Source: Lamellibrachia satsuma (lineage: Eukaryota > Annelida > Polychaeta > Sabellida > Siboglinidae). Taken from it: DNA of 64,000 nt. Below the pieces are notes generated by a model, which did not search any database, was not told the origin of the DNA, and saw nothing but the letters and a program-made list of their open reading frames with translations. Below, piece after piece: positions 1-64,000 of this stretch (positions are counted from its first letter, which is position 1; each line of letters opens with the position of its first letter). The stretch covers positions 1 through 64,000 of the forward strand of contig BSQZ01000036.1 of the NCBI GenBank assembly GCA_033239005.1, read 5' to 3'. The position numbers and the translations under genes were made by a program.

Positions 1-306
1 AAACGTCGATCATCAGTGCGTCTGCATATCCATCATACCAAGTTAAAGCGCATGCAGAACTACTTCGATTCAAACAGAAACCGCCATCCAGAAGATCGAT
101 ACCTGAAGTGTCAGCTTGATCCAAAACCATCTACTCGTAAAGGGAAGAAAAGGCCAGATTCAGAAACGCCAGCAGCAGTAGTTAAGCCAGTGGTCACAAG
201 GAGTCGCCGCAGAAAGACAACACTGCCAACTGCAAACAGGGAAGATCATCCTTATTCATTGCGATCACGAAAGTCTGCTGATCACAGTTATGCCAGCAGA
301 AAGTAG
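1..306 (+). CDS. Mutator-like transposase, C-terminal fragment (copy A, cut by window edge)
   Basis: The frame is open from the left edge to a TAG at 304-306. It encodes a basic C-terminal tail rich in Lys and Arg, with runs such as RKGKKR and RSRRRK. The same sequence recurs at 50167-50454 as the end of a much longer transposase-like frame, so this is the end of a second copy whose body lies outside the window. Codon 7-9 is CGA (Arg), where the other copy has TGA. Copy A therefore keeps the ancestral sense codon at that site. The basic tail fits a nuclear, DNA-binding protein. The family assignment rests on the longer copy, and the exact superfamily is inferred. Confidence 0.6.
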   Translation, partial: KRRSSVRLHIHHTKLKRMQNYFDSNRNRHPEDRYLKCQLDPKPSTRKGKKRPDSETPAAVVKPVVTRSRRRKTTLPTANREDHPYSLRSRKSADHSYASRK

Positions 307-530
307 AGGGTAGATTATGAAACAAACAGAAAACAGAACACTTCTTCCAAATGTGAACTTTCTACTTTCTCCCAGTTTCATCACTCATAGACCTGCAACC
401 ACAATACAAGAAACCACCAACAGACAATGGACCATGACTGGCACTTGGTGCCATCTTGTGAGCTATACATCAATCGACATTCAAAGACATCACTCAGCAT
501 GGGCTGACAGACACAACTGCATAAGATTGA

Positions 531-1010
531 CTACAGCAGACGACACTTTGAAAAAACTGAAGGATTCAACACATCTAGAAAAATGTAAGTTTTACTATTG
601 CATTGCCATTGAAATACCTTGAATTGCAACATACACTTTGGATATGGTGCATGACCAAAGCATACATTTTGACTAACACAATATTGCCTGTTGTTATTTA
701 TGGAATGTGGCTCCATAGAGATATGACTTGCTGTAAGACACAGACTGTTATGACAAAGATGACTGGCATCTAAGCCAGGTTCAACACGTGTCATTTTGTG
801 TTCAAGCATATAACTTAAACGATGCACTGTAACCGTTCTGTAGCCACACTCAAAACGGCAATTAATCACACCATAGTCACTGAATTTCCCTTTTTTGCAC
901 CCTGTCCACAACTGACACTGCCCATTGGCAGACAATACCACCTTTTCTTGTAATTTTGCAGTGTACTTTTTACAAAAATCAACATCCATGTTTTCTGTTT
1001 CCGTTGCCAT
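531..1010 (-). CDS. Zinc-loop His-Me finger (HNH-type) endonuclease
   Basis: This is an intact frame of 159 codons starting with MATETENMDVD. The core reads ASHLCHNSLC, then ISMEPHSINNNRQYC, then CFGHAPYPKC. This is the zinc-binding loop pattern of His-Me finger homing endonucleases of the I-PpoI type (Pfam zf-His_Me_endon): the His of SHLCHN is the expected general base and the Asn of the NNN run the expected metal ligand. An upstream CxLWTG segment resembles the first zinc ligand group. The predicted role is sequence-specific DNA cleavage in the nucleus. The gene is tail-to-tail with the transposase fragment ending at 306. Part of the same pair recurs near 50.7 kb, so it looks like element cargo rather than a host gene. 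The last 35 residues, past the zinc loop, look less constrained. Confidence 0.75.
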   Translation of the reverse strand: MATETENMDVDFCKKYTAKLQEKVVLSANGQCQLWTGCKKGKFSDYGVINCRFECGYRTVTVHRLSYMLEHKMTRVEPGLDASHLCHNSLCLTASHISMEPHSINNNRQYCVSQNVCFGHAPYPKCMLQFKVFQWQCNSKTYIFLDVLNPSVFSKCRLL

Positions 1011-1022
1011 GACACTCTATTT

Positions 1023-1255
1023 GGAGTCAGACCACAGTTGGGAATTGCATTGGTGGCCATGTTAACGTTTTGTCTGATTATAAGAAAACCTGACCATCAA
1101 AAATTCTGAAATAAATTTGCAGCAACTGCCATCATCTCATTGACATGCTCACCAACGTTTATCAAAATCACATGCCTCCAGCTCTTTTAAAATGCCCCCA
1201 TGTGCGATGCCCGTCAATATTTACAAAAAATAGCTGTGTATTCATGCGCCCACGA
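1023..1255. mobile_element. Truncated third copy of the TA-flanked MITE
   Basis: The sequence begins GGAGTCAGACCACAGTTG, 13 bases upstream of the endonuclease ATG. It matches the left 200 bases of the complete MITEs at 36328 and 47034, including the AATTCTGAAATAAAT segment, and then breaks up through an internal deletion near 1230. No right terminal repeat is found. The left flank is TT rather than the TA seen at the complete copies. Confidence 0.6.
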
Positions 1256-1374
1256 TTTTGTAAGTTAAGGGAATTTGTTAGAAAAAAATTTGTTTAGTAA
1301 TCAATAAACAACTATTGCTTATAGTAAGATCATGATAATATAATAAGCACACAGGTCAATGGAAATATACTTAC

Positions 1375-4300
1375 TTGAGACCACTTTGCACAGCAGATGG
1401 TCTCGAAAGGGTAGTTTTCCCTTTTGCCCCATAACACTGAACAAACTCATAAGGCCATGAGTCATCAGTGACCGCATAATGGCCCTGCAGGATCTAGCAA
1501 GGCTTGCACCCTCTAGTGACGAAAGAATTTGAATCTGTGTAAAATAAATATATATTTTATATAAAATGACAACTCTATTTTAAAGGAACAAAGTTTTATC
1601 ATTTCTATATTATAAAATTGTTTGCATGCATGCATGTACGCACGCGCGCACACACGTACATATGTATGTATGCACTGGCAGAAACTCATTATTGTCACTC
1701 ACAAGCAAATTTTTATTCCTAAACCTATAATAAATAGGTAACTTATTTTCTTTTGGATTATTTTAACCTTTTGCTTCCCATGTTATAATGTTGGACCAAC
1801 AATCAGTTACAGTCAGAGTATCTGTAGCTATATGAAGTGAACTTGTCTTGAAGGAACACAAACGTTATTGACTAAACAATTATGAAGCTGGATCATTTTG
1901 ATATTCATAAATTCATGAAATAATTTATATTTCACACCTTTAAGCATAATTTGAAATGTCACAATAATTCCTAGAAATAGGTTCTGTATAGAAAGCTTTC
2001 CAAATTAATTTAGACTCTAAGGTTTCTTCAAAAATACAGTAAAAAAGCAATGCGACTTTATAATTGACTCAAACATATCTTAAACATACTAAATCAATTC
2101 CTTATGTCATCATCTTCACCCAACTGTTTTTCAAAATTGCTCAGTTCATTGAGTGTGTTCAGTTTCTTGCCATTAGGCAGAATGGTGTCTAATGTCAAGT
2201 CATCATCTGGCTGTGAAGTGACGAGAGATAATTTTATCTCCTGCATTGTTTTCTCCAGTTTCTCTAGCTTGGCCAGAACTGAAAAATTGAGACAACTATA
2301 TCCGCTTGAATCGATGCAAGCAATTTTAGGTGGGGCTTCCCCCTGCAAGCAATCCCCAAAGGGTGAGAAAGAAGTACATTTATTTATGGGAATTGTGCCA
2401 AGGCTAAAAAGAGTGTCAAATCTTCATTTGGGGTTCCCTGATTATGGAATGACCAATGCCAGCAATTTTAGTTGGGTCCTCCCCCTGCCAGCAACCCCCA
2501 AATGGTAAGAAAAGGGGCATTTATTTAATTGAATGATGCTTATTTAATGGGGTGACAAGGAGTATAAAAACAGTGTCAAATTTTCCCATGGGGTCCCCTG
2601 AGTAGGGAAAGACCAATGGTATATTAGCACTTAAAACGGCCTACGTGTAAAGAAGCATAAAGGAGTACCTTGTATGCAGAAGGAGCTCGACATCATCTGT
2701 GATCTGCCAGGACTCTCCATTTGCAGTCCATCACCCTGTGGACGTTGTTGTTTGCCGAGAACTTGCGGCAGCTTAAGTTGGGCCTGGGATGAACTGCAAC
2801 TAGGTCGAAGTGGTGGCTCTGTACGCTTAGAAGATTTACCTCTGGGCAAATCACTGCCACTTTCAGTATCCAGTGCTGTATTGAACATAAATGTTACAAT
2901 TATATATTATTATCTATTAGTTTATTTGACATGAAAGTCACAGTGACATGAAATATTTAGGATATACATTTGGACAGAGACATCACATTCTTACAATAGT
3001 AGATATAGAGAAACCAAACAGACAAAACTCAGACTTCTTCAATAAATAGCCATTAGACCTGTACAAGTGAATCAGATAACATTTAATGTCCACATTATGT
3101 TATAGTATTCAACAAGTGTGATAGACATGTGTACAGTAAATGCACGATACTTTTGATATTAAAATCATAGCTCGTTAATCCAGACACATACAGTGGGTAT
3201 CAAGGTGTCAGGATTAACCAAGTTCCACTGTCCTTTGTTGTACATTAACTATATTTTATGTATTTTTGTATAACTGTTACCTGAGAAACTGAAAGGAGGT
3301 GGAGGGAGTGCAACTGTTTCCACAGTATCTGGAGTTTCCTCAACTTCTGAATCTGAAACTATTTTCAGGGTTGTACAGAGTTTGTCTTGGTAGAATACCG
3401 ATATGTTCTTGAAGTTAAACCTACAATCAAATTGATATTTGTCCAGAATCAGACACCAAAGTCTTTCATAACAACAGAATGTCCACAAATCACATTTCAA
3501 AATCATTTGTGAAAATAGAAAACATGTACACCACATTAACTTCCCATCAAATAAGGTAGAATAAGAAATGTGTTGCAAACACATGTACACACTATACTTA
3601 TGAATGTTGAATAATGTATGATATAAAATTTTACAATTGATTTTATTTTAATAAAAAGGCCATGTACAAATGTTTGGATAAAAGTATTGGTCATCTTTAA
3701 AATTCTGTAACATATAGACACCTCTCATTACAGACCGCTCTACTGGGAAGATATACATATTGGATGATAAAAGCAAATATGAGATGGGGCATTTTAATTT
3801 TCATTACCATCTTCTCCACACTCCTCACTAACTACTGCCGGTGAATCAGGAGATTGGTAGCGTTTTGGCTTTTGGCAATGCCGCTTCCCCTGTGCTTCAT
3901 CTGGCTCAACATTAGATGTATCCTCTGCGTTTTTCGCATACTTGGAAACTGTCTCATAGTCGGGGTACTCTGAATTAATCAGGAAAATGTCTCAACTTAC
4001 AAAAAAACAAAGGATCTCCTTGCCTAAATGGACAAATGTTTAACAATTATTGGTTGGCAGTATACAATACATTTAGAATCAATGAAGCCTGTTGTCACAC
4101 ACTCACAAATGGGTTGATGACAATAGCATGAGTTAATTTGTTGGTAAATTGTTGTAAAGCATGCATATACAATGTTGTCGGCCTTCTCATTTTCCATTTC
4201 TAATTAATTACAAAATAGCCAATGGTGCGTTTTTGATTCTAAAAACAATCATATTTTGACAATTCTCTATCATGAGAACATGACTGCAACAAACCACCCC

Positions 4301-4876
4301 TCCTATATTCTACTTTACATATCATGAATCTAATATGTAACTATGAATAATGTGCATTACCAGTTTTGCCTATGATGCGAACATTGTATGCTGTCCACTG
4401 CGCCTTGTCAGGCATTTCATTCCTCTTTATTTTCTTCTTCTGATCATTTCCAGATGGCCAGTAGTAAATTTTCTGCCAAGTTAAACAAATATGACAAAGA
4501 TAACTAACATTAAATTAAATAGTTAATGTAACAAACTGACATTATCTTTGTCTATTTGTAGATGTATTTAAGTATACATATTGAGAGACAAAAAGTTTGG
4601 CTATTTAATATTTTGGCTGCGTTTTCTGTCACGGGTTTTCTCAAAATATAACCCAAATGTTTTTACACGAACCCTCCCCCTCTCCAGTAAAATAAATTCT
4701 TACGTAGTCAGCCTGGGTAATGTCTGCAAATAACCAATTAAGCCATAATTAGTATTCCACACAAAAATTGCATTTTTATTACTTACCCCATCTCCTCTTT
4801 TTTCTATCCATGATGTTGGTACGCATTCCACTTCCACAGCATCACCTTCTTTGAAAAGAACCACAGAGTATGGCAT
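1375..4876 (-). CDS. DUF4806-type protein gene, seven exons (probably transposon-associated)
   Basis: The exons on the minus strand are 4787-4876, 4361-4472, 3808-3969, 3281-3358, 2669-2875, 2094-2342 and 1375-1534. The first five junctions have GT-AG ends and keep frame. Exon 1 starts MPYSVVLFKEGDAVEVE. Exon 2 carries IYYWPSG. Exon 3 carries a Tyr-Glu-rich segment and then PKRYQSPDSP. Exon 5 is Ser/Gln/Pro-rich. Exon 6 has a short coiled coil (LAKLEKLEKTMQEIKL) and enters the DUF4806 start. Exon 7 carries the domain core, including RAIMRSLM and MGQKGKLPF. This order is typical of the DUF4806 family, whose function is unknown. The exon 6 to exon 7 link needs a donor after Asn at about 2097, where the sequence reads AATTGATT and a TGA follows. 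The donor looks lost, so the copy may be dead. Further 3' exons were not found. Confidence 0.65.
2322..2630. repeat. Two-copy tandem repeat carrying a duplicated splice acceptor
   Basis: Two imperfect copies of about 150 bases lie side by side. Both contain GCAATTTTAG, a C-rich CCCCCTGC block, a GTGTCAAAT segment and a GACCAATG end. On the minus strand the C-rich block reads as the acceptor and first bases of exon 6 of the DUF4806 gene, so the acceptor GCAG/GGGG exists twice. Confidence 0.6.
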
Positions 4877-5300
4877 GGCTACACTGAAACCAAGGAGATG
4901 TGAAATCAAATCAAAACTGTTTACAAATCAGCTTGTACAGTTTTACACAGGCAAAGCTTATATTTTCTCTATGCTTTAAAATAATTGAAAAATTTAATAT
5001 TAATTACACTGACATTCAACGAATTCCACAGTTTTGTCCCATACTAATACATAATCAATGACAGCCCAAGCTTCTATCAGTTGATACATAGGTTCTAGAA
5101 AACTGATTTTGTTTTCATGTGCACCATGCATTTCTATGCCTTACAAATTACATATGAATGTTTTATTCATCTCTATATTTTAATGTTTGTAATATGTTAG
5201 CTATAACAGGTGGCTCAAATATCATGGCTATTAACATAATACAATAAGATTTTTTACAAAGGACATTAACAAAGTAAGCATGTGTGTGTGCGTGTGTACC
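4877..5300. other. No gene seen; CA/GT-rich short repeat near 5281
   Basis: This AT-rich sequence lies between the DUF4806 start codon and the 3' end of the broken histidine-rich gene. A short GTGTGTGTGCGTGTGT run lies near 5281-5297. I see no open frame or clear promoter element. Confidence 0.5.
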
Positions 5301-6159
5301 TCAGTAGTCATGAAGGAGCTGAATAAACACAATGTCACTGCCAGAGTCCATCCTTATACATCTCTTAGTTAGGACTTTTCCTTCCACAATTTTCATTTCA
5401 TAGTTTGTTCTCCGCACTTTGCAGCCACCAATAGTCCGAGAATCACAGGGGTGCATAAATAAAGCCCGTGGTGAATGGTAAATCCTGCATTTGTATGTGT
5501 CTTCTTGTCTATTCTCCACACAAACCACTTCACAGTACTAGATCTGTATGCATTATCTGGCCGTCTATGATAAATATGTCTTTGTAGAGTTGTATACTCC
5601 TCTTCATGTTGTATTTCTTCGAAGAGTCTTTTCACAATTTGGGCGGCAGGATTTCTGCCAGACCTCACCTTTCTGATGATTCACTCTCACTGTATGATTC
5701 TACTTCCCTGTCAGTAGGGATGTCATCAGTAATAGTATCACTGTATGCATTGTCATCATAATCATCATTAGTAACATTGTCACTATGGTGGTCATGTTCA
5801 TCACTGTGGTCATGTTCAACACTGTGGTCATGTTCATCACTGTGGTCATGTTCAACACTGTGGTCATGTTCAACACTGTGGTCATGTTCATCACTGTGGT
5901 CATGTTCAACACTGTGGTCATGTTCATCACTGTGGTCATGTTCAGCATTTGTGTTATGCTCAACTTGGTCATTATTGCTTTCTTGAAATTCTGTCACATC
6001 TTCTGATGTTTCATTTTCGGAAGTGTCTCCAATTAATTCACGTGTATCTGCATCTATTTTGGACTTTATTCTCTTTTCCGACATCCATCTTCTGCAATAT
6101 TCCCGTTTCCGTGCTCTTTTCATATGGGCACTCAACGCGTCTATATCCTGCTCACACAA
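5301..6159 (-). pseudogene. Histidine-rich repeat protein gene with two frameshifts, family not recognised
   Basis: The frame starts MCEQDIDALSAHMKRARKRE, and the second Met (MKRARKRE) is an equally good start. A basic N-terminus is followed by an acidic Ser/Glu region, then a tract of repeated EHDHS/EHDHSD units (about residues 70-125), then an acidic Ser-rich stretch ending SESESSER. The coding signal continues in other frames. One segment carries AAQIVKRLFEEIQHEEEY, and another carries CRIYHSPRALFMHPC and ends LLHDY at 5301. The shifts fall near 5665 and 5535. The gene is 424 bases upstream of the DUF4806 gene on the same strand. The two may be products of one transposon, but I do not recognise this protein. 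His repeats can bind divalent metals, which is only an inference here. Confidence 0.45.
5777..5960. repeat. 15-base coding minisatellite
   Basis: About eleven copies of a 15-base unit (GTGGTCATGTTCAWC type) are present, with alternating ATC and AAC variants. On the minus strand it encodes the EHDHS/EHDHSD tract. The length is a multiple of three, so copy changes keep frame. Confidence 0.85.
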
Positions 6160-6592
6160 ATTTCCTCTATAACTAATGATGCAGAAGATAAGTCATGGCA
6201 GATGTTATATGTTGGCCAATCCCCTACTAAATGGACAGTTGATCAACAGTACCCCTAGCTGGCAGATAACCCTGTTGAAACTTGGAACTTAATTAGTGTT
6301 GCTGCTAAGGGTAGTGTAGTACTACTATACCACCCCTTGCTATAGTGATGATTACACAAAATAAGTAATGTCACTGGACACAACTGTCTCAGATCTACAC
6401 AGTGTTAAGTTGGTAGATTAGCCTTATATTTGACAAGGATAACATTTGGGAAAGTACATGTGACAGCGTGCTGCATTTTGAGATTGATCTTGACATCAAG
6501 TTTAACAATGAAAAACAATACATTTGTAATACTAATACATTCTAAGTGACTTTTGGTTATTCATCAGTTAGCTACATACCTCGTTGCATCTA
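6160..6592. other. No gene seen
   Basis: This intergenic sequence has no convincing frame, repeat or RNA. A TA-rich segment around 6300-6350 is the only visible bias. Confidence 0.5.
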
Positions 6593-6720
6593 CAGTCGAG
6601 CCTTGTTATAACGCGGTAGTCGGGGTCCACGACTTCGGACCGCGCTGTAAGCGAGGCGCGTTAGGTGTTCTCATATCTGCCACCAGGGAGCTACTAAACA
6701 ACAGCGACCCCCGCCCGCTG
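6593..6720 (+). mobile_element. Tigger/pogo-like terminal repeat fragment
   Basis: After a TA dinucleotide, the sequence CAGTCGAGCCTTGTTATAAC starts a segment typical of Tigger/pogo ends, which carry TTATAACG motifs. It is followed by GTCCACGACTTCGG and CTGCCACCAGGG. A related stretch at 7815-7885 carries GGATATAACGCG and CTGCCGCCAGGGG in the same orientation. No matching inverted end was found, so both are fragments. Confidence 0.5.
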
Positions 6721-6930
6721 CACCAAGCCCAAGAACGCTGTCGAAGCCCCGTGTGCTTGCACCATTATCTTATACGGCAATATGCAGTTTATGGAACTTA
6801 TTAAACGAGTATACTAGCATCAACGTGTATTATTTTTAAATGTCACACCCTCTTGACTCTTGAACTGAATAAAACACACGTACGTATTTTGTTATGGAAT
6901 AGATCTACTACGATGATGATGTACTGGACC

Positions 6931-7540
6931 ACGGGCAACTGAATCAACTTGGGCCATTATAACTAATATATACTAAAGGGTATGCAACATGGAATGACAC
7001 CACTCGCCTTTCAACATCCGTATCTGAGCTTTGCAATGCATAATCCGATTACTACGATCATACACACATGTCCAAATGAATAAGCTTTCACTATACCTAC
7101 TTTTGATTACACATGTCTGTATTTCTTAACGAAAATATATATTTTAACGACTGCGCGCGCAAAAGTATATACGACGACATGTCATCACGTGACAACGCAG
7201 ACACACTTTGTTACGGAAATAGTCGACGCAACAAAAAGCCAACGGCGTCTCTGTCTGACAGCTTCTACGTGCGGTTATATATGAATTACCAAAAGGTTAT
7301 GTCTTCCGACGTCTTCAATGATAGATCAAAAATATAACCGCACGAAGAAGCTGTCAGACAGAGACGCTGCTGTCTCTTTGTTGGGTCGACTATTTCCGTA
7401 ACGTGTGTTGCACCTCCCTTTCGTCTGCGTTCTCACGTGATGACATTTCGTCGTATGTACTTTTCTGCGCGCAGTCGTTAAAATATATATTTCAAAAGTA
7501 TATATTAGTTATAAAGGCCCAAGTTGATTCAGTTGCCCGT
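6931..7540. mobile_element. Long inverted-repeat MITE with 8-10 base target duplication (Mutator-like ends)
   Basis: The left end ACGGGCAACTGAATCAACTT is mirrored at the right end as AAGTTGATTCAGTTGCCCGT. GTACTGGACC flanks both sides directly (6921-6930 and 7541-7550). The arms extend inward: the left carries GCGGTTATAT near 7280 and the right carries ATATAACCGC near 7332, around a centre of about 50 bases. The left arm holds about 160 extra bases (6975-7135) absent from the right arm. Long inverted arms with an 8-10 base duplication fit a Mutator-type nonautonomous element. No coding frame is present. A second copy is broken up at 54143-55790. Confidence 0.75.
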
Positions 7541-7550
7541 GTACTGGACC

Positions 7551-8035
7551 AACAGGCCTACGAATCGAAAATAATAACCTGGACCTGAGCAGCCGAAAAC
7601 GTATATGATTTGACAAACGTAGTATGTAAGCTGATAAAACACAGAAAAATACAATAGGTAGAATTAATAATTGTTTCACCTCGTCTTTCAACCGATCTCG
7701 ACCGAAGCATACATTTATTACGCACCACTTAACATCGTTTCGTATGCGGATGAAGAATTCGTATTTTCGTTGGTTTCGCGTCGCGAAAACGATTAAATTT
7801 ACGATGTAATGTAATATTACGCGGATTCGGATATAACGCGATCGGTCGTGGATCCCGAATTTCTGCCGCCAGGGGAAAATGCCAACTGGGCCTGCTTAAA
7901 CCTACTTAGAATTGCTGACAATTCTCAAGAAACATTAGGTGAACAATGTCAATGAACGAGTATCAACGTATTGTTTGTTTTGCGCTGCCGCCGACATCAA
8001 TCGCTGTCGCTGGCTTCGCTTCGCACATTTTGATA
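7551..8035. other. No gene seen; second Tigger-like fragment at about 7815-7885
   Basis: This is mostly unique sequence. The 7815-7885 part resembles the sub-terminal part of the fragment at 6593. Nothing else is recognised. Confidence 0.45.
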
Positions 8036-8039
8036 TTAT

Positions 8040-9390
8040 TATAACATCCAAAAAAAATGTTTATTACATTTTTGAAAAATTTTTCTGATGTTTTTAAAAC
8101 AGTATTGTGTTTGCAGGGCTCAGCCATAAAATTAAAGCTTTTCTGATACCTTTCAAAGTGAAATGTTTTAATAAAACATTAAAATAAAATTTTTGTGATG
8201 TTATGCTCCTTTGTCAAAAATGTTTTTATGATGTTATATATATGTTTTAATAAAACATTGTTCAAAAAAGGTTTTTCAAATGTTTCCAAGATGGCACATT
8301 TGGATATTATTATAACATTAAAAAAACGTTTTTATGACATTTTAGAAAACATTTTTCTTATGTTTTTAAAACAGTATTGTGTATGCTGGGTTTAGCCATA
8401 AAATCAAAGCTTTTTTGATACCTTTCAAAGTGAAATTTTTAATAAAACATTAAAATAACATTTTTGTGATGTTTATGTTCCTTCGTCAAACATGTTTTTA
8501 TGATGTTATATATATGTTTTAATAAAACATTGTTCAAAAAGGTTTTTCAAATGTTTCCAAGATGGCACATTTTTATATTATTATAACATAAAAAAAAATG
8601 TATTACATTTAAAAAAAAAAATTCTTATGTTTTTAAAACAGTATTGTGTTTGCTGGGCTCAGCAATAAAATGAAAGCTTTTCTGATACTTTTCAAAGTGA
8701 AATGTTATAATAAAACATTAAAATAATTTTTTTTTATGTTATGTTCCTTTGTCAAAAATGTTTTTATGATGTTATATATGTTTTAATAAAACATTGTTCA
8801 ACAATGTTTTTCAAATGTTTCCAAGATGGCAAATTTTGATATCATTATAGCATATACAAAAACATTTTTATGACATTTTAGAAAACATTTTTCTGATGTT
8901 TTTAAAACAGTATTGTGTTTGCTGGGCTCAGCCATAAAATCAAAGCTTTTCTTATACCTTTCAAAGTGAAATTTTTAATATAACATTAAAATAACATTTT
9001 TGTGATGTTTAGGTTCCTTTGTCAAACATGTTTTCATGATGTTATATATATATATTTTAAAAAAAAACATTGTTCAAAAATGTTTTTCAAATGTTTCCAA
9101 GATGGCACATTTTGATATCATTATAACATTAAAAAAACATTATTATGACATTTGAGGAAACATTTTTCTGATGTTTTTAAAACATTATTGTGTTTGATGG
9201 GAATGTTTTAATGATGTTTTAAAAACATCACTGAAAAATGTAAAATTACGTTATCTTAAAAACATCTGTATGATGTTTCTGAAATTTTACATAACATTTT
9301 ATTTACATTTACGAAATGTTATTGAAAAATGGTTTCGTTATAACATGTATATAACCTTTATCAAATGTTATAAAAATGTTATGTGTTTGC
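8040..9390. repeat. Satellite of about 270 bases, about five copies
   Basis: The anchor ACAGTATTGTG (ACATTATTGTG in the last copy) occurs at 8099, 8371, 8638, 8907 and 9182. The spacings are 272, 267, 269 and 275. Each unit has GTTTCCAAGATGGCA, CTTTCAAAGTGAAA and many small palindromes of the ATGTTTTAATAAAACAT type. It is AT-rich with no coding capacity. The right edge (9200-9390) degenerates into short ATGTT/AACAT repeats ending at TGTTTGCTGGGC. Confidence 0.8.
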
Positions 9391-9394
9391 TGGG

Positions 9395-9770
9395 CGGTCA
9401 CATCTCACCGGCAGTAGAATACGTTCGACCGCAGTGATGTCGAGGTTGTTGTCGGCTGGACGATAGTAAGCCAGATGTCAATAGATCGTGGAGACGGCGA
9501 TGTTTCATGACGACGGCTGACGCGGACGCTCTGGTGTCACACACGGGGAAGACAGTTGAACGGTCAGCTGGACGTACAGTATGTCAGCCGGCAATATGTC
9601 GTGGAGACGGCTAACGTGTCGTGACGACGGCTAACGTGTCGTGACGATAGCTCGTGCGGACGCACTGGTGTCGCGCGCGCGGGGAAGGCAGTTGAACAGT
9701 CGGCTGAACGCTCTGTAAGTCGGCCGTCAACATGACTTGGAGACGACGAACGTGTCGTGGACGGTCCCAT
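9395..9770. repeat. GC-rich imperfect tandem repeat
   Basis: Two and a half imperfect copies of a 110-135 base unit carry GTGGAGACGGC, CGTGACGACGGCTAACGTG and GGGGAAGRCAGTTGAACRGTC. It is sharply GC-richer than the AT-rich satellite it abuts. The ORFs across it are repeat artefacts. Confidence 0.6.
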
Positions 9771-9779
9771 TACGTTGAT

Positions 9780-10479
9780 ACCCCTTTTAATATAATGTAC
9801 CACGCCAAAAGCGAAAACATCATGGGTACAATTATTGCATAACCTGGTCATGCCCCATGCCTAACAATAAACTTCCAATGTGGGCTCCCACACCACACTT
9901 GGATACTATTATTGCATAACTTGTCGATGCAATTCGTCTATATACACTCTAACATTTACCTCACCATATTCAGGAAAATAGTTCATATAATAGCAATTCG
10001 CAGAAATTCGACATTATGACACCTACTTGTGTAAACAACTACAAATCAGCATAACTAAATAGATTACTGTAATTGTATTTAGTCTGAAAAATAAAATGAT
10101 ACTCTGTAATAAATCATCTATCCGTATAACATGGATAGGTTATATTAATTGAAGGTGTGCAAGTGTGCAAGTGCCAGACAATGCTTACGTCATTTGACGC
10201 AGCTGTGTCTCGGGAATGTTCACAGGAGTTACGTAACGCAGGCGTCAAACACTGCGCACCTTGAAACATGCGTCCTGTTTACTTCGTACTTGATGGACAA
10301 CACCCTGAGTGTCTGTGTACAAGATATTCCTATTGAAAGACCAACAGTCAGAAATCAGTTCATTTTTTTCCAAGTTCATACAGAAGTTCAGAACGAGTTT
10401 TCGTGAGGTGTTCATTAACAAATAAACGAAGGTTTAGACCCGAGGCTGTATTGTGATGTTTTAGGTTGATTCGAGCTGT
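9780..10479. other. No gene seen
   Basis: A small repeated motif, TATTGCATAAC, occurs at about 9833 and 9911. A short inverted GTGGG...CCCAC lies near 9883. I see no supported gene. Confidence 0.4.
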
Positions 10480-11012
10480 GTATGTCCCTCCGACGTTCGC
10501 TATTTAGTGTCAAAATCTTAGTGCGTGGTCGCCCGCCATCCGTTTTAGGGCGGCCAATTCTGTGCGCTCGCTCAATCTCTCTGAGACTGCAGGACTGAGG
10601 TTAACTTCATATGATCATTGACAATGTCTAGGATTGCATTTTCAATTTCACAAATACCTACAGATTCGGGTATTCCTTCTATTCTCAAATTGGATCTCTA
10701 CTTTCAAGTTGTTTTGATTTTCTTGTCCTTCGCTTTCACAGTTTGTTTTAGTTGCTCAGTCTGAGCTGCTAAGTAGTCTATTTTGTCAACAATCTCTTGC
10801 GGGAACAGAGCTCGTTTCAATTGTTTTATAACATCACTGTCACTCAGAGTTGCAATAAAGGTAAGTTTTAGTAGTTCATTGTCAATACCTTCAAAGCGAG
10901 TAGCCTCTGACGAGCTTTTCTTGGCGATGCTTGGGCGGCATGATGTCTTATTGTCGTTGGCTACACGTCTGATAGGTGTGTCAAATGTGGCATGTCCAAG
11001 ATGGACGTTCAA
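10480..11012 (-). pseudogene. L1-like ORF1 (RRM-type, Transposase_22 family) remnant
   Basis: The upper part is a 102-codon frame ending in a Lys-rich coiled coil (EIVDKIDYLAAQTEQLKQ). After a frameshift near 10705 the translation continues with NLRIEGIPES and IENAILDIV. After a further break it gives EIERAHRIGRPKTDGGRP. The order coiled coil, NLRIEGIPE, ERAHRIG is the hallmark of L1/Tx1-type ORF1 nucleic-acid chaperones. The sequence stops being recognisable near 10480, and no endonuclease or reverse transcriptase follows. It is a dead, 3'-truncated retrotransposon relic. Confidence 0.7.
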
Positions 11013-11579
11013 TATGGCAGCACGCTGAATCTGACAGACCCATAGATTATGTGCAAATCCACCCCCATCTTAGGGTATTGTGAATGTTTATCTCACCAGA
11101 TTCATCGTACGGATCGTTGGAAGTTCGATGCCATTAGATAACTTCATTATTTTCCGTCGCATTTGTAACAAGAGAACATCGTCACACGAGAGCTCAACGA
11201 AACGCGGCCTGCTCCGTCCGACGTCATGAGTCGGACCATATATAAGTTAACGTTTCCGCCTGATTGTATCCCTACCAATATTATCTGGACAATATCCTAT
11301 CTTTAAATACATGGACTCTATTCCGGAAATACTGTTTATTAGACAAAATATATCCTGGATATTGTTCTTCTACTGCTTTATATATACAGAATGTCTGCAA
11401 ATTGTCCAGTTACTGAGGTTTATTTTGACTGTCTTTGGAGACGTACAATGAATTACAGTTAGCAATTTATTATTTAAGCAGTCACATCAGCCAAAAATGC
11501 AAATTGCTGGCCCAGTAATTTGAGTTAATAAAAACTTAAGGTGGCTCCTCGAATTTTACTATTAAATCCATGTAGGGTA

Positions 11580-12185
11580 AATGTGCGCATTGCCGGACAG
11601 TACCATCTATCGGACACTTTATAATAAAATGATTGGAATAGAACAATAAAACGATATAAGAGTCAGTGGCGCCAACTAGTGTCAAGCTTAGCATATCTTC
11701 TTTAATTCTACACTTTAGTTACGCCACCTGGCGAATAATATTGGTGTCTGGGCGACGTCACGTGAAGAACGCCGAACGCACCTGTCTAAACGCGCGCTAC
11801 AGTTTGAAATCGGTAAGTAGGCCTGCAAGTGTCCGGCTGCAATATTTCTTATTAGTGTTTGATTATCCTTTCCATGTAAATAGAGTGACATTATGAATAC
11901 ATAGAGAACACACTGGATGCATTTACCTGTGTCAATGACCATCCCACATATCATATAGGCAGTGTCCGATTACTGGCACAGGTATTAAGTTCGAATTTAG
12001 TTTCCGGACAACGTGTCCGATAACTGAAATGGCACTTTTTTTTGCACTGTATATACACTCAACGTACAGCGTATTAAGTGACGCAAGTGCTGCATCGTTT
12101 GTCGGGCTTTTTGATATTCCGTAACCAGAAACCGGACACGACGGACAGGGGTGTCCGATAACGAACCAGTTTTCGGACAGCTCCG
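11580..12185 (+). promoter_or_regulatory. Cluster of GTGTCCGATA-type motifs upstream of the pogo transposase
   Basis: GTGTCCGA(T)A-like words occur at 11962, 12013 and 12151. The inverse TATCGGACAC lies at 11608, and related CGGACA words occur at 11593, 12004, 12133 and 12174. They sit within 750 bases 5' of the transposase start. Repeated sub-terminal motifs are what transposase binding sites look like, but terminal inverted repeats were not located, so the role is inferred. Confidence 0.35.
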
Positions 12186-12317
12186 TTCAAGGCGCCTATA
12201 TCCCATATGTATTTTAGGGCTGCAGTTTAAAATATTATAAAATAAACTGGCTGTGTTATTCTCCCGATTATTACATAAACTACGACGTATTCTAAGCTTG
12301 CATTATGTCTACAGATC

Positions 12318-14128
12318 ATGTCAAAATACAAGTACGCAAAGGAACAAATGGCGGCAGCCCTGGCTGCCTGTCGTACACAGCGCATGGGGGTGCGGAGAGC
12401 GGCGGAACAATGTTCAGTGCCAAGGTCCACACTAAGCGACAAGTTGCTCGGCAAGACGCCCGAGCAGCGCAAATGTGGTCCGGACACAGTCCTAACTTCG
12501 CAGGTGCATGTTTTTGCTCAATATAGTTTCACTTATAAATATAGAGACCTAGGCCTAACCACTAATCCAGCATATTATAATGCTGCGGTTGTAGCGTAGT
12601 TATATTCTGTAGCATATCGTTGGCCTGCATTACATTTCCCCACTATGCAATAATAATAATAATGATTAATTTATGTATATAATATACATATATGCATGCA
12701 TGCATGCATACATACATTCATACATACATACATGTATATTAGGCATATATATATAAAATAGGCATGTAGCCTACATTGGTCATAATATGCTAGTCAATAA
12801 AATATAGGCTTTAGCCTAAATGTAAACATAAGCAAGAAACTAGGGATTGTAATGCTAGTAGGAGAGGTATATGCCCAAGCGTTGTGTAATTTTTAAAGAT
12901 CCTTAGGCTGCATGTCCTACGAATTATAACAGTATATATTGACATATGTGTATTTAATTTAATTTTAATTAATTACCATTCCTTTTTTCAGGAGGAGGAC
13001 GACCTGGTGCGTTGGCTGGTGCACCTGGCGAAGACGGGACACCCGCAGAAGAAAGGCGAGCTATTGGATTCGGCGAGAAAGATTGTTGAAGATGACCAGC
13101 GGAAGACACCATTCAATAACAACCGACCAGGCGAAACCTGGTACAGAAGTTTCATGCGCCGACACCCCGAGATCGTGGTTCGCGAACCAGAGGGCGTGAC
13201 TGCAGTACCTGTGACAGAGGAATCGATTCGGAAGTGGTTTGAAAAAACGAAAGACTATCTGTCGAATAATGAAGGTAGTGCTTTCGCCGACATCATTGCT
13301 GACCCAAGACGTGTCTTAAATACCGATGAGACGAGTTTTTCTCTTTGCCCCAAGTCTGGGAAAGTGCTCGGCCCAAGATGTTGGAGGAATGTTTACGACC
13401 TCAAACGCGGCAACGAGAAGGACACCTTGACGGTGTTGGCGACCTTCTCCGCTGACGGCAAGGTGCTGCCCGGGATGATTGTTTATCCCTATCAAAGGCC
13501 GCCTAGGGAGGTCGTGGCGTCAGTGCCACAACCGTGGGCGATCGGCTTATCCGATAGCGGATGGATGAAATCGGACACATTTTTCGAATACATAGTCAAC
13601 GTCCTCGACCCCTACCTTGTACAACAGAACATTCCCAAACCGGTGGTGTTGTTTCTAGATGGCCACAAGTCGCACATGTCGTACACGCTCTCCGAGGAAT
13701 GCTCTAAGCGACACATTATAATCTACACACTTCTCCCGAACTCGACACATATTCTACAGCCCGCCGATGAGTCCGTCTTCAAGCCATTGAAGTCCGCGTG
13801 GAAACTGACCGTGAGAGAGTTCCAAAGGGAACACCCGAACACCGTCGTGACGAGGGTCAACTTTGCGGCACTAATCGACAAGACAATAGGAGTGGCGGCG
13901 AAGGAGTCTACCATCCGGAACGGCTTCCGGGCGTGCGGGCTCTTCCCGTGGAACCCAGATGCGGTCGACTACTCAAAATGCATGGTAGACGTGCTGGCTC
14001 CTATCTCGACTCACACACCTGCTGGAATGACAGTCACGCTCGATCAGGAAATTATTGATCTAGACAACACAATATCGCACGGCGAATTGAGCAGCGCAGA
14101 GAAAGCGGATTTGTTTCCACGTTTTTAG
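12318..14128 (+). CDS. pogo-family (Tc1/mariner superfamily) DDD transposase, two exons
   Basis: Exon 1 is 12318-12503 and exon 2 is 12992-14128. The junction CAG/gt...cag/GAG keeps frame, giving about 440 residues. Exon 1 encodes a psq-type helix-turn-helix (YAKEQMAAALAACR, then VPRSTLSDKL). Exon 2 begins with a CENP-B-like DNA-binding half (FNNNRPGETWYRSFMRRHPE) and then DDE_1. The catalytic acidic residues are visible in LNTDETSF, LFLDGHKSHM and LQPADESVFKPLK. No frameshift is present and all catalytic residues are retained, so this is among the best-preserved coding genes here. It would cut and paste DNA at TA sites. A TAG at 14126 is followed by a long in-frame extension, described separately. 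The start at 12318 is chosen because it begins the HTH exon cleanly. Confidence 0.85.
12665..12775. repeat. TGCA/CATA microsatellite in the pogo intron
   Basis: A run of TGCATGCATGCA and CATACATACATA words lies inside the only intron of the pogo transposase. Confidence 0.75.
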
Positions 14129-14749
14129 GCGTTAATCAATGTCGCCATCACCAATGCTACAAAGAACGCAAGCCAAGTGCCCAGAGTGAGAGTGAGAGCA
14201 GAAGAAGAGGACAACGGACGAAGAGACGAGAGAGAAGACGGAGGACAAGAGCCCGAAGAAAGAAGAGTTACACGAGAAGAGGAGAATGGACGAAGAGTCG
14301 AAAGAGAAAACGGAGGACAAGAGCCCGAAGAAAGAAGAGTTACACGAGAAGAGGAGAACGGACGAAGAGACGAGAGAGAAAACGGAGGACAAGAGCCCAA
14401 AGAAAAAAGAGTAACACGAAAAGAGGAGAACGGACGAAGAGACGAGAGAGAAAAACGACAGGGTCCCAAAGACAGAGGAACAATGGAGGCGAATAATGGC
14501 CGAAGAGACGAGATTCAAGGAGCAGGAGTGGAAGAACAAGCAGCGCACGATGCATGCGACATGCATGATTCTAGTCTCTTGGATGAGTTATACAATCTTG
14601 TCGTCGAAGCAGATGATCAGGAGCAAGGAGAACTAAGTTTGATACCGCCGTCCACCTCTACATCAACCGCACACCTAGGTGCCAGGCAAGCGTTATCGAC
14701 GAAGGTACAGAGGCAGTATGCGAAAAGAAGGAAGCCTGGAAAGAAATAG
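14129..14749 (+). other. In-frame charged extension after the pogo stop codon
   Basis: The transposase frame continues open from the codon after TAG (14126-14128) to a stop at 14747-14749. It contains a 24-residue (72-base) repeat with GRRDERENGGQEPEERR, about four copies between 14190 and 14460. An acidic segment with SLLDELYNLVVEAD follows, and the end is basic (KRRKPGKK). Charged, repetitive C-terminal tails are common in jerky/pogo proteins. The TAG may therefore be a nonsense change in a formerly longer protein, or the extension may be reached by readthrough or splicing. Confidence 0.5.
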
Positions 14750-15090
14750 AGAAGACCAAGGAGAGAGGAAAGCAACCGGATTCAAGGATATACACACATA
14801 CGCTTTTTTCAATCGTTATATACTATTTAAGACTAACATGACGGACACAATAATAAGGGTGAAGGACATGGAGTCCGCCAGTTAACCCGTATGACAAGCG
14901 GTAATTAGTATACACGGTAATTAACGTCAACACCACAAAGAATAATATAATGTGACTACGCAACAGGATGATGAACAAATCAAAATGGCAGGCCTAACTT
15001 AATTTCCAGGTCTATGGCCGTGAATGAAAACCGGTCACATGCATAAACATAACAAACCGCTATCGCCGTATCTTAATTTACCCATGTTAT
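14750..15090. other. 3' flank of the pogo gene, no gene seen
   Basis: CGGACAC-like words (14832) and GGAGTCCGCC (14869) faintly echo the upstream motif cluster. I could not define a terminal inverted repeat. Confidence 0.3.
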
Positions 15091-15164
15091 GGGTGGTCGC
15101 ATAAGTTTGCAAAGTCAAAAACACGTATAGTGTTTAGGACTTTGCGAACTTATACTACCATCCC
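15091..15164. repeat. Strong imperfect hairpin
   Basis: The left arm GGGTGGTCGCATAAGTTTGC AAAGTC pairs with the right arm, whose inverse reads GGGATGGTAGTATAAGTTCG CAAAGTC. The arms are about 26 bases and the loop about 22. The outer flank also has CCCATGTTATGGG. It may be a foldback element or an RNA hairpin. Confidence 0.6.
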
Positions 15165-16741
15165 TTATTTGTCTGATGTCTAAAGACATCTTTAAAACAA
15201 CGATGCAATTATAATACATGACTAATACAATTTCATAAACATAATGCACATAATATAGTTCTGAAGTTCTGAGTAATATCCCAAACAATCACAAATGTAC
15301 ATAGACATGAACGTTGTTTAGACACAAACGTCAACAATTATGTCCAAACCAACGTGTTATTTTATGACTATTCTGAACTGACGTACGTCGCCTCTAAACA
15401 ACATACTAACAGAGGTTCAGCACGTGAAACATGTAAGTGTACGTGGACGTGTACATGTAGCTAGCGGCCCGTACGCTTACATTTTAATATCTACACATTC
15501 GCCCGTATTTAATTCCTTAGACCTTGATATAATCCCATTCCTTCTACGAGAGAAGAAGGAACATTCCAGAAATGTTCCTGCATTATCAAACAGCACAATT
15601 GAAAGACAGTTTCGTCACATGGATGGAACTTTTGCATACACATTCCTCTTGGTAGGCGGCGATGAGTTGCTGGTTGACTTCTCAGAGTTCGTTATGAACA
15701 CCGTAAATATGCGGTAGGTGAAACATAACTATTGGCTTTCCATTTGGAGACACTTGCTTTCTTGACGGTCTAATAATGTGGATATACCAAATATGGACCA
15801 TGCTATCAAGTTCTTCTTAGAAGAGAGAGAAAGATAGAGAAAGTGGAAAAAATAACAATAAATGAAGATACTATTATAACGTACCATAGGCCTGCAAACT
15901 AAAATAAATAACGTGCAAAAGTATGATTTCTGATAAGCGGTGTGGTGATCGGTGTGGTGGAATCTTGGAATCACACACACATTTTGCAGAAGTCATCCCA
16001 GAAAACCATGTCTATTAATGCTAAAGATGTGACAATACTGTTATTGACATTTGTTTATTTCATAGCTACAAACCAACTATCCCAGTAGCGAAAAAACTTT
16101 GAGAAGGGAAATACGGAGTTGAGTACGTAAACCGTGTCTTTCCGTTGTCCCATAATTAATAATGTCTTATGATACAAGCAACCTAAATAATACAAGTGGT
16201 CTTAAATTACGACCGTTCATACAAATTTAAATTATTCTATTGGGTCACACCCTCATGAGAAAATGTGACTTCCACATTTTAAAACCAACATTATTATGAT
16301 AGGTATCATGCCTAATGTATGGAACAATAATTTTTTAACAGTGTTACGTAGTGGACAAAGGTTAATCGTGGATAGAAATCTATAGCGTTGGTAATTATTT
16401 TGACAAAGATGTTTACAACAATGAATTCTGTAGGTCTGCCCAAGATGGGAGGAACATCGACATTTGGTAGTTTTTGACCTATAACCTGTGCTGTGTTGAA
16501 ATGCAAGAGAGGAAACAAATAAACCAAAATTAATATTTCAGTAGGCGATATATCCAGTAGGCTACATAAACAAAACGTTTGGTCTGAATTATTTGACTGT
16601 TATATGTTGCTAGTTGAATGTAAAGCTTGCTTTTGATACTAATTTATTATATAATTACCATATGTATACATGAAAGCATTAAATGGTATTAATAAAAAAA
16701 ATACATACGACTATTTTTACATCTAAAAATATGTTTACATG

Positions 16742-16773
<32 letters not shown>

Positions 16774-18366
16774 TTTTTTTGAGATGTAAAATAACTATCC
16801 TTTCAGGACAATAAAGTGAATTGGTTGATTGATTTTTTTATGCATGAATAGTTGGGGCTAATGTCACTGCAATTAGCCTACATTTAAGAATATGGGAATG
16901 ATTGTTATTTCCTGTTGTATAGTTCGTGGTCATTATAAGTTGATAACTGTTATTATACATATGATTGTGCAAAGTTAAGTTCAATTAAACGTTGTATGTT
17001 GCATGCATCAGATAATTAATTTACTAAGGATATAATTAGTGTATAATTACTATACTGGGTGAAATCTATAGATTCACCATGCAATTGTGCTTGTTAATTT
17101 TTTAGTTGTCCTTGTATTTTTGATTGACTGGATCAAATTTGTAAAACATGCTAATGGGTATTGTATGGTATTGGCATTCAGCGTTATGGTGTTGTGTACT
17201 GCATATTTTGTACACAGAAATTGTGTTGCCACATAGTTGTATATTAAAAATGCCATGGCAGCTGCATATTCAGTTCAGAGTGAGTAGACCAACAGGCTTA
17301 GGATCCTAAATACTGACAATGCCCCATTTATATCACACAGTAATGAATTGGGAGAGAATATGTGTATGTATGAGTCATGAATGAATGGGTACAATTTATT
17401 AAAATGGCTTTCATAAATATAATAGTAATTATTGTATTATTATGCCCAATGATACATGTTTAGCATTGATCATATTTATCCTAGATTGTGAGTGCATTAT
17501 TTGAGTAGAAGTAAACGTCAAATCAATTGTCACACAGTTTATTCATGCACACCAGTGCAACAAATTGAAGTCTTACATAACATTACTTATAAGACGATTC
17601 AATCAAAGAGTGGGTCTGCTAAGTCAGCACAATCGGCAGCGAATACAAATGACAACAAATTAACATAACGAGGCTTAGTGCAATCGATAGTGTCACATCT
17701 GGCTAACCAACGATTGCATTGGCGTGTTCTTCTTTCAGGCCAAGGGCTTGAAGTGTTTGACCAAACAGAAATGGTTCGACAACAAGCCTCTTGTACGATG
17801 TGCTGCAATGGAATGAATTACACATATAATGCAACTGTAAAGCTCTGTGAACAATATTGGATGTGGCGCTGAACAAAATAAATGTTATTATTATTATGAT
17901 GAGAAATCCTGCACAGCCTAATACAGAAGAAACATACAATTGACCCAGTAGTCTTCAAGGAATACTGTTAGAATAACACCTCTATTATAAGTGTGTTGCT
18001 TTGTGAATTTGTTATTTGAAGTTAGCAATGTGTCAATGACATGCAGATTTTTTAATCCATTCGTGGACCTTCATTATTCTGAATATGAAATTCAAATAGG
18101 CTATTCACATAGTAGAGAGTTTGAAGTAAAATAATGTCACATTTGACGAGCCATTATATTGAGAAGCACTTTTAAAAGACTGCAGTGGTGTTACATCTAG
18201 TGAGCATATAATATCATTAGATTATTCCTACTTACACCTTAAAAGCTTCATAATCCAGGTGTTCATAACACATGATGTAGAGTTAAAAAAAGTAGCGACT
18301 GCCATATCTTGTACATAAATGTATCCGCGTATAATTAGATAAATTACCCTTATTCTTGTAACTTAC
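15165..18366. other. No supported gene in about 3.2 kb
   Basis: The stretch is AT-rich with a (TA)n run at 16742-16770. A 97-codon frame at 15424-15717 (plus) and a 71-codon frame at 16312-16527 (minus) have no recognisable domain. A possible extra minus-strand exon near 17700-17790 carries LFGQTLQALGL and could be a 3' exon of the neighbouring gene, but it is unproven. Confidence 0.4.
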
Positions 18367-20941
18367 AGAGATGACAATTTCCTCAAATTGTCTGGCACCA
18401 AATACAGGGTTTCGGTGGAGTACAACCCTGTTATGATTGTTGTCTCACATGCCCTCTTTGCCTGTATGAGCAGTGTTTCCACAACCTAAAACGTGAAATG
18501 CGTCAGCAATAAATTATTTAATAAATACCATCTATAAGCAATGCATCATAACCGAAAGGTTATTAAAAAGAAAGGACGGTATAGATAGAACAAATAAAGC
18601 ACAATGATTTGCATTGTAACAAAACTTATAATGTGTTCAAAACCTAACTTCAAAATAGCGTTTTCCATTAAAGTTAGAAGGAAACTGAAATAAAACTTTA
18701 GAATTTGACCATTTGTCAACCTCACTTTTGTTCTGACCCTTCAACATGCATGATGTCCAAGGCAAGCCCATAGACACTGATAGATTGGATAAGGTATCGA
18801 ATGCATACACGACCTGCTATTTACTTTAGTGATGCTTTCACAACTTTTTTTATTTGTTAATTTATTTTTAATAAACAGAAAAAATATGAGCACAAGAAAT
18901 AGCTGTGAGGTGGCAATTTTGGCAAATACTGGACGAGGTGGGTGACAAAGACAGTGAGGTGGCCCACCTGCACAAGTGAAAATCTACCATATATTTCAAG
19001 AGCAAATGTTTCACTACAACATACCTCAATAGCATTGTTTGGTATCTTACCCCAGGACATGCAGAGGCAAGGGCAGCATAGTCGGTCAATAGTCTAAGGC
19101 GTTGTCCCCTCAGTGCTGCACAATGTCGTGCATACTTCGCTGGAACGCGGCCTGCCCTAAAAACAGATCAAATATCATTTGTAGAGATACGTAGCACTTA
19201 GTTTGATGTATAAATATAAATGTGACTGCAATTCCTACAATGTATACGTAAAAGCAAATGTTACCATGGATTGCTCCCACTAAGAGCGATGAAAATCAGG
19301 CATGACTTTAAGTAACAGTTACAACAAAAATAATGCATATTAAACTTGAACACTTGATGGAAAATATCTCCCTATGCATACAATAAGAAAATATTACTTA
19401 AAATTTTTTTCTCGGACCTCCAAAAATCCATTTCTACACTTTTTTGGACATTGGTCCTATAGGTGCTACATGGTGATGGCTTGTTTTGAAATTTAAAGCC
19501 TGAAGATTCTAATTATAATATATATTATAATAGCTAACTTGGAATGTGAACATGTCCTGAAGGTCACTGAGCATAATGTCCCTCACCTGTAAACACATAT
19601 AAAAATTTAACATCTTATAATTTCAAACCCTGCAAAATTCCATTAATATGTGACTACTGTATAATAGAGTGACATTGGCAGACATGTATTTTAATAGTCA
19701 CATTTCTACATTTGGATATGAAAATGAGGGTTATGCAAATGAATTAGGGATGATAGAATACATAATTTGCATGATAGATGTCCATACTAAAATTGATGGA
19801 AAGTTCATCAAAATCCATAAAATATTAGCCAAGTTATGAAGTGTTTGAATTTGCCATTTTACGTTTACCATTATTGTCTTAAGTGTTGCTACCTTATCAG
19901 CAAACTGTCTCTTTGTGCATGTTGTAATGAGAGCGTAGGCCTCTTGTACATGTGGGGCAACTTTGTCAGGATTCCACTCCACCAAGTTATCGTCCAGTGA
20001 AAGGAAATCTGAAAAAAAATCATGTAAAAAATATTGAAAACAAACTGCTTTAAAGAAATCATTTGCACACTGTATTAGATAATTCACTACAATCGCTGGG
20101 CTCTAAATTAATGATACCAGTTGTCAGAAAATGTTTTTTTTTTATTATAACTGCCTGCGGACAAGTAGATTATTTGATGTATTTCTAGCCCTTGACAAGT
20201 GTAGACTTACAATAAACCTCACATAAGTCGGAATCAAGCGACCAAGCGATTTAATCCGAGTTAGGTGAAGATCCGACTTAGACATAGATTTCGTATGGGA
20301 AATAAATACATTACAAGTGAAATGTTAGTCGGAATTCTGTCCAAGCTGAGCGAAGATACGACTTAGGTGAGTCCGACGTATGCAAGGTTGACTGTATTTA
20401 TAGTTATAAAGAAGAATGTTGGATAGTACTTACTTATCTGTCAAAAATATACTATAAAAATCTGTGGTCTTAAACTAAACATGCAACAGAATGAACGTTA
20501 AAGTGACCCGGCACAACAAAAGGTTAGATGAACATAAACTTAAGTCTAATTTGCAACAACAAAGCAACAATTTGTCTGCAAAAAAAACTATAGGTGCTGC
20601 ATCAACTCGTTATCAGGTTTACTGGTGCAAAAAAGATCACTTTCAGCAAAGTGTGTTATCGCGGCATGTCAAAAATGTACCAAAACAAAAAACAAATTGA
20701 TTAAGCACCTTTAATTAGGATACGTACCTAAGCACATGTGATCTGTCTGTTTGGAAATCACCTGCATAATGATGCACAAAGACATTTTAGTCATAATGAC
20801 AAGAAAAATAATATCTCACTATTGTTATGAAAAAAATAAAACATCAAACTACAAAACAGACATTTACCTTAACATAGCACTTTTTCTGTGAGAAGTCACA
20901 GTCATCCTTTTCACAATCGTGACTCCGATGTGCACACGTGT
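18367..20941 (-). CDS. 3' exons of the Ginger1/Ulp1-type gene: Cys-rich motif and unknown C-terminal region
   Basis: The exons are read on the minus strand at 20868-20941, 20728-20761, 19869-20008, 19539-19586, 19051-19156 and 18367-18485. The splice phases match for the first four and again for the last two. The frame between 19539 and 19156 does not close, so an exon may be missing. The first two exons encode a Cys/His cluster (CAHRSHDCEKDDC, then KKCYVK, then HMC) that could bind zinc. The third carries FLSLDDNLVEWNPDKVAPHV and a helical segment. The fifth is Arg-rich (KYARHCAALRGQRLRLL), and the sixth carries VVETLLIQAKRACETT. They lie just downstream of the Ulp1-like exon on the same strand and probably belong to the same transposon-derived gene. 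I do not recognise the C-terminal domain. Confidence 0.45.
20210..20394. mobile_element. Tigger-like MITE, 185 bases
   Basis: It is flanked by TA on both sides. The left end CAATAAACCTCACATAAGTC and the inverse of the right end CAGTCAACCTTGCATACGTC align over 23 bases with about six differences. The CGACTTAG/CTAAGTCG words inside are repeated on both strands. There is no coding capacity. It probably was mobilised by a pogo/Tigger transposase. Confidence 0.65.
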
Positions 20942-21329
20942 CTGCAGGCCTATCCAAACAAAGTGAAACATTTGCTGAGTATGTATAATATCAGAGAATG
21001 TGGTTTTTATTATATTTTGGTGAAAATATTACAGCCTATCCAACCAAAAGAATCAGCAGAAATTGTCAACAATTTCCTACATGAAAACATTTCAACTATA
21101 CCAGTATCTTTCAATATATTTCAACCACATTGAATATATACGTACACATGTATAATTATCATATGCATATATTTTACATCTACTGTTTACGCCAAGGGAA
21201 ATTAAAGATCCCACTCGCGTTATATAAATGCATCCTGGTGTGAACTAACACCCGTACTCTTCAATATCATGGCATAAATGCGTACTCTTCAATATCATGG
21301 CAAGTATTAAGTTACACATTAAGTCTAAC

Positions 21330-21757
21330 CTCATGCTGCTTGGGAAGTGTGTCATGACAGCACGTTCAATGCAGGTTCGCAAGTGTCCACGCATTGCAAC
21401 CTGATCGTACTCGCCACTGGGGAATTCCTCATAACACACAGATGTTGCTGCTGCAATGGCGTAGAGCCCACAATCAATGACCCCACTCTGTCGCTGACTG
21501 GTGTCAACAACACACCTGATTCTTGAGGGTGTTGTTCACAGCAGTGAAGCAATCTGCATTTTGCAGTGCATGTTGACACTTCTGTTGAGCGAGTCATAAA
21601 CGATGACATCTGCATCCACATGGGGTGGTGGAGTGGCGACAGTTACCCTGTGCAGTTCTCCATCATGCAGTACCTGCACAAACGGTCCACTCGCAACAGC
21701 GACCTGCAGAACGGCACCGAGAACTGGGTTTTGCAAGCCGGCCATTCCAGGAAATTG
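21330..21757 (-). pseudogene. Ulp1-like (C48) cysteine protease domain with one nonsense codon
   Basis: The translation follows the Ulp1/SENP-type order: QFPGMAGLQNPVLG, FVQVLHDGELHRVTVAT (catalytic His), VIVYDSL (catalytic Asp), MQIASLL, then RQSGVIDCGLYAIAAAT (catalytic Cys in DCG), and RGHLRTCIERAVMTHFP. All three triad residues are present. One in-frame TGA at 21536-21538 splits the domain. The distance from QIASLL to DCG is normal for the family, and there is no frameshift. A donor GT follows at 21329. The 5' side of the frame runs into stops and the 33-base minisatellite. Such proteases remove SUMO-like modifiers in cells and occur as cargo of several DNA transposons. The position beside integrase pieces suggests that source. 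Confidence 0.7.
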
Positions 21758-21769
21758 CTTGGTCGTTTA

Positions 21770-22222
21770 TCAGCAGCTGGGCGGGTGGTAGTCATCACGA
21801 TTGCAGCAGCTGGGCGGGTGGTAGTCGTCACGATTGCAGTAGCTGGACGGGTGGTAGTCGTCACGATTGCAGCAGGTGGGCGGGTGGGTGGTAGTCGTCA
21901 CGATTGCAGCAGCTGGGCGGGTGCTAGTCGTCACGATTGCAGCAGCTGGGCGGGTGGTAGTCGAAACGAGTGCAGCAGCTGGGCGGGTGGTAGTCATCAC
22001 GATTGCAGCAGCTGGGCGGGTGGTAGTCGTCACGATTGCAGCAGCTGGGCGGGTGGTAGTCGTCACGATTGCAGCAGCTGGGTGGGTGGTAGTCGTCACG
22101 ATTGCAGCAGCTGGGCGGGTGGTAGTCGTCACGATTGCAGCAGCTGGGCGGGTGGTAGTCGTCACGATTGCAGCAGCTGGGCGGGTGGTAGTTGAAACGA
22201 GTGCAGCAGCTGGGCAGGCAGT
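21770..22222. repeat. 33-base minisatellite, about 13 copies
   Basis: The unit is GGGCGGGTGGTAGTCGTCAC followed by GATTGCAGCAGCT. Variants change GTCGTC to GTCATC or GAAACGA, and one copy has an extra GGGT. A 33-base period leaves several frames open on both strands, which produces spurious long ORFs (11-residue repeats such as SSWAGGSRHDC or AAIVTTTTRPA). The array abuts the 5' side of the Ulp1-like exon. Confidence 0.9.
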
Positions 22223-22377
22223 ACTCATTAATTATTAAGTTAATGATTAGGTGAAGTTAATCACCTCATGCCTGTTATTTGATACAATGGAAAGAAATAT
22301 GCAGCCCCCAACCAAGACAAAAACAATAAAAAAACATTACTAAAAATACATATAAAAAACAGATAAGTTTACTATAC

Positions 22378-23238
22378 CTTCATGAAACGTGCGATCTAAA
22401 TATGGCTTGAGCTGGCCAAAGTTCACTTTGCGCTTCAACAGCACCCCGTCCTTCTCTAAGTATGGACCGAGCCAGTTGGCCTCCAGCTTACCACCTGCAT
22501 CAGACAAGCATAATGTGGTATAGTTCATTAAAATGAGACAACTGACATGCATCCTAACATCACCAAAATATGCATATTATTATTTTAATGCTAATAGTAA
22601 TATGTAAAATAATAATAAGCAGCCAAGTGAGAAGTATATTTGTGCCATACCTCATTTATAAATTCACGACCTTGGTCACTCAGGAGGCGTTGTGGTGGCC
22701 CGTAGGAATAGAAGAGGTCAATGATGGCAGCACTGACATCCCCTGCAGCTTTGCTCTGTCACTGTCAATCAGAATCCATCATTGAACATTATTGTACATT
22801 TGCACTTCATACATTTGCCATGATAGATACATATACTGTAATCCACATATAAAGCATACGTCCAAGAGAAGCAAGGAAGCTAGATAATATTGCCCAAAAC
22901 AGCATCAATGTTAACACTGTCAAATGCAATAGTATTTGAAGAAAGTCAGTTCAATTGGTTACAGTGAGGGCTGATAACAAAGTTAGCCTATAGTGTCATT
23001 TACCATGTCCATAAATGGATGTGCGAAGGTCGGTAATAAACTGTGCATATAGAAGTGGACACACAATATGATTGATACCTCTCAAACGAAACTTCTTTGC
23101 AGATCGCTGCACACTGGCTCTAAATGTATTGCTAACGGACATGTGGCAGAACCCATTTGCAAGGAAATAAAACATGTGATCGAAGCGTGGTGAATCCGCA
23201 GTCAGACCCACACTGGCCACAGCCACAGGCACAGGCAT
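22378..23238 (-). pseudogene. Ginger1-like integrase fragments (N-terminal linker, rve core piece, GPY motif)
   Basis: Three minus-strand exons are visible. Exon 23079-23238 has a possible start MPVPVAVAS and contains FYFLANGF and RSAKKFRLRG, like the linker before the integrase zinc domain. Exon 22651-22755 is exactly 35 codons and includes DLFYSYGPPQRLLSDQGREF, the second-Asp block of an rve integrase core. Exon 22378-22494 encodes LEANWLGPY and KRKVNFGQLKPY, the GPY/F-type C-terminus. The zinc finger, the first Asp and the catalytic Glu blocks are absent: only 156 bases separate the last two exons. The integrase is therefore internally deleted. Split exons and the GPY motif fit a Ginger1-type DNA transposon better than an LTR element. 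KRBA2-like host genes are an alternative. Confidence 0.6.
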
Positions 23239-23339
23239 CGTTTAAAACTGAAAAATGACTTAACATTGTAGGTATATAATATAAATCACTCACGCACGTG
23301 CGCGTGCACACAGACACACATAAAACTGGTACACACTCT

Positions 23340-25830
23340 CAGAGAATACCAATAGCCCAGACACTAAATTTAAAGAAGGAATAAGAGATAATTTCCTCTT
23401 CCAACATGTCACACTCCCAACAAGGGGGCGATTATTAATAAATCGAACATTCTTGATTTAGTTTTTCACCAACGAAAAAGGTATGATAGATGATATAGTG
23501 TATGAAAGCCCACTTGGTAAGAGTGATCACTCTGTCCTCATCACTACATTTAGGTGCTATGCAGAAATAGCAAGCCATACACGACTTAAATAATATTAAG
23601 ACCAAGGGGATTATAATAGTATGAAGACGAAACTAGACCACACAGACTGGCGAGATACTTGGCACGAGCACTATAAACCATCAATGGTTAGGTTTTAAAG
23701 AATATATTAAAAAGATAGAGGATGAATTCATACCTCATCGACTTGTGAGAAATATTAACAGACATAAAGGAAAAGTACCCCTAAACAAGGAATCAGTAAA
23801 GAAAATTAAGAAAAAACACATTTTATGGAAACGTTATATGGAGACAAAAGAAGGAAAATACTATACTGAATACTGTAGGGCTAGAAATCAAGTCCGTAAA
23901 TTAACGAGGAGGATACAGAAGGAATTTGAGATGAAGCTAGCAACAGAATCTAAGACAAACCCAAAAGCAGTATGGAAATATATGAACTCCAAAACCAAGA
24001 ATCGGGAAGGTGTTTCAGATCTGAACACAGACCCATAAGATCCTAAATCTAGACTCACATATTCTGATAGGGAAAAGGCAGATGTCTTAGGAAATTTTTT
24101 GTCAAGTGTTTTTACTATAGAGCCAGATGGTGATATACCTCATATTCCACCAATAAAGTTAAGGCACAACATGGAAGAATTGACTATTGATGAGGAAATG
24201 ATTAGAAAAAGACTTGATAACCTTAATGTGTGTAAATCGGTAGGGCCAGATGGTGTTCATCCTAGGTTGTTGAAAGAGCTATCTAATCATCTATGTAAAC
24301 CACTAGCTAGGCTATTTAATAATTCACTGGCTGTGGGTGAACTACCAAAGGAATGGAAACGGGGAAGGATCTCAGCCATATTTAAGAAGGGTAATCGAAA
24401 AAACGTAGGAAATTATAGACCAGTCAGCTTAACAAGTATAATATGTAAATGTATGGAACAATGTGTCAAAGATCATATTGTCAATCATATGATTAGGAAT
24501 AAATAATTTAGTACGCAACAATTTGGTTTTATTAAAGGTCGATTTACGGTACTCCAATTATTAAATGTTATTGACTCATGGACCAAAGCTTTAGATAGAG
24601 GGGAATTTGTAGACGTTGTATATTTGGACTTCATGAAAGCATTTGACACAGTCCCTCACAAAAGATTGATAGGCAAAGTTAAATCGGATGGTATAGAGTA
24701 TTACACACTAAGATGGATCCAGGCGTTCTTGTCTGACCGGGTACAGCAGGTCAATGTAAATGGTACAAATTCTGAGTGGGCAAATATAACAAGTGGTATT
24801 CCACAGGGCAGTGTCTTAGGACCGATCCTATTTGTTTTATACATAAATGATCTTCCTGAGAATATAGTTTCAAATGTATATATGTTTGCGGATGATACAA
24901 AGATTTTCTAAACGATTACTAGTCCACATGACCAGCGTACACTACAGAACGACTTAGATTATTTAACATTTTGGTCAAGTAAATGGTTATTAAGGTTCCA
25001 CCCAGATAAATGTAATTTAATGCACGTAGGGAAAACAATACAGCAAGAGTATGCATACAACCTGAAGATAGATAATACTGCCCATGAATTAGGAGGAATA
25101 GAAGAACAAAAAGACATTGGGGTTATAATTGATTAAAACCTAGAATTTGATAAACACATCAACCAAAAAATAAACAAAGCAAATAGTATCATGGCAGTTA
25201 TTAGAAGGTCCTTTACAATCCTAAATCAACATAATTTGGTGCCATTATATAAAGCTTTAGTTAGGAGTCATCTAGATTATGCAATATCAATATGGTCCCC
25301 TTATAAACAGAAATACAAAGATGCCATCGAAAATGTGCAAAGACGCGCAACAAAACAGCTTCCTGGTATGAAGAATATTTCTTACGAAGAAAGACTTCAG
25401 AGATTGAAACTTCCTACACTTGCATATAGACAAACTCGTGGTGATATGATTGAGGTATATAAACTGCTCCATGGGAAATATGACAGTGATGTATCTAACA
25501 TTGTCAAGTTGCACAAAGACAGTGATACAAAGGAAGGAACAAGGGGTCATAGTTTGAAATTGTTTATAGAACATGCTTGTACAAATGTTAGAAAAGAAAG
25601 CTTCGCACTTAGAGTTACCAGATTATGAAATGATCTACCGGAAGTAGTTGTAACTGCCCCAAGTGTCAACTCATTTAAAAACCGCCTAGATAGACATTGG
25701 AGTACTGAGGAGTTTCTCTACAACTACAAAGCTGCCTTGCCAGGAAGTCGTAGAAAATTCCAAGGGATAATTGAAGATCTGACCACCGAGGCCAACGCCT
25801 ACGGTCAGGAAGAACCTAAGTAAACCTAAG
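23340..25830 (+). mobile_element. CR1-like non-LTR retrotransposon, 5'-truncated, with nonsense codons
   Basis: The element begins inside the endonuclease (PLGKSDHSVL at about 23510 is its C-terminal SDH motif). It continues through the reverse transcriptase: KSVGPDGVHPRLLKEL, GNYRPVSL, YLDFMKAFDTVPHK, SGIPQGSVLGPILF and the catalytic FADDTKIF. It ends with the typical thumb and tail (SHLDYAISIWSP, LPEVVVTAPSVNSFKNRLD). From 23745 the frame is kept throughout. It is broken by stops at 24036, 24504, 24909, 25134 and 25626 but by no indel. The 3' end carries short TAAG repeats (CCTAAGTAAACCTAAGTAAG). The last 70 bases also start duplication unit 1 and reappear at 36835. Confidence 0.85.
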
Positions 25831-25989
25831 TAAGTAAATATCGGAGTAAAAATCCAGACTTATGGACAATGCTGATCAACCACGTAGAATTAGAAGTGCC
25901 TCGGGCACTGGTTGGTTACCATGTGTTCACTAGGCGCGCGTTTTTTATATTTGAGTTGGTCAAAGTATATCAACTAGAACCACGTTATA

Positions 25990-28900
25990 ATATATAATAA
26001 TAACAATGTTTTATTTCAGGCAAGAGCCCATAATATTATAAATACATACAGGTAAAAAAAAACATACATATACACACGATGAACAACAGAGGTACATGTA
26101 GTGTGAAAAATATATATATATAAACATATATACATGATGTGTAGTAAAATATATATATAAGATAAGGATAAAATGAATTATGGGGGGGTCGGTCACAGAG
26201 GGTGACCTAGTGGCGGAGTGACCCCCACTGATACCATGTGAATTGTATATAAGTCAGTAGTGGTACAGATAGTACTGGTAGTGGGTAGCTGATAGGCATG
26301 ATTTACTAATTATGTGTAAACACCTTTTGGGGGCCGGCATGCCTGCTGAGATTATTGGATGTATCTTATTTTGATGGTGTATGCTTGCCTAATTTCATGC
26401 TCCTTAATTAATAAATCTAAATGTCATTCTTTGGCCTATTTCAATCTACGCTGGAGTTGTGTTGTTATTTTGCATAAAAATATATTTGTATAAAAGTACA
26501 AACATCATGAATTAAAAGCATACAATTGATCAATCCAATGTCTAATCAATGGACTTTGATAATAAATAAATGAAGATAATTCACAAAAAGTATATTGTCG
26601 GATTTTTCCAACCAGCATAAAAGGCTAAAAAATTATGAGCGAATACGTTCATTAAAGGATTTAACATAATTAGTAGCGAACATATGGCTTGCAGTACAGC
26701 GGGGTGACAGGTTGTGTATAATTCTAAAACTGTTGTTATAAGTGACAGTAATACCTTTCAGACTCTGTTTTTTAAAATGACACCAAAGACTTGAGGTGTA
26801 CATTGAACCACAGTATGAATTAAATAAAGTTGTTTTAATGGAATTGTTGCATAAGTAAAATTTTCGGGCTAAAGCATTTGCCTGGGCATAGATACATCTT
26901 TTCTGCCTGGCAATATCGTCATCATCAATAAGGTTATTGTTTACAATATGGCCAAGGTATTTACATTTCTCAGTGTAAGGTAGTGTATGGTTATTGATAC
27001 AACAGGATGAATAGTTTTCTTGTCCCTAGGTTTGTTATCAATAACCATACAGACAGATTTTTTGGCATTGTACGTTATATCAAACATATTGCCATACTTG
27101 GCACAACAATCGGTGAGTTTTCTCAACCCCGCAACACTAGGTGAAAAAACACAAAGGTCATCGGCATACATCATATGATTCATTATGGTTCCTGCATAAA
27201 GACAACCAATTTGTAATTTATTCAAATTTACACTTAAGTCATCCATGTAAACGTTAAAAAGATGTGGAGAAAGGATTCCACCCTGCTTAACACCGTTTGA
27301 AATGGTAAAACAGTCTGAGAAGCTACAACACCATCTGACAGTGAATTTCTGGGTTCTGTACCAGTAATAAAGAATGCGAACAATAAAAGAAGGACATCCC
27401 CGGTCAATCAGTTTGGTGAATAGTTTACTATGATTGACTGTCAAAGGCCTTAGAGGCATCCAGCATGGTAACATACATAGATGAGCCATTTGCTATGTAG
27501 TGTCGAAAGAGTTCTTTTAATAAAAATATGAGCATTTCAGTTGAGTGATGCTTTTTAAATCCAAATTGGTTTACACATGTAGATAAAAAAGTAGAAACCC
27601 TGGATAACATCAAGGATTCAAATAATTTACTAGCAATTGTGGCTAGAGCAATGGGTCGGTAGTTATGTTATCAGACAGGTTACCCGCCTTATTTTTTATT
27701 ATGGGGGCTATGATTATAATCATCATAGCATCCGGTAAAAAACCATGAATTAACATGCTACTATATAAAAGTGACATGAGAACATGAAGTTTTTCATTCG
27801 CATATTTAAAATGTTCGTTACTTACACTATCATAACCCGGGGCTTTGCCTACAGGCATTGCATGTATTATATCTTGAATTTCCTTAACATTAACAATCAT
27901 TTGAACATTAAGCTGTACATTGCTACAGTATTCATTATTAATCTTCTTGATGTTGACTGGAGAGTCAGGTAGAGTTAAGTAGGGATTGGTAATGATGAAG
28001 CCACATATTCTTTACATTTTCGACACCTGAAGCACCACCAACATTGCTAGGATTTGGCAACCTGGCGTTATTCATATGTTTTATGTCCTTCCAGAAGTTT
28101 TTGTTACATAGTTTAGAAGCAAGTCTTTCAGCTTTAAGAATTTCAGCATTTTTTTCACATAGTCTTTTGTTGCGTTTAAAATGAGCACGTCTAACTTTCA
28201 TTATATCATACAAGGGACCATGGCGAGGACTCCCAGCAGACCGCCAGAAGAGAAAGGATTCTCTAGCAGCTTGATGGGAGTCTCTGACTCTCATTCCAGC
28301 CTAGAACAGTATACTTAGAAGATGTGTTGTTAGCCTTAGTAGGGATTACCTCGGCAGCGTCTTTAAGTGATTTTATAATATCATTGTAAAGATTGCTTAG
28401 CAAAGTGCGATGGGCTTCATCATTACAATTAGGGTTAGTACATCTTAAAACCTCATGAGGTACATCAATAGCAGATAAAAGCAAACCGGTTTGTGTATGA
28501 TAGTTATGGAGACCCTGGGGGGAGGCAGCATTCCACACAGGATGAGGTGCGTGAATTTGCTCCTGTATGGTGGCTTCAGGGGAAGGTAATAACTTGACAT
28601 ATAGGAAAAAGCATAGAGGTAAGTGGTCGGAAGAGACACAATCATATTTAACTTCCATATCAGATATTGATGATTGACTAGAGTGGGTGGTGAACACGTG
28701 GTCGAGCCAGCTCCTTGAGCCGTGCGCATCACTAACATATGTAAAAGCATCAGAGGGGAGAAGCAATGTGTCACTTGCGATAAGGTGACAGTCGTTTATA
28801 AAAGCATTGAGAAATGGAGTAAAAAGACTGGGGTTCTTAATATCCGCATTAAAATCACCAATGATGAATATATTGGTTGATTCAAATTAATCGCTTATGG

Positions 28901-29640
28901 CCTGGATTTTGCCAAAAATTTCTAGATATTCATCAGCATTGTCATCAGTCTGATAGATAGATAGACATTAAGAAGTAGAATAGTGGCGTTAGAGCTGGTA
29001 ATTTTTAGACCCAGGAGTCTCTTCTCGTCAGCATAAATCAACGATAAAGGGGTCGAGTGAACGCCTCCATAAAAAGCAGAGTCCACCATGAGGACGTCCA
29101 CTCAAACCATCACCATAATCAATGGATGTAATTCCTCTGGCGTTAAAGTCAGAGTGAACAGAATTAAGGAAAGAAAGACTCTGTTTAGAGAGCCAGTGTT
29201 CCTGGACAGCAAGTATATCTAAAGAGTTTAAGATGTCAACCACGTCAAAAGAACTGTTCCGTATACTTCTGGAGTTAAAGGAAGCAATATGGAGGGGAAA
29301 GTCTATAAGTGTGTTGAATCTGTTAGTGTGTGTTTCCTAGGTGGCAAATACTGTCCAATCTTTGTTCCAGCAGGCCAGAGATCAGCGTCATAGAGCAAGT
29401 TAAGTTTAGGAATGTCAACACACAGCTTGAAAGAAGAATATGAGTTGTGTCGGGTTGGTAATCGCCCACATGAGCATTTCAAACTCAAAGTTGATGACAC
29501 GTATGTATATAATTCGGTGCTTGGACTACTCGGCCCATGGACAACTCGGCCCATGGACAACTCGGCCTGGGCCAACTCGGCCCAGTTCGAGACAGCTCGG
29601 AGTTCCGAGACAGCTCGGCTCCGATTTTGAGACAACTCGG
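25990..29640 (-). pseudogene. Non-LTR retrotransposon ORF2 (endonuclease and reverse transcriptase), unit 1
   Basis: Reading the minus strand, the AP-endonuclease pieces come first: ILAVQEHWLSKQSL (about 29200), RSWLDHVFTT and CVSSDHLPLCF (about 28650). The reverse transcriptase pieces follow: VGKAPGYDSVSNEHFK (27840), FGFKKHHSTEML, VTMLDASKAFD, NGVKQGGILSPHLFNVYMDD and the catalytic MMYADDLCVF (27175). The copy needs at least four frame changes. Compared with unit 2 it lacks two bases near 27437 and one base near 26999, both inside the reverse transcriptase. It lies downstream of an SGNH-type ORF1 on the same strand. I read it as one retrotransposon of the CR1/L2 kind. The exact clade is not assigned. 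Confidence 0.75.
26174..26479. other. 306-base block present in unit 1 and absent from unit 2
   Basis: Both edges carry ATAAAA, and unit 2 has a single ATAAAA-like junction at 37245-37252. The block contains GGGGGGGTCGGTCACAGAGG and TTTTGGGGGCCGGCATGCC, with no coding frame or poly(A). It is either an insertion with a short target duplication or ancestral sequence lost from unit 2 between direct repeats. Confidence 0.6.
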
Positions 29641-29642
29641 AC
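29527..29642. repeat. ACTCGGCC short tandem repeat (unit 1)
   Basis: Irregular repeats of RCTCGGCCCATGGACA and GACAGCTCGGAGTTCC type words are present. The equivalent tract in unit 2 (40297-40389) is shorter by about two words, so copy number changed after the duplication. Confidence 0.6.
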
Positions 29643-29984
29643 CAATGATAAATGATATGATGGCGCTTAGTTAGAGATAGGTCGGCCCAGGTGTCGAGAC
29701 AGCTAAAAGATTACATTGCCCCCAGTAGGTAGGTGTACTATAATTATGGAATACACTCTATAATGAATTTATACACTTGTACACGAAGATAAAAAAGTTT
29801 ACCTTAAATAATCTCTAGAAAGTCAAAATTAAAACACACACGAAGCATTTTATATCTTTATTAATGATAATAATATTTTATTAATAATAATAATAATATA
29901 GATACATTATTTAATTATTAATAAAAATATTATTATCATTAATAAATATATATATATATATAATTTAATTAGGGTATTGACTAT

Positions 29985-30295
29985 TGTAAGCAGTTCGCGT
30001 GCGAATGCTACAATACGCTCTGCCAGGTCCTCAGGTACACAACCATTACCTAAATCATTTGTTCCGATGTCAACCAGAACGACAGTTGGTGCAATTACCC
30101 ACACCGCTCTCAGTTCACGAAAAAGGCGATCCACGGTAAGTCCCCCTTTCCCTCGGAAAACGACCTTTCCAAACATATCAGCAAGGTCAGGATCTTGTCG
30201 ATAGTACGCTCCCCACCTACCTCACCGACTTAGCACACGTGGTGCATCCTACGCACAAAACTGTGCCCTATTACCAGCAATATCGGCTTTTCCAT
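29985..30295 (-). pseudogene. SGNH-hydrolase-like ORF1 fragment, unit 1
   Basis: The minus strand encodes GKVVFRGKGGLTVDRLF and then VLVDIGTNDLGNG, the Gly and Asn blocks of an SGNH esterase. The Ser block (GHSF) lies upstream in another frame, because seven bases present in unit 2 near 40962 are missing here near 30211. Downstream the frame runs into an AT-rich tract, and the block with the catalytic His is not found. Esterase-type ORF1 proteins are known in CR1/L2 retrotransposons. Confidence 0.6.
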
Positions 30296-30835
30296 ATTCT
30301 GGAAAGATTGCACAAATTGTTAAGTTTGCGTGCCTATTCCCTACATTTTTAGAAGTGCAGTATTACCACACTGTTCTTAGTGCACACAGCACCGATGTTT
30401 TATCAGTGTTGTGATTCACGACAGAAACCACGAGGAGGTGACAATGTGAACCTTCTGTCTATGTATGTGAGTATGCGAGGATGTTTGTATGAGTGTACGT
30501 TTGAGTACATCATCATAAATAGTATGTATATATTATGCTATATGTATATATTATATGCTGACCTTCTATACTTATATAAATATTATACATTTATGCTATA
30601 CATCGTACATTATATATATATATATATATATGCTATATCCATGTCACTATTAATAAACAATCAACCTATGTAAATAAATATTATATATTATGCTATATAT
30701 CAAGCTATTTATTGTACATATATATATTATAAGATAAATAGCATTTGCCCTAACGTTTAGTTATAATTTATTTACTCTGTCACATGCTGTTTGAACCAGG
30801 ATCGCTCTGGTACAGACATCTAACAGAGTTATATA

Positions 30836-30892
30836 TATATATATATTATATATATATATACATATACATGTATATGTATATACATATACATA
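30836..30892. repeat. (TA)n tract at the broken end of the Mutator-like exon, unit 1
   Basis: A TA-rich run with interspersed ACATATAC words directly follows (on the minus strand) the splice donor region of the transposase exon. In unit 2 the same site is a purer and longer TA run. Confidence 0.85.
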
Positions 30893-30928
30893 TTAGAACT
30901 GACACAGCTTGATGCTGAAGTGGCTGAC

Positions 30929-31451
30929 CTTCCATCCATGAACTTCCATCCCTAATGAACTCATGAATCTTGTCCTTCGTTTTGTTCCACATAGTACAGG
31001 ACACAGGTGGAGGCATGTTCATCTCTCCGAGGAGACGCACAGCTTGTTGTCGGTTGCGGCCAATGCTAAACATGGCCATCTCAAATCTGGTGTTGACACT
31101 TTCACCATCAGGCTGAGAGTTCAGTTTGTAAGTGTGGCCACTGTCATGATTCATGCACTCAAATGACAGAGAACTTCGGAGTCCAGCAATGTCCTCTGTG
31201 ACAGTATACCCATGACCACCGCAGTTAGGACAAGTGAAAGCACTGACAAAGTTCACCAGATTTCGCACATCTATCAGTCTGTACCCATCAAGTTCAGTGA
31301 CAACACTCCTCTTCTTGGTGTACTGTAGTTTCTCTTCAGAAGCACACAGCTTGGCAGTTTCTTTCAATGGCCGTGTATACTTGTTGCCATAAAATTTCCG
31401 CTTCTTTGTGGGCTTTGCCCGTGGCATGATGACACTCGAGTAGTGACGAAC
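30929..31451 (-). CDS. Mutator-like transposase, N-terminal coding exon (unit 1)
   Basis: The exon starts after an acceptor (CCAG at 31452-31455), and its ATG is at 31427. The product begins MPRAKPTKKRKFYGNKYTRP and continues GYRLIDVRNLVNFVSAF, CPNCGGHGYTV, a second Cys-rich piece and RFEMAMFSIGRNRQQAVRLL, then EMNMPPPVSCTMW. This is the conserved N-terminus of the large invertebrate Mutator-like transposase domain family, with a CxxC zinc motif. A donor follows at 30928. Unit 1 carries a 14-base internal duplication near 30940 relative to unit 2, and a Ser in place of a Cys in the HDCGHTY motif. The catalytic exons are not found: a TA tract follows directly. It is an exon-level fragment. Confidence 0.7.
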
Positions 31452-32519
31452 CTGGAAAGTAAACAGTGTGATAAATTATTCAGTTATGCCAAAAGTAATC
31501 AAAAGGTAGTGAAATTAGCTTGTATTTATTACATACTAACATCTAAAATAATAAAGTTGAGCAAACGAAGTTGATTGGTCATGGATGATACTGTTATTGT
31601 AAGTAAACAGAATGAAAATACTAAAATATTGCAGTTGGCTTGGTTCGTGGCCTCAGCTAAATTATCTGAATAATAACACTAATTTGACAACATTTTGCAG
31701 TAAAAACACCATCAATTAAATGTATTGGAACTATTACAACATGGTCACAGGCCTAGACCCCCTAGACAGCCCCAGTCAGGATACTAGTTAGTCACTTGTC
31801 TGACTTAGTGACCTGCCCCGTCTAGGCTAGTTAGACTGGCAGTAGGCACAAATTTTCGCCCCGCTCTTCGTCTCTGGGGCGAAAGGCCTGATGTGCATTT
31901 GCTAAAGCCCCATTTTGGCAGTTCTGTAGCCATTTGGCTACGGAACTAATAACTTAAGTTTTAAAACCGATACACACTAACCGTTTCATATGTGTATTCT
32001 GTGACATACCACCGACAATTGGGCGTCAAGAAACTGAAGAAATGTGCTCCAAATAATTACTTATGAGTACTTTTATCGGTGACATAGAAAACATTTCACA
32101 ATTAGCCGCCATACTGTGCACGTGATGTTGCCTTTTGGTCACATGATCAAACGCGATTTCGTGTAGAATGAGGCCAGAAGCACAGACATAAATAAAACAC
32201 CCGTTAGTAAGTTAGTAGTTTATAGGGGCATTATTAATGATGTAACTCTATGGCCAGCAGACGGCAATTCTTAGCGTGACCTTATATAGATCTATGGAAA
32301 TCCCGCGTGCTATTCTCGCTCACAACAACATCCGGTTATATACAAACCTTGACAAGCACATGCGTTCTGACAAAAAGGTAATAATTTCACACTTTTACAT
32401 GGTTATTGTCAGGTAACTTTAGTGATATACATATAAGAATGCATACAGACACGAAAGACGTGTTTATTGCTCTGTTTATGGCGTTTTTGTAAGGTTTCAC
32501 GTTTCATGAAAATACTTAC
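31452..32519. other. Intron of the Mutator-like gene, unit 1; small hairpins
   Basis: No coding signal is seen. A hairpin at 31855-31883 has arms TTCGCCCC and GGGGCGAA around GCTCTTCGTCTCT. A second small one at about 31929 has arms GTAGCC and GGCTAC. In unit 2 the first hairpin persists and the second is destroyed by a deletion. Confidence 0.5.
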
Positions 32520-32870
32520 GTTTCGGCCGAGCGAGATCTTCGCCGTACTAGTAGCAACAGCCAGATAGAAAAACATTGTAGGGCGATTGACTTTGCCTAG
32601 ACTGGCAGTGCCATGCCCGTGACATTTTTCGTTGCTAATTGAACAAAATATTCATATTTATAATAATTACATCACTCTATACATACCTGAGTCCTGGTGG
32701 TTCTTGGTGAAGTGTGGTTGAATGTTCACAACTTGTAAATATAGGCAAAAACGAACTTATATCACAACAATTTATCCAGTAGATGCTCACACGCGGTTTC
32801 TGAACAGGAAGTGAGATCCAGCCAAAGTGCAGTTCTAAGCTTCTCTGTGATTGGCTAATCCAGGAGCGCT
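32520..32870 (-). promoter_or_regulatory. 5' leader exons and CCAAT box of the Mutator-like gene, unit 1
   Basis: Two candidate leader exons are seen on the minus strand. Exon 32520-32634 (donor AAC/gtaagt, acceptor TTAG) splices to the coding exon at 31451. An upstream exon ends at 32687 (CTCAG/gtatgt). An inverted CCAAT box (TGATTGGCTAAT) lies at 32848-32859. In unit 2 the middle exon could encode an in-frame N-terminal extension. Unit 1 has one extra base, which breaks that, so the exons are more likely untranslated. Confidence 0.4.
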
Positions 32871-32939
32871 GCCTATGTTGCTGTACAACTAACAACCAAT
32901 AAAAACCAAGCTTTCACAACATCTTGCCAACTTTATTAA

Positions 32940-33877
32940 GGATGCTCTAGGGTCGGTTCTGTACAGTTTGGTAAAAACCAGGTGTAAATTGGTGGAGTAG
33001 ATCGCAAAAATCTTAATTTTTAAATTATGCATATTTAATTAGGTAACTATTACACAACAGGCTATGGATAGAATGCAACTTTTCTAGTATTTATTTACTT
33101 TATTCAAGTTTGATACTCTGTGGGTGCTTAGAATGATAATGTCAGGTAAAATAAATGAATTAAAAAAAAGAAGTATTTTATTAAATTTTTGGGGTTTAGC
33201 CTGGCCTTAATTAATTTGTCTGTGATGTTACACCCAGCATTTACATAAATGTCTAGTTGCTCAAAATAGCATCAAATAAAAAAAAATTCAGTAATCACAT
33301 CTTTTCTTATGTTGCCAAACCTACTTGTTTTTCCTTTAGTGTGCTGTTATGTGTTATCCTCTTTGTTATTTTATACATGTCTTGTACATATGTAAAAAAA
33401 AATTACTGAATAAAATAAAAAATCAATCATTGTGCATAATCAGAATGTATTAAATGATGCAATTTTTTCCATTTCCACATTTATTCATGGACTGTGATAT
33501 ATGTGTACATCATAAAATAACACAGCAATGGTTTAATGGTAACACTTAAATAGAGATTGACAAGGTTTGAGGATAATAATGATAAACTTAATTCTATAGC
33601 CCCTAAATCATCAGTAACCCGAACTCAGAAGCACTACAAACCAGAAACATGAAGAATTATATCATGAACGGGTACGCACAGAAGTCATCATCAGAACGAG
33701 GGATCGACGAGGATTTACGGTGTAAATGCGATTTAAAAAAGGTGTTTTCTGTTTTGAGTTTGTTCCAGATTTTTGGTGTAGTAGAAAAAACACACTTGAC
33801 CAGCTTAGGCTTTGTTTTAGGAAAAAAACTTGTTATGAGATAGATAATGACAAAACAGTGATGATGGTTTGTCACAG
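32940..33877. other. AT-rich stretch between the Mutator-like promoter and the UBE4A exons, unit 1
   Basis: I see no supported gene. Low-level A-tracts lie at 33165-33180 and 33280-33290. A 64-codon frame at 33649 has no recognisable content. Confidence 0.4.
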
Positions 33878-34600
33878 ACACTGTCCGTGCAGCAACAGTC
33901 GGAGGATGATCTCATGGCAGATGCACCGGAGGAGTTCCTTGGTGCAATCATGGGCACACTGATGAGAGACCCGGTCACACTGCCCAGCTCTGGACAAACG
34001 GTTGACCGCAGCACTATAGCCAGACGCATTCTCAGGTAGGACAACTTCCCTAGCTGTGTCACAGATATACACGTGTTGAGGGTTCATACTTTGTGGTATT
34101 AACGACCAATAAAAACCAGAGGGTGACAAACAGTAAAACTAAACTATCGAATCTGAGCAGCTACAAAGTGAATAAAATAAAATCGAATAGACATGAAACT
34201 TGATAAGCACAAATATCAAGCCCAACTTTTTGTATTTTTTGTGTTCCTAAATTTGATGTATGCAATTATTTTTTTGTTGGCGTTGCTGTTTATATACAAA
34301 ATGTAGGCATGTTTTATGTGGAATATCCATTGTTTGCATACACTCTGACACTAACAAAATTATAGCCTCTTATCAGTCTTCTTAAGTACAAGTATAAAGT
34401 GTAAGTTAAAACACATAACTGTGTTCAACTCATCTCAGAAATAACATTTCCACGTTACTACTGTACTTTTCAGTGACCAGACTGATCCATTCAACCCCCA
34501 GCATCTAACACTGGACATGGTAATCCCAGCTACTGACCTCCGTCTACGCATGGAACAGTGGCTGCAGGAGAAGAAGCAACAGAAGCAGCAGCAGCACTAA
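33878..34600 (+). pseudogene. UBE4A: UBE4A (ubiquitin conjugation factor E4 A), last two exons with the U-box, unit 1
   Basis: The exons are 33878-34035 (5' edge approximate) and 34474-34600. The splice ATTCTCAG/gt...ag/TGACCAG recreates ILSDQTDPFN in frame. The first exon encodes [27 protein letters not shown] and TIARRIL. The second encodes DPFNPQHLTLDMVIPATDLR and ends in a Gln/Lys-rich tail at a TAA. This is the U-box, the E2-binding domain of the E4 ligase, whose conserved form reads DP in the EEFLDP motif and H in the ARHLL motif. Here those are GA and R. Both copies share GA, and only unit 1 has the R. None of the roughly 15 upstream exons expected for UBE4A is visible, so I call it a fragment. 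Strand is opposite to the neighbouring Mutator-like gene. Confidence 0.75.
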
Positions 34601-35158
34601 CAACTACTGACCAATGCTGCCACCAAGCACTGATTGACCAGCCGTGTGGTATCATGTTGCAAGAACCGGTCATGTAAACACCCCTACAATACCAGTTAGT
34701 TTGGCCAATTTGTCACTATGATTGTGTCGTTCGAATTACGGTTGAGTCCACTTTGACTGACCTATGCTGTGGCCAATCAGCGAACGCCACGGCCGACAGC
34801 TGGTGTAACCGTCATGACCTTTCATCAAAGCTTAATTCGGGATTGGCACTAGTCAGTGGGTCGCACACGCAGTGTCACCCGACCGATTGGAGCACAAATC
34901 GATCATGTAAGCCAGCCTTTACTTCAGACACTGATCTACCATTCGCACACACAAGGAACTAACAATATTCAGTTATTGCTATTTCCCTTGTTGATTTAAC
35001 GTTATATCACACATTCGCACAATAATGATAATTTAACAGACATGGACTATGTCATTGATACATAAATTAGTCTGGAGGAAGTTCATTGTTTGAACACAGC
35101 ATGAGTCATGCTCTATATTCAGTGGTCACTTTCATCTTTTAGGTTCACTTTGTACATG

Positions 35159-35192
<34 letters not shown>

Positions 35193-35827
35193 TGTATGCA
35201 TTTAGTTGATTTTGCACATGTGATAGTTGTGAAAAAATCTTTGTGGGTTTTATTTCTGTATACTGTTATTAGCCCAGAGAGGATTTGACATTGTTCAAAG
35301 GTTAAATGGTTGCCTGTAATTACTACCAAGGTGACACTGACCTCCAGGGATGTCCTCTGTAAATGCTGTTATCATGAAGATGTTTGTATATACCAGCATA
35401 TTTATGAGGGATACCATTTTAATTGTTCTACGTGAACAGTGTGGTATATCAAATGAGCAATTTTGGTTTGTTATTATCATAAAGCAAATTTTATACTCGA
35501 GAATGTTTGTTAATGGGATACATGTAAAAATCTGCATGTGCATTCATTTCTTAGAAGTTGAGCAGGATATAAACAATTGGTTCAAAACCAGAAACCTATT
35601 AATGGAAAACGTTGATGTATGGTGTTACCAATATTGTAAATAAAGCATCGGTATGATCAATGTTCTTCAGTAATGCATAAAATTGCTATTATTTCAAGGC
35701 CGTCCTCACAGGATTCATGACATTTTCAGCTGGTAAACCCCCTGTATGGGAACGTCTGAAAAACTTGGGTTAAATGCATGACTGATTTGATGAGGTTTTG
35801 TGGCTGATAGTTTCGAAACAGCAGTAA
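34601..35827. other. No gene seen; (TATG)n microsatellite at 35160-35200
   Basis: This is unique-looking sequence downstream of the UBE4A fragment. Small frames (for example 35350-35643, plus) show no known domain, although the same frame survives in unit 2. A TATG repeat is the only structured feature. Confidence 0.4.
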
Positions 35828-35903
35828 GAGGATTCGAACCTGGATTCTCGATTTCTCAATCAAGAGAGAGCCCAACATTCTAACCACTATGCTACCGTGC
35901 CCC
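35828..35903 (-). mobile_element. tRNA-derived SINE head, unit 1
   Basis: On the minus strand it starts GGGGCACGGTAGCATAGTGG, which contains a pol III A box. A B box GGTTCGAATCC lies at 35830-35840 (inverse GGATTCGAACC). The arms between are irregular for a working tRNA and there is no clean acceptor stem. A conserved-looking body with GGGGGTTTACC and CAGCTGAAAATGTCATGAA follows to about 35690, which suggests a SINE rather than a gene. Confidence 0.6.
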
Positions 35904-36327
35904 ACGTTTCATTAATCACACTATGAGGCAACTAGGAGGCTGCATTATTCTCTAGAGACCAGTTCATTAACCACATGGGGCTGTTAGCTTCAGCACATAA
36001 TCTTCGTTGTTGCTAGGATTGTAAATTTTATGATGACTTAGAAACTAATAAAGAGTATATCTGACAGAGTTTCCTTACAGTGGTCCATGCTTAATTTGGC
36101 CATAAGCTTACCGCTTACAAACTCTTGAGTGCCGAACAAGCGTCCCTATACGCGTATTAATTTTATGAAAAATACCACCCTATACGTACATTATTTGGCA
36201 CTATACTATTATTAAATTTAAACATTCTCCAAGAATTGTGGCAAATTATGCAGGGTATAATTTTTAAGAGAGCAATCACTCTCACTCCCTAATGCTAGGG
36301 CTAATCAATCATCCACGCTGCGGTTTA

Positions 36328-36724
36328 GGAGTCAGACCACAGTTGGGAATTGCATTGGTGGCCATGTTAACATTTTGTTGGATTATAAGAAAACCTGACC
36401 ATCAAAAATTCTGAAATAAATATGCAGCAACTGCCATCATCTCATTGACATGCTCACCAACTTTTATCAAAATCACGTACCTCCAGCTCTTTTAAAATGT
36501 GCGATGCCCGTCAATATTTACAAAAATTCCCATAAATCCCTCCGCCAGTTAAACTCTCCAAAAAATGCGCTATTTCACAGCCAATAGCTTCTATAAACAA
36601 ACCTGTGAATATTCATGCTCAAAGGCAATCATGTCACATAATATGAATTTATTAAGTTCACAATTTCACGTGCCCTACATTCGTGTGAAATAGTAAACAG
36701 GAAGGTCAACTGTGGTCTTACCCC
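36328..36724. mobile_element. 397-base MITE with TA target duplication, unit 1
   Basis: The terminal repeats are GGAGTCAGACCACAGTTG on the left and, inverted, GGGGTAAGACCACAGTTG on the right, flanked by TA on both sides. There is no coding capacity. A Tc1/mariner-type origin is inferred from the TA duplication. Confidence 0.75.
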
Positions 36725-37069
36725 TATTAAATAAAAATGGTAATTGTGCAGACAAAAATTTAATTTAACCTGTTGATAAAGGTAAATGAAAATCATGCAT
36801 TCATGTACAAAATCTATGTCCTACCTAGTTGTTTCAAGGGATAATTGAAGATCTGACCACCGAGGCCACCGCCTCAGACGGTCAGGAAGAACCTAAGTAA
36901 ACCTAAGTAAGTAAATATCGGAGTAAAAATCCAGACTTATGGACAATGCTGATCAACCACGTAGAATTAGAAGTGCCTCGGGCACTGGTTGGTTACCACA
37001 TGTTCACTAGGCGCGCATTTTTTATATTTGAGTTGGTCAAAGTATATCAACTAGAACCACGTTATAATA

Positions 37070-40000
37070 TATAATAATAATAATGTTTTATTTCAGGCAA
37101 GAGCCCATAATATTATAAATACATACAGGTAAAAAAACATACATATACACACATGATGAACAATAGAGGTACATGTAGTGTGAAAAATATACATATATAA
37201 ATATATATACATGATGTGTAGTAAAATATATATATAAGATAAGGATAAAAAATATATTTGTATAAAAGTACAAACATCATGAATTAAAAGCATACAATTG
37301 ATCAATCCAATGTTTAATCAATGGACTTTGATAATAAATAAATGAAGATAATTCACAAAAAGTATATTGTCGGATTTTTCCAACCAGCATAAAAGGCTAA
37401 AAATTTATGAGCGAATACGTTCATTAAAGGATTTAACATAATTAGTAGCGAACATATGGCTTGCAGTACAGCGGGGTGACAGGTTGTGTATAATTCTAAA
37501 ACTGTTGTTATAAGCGACAGTAATACCTTTCAGACTCTGTTTTTTAAAATGACACCAAAGACTTGATGTGTACATTGAACCACAGTATGAATTAAATAAA
37601 GTTGTTTTAATGGAATTGTTGCATAAGTAAAATTTTCGGCTAAAGCATTTGCCTGAGCATAGATATATCTTATCTGCCTTGCAATATCGTCATTATCAAT
37701 AAGGTTATTGTTTACAATATGGCCAAGGTATTTACATTTCTCAGTGTAAGGTAGTGTATGGTTATTGATAACAACAGGATGAATATTTTTCTTGTCCCTA
37801 GGTTTGTTATCAATAACCATACAGACAGATTTTTTGGCATTGTACGTTATATCAAACATATTGCCATACTTGGCACAACAATCGGTGAGTTTTCTCAACC
37901 CCGCAACACTAGGTGAAAAAACACAAAGGTCATCGGCATACATCATATGATTCATTATGGTTCCTGCATAAAGACAACCAATTTGTAATTTATTCAAATT
38001 TACACTTAAGTCATCCATGTAAACGTTAAAAAGATGTGGAGAAAGGATTCCACCCTGCTTAACACCGTTTGAAATGGTAAAACAGTCTGAGAAGCTACAA
38101 CACCATCTGACAGTGAATTTCTGGGTTCTGTACCAGTAATAAAGAATGCGAACAATAAAAGAAGGACATCCCCGGTCAATTAGTTTGGTGAATAGCTTAC
38201 TATGATTGACTTTGTCAAAGGCCTTAGAGGCATCCAGCATGGTAACATACATAGATGAGCCATTTGCTATGTAGTGTCGAAAGAGTTCTTTTAATAAAAA
38301 TATGAGCATTTCAGTTGAGTGATGCTTTTTAAATCCAAATTGGTTTACACATGTAGATAAAAAAGTAGAAACCCTGGATAACATCAAGGATTCAAATAAT
38401 TTACTAGCAATTGTGGCTAGAGCAATGGGTCGGTAGTTATGTTATCAGACAGGTCACCCGCCTTATTTTTTATTATGGGGGCTGATTATAATCATCATAG
38501 CATCCGGTAAAAACCATGAATTAACATGCTACTATATAAAAGTGACATGAGAACATGAAGTTTTTCATTCGCATATTTAAAATGTTCGTTACTTACACTA
38601 TCATAACCCGGGGCTTTGCCTACAGGCATTGCATGTATTATATCTTGAATTTCCTTAACATTAACAATCATTTGAACATTAAGCTGTACATTGCTACAGT
38701 ATTCATTAATCTTCTTGATGTTGACTGGAGAGCCAGGTAGAGTTAAGTAGGGATTGGTAATGATGAAGCCACATATTCTTTACATTTTCGACACCTGAAG
38801 CACCACCAACATTGCTAGGATTTGGCAACCTGGCGTTATTCATATGTTTTATGTCCTTCCAGAAGTTTTTGAAGTCATTATTACATAGTTTAGAAGCAAG
38901 TCTTTCAGCTTTAAGAATTTCAGCATTTTTTTCACATAGTCTTTTGTTGCGTTTAAAATGAGCATGTCTAACTTTCATTATATCATACAAGGGACCATGG
39001 CGAGGACTCCCAGCAGACCGCCAGAAGAGAAAGGATTCTCTAGCAGCTTGATGGGAGTCTCTGACTAGGTCATTCCAGCCTAGAACAGTATACTTAGAAG
39101 ATGTGTTGTTAGCCTTAGTAGGGATTACCTCGGCAGATTTTATAATATCATTGTAAAGATTGCTTAGCAAAGTGCGATGGGCTTCATCATTACAATTAGG
39201 GTTAGTACATCTTAAAACCTCATGAGGTACATCAATAGCAGATAAAAGCAAACCGGTTTGTGTATGATAGTTATGGAGATCCTGGGGGAGGCAGCATTCC
39301 ACACAGGATGAGGTGCGTGAATTTGCTCCTGTATGGTGGCTTCAGGGGAAGGTAATAACTTGACATATAGGGAAAAGCATAGAGGTAAGTGGTCGGAAGA
39401 GACACAATCATATTTAACTTCCATATCAGATATTGATGAGTGACTAGAGTGGGTGGTGAACACGTGGTCGAGCCAGCTCCTTGAGCCGTGCGCATCACTA
39501 ACATATGTAAAAGCATCAGAGGGGAGAAGCAATGTGTCACTTGCGATAAGGTGACAGTCGTTTATAAAAGCATTGAGAAATGGAGTAAAAAGACTGGGGT
39601 TCTTAATATCCGCATTAAAATCACCAATGATGAATATATTGGTTGATTCAAATTAATCGCTTATGGCCTGGATTTTGCCAAAAATGTCTAGATATTCATC
39701 AGCATTGTCATCAGTCTGATAGATAGATAGACATTAAGAAGTAGAATAGTGGCGTTAGAGCTGGTAAATTTTAGACCCAGGAGTCTCTTCTCGTCAGCAT
39801 AAATCAACGATAAAGGGGTCGAGTGAACGCCTCCATAAAAAGCAGAGTCCACCATGAGGACGTCCACTCAAACCATCACCATAATCAATGGATGTAATTC
39901 CTCTGGCGTTAAAGTCAGAGTGAACAGAATTAAGGAAAGAAAGGCTCTGTTTAGAGAGCCAGTGTTCCTGGACAGCAAGTATATCTAAAGAGTTTAAGAT

Positions 40001-40110
40001 GTCAACCACGTCAAAAGAACTGTTCCGTATACTTCTGGAGTTAAAGGAAGCAATATGGAGGGGAAAGTCTATAAGTGTGTTGAATCTGTTAGTGTGTGTT
40101 TCCTAGGTGG
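37070..40110 (-). pseudogene. Non-LTR retrotransposon ORF2 (endonuclease and reverse transcriptase), unit 2
   Basis: The copy has the same content as in unit 1 but is better preserved. The reverse transcriptase core is one open frame of 285 codons (37530-38387) with VTMLDASKAFDKVNHSKLF, KQGGILSPHLFNVYMDD, MMYADDLCVF and the thumb segment YTEKCKYLGHIVNNN. A second long frame (38706-39302) carries the endonuclease-to-RT linker. The endonuclease motifs RSWLDHVFTT and SSDHLPL are at about 39420-39500. One frame change near 39290 and another near 38450 remain. Catalytic residues look intact, so this copy died later or decayed less than unit 1. Confidence 0.75.
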
Positions 40111-40296
40111 GAAATACCGTCCAATCTTTGTTCCAGCAGGCCAGAGATCAGCGTCATAGAGCAAGTTAGGTTTAGGAATGTCAACACACAGCTTGAAAGA
40201 AGAATATGAGTTGTGTCGGGTTGGTAATCGCTCACATGAGCATTTCAAACTCAAAGTTGATGACACGTATGTATATAATTCAGTGCTTGGACTACT

Positions 40297-40389
40297 CGGC
40301 CCATGGACAACTCGGCCTGCAACTCGGCCCAGTTCGAGACAGCTCGGAGTTCCGAGACAGCTCGGCTCCGATTTTGAGACAACTCGGAC
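40297..40389. repeat. ACTCGGCC short tandem repeat (unit 2)
   Basis: A contracted version of the tract at 29527-29642. Confidence 0.6.
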
Positions 40390-40719
40390 CAATGATAAAT
40401 GATATGATGGCGCTTAGTTAGAGATAGGTCGGCCCAGGTGTCGAGACAGCTAAAAGATTACATTGCCCCCAGTAGGTAGGTGTACTATAATTATGGAGTA
40501 CACTCTATAATGAATTTATACACTTGTATACGAAGATAAAAAAGTTTACCTTAAATAATCTCTAGAAAGTCAAAATTAAAACACACACGAAGCATTTTAT
40601 ATCTTTATTAATGATAATAATATTTTATTAATAATAATAATAATATAGATACATTATTTAATTATTAATAAAAATATTATTATCATTAATAAATATATAT
40701 ATATATATATAATTTAATT

Positions 40720-41069
40720 AGGGTATTGACTATTGTAAGCAGTTCGCGTGCGAATGCTACAATACGCTCTGCCAGGTCCTCAGGTACACAACCATTACCT
40801 AAATCATTTGTTCCGATGTCAACCAGAACGACAGTTGGTGCAATTACCCACACCGCTCTCAGTTCACGAAAAAGGCGATCCACGGTAAGTCCCCCTTTCC
40901 CTCGGAAAACGACCTTTCCAAACATATCAGCAAGGTCAAGATCTCGTCGATAGTACCTGTGCCGCTCCCCACCTACCTCACCGACTTGGCACACGTGGTG
41001 CATCCTACGCACAAAACTGTGCCCTATCACCAGCAATATCGGCTTTTCCATATTCTGGAAAGATTGCAC
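40720..41069 (-). CDS. SGNH-hydrolase-like ORF1, unit 2
   Basis: The open frame starts MQSFQNMEKPILLVIGHSFV. GHSF is the Ser block, GGLTVDRLF carries the Gly block and VLVDIGTNDLGNG the Asn block of an SGNH esterase. The frame leaves recognisable sequence at about residue 115 and runs into a TA tract, so the C-terminal block with the catalytic His is not seen. It lies upstream of the reverse transcriptase on the same strand, the position expected for an esterase-type ORF1 of a CR1/L2-like element. A free-standing host esterase is less likely given the copy's neighbours. Confidence 0.65.
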
Positions 41070-41578
41070 AAATTGTTAAGTTTGCGTGCCTATTCCCTAC
41101 ATTTTTAGAAGTGCAGTATTACCACACTGTTCTTAGTGCACACAGCACCGATGTTTTATCAGTGTTGTGATTCACGACAGAAACCACGAGGAGGTGACAA
41201 TGTGAACCTTCTGTCTATGTATGTGAGTATGCGAGGATGTTTGTATGAGTGTACGTTTGAGTACATCATCATAAATAGTATGTATATATTATGCTATACA
41301 TATATATTATATGCTGACCTTCTATACTTATATAAATATTATACATTTATGCTATACATCGTACATTATATATATATATATGCTATATCCATGTCACTAT
41401 TAATAAACAATCAACCTACGTAAATAAATATTATATATTATGCTATATATTAAGCTATATATTGTACATATATATATATATAAGATAAATAGCATTTGCC
41501 CTAACGTTTAGTTATAATTTATTTACTCTGTCACATGCTGTTTGAACCAGGATCGCTCTGGTACAGACATCTAACAGA

Positions 41579-41579
<1 letters not shown>

Positions 41580-41641
<62 letters not shown>
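41580..41641. repeat. (TA)n tract, unit 2
   Basis: About 30 TA dinucleotides directly follow the Mutator-like exon on the minus strand. They extend its reading frame artificially as IYIYIY. Confidence 0.95.
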
Positions 41642-41647
<6 letters not shown>

Positions 41648-41677
41648 CTGACACAGCTTGATGCTGAAGTGGCTGAC

Positions 41678-42186
41678 CTTCCATCCCTAATGAACTCATG
41701 AATCTTGTCCTTCGTTTTGTTCCACATAGTACAGGACACAGGTGGAGGCATGTTCATCTCTCCGAGGAGACGCACAGCTTGTTGTCGGTTGCGGCCAATG
41801 CTAAACATGGCCATCTCAAATCTGGTGTTGACACTTTCACCATCAGGCTGAGAGTTCAGTTTGTAAGTGTGGCCACAGTCATGATTCATGCACTCAAATG
41901 ACAGAGAACTTCGGAGTCCAGCAATGTCCTCTGTGACAGTATACCCATGACCACCGCAGTTAGGACAAGTGAAAGCACTGACAAAGTTCACCAGATTTCG
42001 CACATCTATCAGTCTGTACCCATCAAGTTCAGTGACAACACTTCTCTTCTTGGTGTACTGTAGTTTCTCTTCAGAAGCACACGGCTTGGCAGTTTCTTTC
42101 AATGGCCGTGTATACTTGTTGCCATAAAATTTCCGCTTCTTTGTGGGCTTTGCCCGTGGCATGATGACACTCGAGTAGTGACGAAC
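41678..42186 (-). CDS. Mutator-like transposase, N-terminal coding exon (unit 2)
   Basis: The exon has an acceptor before 42186, the ATG at 42162 and a donor GT at 41677. The content is as in unit 1, with intact HDCGHTY and without the 14-base duplication. It is therefore the more ancestral copy. It holds the CPNCGGHGY zinc motif and ends HEFIRDGR before the donor. No catalytic exon follows within the unit. Confidence 0.7.
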
Positions 42187-43233
42187 CTGGAAAGTAAACA
42201 GTGTGATAAATTATTCAGTTATGCCAAAAGTAATCAAAAGGTAGTGAAATTAGCTTGTATTTATTACATACTAACATCTAAAATAATAAAGTTGAGCAAA
42301 TGAAGTTGATTGGTCGTGGGTGATACTGTTATTGTAAGTAAACAGAATGAAAATACTAAAATACTGCAGTTGGCTTGGTCCGTGGCCTCAGCTAAATTAT
42401 CTGAATAATAACACTACTTTGACAACATTTTGCAGTAAAAACACCATCAATTAAATGTATTGGAACTATTACAACATGGTCACAGGCCTAGACCCCCTAG
42501 ACAGCCCCAGTCAGGATACTAGTTAGTCACTTGTCTGACTTAGTGACCTGCCCCGTCTAGGCTAGTTAGACTGGCAGTAGGCAACAATTTTCGCCCCGCT
42601 CTTCGTCTCTGGGGCGAAAGGCCTGACGTGCATTTGCTAAAGCGCCATTTTGGCAGTTCCGTAGCCATTTGGTTTTAAAACCGATACGCACTAACCGTTT
42701 CACATGTGTATTCTGTGACATACCACCGATAATTGGGCGTCAAGAAACTGAAGAAATGTGCTCCAAATAATTACTTATGAGTACGTTTATCGGTGACATA
42801 GAAAACATTTCACAATTAGCCGCCATACTGTGCACGTGATGTTGCCTTTTGGTCACATGATCAAACGCGATTTCGTGTAGAATGAGGCCAGAAGCACAGA
42901 CATAAATAAAACACCCGTTAGTAAGTTAGTAGTTTATAGGGGCATTATTAATGATGTAACTCTATGGCCAGCAGACGGCAATTCTTAGCGTGACCTTATA
43001 TAGATCTATGGAAATCCCGCGTGCTATTCTCGCTCACAACAACATCCGGTTATATACAAACCTTGACAAGCACATGCGTTCTGACAAAAAGGTAATAATT
43101 TCACACTTTTACATGGTTATTGTCAGGTAACTTTAGTGATATACATATAAGAATGCATACAGACACGAAAGACGTGTTTATTGCTCTGTTTATGGCGTTT
43201 TTGTAAGGTTTCACGTTTCATGAAAATACTTAC
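42187..43233. other. Intron of the Mutator-like gene, unit 2
   Basis: It is the equivalent of 31452-32519. Near 42665 about 24 bases are missing, which removes the small GTAGCC hairpin. Confidence 0.5.
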
Positions 43234-43580
43234 GTTTCGACCGAGCGAGATCTTCGCCGTACTAGTAGCAACAGCCAGATAGAAAAACATTGTAGGGCGA
43301 TTGACTTTGCCTAGACTGGCAGTGCCATGCCGTGACATTTTTCGTTGCTAATTGAACAAAATATTCATATTTATAATAATTACATCACTCTATACATACC
43401 TGAGTCCTGGTGGTTCTTGGTGAAGTGTGGTTGAATGTTCACAACATGTAAATATAGGCAAAAACGAACTAATATAACAACAATTTCTCCAGTAGATGCT
43501 CACACGCGGTTTCTGAACAGGAAATGAAATCCAGCCAAAGTGCAGTTCTAAGTTTCTCTGTGATTGGCTAATCCAGGAGC
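43234..43580 (-). promoter_or_regulatory. 5' leader exons and CCAAT box of the Mutator-like gene, unit 2
   Basis: The leader exon 43234-43347 has acceptor TTAG and donor AAC/gtaagt. The upstream leader exon ends at 43400 (CTCAG/gtatgt). An inverted CCAAT box (TGATTGGCTAAT) lies at 43561-43572. In this copy the middle exon is open from MSRHGTASLGK through to the main ATG in frame, which leaves a longer N-terminus possible. Confidence 0.4.
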
Positions 43581-43639
43581 GCTGCCTATGTTGCTGTACA
43601 ACTAACAACCAATAAAAACCAAGCTTTCACAACATCTTG

Positions 43640-44588
43640 CCAACTTTATTAAGGATGCTCTAGGGTCGGTTCTGTACAGTTTGGTAAAAACCAGGTGTAA
43701 ATTGGTGGAGTAGATCGCAAAAATCTTAATTTTTAAATTATGCATATTTAATTAGGTAAATATTACACAACAGGCTATGGATAAAATGCAACTTTTCTAG
43801 TATTTATTTACTTTATTCAAGTTTGATACTCTGTGGGTGCTTAGAATGATAATGTCAAGTAAAATAAATGAATTAAAAAAAATGTATTTTATTCAATTTT
43901 TGGGGTTTAGCCTGGCCTTAATTAATTTGTCTGTGATGTTACACCCAGCATTTATATAAATGTCTAGTTGCTCAAAATAGCATTAAATTTAAAAAAAAAA
44001 TTCAGTAATCACATCTTTTCTTATGTTGCCAAACCTACTTGTTTTTCCTTTAGTGTGCTGTTATGTGTTATCCTCTTTGTTATTTTATACATGTCTTGTA
44101 CATATGTAAAAAAATTACTGAATAAAATAAAAAATCAATCATTGTGCATAATCAGAATGTATTAAATGATGCAATTTTTTCCATTTCCACATTTATTCAT
44201 GGACTGTGATATATGTGTACATCATAAAATAACACAGCAATGGTTTAATGGTAACACTTAAATAGAGATTGACAAGGTTTGAGGATAATAATGATAAACT
44301 TAATTCTATAGCCCCTAAATCATCAGTAACCCGAACTCAGAAGCACTACAAACCAGAAACATGAAGAATTATATCATGAACGGGTACGCACAGAAGTCAT
44401 CATCAGAACGAGGGATCGACGAGGATTTACGGTGTAAATGCGATTTAAAAAATGTGTTTTCTGTTTTGAGTTTGTTCCAGATTTTGGGTGTAGTAGAAAA
44501 AACACACTTGCCCGGCTTAGGCTTTGTTTTAGGAACAAAACTTGTTATGAGATAGATAATGACAGACAGTGATGATGGTTTGTCACAG
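43640..44588. other. AT-rich stretch upstream of the UBE4A exons, unit 2
   Basis: It is the equivalent of 32940-33877. No supported gene is seen. Confidence 0.4.
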
Positions 44589-45303
44589 ACACTGTCCGTG
44601 CAGCAACAGTCGGAGGATGATCTCATGGCAGATGCACCGGAGGAGTTCCTCGGTGCAATCATGGGCACACTGATGAGAGACCCGGTCACACTGCCCAGCT
44701 CTGGACAAACGGTTGACCGCAGCACTATAGCCAGACACATTCTCAGGTAGGACCACTTCCCTAGCTGTGTCACAGATATACACGTGTTGAGGGTTCATAC
44801 TTTGTGGTATTAACGACCAATAAAAACCAGAGGGTGACAAACAGTAAAACTAAACTATCGAATCTGAGCAGCTACAAAGTGAATAAAATAAAATCGAATA
44901 GACATGAAACTTGATAAGCACAAATATCAAGCCCAACTTTTTGTATTTTTTTGTGTTCCTAAATTTGATGTATGCAATTATTTTTTTGTTGGTGTTGCTG
45001 TTTATATACAAAATGTAGGCATGTTTTATGTGGAATATCCATTGTTTGCATACACTCTGACACTAACAAAATTATAGCCTTTTATCAGTCTTCTTAAGTA
45101 CAAGTAAAAAGTGTAAGTTAAAACACATAACTGTGTTCAACTCATCTCAGAAATAACATTTCCACGTTACTACTGTACTTTTCAGTGACCAGACTGATCC
45201 ATTCAACCCCAGCATCTAACACTGGACATGGTAATCCCAGCTACTGACCTCCGTCTACGCATGGAACAGTGGCTGCAGGAGAAGAAGCAACAGAAGCAGC
45301 AGC
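44589..45303 (+). pseudogene. UBE4A: UBE4A U-box exons with a one-base deletion, unit 2
   Basis: The exons are 44589-44746 and from 45186. The first keeps the conserved ARHIL, which unit 1 has lost. In the second exon the run after TTCAA has four C, where unit 1 has five. The frame therefore shifts after DPFNP and stops at TAA 45217-45219. This removes the second half of the U-box (LTLDMVIPATDLR and the C-terminal tail), which is still readable in another frame down to 45303. No E4 activity is expected from this copy. Confidence 0.8.
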
Positions 45304-45869
45304 AGCACTAACAACTACTGACCAATGCTGCCACCAAGCACTGATTGACCAGCCGTGCGGTATCGTGTTGCAAGAACCGGTCATGTAAACACCCCTACAA
45401 TACCAGTTAGTTTGGCCAATTTGTCACTATGATTGTGTCGTTCGAATTACGGTTGAGTCCACTTTGACTGACCTATGCTGTGGCCAATCAGCGAACGCCA
45501 TGGCCGACAGCTGGTGTAACCGTCATGTCCTTTCATCAAAGCTTAATTCGGGATTGGCGCTAGTCAGTGGGTCGCACACGTAGTGTCACCCGACCGATTG
45601 GAGCACAAATCGATCATGTAAGCCAGCCTTTACTTCAGACACTGATCTACCATTCGCACACACAAGGAACTAACAATATTCAGTTATTGCTATTTCCCTT
45701 GTTGATTAAACGTCATATCACACATTCGCACAATATTGATAATTTAACAGACATGGACTATGTCATTGATACATAAATTAGTCTGGAGGAAGTTCATTGT
45801 TTGAACACAGCATGAGTCATGCTCTATATTCAGTGGTCACTTTCATCTTTTAGGTTCACTTTGTACATG

Positions 45870-45903
<34 letters not shown>

Positions 45904-46534
45904 TGCATTTAGTTGATTTTGCACATGTGATAGTTGTGAAAAAATCTTTGTGGGTTTTATTTCTGTATACTGTTATTAGCCCAGAGAGGATTTGACATTG
46001 TTCAAAGGTTAAATGGTTGCCTGTAATTACTACCAAGGTGACACTGACCTCCAGGGATGTCCTCTGTAAATGCTGTTATCATGAAGATGTTTGTATATAC
46101 CAGCATATTTATGAGGGATACCATTTTAATTGTTCTACGTGAACAGTGTGGTATATCAAATGAGCAATTTTGGTTTGTTATTATCATAAAGCAAATTTTA
46201 TACTCGAGAATGTTTGTTAATGGGATACATGTAAAAATCTGCATGTGCATTCATTTCTTAGAAGTCGAGCAGGATATAAACAATTGGTTCAAAACCAGAA
46301 ACCTATTAATGGAAAACGTTGATGTATGGTGTTACCAATGTTGTAAATAAAGCATTGGTATGATCAATGTTCTTCAGTAATGCATAAAATTGCTATTATT
46401 TCAAGGCCGTCCTCACGGGATTCATGACATTTTCAGCTGGTAAACCCCCTGTATGGGAACGTCTGAAAAACTTGGGTTAAATGCATGACTGATTTGATGA
46501 GGTTTTGTGGCTGATAGTTTCGAAACAGCAGTAA
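45304..46534. other. No gene seen; (TATG)n microsatellite at 45870-45905
   Basis: It is the equivalent of 34601-35827. Only the TATG repeat is structured. Confidence 0.4.
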
Positions 46535-46610
46535 GAGGATTCGAACCTGGATTCTCGATTTCTCAATCGAGAGAGAGCCCAACATTCTAACCACTATGCT
46601 ACCGTGCCCC
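46535..46610 (-). mobile_element. tRNA-derived SINE head, unit 2
   Basis: It is the same as at 35828-35903. The B box inverse GGATTCGAACC is at 46538-46548 and the A box inverse CCACTATGCTA at 46591-46601. One base in the middle arm differs (TCAATCGAGA here, TCAATCAAGA in unit 1), and the unit 2 form pairs better. Confidence 0.6.
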
Positions 46611-47033
46611 ACGTTTCATTAATCACACTATGAGGCAACTAGGAGGCTGCATTATTCTCTAGAGACCAGTTCATTAACCACATGGGGCTGTTAGCTTCAG
46701 CACATAATCTTCGTTGTTGCTAGGATTGTAAATTTTATGATGACTTAGAAACTAATAAAGAGTATATCTGACAGAGTTTCCTTACAGTGGTCCATGCTTA
46801 ATTTGGCCATAAGCTTACCGCTTACAAACTCTTGAGTGCCGAACAAGCGTCCCTATACGCGTATTAATTTTATGAAAAATACCACCCTATACGTACATTA
46901 TTTGGCACTATACTATTATTAAATTTAAACATTCTCCAAGAATTGTGGCAAATTATGCAGGGTATAATTTTTAAGAGAGCAATCACTCTCACTCCCTAAT
47001 GCTAGCGCTAAAAATCATCCACGCTGCGGTTTA

Positions 47034-47430
47034 GGAGTCAGACCACAGTTGGGAATTGCATTGGTGGCCATGTTAACATTTTGTTGGATTATAAGAAAAC
47101 CTGACCATCAAAAATTCTGAAATAAATATGCAGCAACTGCCATCATCTCATTGACATGCTCACCAACTTTTATCAAAATCACGTACCTCCAGCTCTTTTA
47201 AAATGTGCGATGCCCGTCAATATTTACAAAAATTCCCATAAATCCCTCCGCCAGTTAAACTCTCCAAAAAATGCGCTATTTCACAGCCAATAGCTTCTAT
47301 AAACAAACCTGTGAATATTCATGCTCAAAGGCAATCATGTCACATAATATGAATTTATTAAGTTCACAATTTCACGTGCCCTACATTCGTGTGAAACAGT
47401 AAACAGGAAGGTCAACTGTGGTCTTACCCC
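47034..47430. mobile_element. 397-base MITE with TA target duplication, unit 2
   Basis: It has the same ends and the same length as the copy at 36328, with TA on both sides. Confidence 0.75.
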
Positions 47431-47539
47431 TATTAAATAAAAATGGTAATTGTGCAGACAAAAATTTAATTTAACCTGTTGATAAAGGTAAATGAAAATC
47501 ATGCATTCATGCACAAAATCTATGTCCTACCTAGTTGTT

Positions 47540-48285
47540 GGAGTTGCTTACATACACAAGGAACCACCACCTGTGGTGGGCAGAACACACATAATATATG
47601 AGCTACTTCAGCTTGAGACATTCTGTATTCTAGTACGATACTCGAATACACTCACTTTTTCAGCTCACTCGAATGAACTTGTAACATAATATTTGGAATA
47701 GTCCAGCATGTGTTCTGTAATCAAATTCTATATAGCCAGTTGTTATTGCATACTGAAAATTATAATTTTTTTTTACCTGGTGCCACAATACACCTATGTA
47801 AACAGACCCAAATATCACTTTTGTGTGTGGATTACTGAAAAGCCAGACACCTCAACTTGTCGAATTGCACAACATTACATAACCTACTTAGTGGAGTCCT
47901 TAGAAACAACTCACCTTCCCTGTGGAACAGTTAGGTCATATCACTAGGCCATATCAGATAACAGCTGGGCCTGTCCAGGATTTTCTCAACTCCCAATAGA
48001 TATGTGCTCTTCACATGGACTTCAGTAAAGGTGACTGTGTCTAATTAACTGAAATAAACAAAAGTTGACTGCTAAGTAAGTAATTATATTATAATGTGAC
48101 TTGTTCTGCTTTGATGTAACTTATCAGAGGGAGGCTGCACTAGTTTGAATATGTCCCCCCCCCTAATATACTGGTCTCCCGTCACTGTCATCTGGGTTCT
48201 CAGGCGGATTAGACGTCTTTGCATTCAGATAACGGTTTTGTCACTTTCATTAGTAATTTTACTTGGATTTACCTGGGATTTTACA
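47540..48285. other. Unique sequence after the duplication, no gene seen
   Basis: Between the duplication end and the transposase start no domain is recognisable. The frame upstream of 48286 (to 48145) is open but reads as hydrophobic noise, and (C)9 at 48156 is a homopolymer. Confidence 0.4.
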
Positions 48286-50454
48286 ATGGAGGAGACCACA
48301 CATGATAGTAGTAGTAGTAGTAGAAAGAGTGAGGAGAAATGTCCACCTGCTGGTGGAATTAAGATGAAAATTGGCAGCTTCAAGACTGGCCACTGTTACC
48401 ACAAACCATCAGATGCACCAATCCAACAGGAACCCAGTGGGGTTAGCAGTGGGGTTTGGTTGCCACGGCTAAGCCAGAATGACTTTGGCAGATTGGTGCA
48501 AACCACTCCTTCAGGATTGCTGGCAGTTTCCGACGCAGAGGGCCGGCCAGGCACGAGCAAAATTCTACGGCCACAGCTTGATCAATGCCCTGACCTAACA
48601 GACATCTACCTTCAAGCTGACGAACAGGCAGATACTCATGCAGTTTCTAAAATGCGTCTACTTAGTGTAGACAAAAGTGCAGCAATGTGGAATGATTGCT
48701 TTAAAGAGCATGCTAGCAGAGAGGACACATGTATTCTTCCACACTTCGAAGTACATGAGAAAAATTTGGTTTGTGTTGGCAACAGTCATTGTCCTGTACA
48801 GCCTGTCACTACAAGTCACGTATGTACAAACTGTATTCGAAGTAAACACTGGCAGTCGTGGTCAGAAACCGTGTGCTCCAAATGTAGCCATCCATGTAGG
48901 ACTACAAGATACAACGATGGGAAACACAAATTGCGACACATTCTGACAACAACAAACACACCTCCCCAAAGTCGAAGCGGGATGCAAAGGAAATCCAACC
49001 GGTTGCCACAATTACCTCTCAGTCCACGACTGATGACCTACAGCAGAAGAGGAAAAACCAGAGAGATAAATGTTCTGCGTGGTCTTCCAGCAAATGTACC
49101 AATCAATATAAGCATGGATGTGAGGTACAACTCAACATCCCTGAAAAAGCTACGGTTGTGGACAGAGTGCAAGTCAAGCAGTGGGAACACGATTGAATGG
49201 CAGACGGACAAGCATGAGATTCTAGGTTTTCACATGGAGAACAAGCTATGCAGACTAGGCTCATCACTTCACAATTAAGGTCAAAATGTGTCGTGCCCAG
49301 GACATCAAGGATGTACAGCCACGATTTGTGTGGTCGATCCAATATCAGAATATGAAATAGGCCGTCAAATCGGAGTGAGCTTTGCCCAGCAACAAGTCGT
49401 ACTAAAATTCGTTGCAACATATGGTGATGTGAAAGCATTTCATGGGTTACAGGATGCCATGCCAACAATCGAGGCAGAACGGCAGGCTGACACAACACAT
49501 CTCGGTCAGACACAGTTCCGACATATCATGAGAGCATTTTTTTCATCCAGAATGTTCCTGGGAGAGAATGCCATGGTGAGAGCTGAAAACAAGAAAATGT
49601 TTGCAAAGGATGTAAGAACACGATGCCAGAAAATCTACACAGATATGCACACACTTTATGCTGGTGATATTATAATGATAACTACTAAGTTGCCAAAGGT
49701 AATCCAAGCAATACTGGACTGTTATTTTGGCTCATGTCAGAACTGTCAGTGACATGGAATTGTCTGTCGTGGAGGTAAGCGAAACAACTGGTGGAAAAGG
49801 TCACAGCATTTGAAGGCATGTGGCCTGACTCGACTCAATATGACAGATGAAGACCGAGCAACACTTGAAGGATTAATAGAAATGCGACTTGGAAATTCAG
49901 CACTCCAGATGACACGACACAGACTTACAACTGACAAGAATGAATCCATTAACCGATCATTCAGTGCTTCATTGCCAAAGAATGTTAAATTCAGTAGAAA
50001 TGCACATGGACGAGTGAGTTCAGTGATCGATCGCATAAATTATGGAGCGGGGAATTCAATGCTGCGCAAGTTGGAGAATGTATATTGTCCTATTACGAGA
50101 GGAGAACAGGTCGGTAGAGCTGTCAAGCAAATCCAGCATGAGGTGGAATACCAGAGACAATACGAACGTTGATCATCAGTGCGTCTGCATATCCATCATA
50201 CCAAGTTAAAGCGCATGCAGAACTACTTCGATTCAAACAGAAACCACGGTCCAGAAGATCGATACCTGAAGTGTCAGCTTGAACCAAAACCATCTACTCG
50301 TAAAGGGAAGAAAAGGCAAGCAGCAATAGTTAAGCCAGTGGTCACAAGGAGTCGCCGCAGAAAGACAACACTGCCAACTGCAAACAGGGAAGATCATCCT
50401 TATTCATTGCAATCACGAAAGTCTGCTGATCACTGTTATGCCAGCAGAAAGTAG
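48286..50454 (+). pseudogene. Mutator-like transposase-type pseudogene (copy B), three in-frame stops
   Basis: One frame runs about 720 codons from MEETTHDSSSSSRK to a TAG at 50452. It is interrupted only by TAA 49276, TGA 49750 and TGA 50170, with no frameshift. Visible blocks are a Cys cluster (CTNCIRSKHW, then CSKCSHPC), NVPINISMDVRY, which could hold a catalytic Asp, CPGHQGCTATI, a helical middle, TDKNESINRSFSASLPKNVK and a Lys/Arg-rich tail. The CPGHxGCTA and NESINRSF blocks recall the middle and C-terminal parts of large Mutator-like transposases of invertebrates, but I cannot place all catalytic residues. The start at 48286 is chosen because the upstream open frame lacks protein-like content. 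An upstream exon is possible. Copy A at 1-306 shows that the third stop was CGA. Confidence 0.6.
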
Positions 50455-50689
50455 AGGGTAGATTTTTAAACAAACAGAAAACAGAACACTTCTAACAAAT
50501 GTGAACTTTCTACTTTCTCCCAGTTTCATCACTCATAGACCTGCAACCACAATACAAGAAACCACCAACAGACAATGGACCATGACTGGCACATGGTGCC
50601 ACCTTGTGAGCTATACATCAATCGACATTCGAAGACATCACTCAGCATGGGCTGACAGACACAACTGCATAAGATTGACTACAGCAGAC

Positions 50690-50851
50690 GACACTTTGAA
50701 AAAACTGAAGGATTCAACACATCTAGAAAAATGTAAGTTTTACTATTGCATGGAAATACCTTGAATTGCAACATGCACTTTGGTATGGTGCATGACCAAA
50801 GCATACATTTTGACTAACACAATATTGCCTGTTGTCATTTATTGAATGTGG
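50690..50851 (-). pseudogene. Truncated remnant of the His-Me finger endonuclease (copy B)
   Basis: It matches 531-705 of the first copy with a six-base deletion (TTGCATGGAAAT against TTGCATTGCCATTGAAAT). The match stops at GAATGTGG (50851), inside the coding region. Only the C-terminal fifth of the gene survives. It shows that transposase and endonuclease were already paired before the two copies separated. Confidence 0.7.
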
Positions 50852-50917
50852 TGGAGTTTGTGTTAGCTGCTTGGGCTCGACAATTTGTATTGTTTACTTC
50901 CGGTCTCACTTCGCAAC

Positions 50918-52335
50918 ATGGAGCGTGACATCGGTGCGATTCTTGCGGTAAGTTAAATGTTGATTTTGTTGTACAGTTTACATTTTAAGTGAAAGCACCT
51001 CTAGGCATGGACTATATCTTTCTTTCAAGAAAATAATGTGCGAATTTATTAAATGATATGCCTTTGAGGCGGCTGGATTTTTAGCAGGGGACATCTCAGG
51101 CTCAGCCTCAGCCAACGTTTGAGTATATGCTAATATGCTATAGTAGCTTAGGAATTGAATGACTCATTCCTTAATATATGACAATTTAGCTTCTGTGTGT
51201 GTGCAGGAACATTTTTCTCAAATGAATGATCAACTTGATGTGAAGGTCTTAAGAGCAAAGGAAATAAACAAACCCCATCTGTCCAAGGTGAGTGTAAATA
51301 CAATACTGCATAATAACAGTAGAATTAATAATCGTGTTTTTTTTTTACCAATGGCAATGGCATTTTAGCCACACCTGTGTGTGAAATGATTACGCATGTT
51401 TTAATGCAATATTATTAATAGCTATAGCTGTTCGAACTTGCTCTAATCTCTTAGAACATATTATAGAATTAAGGTGGATGTGTATCCCAAGAATTGGATT
51501 GCATGTTCTGTATTAACGGTTGTTTGTGTCAGGACAGCAGGGAGTAGAGAGACAGTAGTTATGGCAACATTTTTCTCCGCCTCTGTAATATGATTTTATC
51601 TGCTTCTGGGTAATCTGAACATGCATGTCTACCTTTTGTAAGATAACTGATTGATTCTGTCCATAGGCCACATCAAGTGCAGCTATAAATCTGATGGCCG
51701 AGCATAGCCATAGGCTATCGTACCGTAAAAGACGTTCCTTCAAGCCAGATGTCATCCCATCAACATTTTCTGCGTCGAATGTTCGACGTACACCCAAGAC
51801 CAAGAAGCGACAAACAACAGTCATCTCCAAGACAAAGAGAGCAGGTAGGCCTAACTATCTGACTGATTGATATCAAGGGGAAACGTATATGGCTTATTTC
51901 AGTGAAAGTGTAGCAAAACACTGCCGGTCTTTGGCCATCACACAAAATTGCTACCCTTAGGCGAACGCCTTTTTAAAAACCACCAACCCTATTCTCATGC
52001 CTGATGGATACTACTACTTTAATATTTGCATGTGTGCGTGCGAATGTTCTAACAACCATCATCACATGGTACATAATCTCTTCATTAATAAAGTAATGTA
52101 AGATTTAACTCAAAATATATAATTAAGATTTAACTCAAAATATATAATTATGTAATGTTTTATTACAAAGCGTATTATATATTTTATTTTATTGCACAAA
52201 TACTGTTGAGTAATGTTGAACATTGAATACTTAATTCCTGATGTTGAATACCTTATTTGTTTAAGCTTCCATACCTGCAGTCACACTCGAGAAGCTGGTG
52301 AGGGACAAGACCCTGTGCAGACATCAGCTTCAAAG
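50918..52335 (+). CDS. Uncharacterised basic protein, first four exons
   Basis: The exons are 50918-50947, 51207-51287, 51667-51844 and 52266-52335. All junctions are GT-AG and all phases fit: 30 and 81 bases in phase 0, then 178, then 70. The product starts MERDIGAILA, continues EHFSQMNDQLDVKVLRAKE and has a basic middle (HRLSYRKRRSFKPDV, RRTPKTKKRQTT). It ends TLEKLVRDKTLCRHQLQR at a donor. A last exon from 52461 is possible (acceptor GATACAG) but weak. I do not recognise the family. The start codon lies 67 bases after the truncated transposon copy ends. The gene converges on the THAP gene, whose last exon begins about 200 bases further on. The four clean junctions make it a convincing real gene or a young fragment of one. 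Confidence 0.6.
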
Positions 52336-52532
52336 GTGTATGCCTTTTTGCATTATGGCATGCGTGCATGGTAATAATGCAAATTCCAGACCACAATTTG
52401 TGTGTGGGGGGTCACTAATGAGTGTTTTGTTTGTATACCCATGTGTGAGCATGATACAGGAACTGTATCATGACAAATCACAACTTCAAATACATATTGC
52501 TAAATAACAGTTGTGGTTAAAAATAAACCGTT

Positions 52533-54146
52533 TTATGTAATTGCCAGGTAGAGGTTTCTTGATTCAACACGTGTTTTTATCACTGCGAGAAACGTGTCAT
52601 AGAAGACTTCTTTCATTTGATGTCCTGTCACACTATGAAGTGGGTCATTTGATTTGATGGTGTCACGTTGAAGGCTTTTCTGTTCTTGTCTTTGGTACCG
52701 AGCATTGTGAGTCTTTTTTACATGCGAACAATTGCTGCACATATTGTGACTGTCCTGAGTGGTGGGGAGCAGAAGTTGCCATGAGTTTAACATAATGCAG
52801 GACATATGGAAAAACATGACATTGGCTGGTAGGTTTATAATGTATCGAAAATACTGTTTTGAACCAGTACCATCTGGCAGACTGGCAAAATTCTGCAGAA
52901 CATCTGCAGTTATTCCAGTACACACTGACTTTTCACGCAAGTCAAGAAAGGTATTTAACCTTATGTGTTCAAGGTCAGTGGAAAGGTGTGGAGCAGGTAC
53001 CCCAAACACATGGGCTGAAGCTGCCATACCAGTGTCACTTTCAAGAATAACTTGCGGCTTGACAACACTGTCCAAAACAACTGCAAGTTTAATAGTTTTT
53101 GCAGAGTTTCTGTGATGCACCATGGAAGCCGAACTTTGCCAATGTCTTCAAAGTTGAACCATGCAACATGATCAAACTCTGGCGGTGGCTCTCTGTATGA
53201 CTGAAACATAAAAACGACAAAACTACTGCCTTAGGATTGGTTTATGAAAAAATACCTTCCTTAGGAATTAATTAATAGACTAGGTAGTGTGGCGCTGTCA
53301 CAACTGGTTGTCCTCAGTGGAAGTGCCTGATTTTTCCAAAGGAAAATCACAGATTAGACAATCAAATATACCAAATTCAAAAAAAGGACAAGAAAAGATA
53401 AATAGTCAAAGCAGAAAGAAGTAAAAGAAAACACATTTGATTAAGACAGGATACCTTCAATATGCAAACAGTAATTGAGCAACACTTACAGGCTCCTGTC
53501 GGGTTGTTTCTGGTGTTTCTACAGACTTTGAAGGCATCCATAGGGTTGGCAAACTTCCAAGTATCAATGTTCTTCGAGTTCCACTTGGACCTGTACAAAA
53601 AAATATATAGTTATTTTTTGTGTTATGTAAATATATATATAATACACTTATTACTATTCTTACTGCTATTGTTTCATTGTTGCCATTGTCATTTTGTATT
53701 ATTTTTGGTATTTAATATTTCAGTTTCTTCAGCACTGTGTATTATTAACAGCTGAGCTACTACCCCCCCACCCCACCCCCGAAACTGTGCCTGTGAAGAA
53801 TCGTGATTGTGAAAATAATTTCATATAGTTATCTGCAGCTAGAGTAAGCGAAGACAGACACTTTTTGATATTATTATACCTATAAAACAGACATACATGT
53901 TGGGCCTACTTAGCTTAGCCTTTAGTCTTTACAGAACTTTAGACACAGTGACACAGTTACTCACTGATTCAGGCTCTTTAACCGGTATATATGTAAATCT
54001 GCAACATCACTGAGCAGTTATTAACCAATTAATTACAATACCAAGAAACTTACCATGTTTGAAACAATCATCTGTGAAATGCCTGGAGCAGATCTTGGCA
54101 TTGTCAGCATCGAAGCTGCTGTCCACTCTTATTGATGCCAATCACG
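52533..54146 (-). pseudogene. THAP-domain transposase-like gene, N-terminus destroyed and one frameshift
   Basis: The minus-strand exons are 54054 to about 54146, 53490-53590 and 52533-53200. The phases fit. The first encodes the middle of a THAP zinc finger (AKICSRHFTDDCFKHG). The second completes it (GTRRTLILGSLPTLWMPSKS). The third starts SYREPPPEFDHVAWFNFEDI and continues, after a shift near 53122, with MVHHRNSAKTIKLAVVLDSV through CSNCSHVKKTHNARYQRQEQ to a stop at 52533. The shift can be explained by loss of four bases from an ATGGATGG repeat, leaving CCATGGTGC. The first Cys pair of the THAP domain is missing because an inverted-repeat element sits at 54143. THAP fused to a transposase is typical of P-like and Kolobok-like elements. 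The superfamily is not resolved. Confidence 0.6.
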
Positions 54147-55790
54147 GGCAACTGAATCAGCTTGAGCCCCTGTAACTCATCATCATCATGCTGTCAGTCG
54201 CTATGCGACAAAGACTGCTTTCATTTCTTGACCGCCGCACTCCATTTAGTTCTCTGCTGTGAGAGTGATGTCCATGAGTCGGTCTTTATGTCTCTCAGCT
54301 TGAGGTTTCTCTTGATGGTATCCTTGAACCGGAGATGAGGGCGTCCTCTCTGTCTGTGACCAGAAGACAATTGAGAATAGAGGATCTGCTTTGGTAGCCT
54401 GTCTGATGACATCCTCATGAGGTGTCCAGTCCACAGGAGATTCTTTTTGATCAGAAGATCTTCCATAGAGGGCAGCCCTATCCGACCGAGTATTTCCTTG
54501 TTTGTCACTTTGTCCTTCCAGGTTAGCCTCATGATCGAACACAGATGTCGCATCATGAAGGCATGCAGCTTTTTCACCTGTCGTCTGTACACTGTCCAGG
54601 CCTCGGCTCCGTATAGTAAGGTGGATAGCACAATTGCGCGGTAGATCTTACCTTTGACCCGCGTGGACACATGGTGGTTGTTCCAGAGTCTCTGGCGTAA
54701 TCGGCCGAAAGATGCACTAGCCTTGGCCATCATCCTCTGTATTTCAGCATCAATGCGTCCATCACTTGATATAGCGCTTCCGAGGTAGGTGAATTCCGGA
54801 ACAGAGTTCAGCTTGTTTCCATCAACCATGATATCCTCCTCTCGGGTTCTTGTAGAGTTGGGTTGGTACAGCACTTCCGTCTTCTTGATGTTAATCTTCA
54901 GGCCGAACTTTTTTGATGCATCGGAGAAAGCATCCACTATTCTCTGGATCTCTTCAGCAGAGTGGGCAACCAGTGCACTGTTATCTACGTATAGCAGCTC
55001 TCTCACAAGTATCTGGGTAGTCTTGGTCTTCGCTCTGAAGTGTGCGACATTGAATAGGTCAGCGCTCTGTCTAGACTGTATATAGACGCCATCTCCCATG
55101 CCTCGGAAAGCCTCGACGAGCATTGCTGATAGGAAGATGGAGAAGAGTGTGGGGGCCAGTACACAGCCTTGCTTGACACCATTGGTAACACCGAACGTTT
55201 CCGAGACTTCCCCTCCAACACTCACATTCGCCATCATTCCCGTATGTAGACCCTCGATCATGGTTGTGAATTTCTCTGGGCATCCATATTTCCTCAGTAG
55301 CTGCCATAGCCCGGCCCTTCCGACTGTATCAAACGCCTTCGTGAAGTCGACAAATACCATGTATAGTGGTCGGTCCTGCTCAATGCACTTTTCTTGTAGT
55401 TGTCGGAGACAAAATATCAAATCCACTGTATATATCATATCCACTATATATATATATATATATATATATAAAAGGGTATGCAACTAGGAATGACCCCACT
55501 CACCTTTCAACATCCGTATCTCGGCGTTGCGATGCGTAATCCGAATACTATGACCTTACACAAATGTCCCAATGAATAAACTTTCACTATACCTACTTGT
55601 CATTAAAAACAAATATGGATTTCTTATAAAAAGAGGTACGTTAACGACTGTACGCACAGAAAACCCATCAAACCGCACACAGTAACGTGACAATGTTACC
55701 GGAAGTGAGGTGCGACATCCCTTGTTAGCCAAATAGTCTACCCAACAAAAGGAGCCAATGATCAGTCTGACACATTCTACAGCATACTGT
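54143..55790. mobile_element. Second copy of the long inverted-repeat MITE, split by a retrotransposon
   Basis: The left end CACGGGCAACTGAATCAGCT lies at 54143 and runs to about 54178. The match resumes at 55471 with AAAGGGTATGCAAC and continues (CTTTCACTATACCTACTT, AACGACTGTACGC, CAGTCTGACACATTCTAC) to about 55790. This corresponds to 6931-7270 of the first copy. The right arm is missing. The gap between the two parts is filled by the RTE-like element. Confidence 0.7.
54178..55450 (-). mobile_element. RTE-like non-LTR retrotransposon, 5'-truncated, reverse transcriptase frame open
   Basis: The frame runs from about 55483 to 54221 on the minus strand without a break. It contains FVDFTKAFDTVGRAGLWQLL, GVKQGCVLAPTLFSIFLSAM, KFGLKINIKKTEVLYQP, FTYLGSAISSDGRID and the C-terminal LLWTGHLMRMSSDRLPKQ with RGRPHLRFKD, as in RTE-clade elements of invertebrates. 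The 3' tail is a short ATG repeat (CATCATCATCATG on the plus strand at 54178), also typical. The catalytic box reads LLYVDNSALVAH instead of the expected F/YADD, so the second Asp is Asn and the enzyme should be inactive. The element is cut on its 5' side at a (TA)n run (55446-55470). It has inserted into the inverted-repeat MITE. Confidence 0.85.
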
Positions 55791-56730
55791 TATTCGGCAC
55801 TATACTATTTGGCTATTTATTTGACATATACGTTTATTTATATATATTAAGAACACACCTGTGCTTCCTTGTCCTGCCCGACTGGAAGTCTTTGTGCGCG
55901 CTCTTTGTCATGCACAGAATTTACCTTGTCTGGGGTTTCCAGAAATGTGATCCTACAAAACAGCACTAAATTGGTACGGAGGCACAGCATCAAACATTGC
56001 TGCTTCATGGACTTTCCAAGAAATTATTCAACGTTACCAGTAATTTTTAGATTATGGTTATTATTACAACATGTTATACTACATATAAGAATGACAAGGG
56101 TCACAATAATTAGTCGATGTCTTTAATGATGAAGTGTTATGGTCGATAACACTAATTTGGTTATTTGAAACTATACTAACAATATTTCTTAACATATTTC
56201 TAATTCACTATCAAAATGTAATGAATACTGTAGCTATTTGAAGCCAGTTTCATAACCCAATTTTTATGGGGTTACTAATAATCTTTTGAGCACTTACTAT
56301 AAACTTCATTGATATATTCAACGGAACAAGTACAATTGAAGTGCGCATCCATGTAAACAGTGCGCACAGATCTGCATATAACAAATACATATTTGTATGA
56401 TATATTGTAATAATAATAATAATAATACATTTGATTTCATATAGCGCCAGATCCAATGTTATATTGTTTGTGGCGCTTTACAACTTGTACAGATTTTTAC
56501 AACCAGTATACAGCTAGTTTAAATGAATAAAATATATGTGTATGCTATGTAATTAACACATAAGAATATTAGGCGTATATAAATATATAAGTTTTTTTTG
56601 GAATGCATAATACTAAAACGTAATAAAAATAAATAAATATAGAAAAAGTAGAAAAATAAATACAGTAATTAAATAGCTATTCTAAAATATACATTTTTGT
56701 TACAGCTCACTAGGATTGAGACAGAAAATG
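55791..56730. other. No gene seen
   Basis: AT-rich flank. A frame at 55869-56126 lacks recognisable content. A short TAA repeat lies at 56408-56425. Confidence 0.4.
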
Positions 56731-56858
<128 letters not shown>

Positions 56859-56864
56859 TAATAC

Positions 56865-58620
56865 GGGGCCGGCGTAAGATTAAACTCGCAGCCGTATTGT
56901 GCATCCTCTGCAGGCGAGCAATGTTGTTAACACAAGTACCATATAGAAGAGAATTGCAGTAATCAAGCCGTGACGTAATAATGGCATTGAAGACACGTTC
57001 CTTTGTTGTCATTGGAAGATAACGGCTCATCCGGTTAGTGTGGCGGAGATGGAACGAACACACACACTGATGATGCTTGACACTTGCTTCTTAAGATCAA
57101 GGTGTCGATCCATGACGACACCAAGGTTACGAACAGATCATGACGCAATAATTGTGACATCCCCTACACGTATTACACTGCTGTCAACGAGCGCAGCTGC
57201 AGTCCTGTGTACCACAGGGAGATATTCCGTTTTATTGTCATTCATGCACAGGCAGTTTGATGTCATCCACTGTTTCACAACATTCAAACAGTCTTCCATA
57301 CATGGCAGCGCAGTAGCCAAAGCTGTCGCGGTTAGGTCAAAGTGACAGTACAATTGCAGATCATCCGCGTAATGATTAAACGAAAGTCCATGCGCTCTGA
57401 TTATATCGCCGATGGGTTGGATGTACAGCGAGAATAGCAATGTTCCAAGCACCCAACCCTGCGGGACACCCGATGTCACACATGTGTTCGATGATTCATC
57501 ACGTATGACTACTCGCTGAGTCCGATTCTGCAGATAAAATTGCAACCAGCCAAGCGCCTTACCCACAATATTATAGCGCAAGCGTAGCCGCTGAATCATT
57601 ATCTTGTGGTTGATTGTATCAAAGGCGGCACTAAAGTCGATGAGCACAAGTGCTGTACCTTGTCTGTTATCCATCGCGACTTTCATGGCATTTGTAACAC
57701 ATAACAATGCGGTTTCATTTTACTGATTTTTCCGGTATGCTGATTGGAAACAATCCTGCATTCGCTGATCGGAAATACTACAGACGATCCTTCGGGCAAT
57801 AACTTTCTCGATGACTTAGATTGCTAACTGGACGGTAGTTGTTCAGTGTGTCCTTATCGAGTGATGGTTTCTTTAGCAATGGCCGAACAATTGCCTGCTA
57901 AAGCAGCGCAGGCATAACTGCATTCACCAGAGAGGCATTTGTAATGCATGTGACGATAGGCGCAATAGAGTCTATGTTATCCTTCAGTTGTTTAGTGGGT
58001 AGGGGATCAAGCGCGTACGTCTTATCTGTGTTGGCGAGAATAGACGCTATCTCGACTGTATTAGTAGGCTCGAACACTTCGAGAGAGTCACTAAAACAAG
58101 GCGTCTCGTCCACTGAATGATATACGGCAGTGTGGTAATGCAAACTATTAAGCAGCTTCTCAATCTTCTCTTGGAAGTAACGTGAAAATGCATCACAATT
58201 TTCCTTCGTTGAATTGAATTCGGGAAGTAGCATTTGATGGACTTCAAGCGATCGCAGAATGCGAAACATACTTTTGTTGTCAGCGATTTCTAAACGTTCT
58301 TGGAAATATCCCATTTTTCTTTGAATTATCAAGGCATAACACTCATCACGTGAATTAACATACAACTGACGATGTACCTTTAGCTTGGTCCTCCTCCACA
58401 GATGGTCTATTTTGCGTTTTCTTTCGCGGGCATCTGCTATATCCGCATCGTTCCACGGGTGGGGAATGTTGTTTCGAGTGCATACACTGCGCCACGGAGC
58501 GTGTTTATCGAGACACATCGTTAAGTTGTTGTTATATGTCGCCACCAGTTCTTCCACCTGCTGATCTTTACCACACGTTGTCATATCTACACAAACAGAC
58601 TCTATTTCACTTCTGAGTGC
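56865..58620 (-). mobile_element. CR1-like non-LTR retrotransposon fragment
   Basis: Minus-strand segments occur in order. At 58584-57898 is the linker after the endonuclease (HAPWRSVCTRNNIPHPW, an Arg-rich part and then YALDPLPTKQLKDN). At 57707-57138 is the reverse transcriptase (LVLIDFSAAFDTINHKIM, SGVPQGWVLGTLLFSLYIQP, NHYADDLQLYCH). At 57063 onward is the thumb ([11 protein letters not shown]). YADD is intact. PQGS, usual in the family, is PQGW here. The reading frame is lost between 57898 and 57707 and again near 57130. The endonuclease and ORF1 are absent. The 3' end is replaced by the (TA)n run. Confidence 0.8.
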
Positions 58621-59400
58621 AACGTTGTCAGTGTTCCAAAATTGCAGTCAAAATTGCGAGCGTAATTCACAGCAACATGACATCAACACACATGAAGACC
58701 TCCAGTTGACACATTATTTTATTACATTGTATGTTATTTCCTTACAGCTTATCACATCTATGATCAGAGCTGCCATGTTGTGTCGACGAACATGCGAAAG
58801 ATATTGGCAGGATCCAAACACTGAAAAACGTGATCGCGTATAAGTCTCGCCGCTCACACATTTGGGTGCTGCCGATGTATATCCTATCTTTTGGGGAAGG
58901 GATGCAAAGTTGAAGGCCTTCATATTAGCAGATATTTATAACAAACGCGAACACATCTATGGTAAGGTGGAGTTTTATTCGACATAACTGCCAACTTCAA
59001 TAACTGCCATCGTTGGAGGTTCTTTCGGCGTCGTCGTCATCTTCTTCTTTATCCGACGTCAACGGTTTGTCCGATTCATTAACGCTGCATTGCTGCGTTT
59101 CTTGTATCGTTCCGTTCTTAATCCAATGTTTAAGACTGGTGCTATTTTCCTCCCTGTGGCCGCTGATGTTGTTAATGCGTCGTAATCTAGATCTTACTCT
59201 AGGTCTGTCAATTTCAAAGTAATCACATTAGAACAGGTCTGGCACTTATTCCCTCTGACACACGGTCCCGTATATTGCGATCCACGTGATCAGTGACGTC
59301 ATGTCCACAGGTCCACCACAAATTCCACATTCCGTCAATTCATTTGTACCTGAATACTAGATCCAAACACTGAAAAAGGGTGTTATGTTACTTTAATGTA
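58621..59400. other. No supported gene
   Basis: The 72-codon frame at 58625 (plus) and the 69-codon frame at 58714 (minus) have no known motifs. The segment 59060-59330 resembles neither flanking repeat. Confidence 0.4.
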
Positions 59401-60612
59401 TGGTTATGACGCCTTCAGGTGGCATGGGTAATTTCTGAGATCACTCCTTCGGGTGTGATGGGCCTAGTAGCTTTCATCGTGATTATTAAACCATACAGTG
59501 GCGTTGAGGTCAAGATTTTGGTTCCTATAGTACATAGGGCAGATGTTTTTCACTTTACTACTCTCCTGTGCACCATACGGTGTAAATGGTCGGATTGTTA
59601 TATTGGTCCCTATGGTGTAAAGGGCATGTTCATTTTCATTTGTTCTACTCCGCCATACGGTGTAAATGGTCGGATTGTTATATTGGTCCCTATGGTGTAA
59701 AGGGCATGTTCATTTTCATTTGTTCTATTCCGCCATACGGTGTAAATGGTCGGATTGTTATATTGGTCCCTATGGTGTAAAGGGCATGTTCATTTTCATT
59801 TGTTCTATTCCGCCATACGGTGTAAATGGTTAGATTGTTATATTGGTCCCTATGGTGTAAAGGGCATGTTCATTTTCATTTGTTCTATTCCGCCATACGG
59901 TGTAAATGGTTAGATTGTTATATTGGTCCCTATGGTGTAAAGGGCGTGTTCATTTTCATTTGTTCTATTCCGCCATACGGTGTAAATGGTCGGATTGTTA
60001 TATTGGTCCCTATGGTTTAAAGGGCATGTTCATTTTCATTTGTTCTATTCCGCCATACGGTGTAAATGGTCGGATTATTATATTGGTCCCCACGGTGTAC
60101 AGGGCATGTTCACCATACGGTGAAAATAGTTGGACTATGAACGTGGTCCCTACATTTTACAGGGCACGTTAATTTTAATTTTCTTATTCCGCCATACGGT
60201 GTAAATGGGCGGACTAGGGGTTTGGCCCTATGGTGTACAGGGCATTTTTTATTTTATTCCGCCATACGGTGTAAATGGTCGGTGTATAATCTTTGGCCCT
60301 ATGGTGTACAGGGCATTTGTATTTGTCTTATTCCGCCATACGATGTAAATGGTCGGTTTATGATCTTTGGCCCTATGGTGTACAGGGCATTTTTATTTTT
60401 CTTATTCCGCCATACGGTGTAAATTGTCGGTTTATGTTCTTTGGCCCTATGGTGTACAGGGCAGGTTACTTTTAATTTTTCTGGTTCCGCCATACGGTGG
60501 GTATGGTGGCTGTGATGGTTTTTCCCACAGTGTACAGGGCATGTTAATCATTAATTGTCTTATTCCGCCATACAGTGTGAATGGTCGGTTTATGCTATCG
60601 TTCGAACGCTAG
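59401..60612 (+). repeat. Hairpin-repeat array 1: 80-base unit with two hairpins
   Basis: From 59573 the 80-base unit repeats about six times almost exactly, with starts at 59573, 59653, 59733, 59813, 59893, 59973 and 60053. It then degenerates to about 60612. Each unit has two 17-base hairpins: CCAT/ATGG around ACGGTGTAA and, 35 bases on, CCCT/AGGG around ATGGTGTAA. Later copies have a five-pair stem, for example GCCCT/AGGGC around ATGGTGTAC at 60225-60243. Upstream (59401-59545) are looser relatives such as ATCAC/GTGAT near 59440 and CCTAT/ATAGG at 59524. Frames reading through the array are artefacts of the period. Confidence 0.85.
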
Positions 60613-62280
60613 GTAGTGCATGTTAATTTTAATTTCTTGTCCCACCATACATTGTAACTTGTCTGACGATAATATGGGTCCCCGTGATGTTCATGGCATG
60701 GTAATTTTATTATTCCGCCATTTGGGGTAAATGACCGGTTTACACTATTCATCCCTACGGTGTACAGGGCATTGTAATTTTCATTTGTCTGATTCCACCA
60801 TACAGTTGGATTACCGGAGCGGGTAACGTTGTAGTTTGTGAGTGGATAATGTTGGTCAAGGGTTAACCGTGGTCCCTAGTTTGTAATGACACAGCGTACA
60901 TAAGGTTCACATTACTACGATTGGGTGCAGTGTTCAACTTGAACAGTAAATGTTACAGCAACGGAGCAACTTCATCTTCTCTTAAGGGCGCGTGCATTCG
61001 TTGAGAATACTCACAGTTGTGTAGTAATTGGCATTGTCGCTTGCCAGATCGTCTAGCTGCTTACTGATAATACCGCAGACGATCAGATCGGTATAATAAG
61101 CCGTGAACGCATCTTCCAGGTTCGCAAGATTTTATTAACGCAGAACTGTTGATTGTACAACATAGACTGGTTCTCTACCATTGTTCTTGTGTCTCCCATT
61201 TAACATTTAAAAGTCTTCAATAAATTTTGTTTTCTAATGGTAAGGTAGGTATGGGCCGGCGTGGCCCATCCTTGCCGATAATTTTGAGTCCAAATTGAAC
61301 GAGGTGCGTGGTAATTTAGATCGCGCGCACCCGTTGTTTTATGAGTCTATTTCTGGCCTATTTATACCAGAGCTTTCAGAAGAACCCCGCCTCAGTGGAG
61401 GCGCGGTTAACCATTTTAGGAAATCGAGAAAGCCGTTATTGGCCGATGTCCAAATACAATCGTCATCCCCGTACATGCTGGAAATGACCGTCGTATGCAA
61501 GGTATCGGGTCACCTTCTGAACCCCCCAGGACTGGGAGACCTTCTTGTGTCCTTGGGGACGGTCAGTTGCCAACTAAACTAGTTTCTTATGGCCTGCATT
61601 CTAAATCGGGTAAACATTTCTCCCGTTTGACAGTCCAGTTATTATTACAGTCGGGGCGACTCTACCCCTCCCTACTGTGTATACTAAACAATAAGCAAAG
61701 CTGCAAACTGGCCAAAAACTAGCTTGCCTTACATAAGTTGTATCAACCTGGGTTTTCTTTATGCTAACGTTAAATCATTGATTAAACATGTCTGCAATGA
61801 CCGCTATCTCTGTTCTTACAATTTTAGGCTGACCAAACCTTAAAATGAGATGCGCGTGATGCGGGAGTTGTCACGTGTAGCGCTGCAACTGGTAAGTCCT
61901 ACGCGTGGTCACGACGCGGTTGCGTCAGCCTATGTTGATCGCCAGGTGGCGGCATCATCCGTAGTGACCCCCATCGAGTCATCCGGTCGTCCGGCCAGCT
62001 TCTGCCGTTGGTCGCCAGGTGGTGGCACCTACTGCTCCAGCGCCTGTGCCCTCGACGAGTGGACAAGCCGATATTCACTCTGCCTCCAGTGCTCGTCAAG
62101 CGGCGACTTCCGTGGCTCCTGAGCCAGTGCCCTCATCGAATCATCAGGATACTGGCATGGTGGATCCTCCTTGGCCGACAACCGACCGCTTGATGGAGAC
62201 ATCCACTGACCTTCCTGTCCCAGTTTTTTCTATTTCATGCGGTGTAAACGAGGAAACTGGATTAAGCCATGCAGTAAGAA
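60613..62280. other. Spacer between the hairpin arrays; unclassified frames
   Basis: Degenerate hairpin-like words persist to about 60800. Two stretches look mildly protein-like. One is 61295-61582 (plus; LDRAHPLFYESISGLFIPEL). The other is 62019-62230 (plus; a Pro/Ser/Thr-rich run with SVAPEPVPSSNHQDTG). Both could be fragments of a retroelement gag-like frame, but no diagnostic motif is visible. Confidence that either is a gene is low. Confidence 0.3.
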
Positions 62281-63545
62281 TATTGAAAATGTAACTAATC
62301 TATGAGGGGGAAGTGGAGCAGTTTTGTCAACCCATGAGGTGAGTAAGCGGATCTAAATTTAGTTAATCCATGCAGTGATAGGGAGAAGTTTTTGTTATTT
62401 CCATGCGGTGTCACGGGTGTAAATAAAAAGATAACGTTTGCTAGGCCATGTGGTGTAAATGGCACAATTGTATTCCATACGTTGAAAATGGAGGGTTTCT
62501 GTATTCCGTGCGGTGAAAACGGAAAGTGACATGGAGAAGTTTTGTTATTTCCATACGGTGTAAATGGAAATTAACTCTTGTTAAGCCATGCGGTGTAAAT
62601 GGCACAATTGTATTACGTGCGGTGTAAACGGAGCAATGTCGGTAGTACGTGCGGTGAAAACGGAAAGTGATATGGAGACTTTGTTATTTCCATGCGGTGT
62701 AAATGGAAATTAACGTTTGGTAAGCCATGCGGTGTAAATGGCACAATTGTATTCCGTGCGGTGGAAACGGAGCAATTTCTGTAGTCCGTGCAGTGAAAAC
62801 GGAAAGTGATATGGAAAAGTTCTGTTATTGCCATGCGGTATAAATTGAAATTAACTTTTGGTAAGCCATGCTGTGTAAATAACACATTTATATTCCGTAC
62901 GGTGTAAACGGAGCAGTTTCGATAGTCCGTGCGGTGTACACGGAGATGGTGGGTTAACTCATGCAATAGGAAATTTATTGAAAATTTCACTAATCCGTGC
63001 ATTGCAGTCGGAACAGTTTTGTTAACCCAGGCAGCGAGTAAGCGGATGTACATTTGGGTAATACATGCAGTGATATAGAGACGTTTTGTTATTTCCATGC
63101 GGTGTATATGAACGCTAACTTTTGTTAAGCCATGCAACTAAATGACACCAGTTTATTCTGTGCGGTGTAAGCGGAGAATTGGTACGGAGAAGGTTTATTT
63201 CCATGCGGTGTAAATGGCACAATTGTAGTCCGTGCGGTGAAACGGAGGAGTTTCTATATTCCATGCTGTGTATATGGAAAATTGGGTGAATCCATGAAGT
63301 GGACAAATTACTGAAATTTTACTAATCCATGCAGACGAGGCGGAACAGTTTTGTTACCCCTTGCAGGGAGAAAACGGATGTAAATATGTTTGTTTTGTTA
63401 GGTCCATGCATTGTAATTGGAGTATAAGTTTTATTAAGGCATGCAGTGCAAATGGCACAATTGTAGAACCCTTTATATTCCGTGCGGCAAATGGAGAAAT
63501 TTTTGCATTCCATGTACTATTTAAGCCATATAGTGTAAATGGCAC
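62281..63545 (+). repeat. Hairpin-repeat array 2: higher-order unit of about 139 bases with four hairpins
   Basis: Well-formed hairpins are ATTTCCAT/ATGGAAAT at 62547-62571 and 62686-62710, GCCAT/ATGGC at 62585-62603, 62724-62742 and 63525-63543, and TTCCGT/ACGGAA at 62504-62524. Further ones are TCCGT/ACGGA at 62753-62771, 62894-62912 and 62926-62944, TCCAT/ATGGA at 62474-62492 and TTCCAT/ATGGAA at 63259-63279. All have a nine-base loop close to GCGGTGTAA in the same orientation. Like hairpins recur about 139 bases apart (62547 to 62686, 62585 to 62724), which defines a higher-order unit. Degenerate copies fill the rest. The 174-codon minus-strand frame at 62613-63137 is repeat translation. 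Confidence 0.85.
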
Positions 63546-64000
63546 AATTTTCATGATAATATAGGTGACCGTACGTTAACGTTTAGTTATGGTTTAATGG
63601 TAGTTCGTGATATGTAATGACACAGCTGGTCCTGGGTACCACAATTAATAATTATAGATGCTGCCACAAGTGGCAATCAAGCAGCGACACCGATGGCGCG
63701 TTGAGTCAGCAGGGACTGCAGCAGCTGCATCGACACCACACCTTCAACAATTGGTCAAAAGGCTGGCTAGGTTGCTCCCCATGGATGGCCTGCTGGAAGC
63801 GGCCATAAATCTACACGTATCAGTACTGTCGCTTATATGTTGTAGGTGCATAGTGAGACATTCTCGCCGATAATCTGGAGAGTGGCATAAATTATAGTTT
63901 AATAATTGTAATTGTTGCTGGTACAATCAGTCGACAGCTTAAACTGGTGTCAGTATGTAGTGGTATTATGGTGGTTGCAATTAAGCACAGTAGTAAGCTG
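63546..64000. other. No gene seen
   Basis: The sequence after the last hairpin has no motif I can name. Small frames at 63617-63873 have no recognisable content. Confidence 0.4.

Follow-up and report, generated by a model that had tools for sequence, protein, structure and literature searches.

The palindromic repeats in the 64,000-nucleotide stretch of Lamellibrachia satsuma DNA analysed here (the window) form two tandem arrays which, judged by comparison with related copies, lie within a tyrosine-recombinase (YR) retrotransposon, a degenerate copy of a dispersed element. The reading we favor, to which we give about an even chance, is that they are the repeat region of a non-autonomous YR-retrotransposon derivative in which dyad-symmetric regulatory modules lie in an intron and were amplified from founders. 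The initial annotation had described a single interval of palindromes; its units are real, but they fall into two arrays with ~1.4 kb between them that lacks such units, as follows:

59491..60810, + strand: array 1 (outer limits by eye), in which two palindrome types, CCGCCAT-RYGGTGTAA-ATGGTCGG and (G)GCCCT-RYGGTGTAM-AGGGC, alternate ~35 bp apart
60811..62230, + strand: inter-array spacer, containing a decayed gag-like fragment at 61845-62223
62231..63545, + strand: array 2 (limits by eye), with four hairpin types (ATTTCCAT/ATGGAAAT, GCCAT/ATGGC and, twice, TCCGT/ACGGA) in a 141-bp higher-order unit
63546..64000, + strand: right flank of the element, the stretch 5' of a decayed YR remnant, compared with L052:5546-6378

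The motif RYGGTGTAA occurred 27 times in the window, compared with 2.9 expected from shuffles, none of which (0 of 100) reached 27; every exact loop was on the + strand, as the single orientation first reported implies, and 25 of the 27 copies fell in 59577-63213. When the criteria were relaxed, so that up to 2 loop mismatches were tolerated, 4 or more of the 6 anchor letters sufficed and no pairing was demanded, 59401-63560 contained 56 units, compared with 16 on the remainder of the window's + strand and 32 on its entire - strand. Perfect 4-bp stems were present in 37 of the 56 units (CCAT/ATGG, 21; CCCT/AGGG, 11; CCGT/ACGG, 5), which bears out the claim of more than 30 short palindromes, but stems were broken in the other 19, so that the description of the stems as paired applies to part of the set, and the supposedly constant loop had 29 spellings among the 56 units. 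The three combinations said to occur at the third stem pair were all recovered (A-T 30, C-G 13 and G-C 8, with 5 mismatched), as were the two reported at the fifth (T-A 15 and G-C 11, besides A-T 3, G-T or T-G 13 and other 14). Array 1 comprises an 80-bp double unit repeated 6.8 times at 59573-60112 followed by decaying units, and the units as a whole belong to few founder types arranged in tandem in higher-order repeats of ~70-80 bp with two hairpin types (array 1) and ~141 bp with four (array 2). Genome-wide extraction of loop-and-arm matches, which the initial annotation had proposed, revealed a real family dispersed across the genome (861+1002 matches with at most one mismatch versus 11+20 for the reversed pattern). 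The 17-base pattern also had one exact match in each of 43 viral contigs, which was treated as chance, and a search of a phage collection with the whole interval gave no match.

The identity of the host element came only via fuller relatives, since Pfam and PDB searches with the YR remnant itself gave nothing useful. In those relatives the order is 5' end, SGNH ORF, palindrome array, gag, RT/RNase H, YR and 3' end. A reverse transcriptase was recognized in an ORF of L072 (PF00078, 1.9e-13), together with an RNase H match below the cut-off (0.062); the YR ORFs of L071 and L072 matched PF00589 at 1.3e-6 (above the cut-off) and 6.4e-6 (just below), and in PDB the YR matched chains of the Tre and Cre recombinases (best E 0.0007 and 0.0038). 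One element thus combines RT/RNase H with a tyrosine recombinase, as in a YR retrotransposon of DIRS order, and the window copy retains remnants only. The SGNH ORF matched PF13472 in four families, above the curated cut-off in F3 only. The counterpart of array 1 in the fuller copies L078+L071 and L079 is a homologous array located between their SGNH ORF and gag. The gag-like fragment of the inter-array spacer is 88% identical to L054:5480-5960, and the L054 remnants are in turn 59% (gag piece, against the gag ORF) and 64% (YR piece) identical to L071. Array 2 occupies the place of the remaining gag, RT/RNase H and most of YR in fuller copies, and it was found neither in L071 nor in L072, nor in L079 as far as that locus was fetched (up to RNase H, short of its end). 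As fetched, none of the fuller copies is wholly intact, the SGNH, gag and RT frames of L071+L078 being broken and L072 being without its 5' part. As regards the split direct repeats of Ngaro-like elements (A1-body-B1-A2-B2), B is followed directly by A (~300 bp) in L054, L056, L058, L065, L066, L075 and L077, an arrangement absent from the fuller copies L071 and L072 and from L052, L055, L057 and L063 among others.

The spacer exists in at least 40 copies (40 scored among 70 candidates). Left ends began with TGAATTT in 20 of the 22 copies read, and an A preceded the left end at 22 of 22 junctions, 20 of which read A|TGAATTT; right ends read GCATAAA in 23 of 27, and seven copies stood head-to-tail at that junction. 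The 3' end of the window's element (..TTTCATAAA) lies past the window, at contig position C36:64378. No target-site duplication was seen by eye, and no long inverted repeats, such as the terminal ones that DIRS1-like elements carry along with an internal complementary region, were obvious in the element ends inspected. A Helitron reading was rejected, because the invariable A at the left junctions is not matched by a consistent T at the start of the right flanks. Because the element family encodes a YR, the hairpins might be folded-DNA recombination sites of that enzyme, like integron attC sites; the insertion ends, however, lie elsewhere (A|TGAATTT on the left, GCATAAA on the right, seven head-to-tail copies) and no array unit marks an end in the copies read, which makes this explanation highly improbable. 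Nor did anything point to the loop-recognizing recombinase suggested initially, the ends of the element being located elsewhere.

The arrays probably lie in an intron. The sequence TTNCAG|RATG was present at all six gag starts examined; only 6 of 645 ATGs in six copies were preceded by TTNCAGR, and those six are the ones read as gag starts. The top-scoring donor, which reads CAG|GTGAGT in F1, was 5' of SGNH in F1, F2, F3 and F4, the four families with the leader read, and the gag acceptor was among the six best-scoring acceptors in F2 and F4 only. The motif at the gag starts and the strong donor before the SGNH ORF together suggest that the SGNH ORF and the array would form an intron ending directly before the gag start codon. 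A coding role was considered and rejected: although unit periods of 42, 54, 72 and 87 bp are all divisible by three, the F1 units differ in length and the frames have stops (by eye).

Tandem arrays between SGNH and gag were found in 6 of the 10 relative loci fetched, representing four of the five sampled families: F1 (L078+L071, L079), F2 (L081, L086), F3 (L083) and F5 (L085), that is, few copies per family (two, two, one and one, respectively). The array units are largely unrelated in sequence between families. The remaining four loci, L072, L080, L082 and L084, are without all or part of the SGNH ORF. The ORF is truncated in F4 (L082), whose SGNH-gag spacer has no array, an absence that may reflect deletion; L084, fetched as a 48% relative, has neither SGNH, gag nor a large array, and L080 shows a short element match only, plus other tandem repeats. 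L072 also shows repeats of unclear membership. Elsewhere in the element parts read repeats were few (2.2 copies in L071 gag and 5.1 copies of a 28-bp unit before L082 SGNH). The occurrence of a tandem array between SGNH and gag in four of the five YR families sampled is new, in that we found no recognizable report of tandem or hairpin arrays at this position of YR elements in the open-licence literature, which is weak evidence of absence.

Whether such arrays serve a function bears on the strongest competing explanation, a neutral minisatellite, in which a non-coding spacer tolerant of slippage and unequal exchange filled up with repeats that serve no function and the palindromes are accidents of the founders. 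We regard it as a serious though less probable account. It would explain why the copies decay freely and why unit sequence largely differs from family to family, and it is consistent with the hairpin content of F2, F3 and F5 units, individually no more palindromic than shuffles (51/400, 116/400 and 181/400), so that dyad symmetry outside F1 is suggestive only. It accounts less well for the recurrence of arrays in the same spacer in four of five families with few repeats elsewhere, for the hairpins of array 2, which exceeded shuffles (2/400), and for the presence of stem pairs among the top covarying columns.

Covariation was assessed in 1112 units from 24 loci (632 unique; 435 column pairs). 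The pair L2-R2, the third pair in the initial count, ranked first of the 435 column pairs and L5-R5 third, so that two of the top three were stem pairs; under a tree-keeping null, however, neither was significant (E=0.68 and 10.9, respectively). Only two of the five stem pairs covaried, via three main stem types (CCAT, CCCT, CCGT). On the full tree, breaks at pairs 1-5 numbered 285, whereas compensated doubles numbered 5, near the 3.5 expected, and repairs, at 48, were below the 68.5 expected. The copies decay by drift, and an ongoing process keeping stems paired is not supported. When the stem columns were left out of the tree, there were 6 doubles against 0.94 expected at pair 2, a count reached in 1 of 300 simulations, and 3 against 1.0 at pair 5, reached in 26 of 300; a founder-level signal therefore remains. 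The matched stem differences are differences between few founder sites: matched change at the third and fifth pairs is real, but it separates a few founder types amplified in tandem. The outcome, three main stem types in tandem carried by a mobile element, comes close to the two or three tandemly amplified founders that the initial annotation had named as fatal to its own proposal.

Two explanations address the matching itself. Template switching within a hairpin could have copied one arm onto the other and so made the matched stem types; it is documented for RNA genes, where it keeps the loop while fixing stems (PMC8794818), and it agrees with the excess of doubles at pair 2 on the stem-free tree, but full-tree doubles near the null and repairs below it give no sign of it acting in present copies, and we think it unlikely. 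Selection acting on hairpins of the transcribed element RNA, such as stem-loops in an intron that tune splicing or bind Gag, appears marginally less likely still. It would suit arrays in a probable intron and founder types whose pairing spans four to five bases (G-T being the fifth pair in one of them); it would also suit the fuller F1 copies, in which array 1 had a lower mean fold z (-1.5 and -0.9) than the coding windows (+0.1 and +0.2). Against it, and against the folded RNA initially proposed, the + strand folded weakly, with mean z between -1.5 and +0.2 in the six F1 arrays, and less well than the - strand in 9 of 9 arrays or spacers tested, and wobble intermediates on the coding strand were not favored (61 G-T versus 82 A-C). 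Scanned against Rfam at gathering scores, the window gave no match; with the tree-aware E values and a stem-free excess at pair 2 only, the units do not qualify as a structured RNA family.

The relatives carry YR and RT and so do not belong to the Sirevirus lineage, since this gene content presumably places them outside Ty1/copia. The initial annotation was aware of no described family with a fixed loop and interchangeable stems, but arrays of palindromic units in retrotransposons have been described: PMC2829016 reports repeated motifs (RM boxes) in plant Sireviruses (Ty1/copia), each element having 8 to 32 palindromic units outside its coding regions, with a CGG-CCG core constant in 12 of 13 elements, outer arms that vary between elements and stay symmetric, and a proposed cis-regulatory role. 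The arrays described here likewise place many palindromic units in a non-coding retrotransposon region, where a regulatory role may be envisaged by analogy. They differ in retrotransposon class and host, in having the loop rather than a core in the arms as the more constant part, in lying in the SGNH-gag spacer, probably an intron, rather than in LTRs and before ENV, and in forming higher-order tandem repeats. The gypsy insulator of Drosophila, with 12 Su(Hw) sites in the 5' UTR (PMC2374998), similarly has copies of one binding site clustered in 5' non-coding sequence of a retrotransposon; the consensus given there for Su(Hw) does not form a long palindrome, the element class differs, and any binding protein here would be a putative one. 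Ngaro/DIRS YR elements with SGNH (PMC9210276) resemble the present ones in carrying an SGNH hydrolase ORF besides gag, RT/RNase H and YR, and the absence of a target-site duplication by eye is a further likeness. In amphibian Ngaro elements the SGNH ORF follows YR, whereas here it is upstream of gag, and here a tandem palindrome array, of which the available part of that source makes no mention, occupies the spacer.

On our preferred reading of the arrays as regulatory modules, each palindrome would be a dyad-symmetric site for a DNA-binding protein, and the repeated sites would form an enhancer or insulator-like control region comparable to the Sirevirus motifs and the gypsy insulator. The arrays would have grown through tandem amplification, and a non-autonomous lineage may have expanded its array 1, acquired array 2 where coding sequence had been, and spread. 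A conserved asymmetric nine-base spacer is, however, unnecessary for a simple homodimer site.

A broader and rather doubtful proposition is that SGNH-bearing YR retrotransposons keep an intronic array of dyad units before gag, conserved in position and format, with its sequence swapped wholesale between families. If true, the array would be a fixed function with interchangeable sequence, for example a binding array that coevolves with a protein encoded by the element or the host and that is amplified in the element's non-autonomous parasites. To our knowledge, YR retrotransposons are poorly understood and little is known of how their gene expression is controlled. Repeated palindromes that hold the same position in several families within one genome offer a concrete candidate for a control region, an idea that the predicted splice sites render directly testable. 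The arrays also carry a lesson, namely that few founder units spread by a mobile element can mimic a covarying RNA family.

The palindromes that the initial annotation placed at 59401-63545 were borne out, as the loop RYGGTGTAA occurred 27 times in the window (2.9 expected), in 27/27 cases on the + strand, and a looser rule that did not demand pairing identified 56 units in 59401-63560, 37 of them with perfect four-base stems (CCAT 21, CCCT 11, CCGT 5). The same rule gave 16 units on the + strand outside this interval and 32 on the entire - strand of the window. A spacer separates two arrays, whose limits were set by eye:

59491-60810, + strand: array 1, two alternating hairpin types ~35 bases apart
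62231-63545, + strand: array 2, four hairpin types per ~141-base repeated unit

Both arrays belong to a dispersed element. With one mismatch allowed, CCRTRCGGTGTAAAYGG had 861 + 1002 matches in the 735-Mb genome (reversed pattern, 11 + 20), and the inter-array spacer by itself was present in at least 40 copies (40 scored among 70 candidates). Left ends started with TGAATTT in 20/22 cases and were preceded by A in 22/22, right ends carried GCATAAA in 23/27, and inspection by eye revealed no target duplication at the element ends; 7 of the 22 left ends directly adjoined another right end, giving head-to-tail copies. Non-autonomous copies carry pieces of a tyrosine recombinase (YR), in differing frames, in their right part. 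The window is the start of its contig; the copy there has neither the left end nor the SGNH hydrolase ORF (that stretch had no match in comparison locus L052), and its 3' end lies 378 bases past the window. At three comparison loci (L054:8629-9632, L056:8541-9547 and L058:8706-9479) a ~0.8-1 kb piece immediately followed the long element; it shared that element's 300-bp left end and its right end (just 34 bp of the latter in L058), with ~440 bp of other sequence in the middle. These pieces represent a second short element or else split direct repeats. At L054:2691-2710, 19 bp inward of the left end, the palindrome CGCATAAAGGATTTTATGCG (8-base arms) echoes both element ends (GCATAAA, TTTATG).

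Elsewhere in the window, the following features were recorded:

531-1016, - strand: ORF matching the homing-endonuclease zinc-binding loop (PF05551, 1.3e-08)
12890-14128, + strand: DDE_1/Tc5-type transposase ORF (PF03184, 7.6e-18)
14203-14454: 72-bp tandem repeat after that transposase ORF
30846-31475, - strand: Mutator-like transposase (PF20700 match at 30849-31475)
40686-41075, - strand: SGNH/GDSL-like ORF (PF13472, 6.4e-07, below cut-off), outside the palindrome element
41512-42210, - strand: frame nearly repeating the 30846-31475 Mutator-like ORF
48115-49752, + strand: Mutator-like transposase (PF20700 match at 48115-49749)

Two similar stretches, 26941-35198 and 37530-45905, ~10.7 kb apart, with matching ORFs, tandem repeats (29584/40331, 29852/40599, 35156/45867) and loop 9-mers (33717/44429), suggest a large tandem duplication.

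Relatives of the window element were termed fuller rather than intact: in L071 with L078 the SGNH, gag and reverse transcriptase (RT) frames are all broken, L072 lacks the 5' part and starts inside gag, and L079 was fetched short of its end. RT was recognized in L072 (PF00078, 1.9e-13) and YR in L071 (PF00589, 1.3e-6), and the YR of the fuller relatives weakly matched Tre and Cre recombinase in the PDB (best E 0.0007). The YR and gag remnants in L054 shared 64% and 59% identity, respectively, with their counterparts in L071. In the fuller copies of this family (F1; L078+L071 and L079), an array of ~0.85-0.92 kb lies between the GDSL/SGNH-domain ORF and gag; array 2 was not found in L078+L071 or in L079 as far as fetched. 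Three of the other four YR families sampled from this genome likewise hold a tandem array in the SGNH-gag spacer:

F2 (L081, L086): unit 86-87 bp
F3 (L083): unit 42 bp
F5 (L085): unit 54 bp, 27.6 copies

PF13472 matched the SGNH ORF in F1, F2, F3 and F5, exceeding the curated cut-off only in F3. Altogether 6/10 relative loci fetched had the spacer array, and the remaining four (L082, L072, L084, L080) lack the SGNH ORF in whole or in part. The SGNH ORF of F4 (L082) is truncated and its SGNH-gag spacer held no array; F4 was set aside as truncated, a choice made after inspection. Neither SGNH nor gag was seen in L084 as fetched, and L080 contained only a short element match beside other tandem repeats. 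In the element parts read (repeat finder score >= 100), repeats outside the spacer comprised 2.2 copies in gag of L071 and a 28-bp unit x 5.1 before SGNH in L082; further tandem repeats in L072 are ambiguous as to membership in the element. A single frame stays open for 440 codons across most of the F5 array (L085, reverse, 730-2049), with no domain support.

Array units of different families were unrelated, save that F5 hairpins have CGGTGT as their loop, which is also the F1 loop core, on quite different arms (GGG/CCC); two main hairpin forms made up 18/34 of the F5 loop matches listed, and F2 had two main hairpins (AGTGTG/CACACT and CAGTG/CACTG). Relative to shuffles, hairpins were in excess in F1 array 2 (2/400) and borderline in array 1 (19/400; its 72-base form, 41/400), and those of single units of F2, F3 and F5 were not above shuffles (51/400, 116/400 and 181/400); for six tandem units used as controls the counts were 333, 400, 400, 400, 109 and 37, each of 400.

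The claim that the stems covary stood only in part. In a set of 1112 F1 units (632 unique) drawn from 24 loci, the two pairs singled out initially, pair 2 (termed third in the initial annotation) and pair 5 (fifth), ranked 1 and 3 of 435 column pairs by the APC-corrected G statistic, but under a null in which observed change counts were scattered over the same tree neither was significant (E=0.68 and 10.9, respectively). Counted on the full tree, breaks across the five stem pairs came to 285, compensated doubles to 5 against an expectation of 3.5, and repairs to 48 against an expectation of 68.5. When the stem columns were left out of tree building, compensated doubles in pairs 1-5 numbered 1, 6, 1, 1 and 3 (0.4-1.0 expected each), and only pair 2 stood out (1/300 simulations as high), pair 5 being weaker (26/300). 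We read the stems as a few matched founder types that then decayed freely. Template switching inside hairpins, which can fix both arms at once and keep the loop (PMC8794818), could have produced the matched founders; however, this mechanism, also raised in the initial annotation, was not seen acting in present copies. Selection on a folded RNA was not supported: single changes from the paired state gave 61 G-T vs 82 A-C mismatches, so coding-strand wobble was not favoured, and in 120-base windows compared with shuffles the - strand folded better than the + strand in 9/9 arrays or spacers tested, mean z for the + strand of F1 arrays running from +0.2 and +0.1 (window copy, no better than shuffles) to -1.5 (L078).

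Splice sites in the leader-to-gag stretch were scored with metazoan splice-site weights. The top donor lay ~60-120 bases (read by eye) upstream of the SGNH ORF in each family scanned (F1 CAG/GTGAGT, F2 GAG/GTGAGT, F3 CAG/GTGTGT, F4 CAG/GTGAGC; slash, cut), the F5 leader falling outside the fetched sequence. TTNCAGR directly preceded the gag ATG (gag starts as read here) in 6/6 copies examined and occurred at 6/645 ATGs, all six of them gag starts; the looser CAGR added 4 further ATGs. The gag acceptor was within the six best scores only in F2 and F4, and the argument therefore leans on recurrence at the gag start, not on score. Given the upstream donors and TTNCAGR, the SGNH ORF and array probably form an intron, and gag, RT and YR would probably be read from spliced RNA.

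Palindrome arrays in retrotransposons are an already known kind. As described in PMC2829016, plant Sireviruses carry 8-32 palindromic repeats in non-coding regions, with a CGG-CCG core in 12/13 elements, arms that vary between elements and a proposed role as transcriptional control sites; the gypsy insulator comprises 12 Su(Hw) sites within the 5' untranslated region (PMC2374998). In the open-licence literature searched we found no report of an SGNH-gag spacer array in YR retrotransposons that has family-specific units and is amplified in a non-autonomous derivative. The main rival explanation is that the array is a neutral minisatellite. By analogy with the Sireviruses (palindromic repeats in non-coding retrotransposon DNA) and the gypsy insulator (a repeated site cluster in a non-coding part of the element), we take the array as a putative control region in which a protein-binding site would be repeated.
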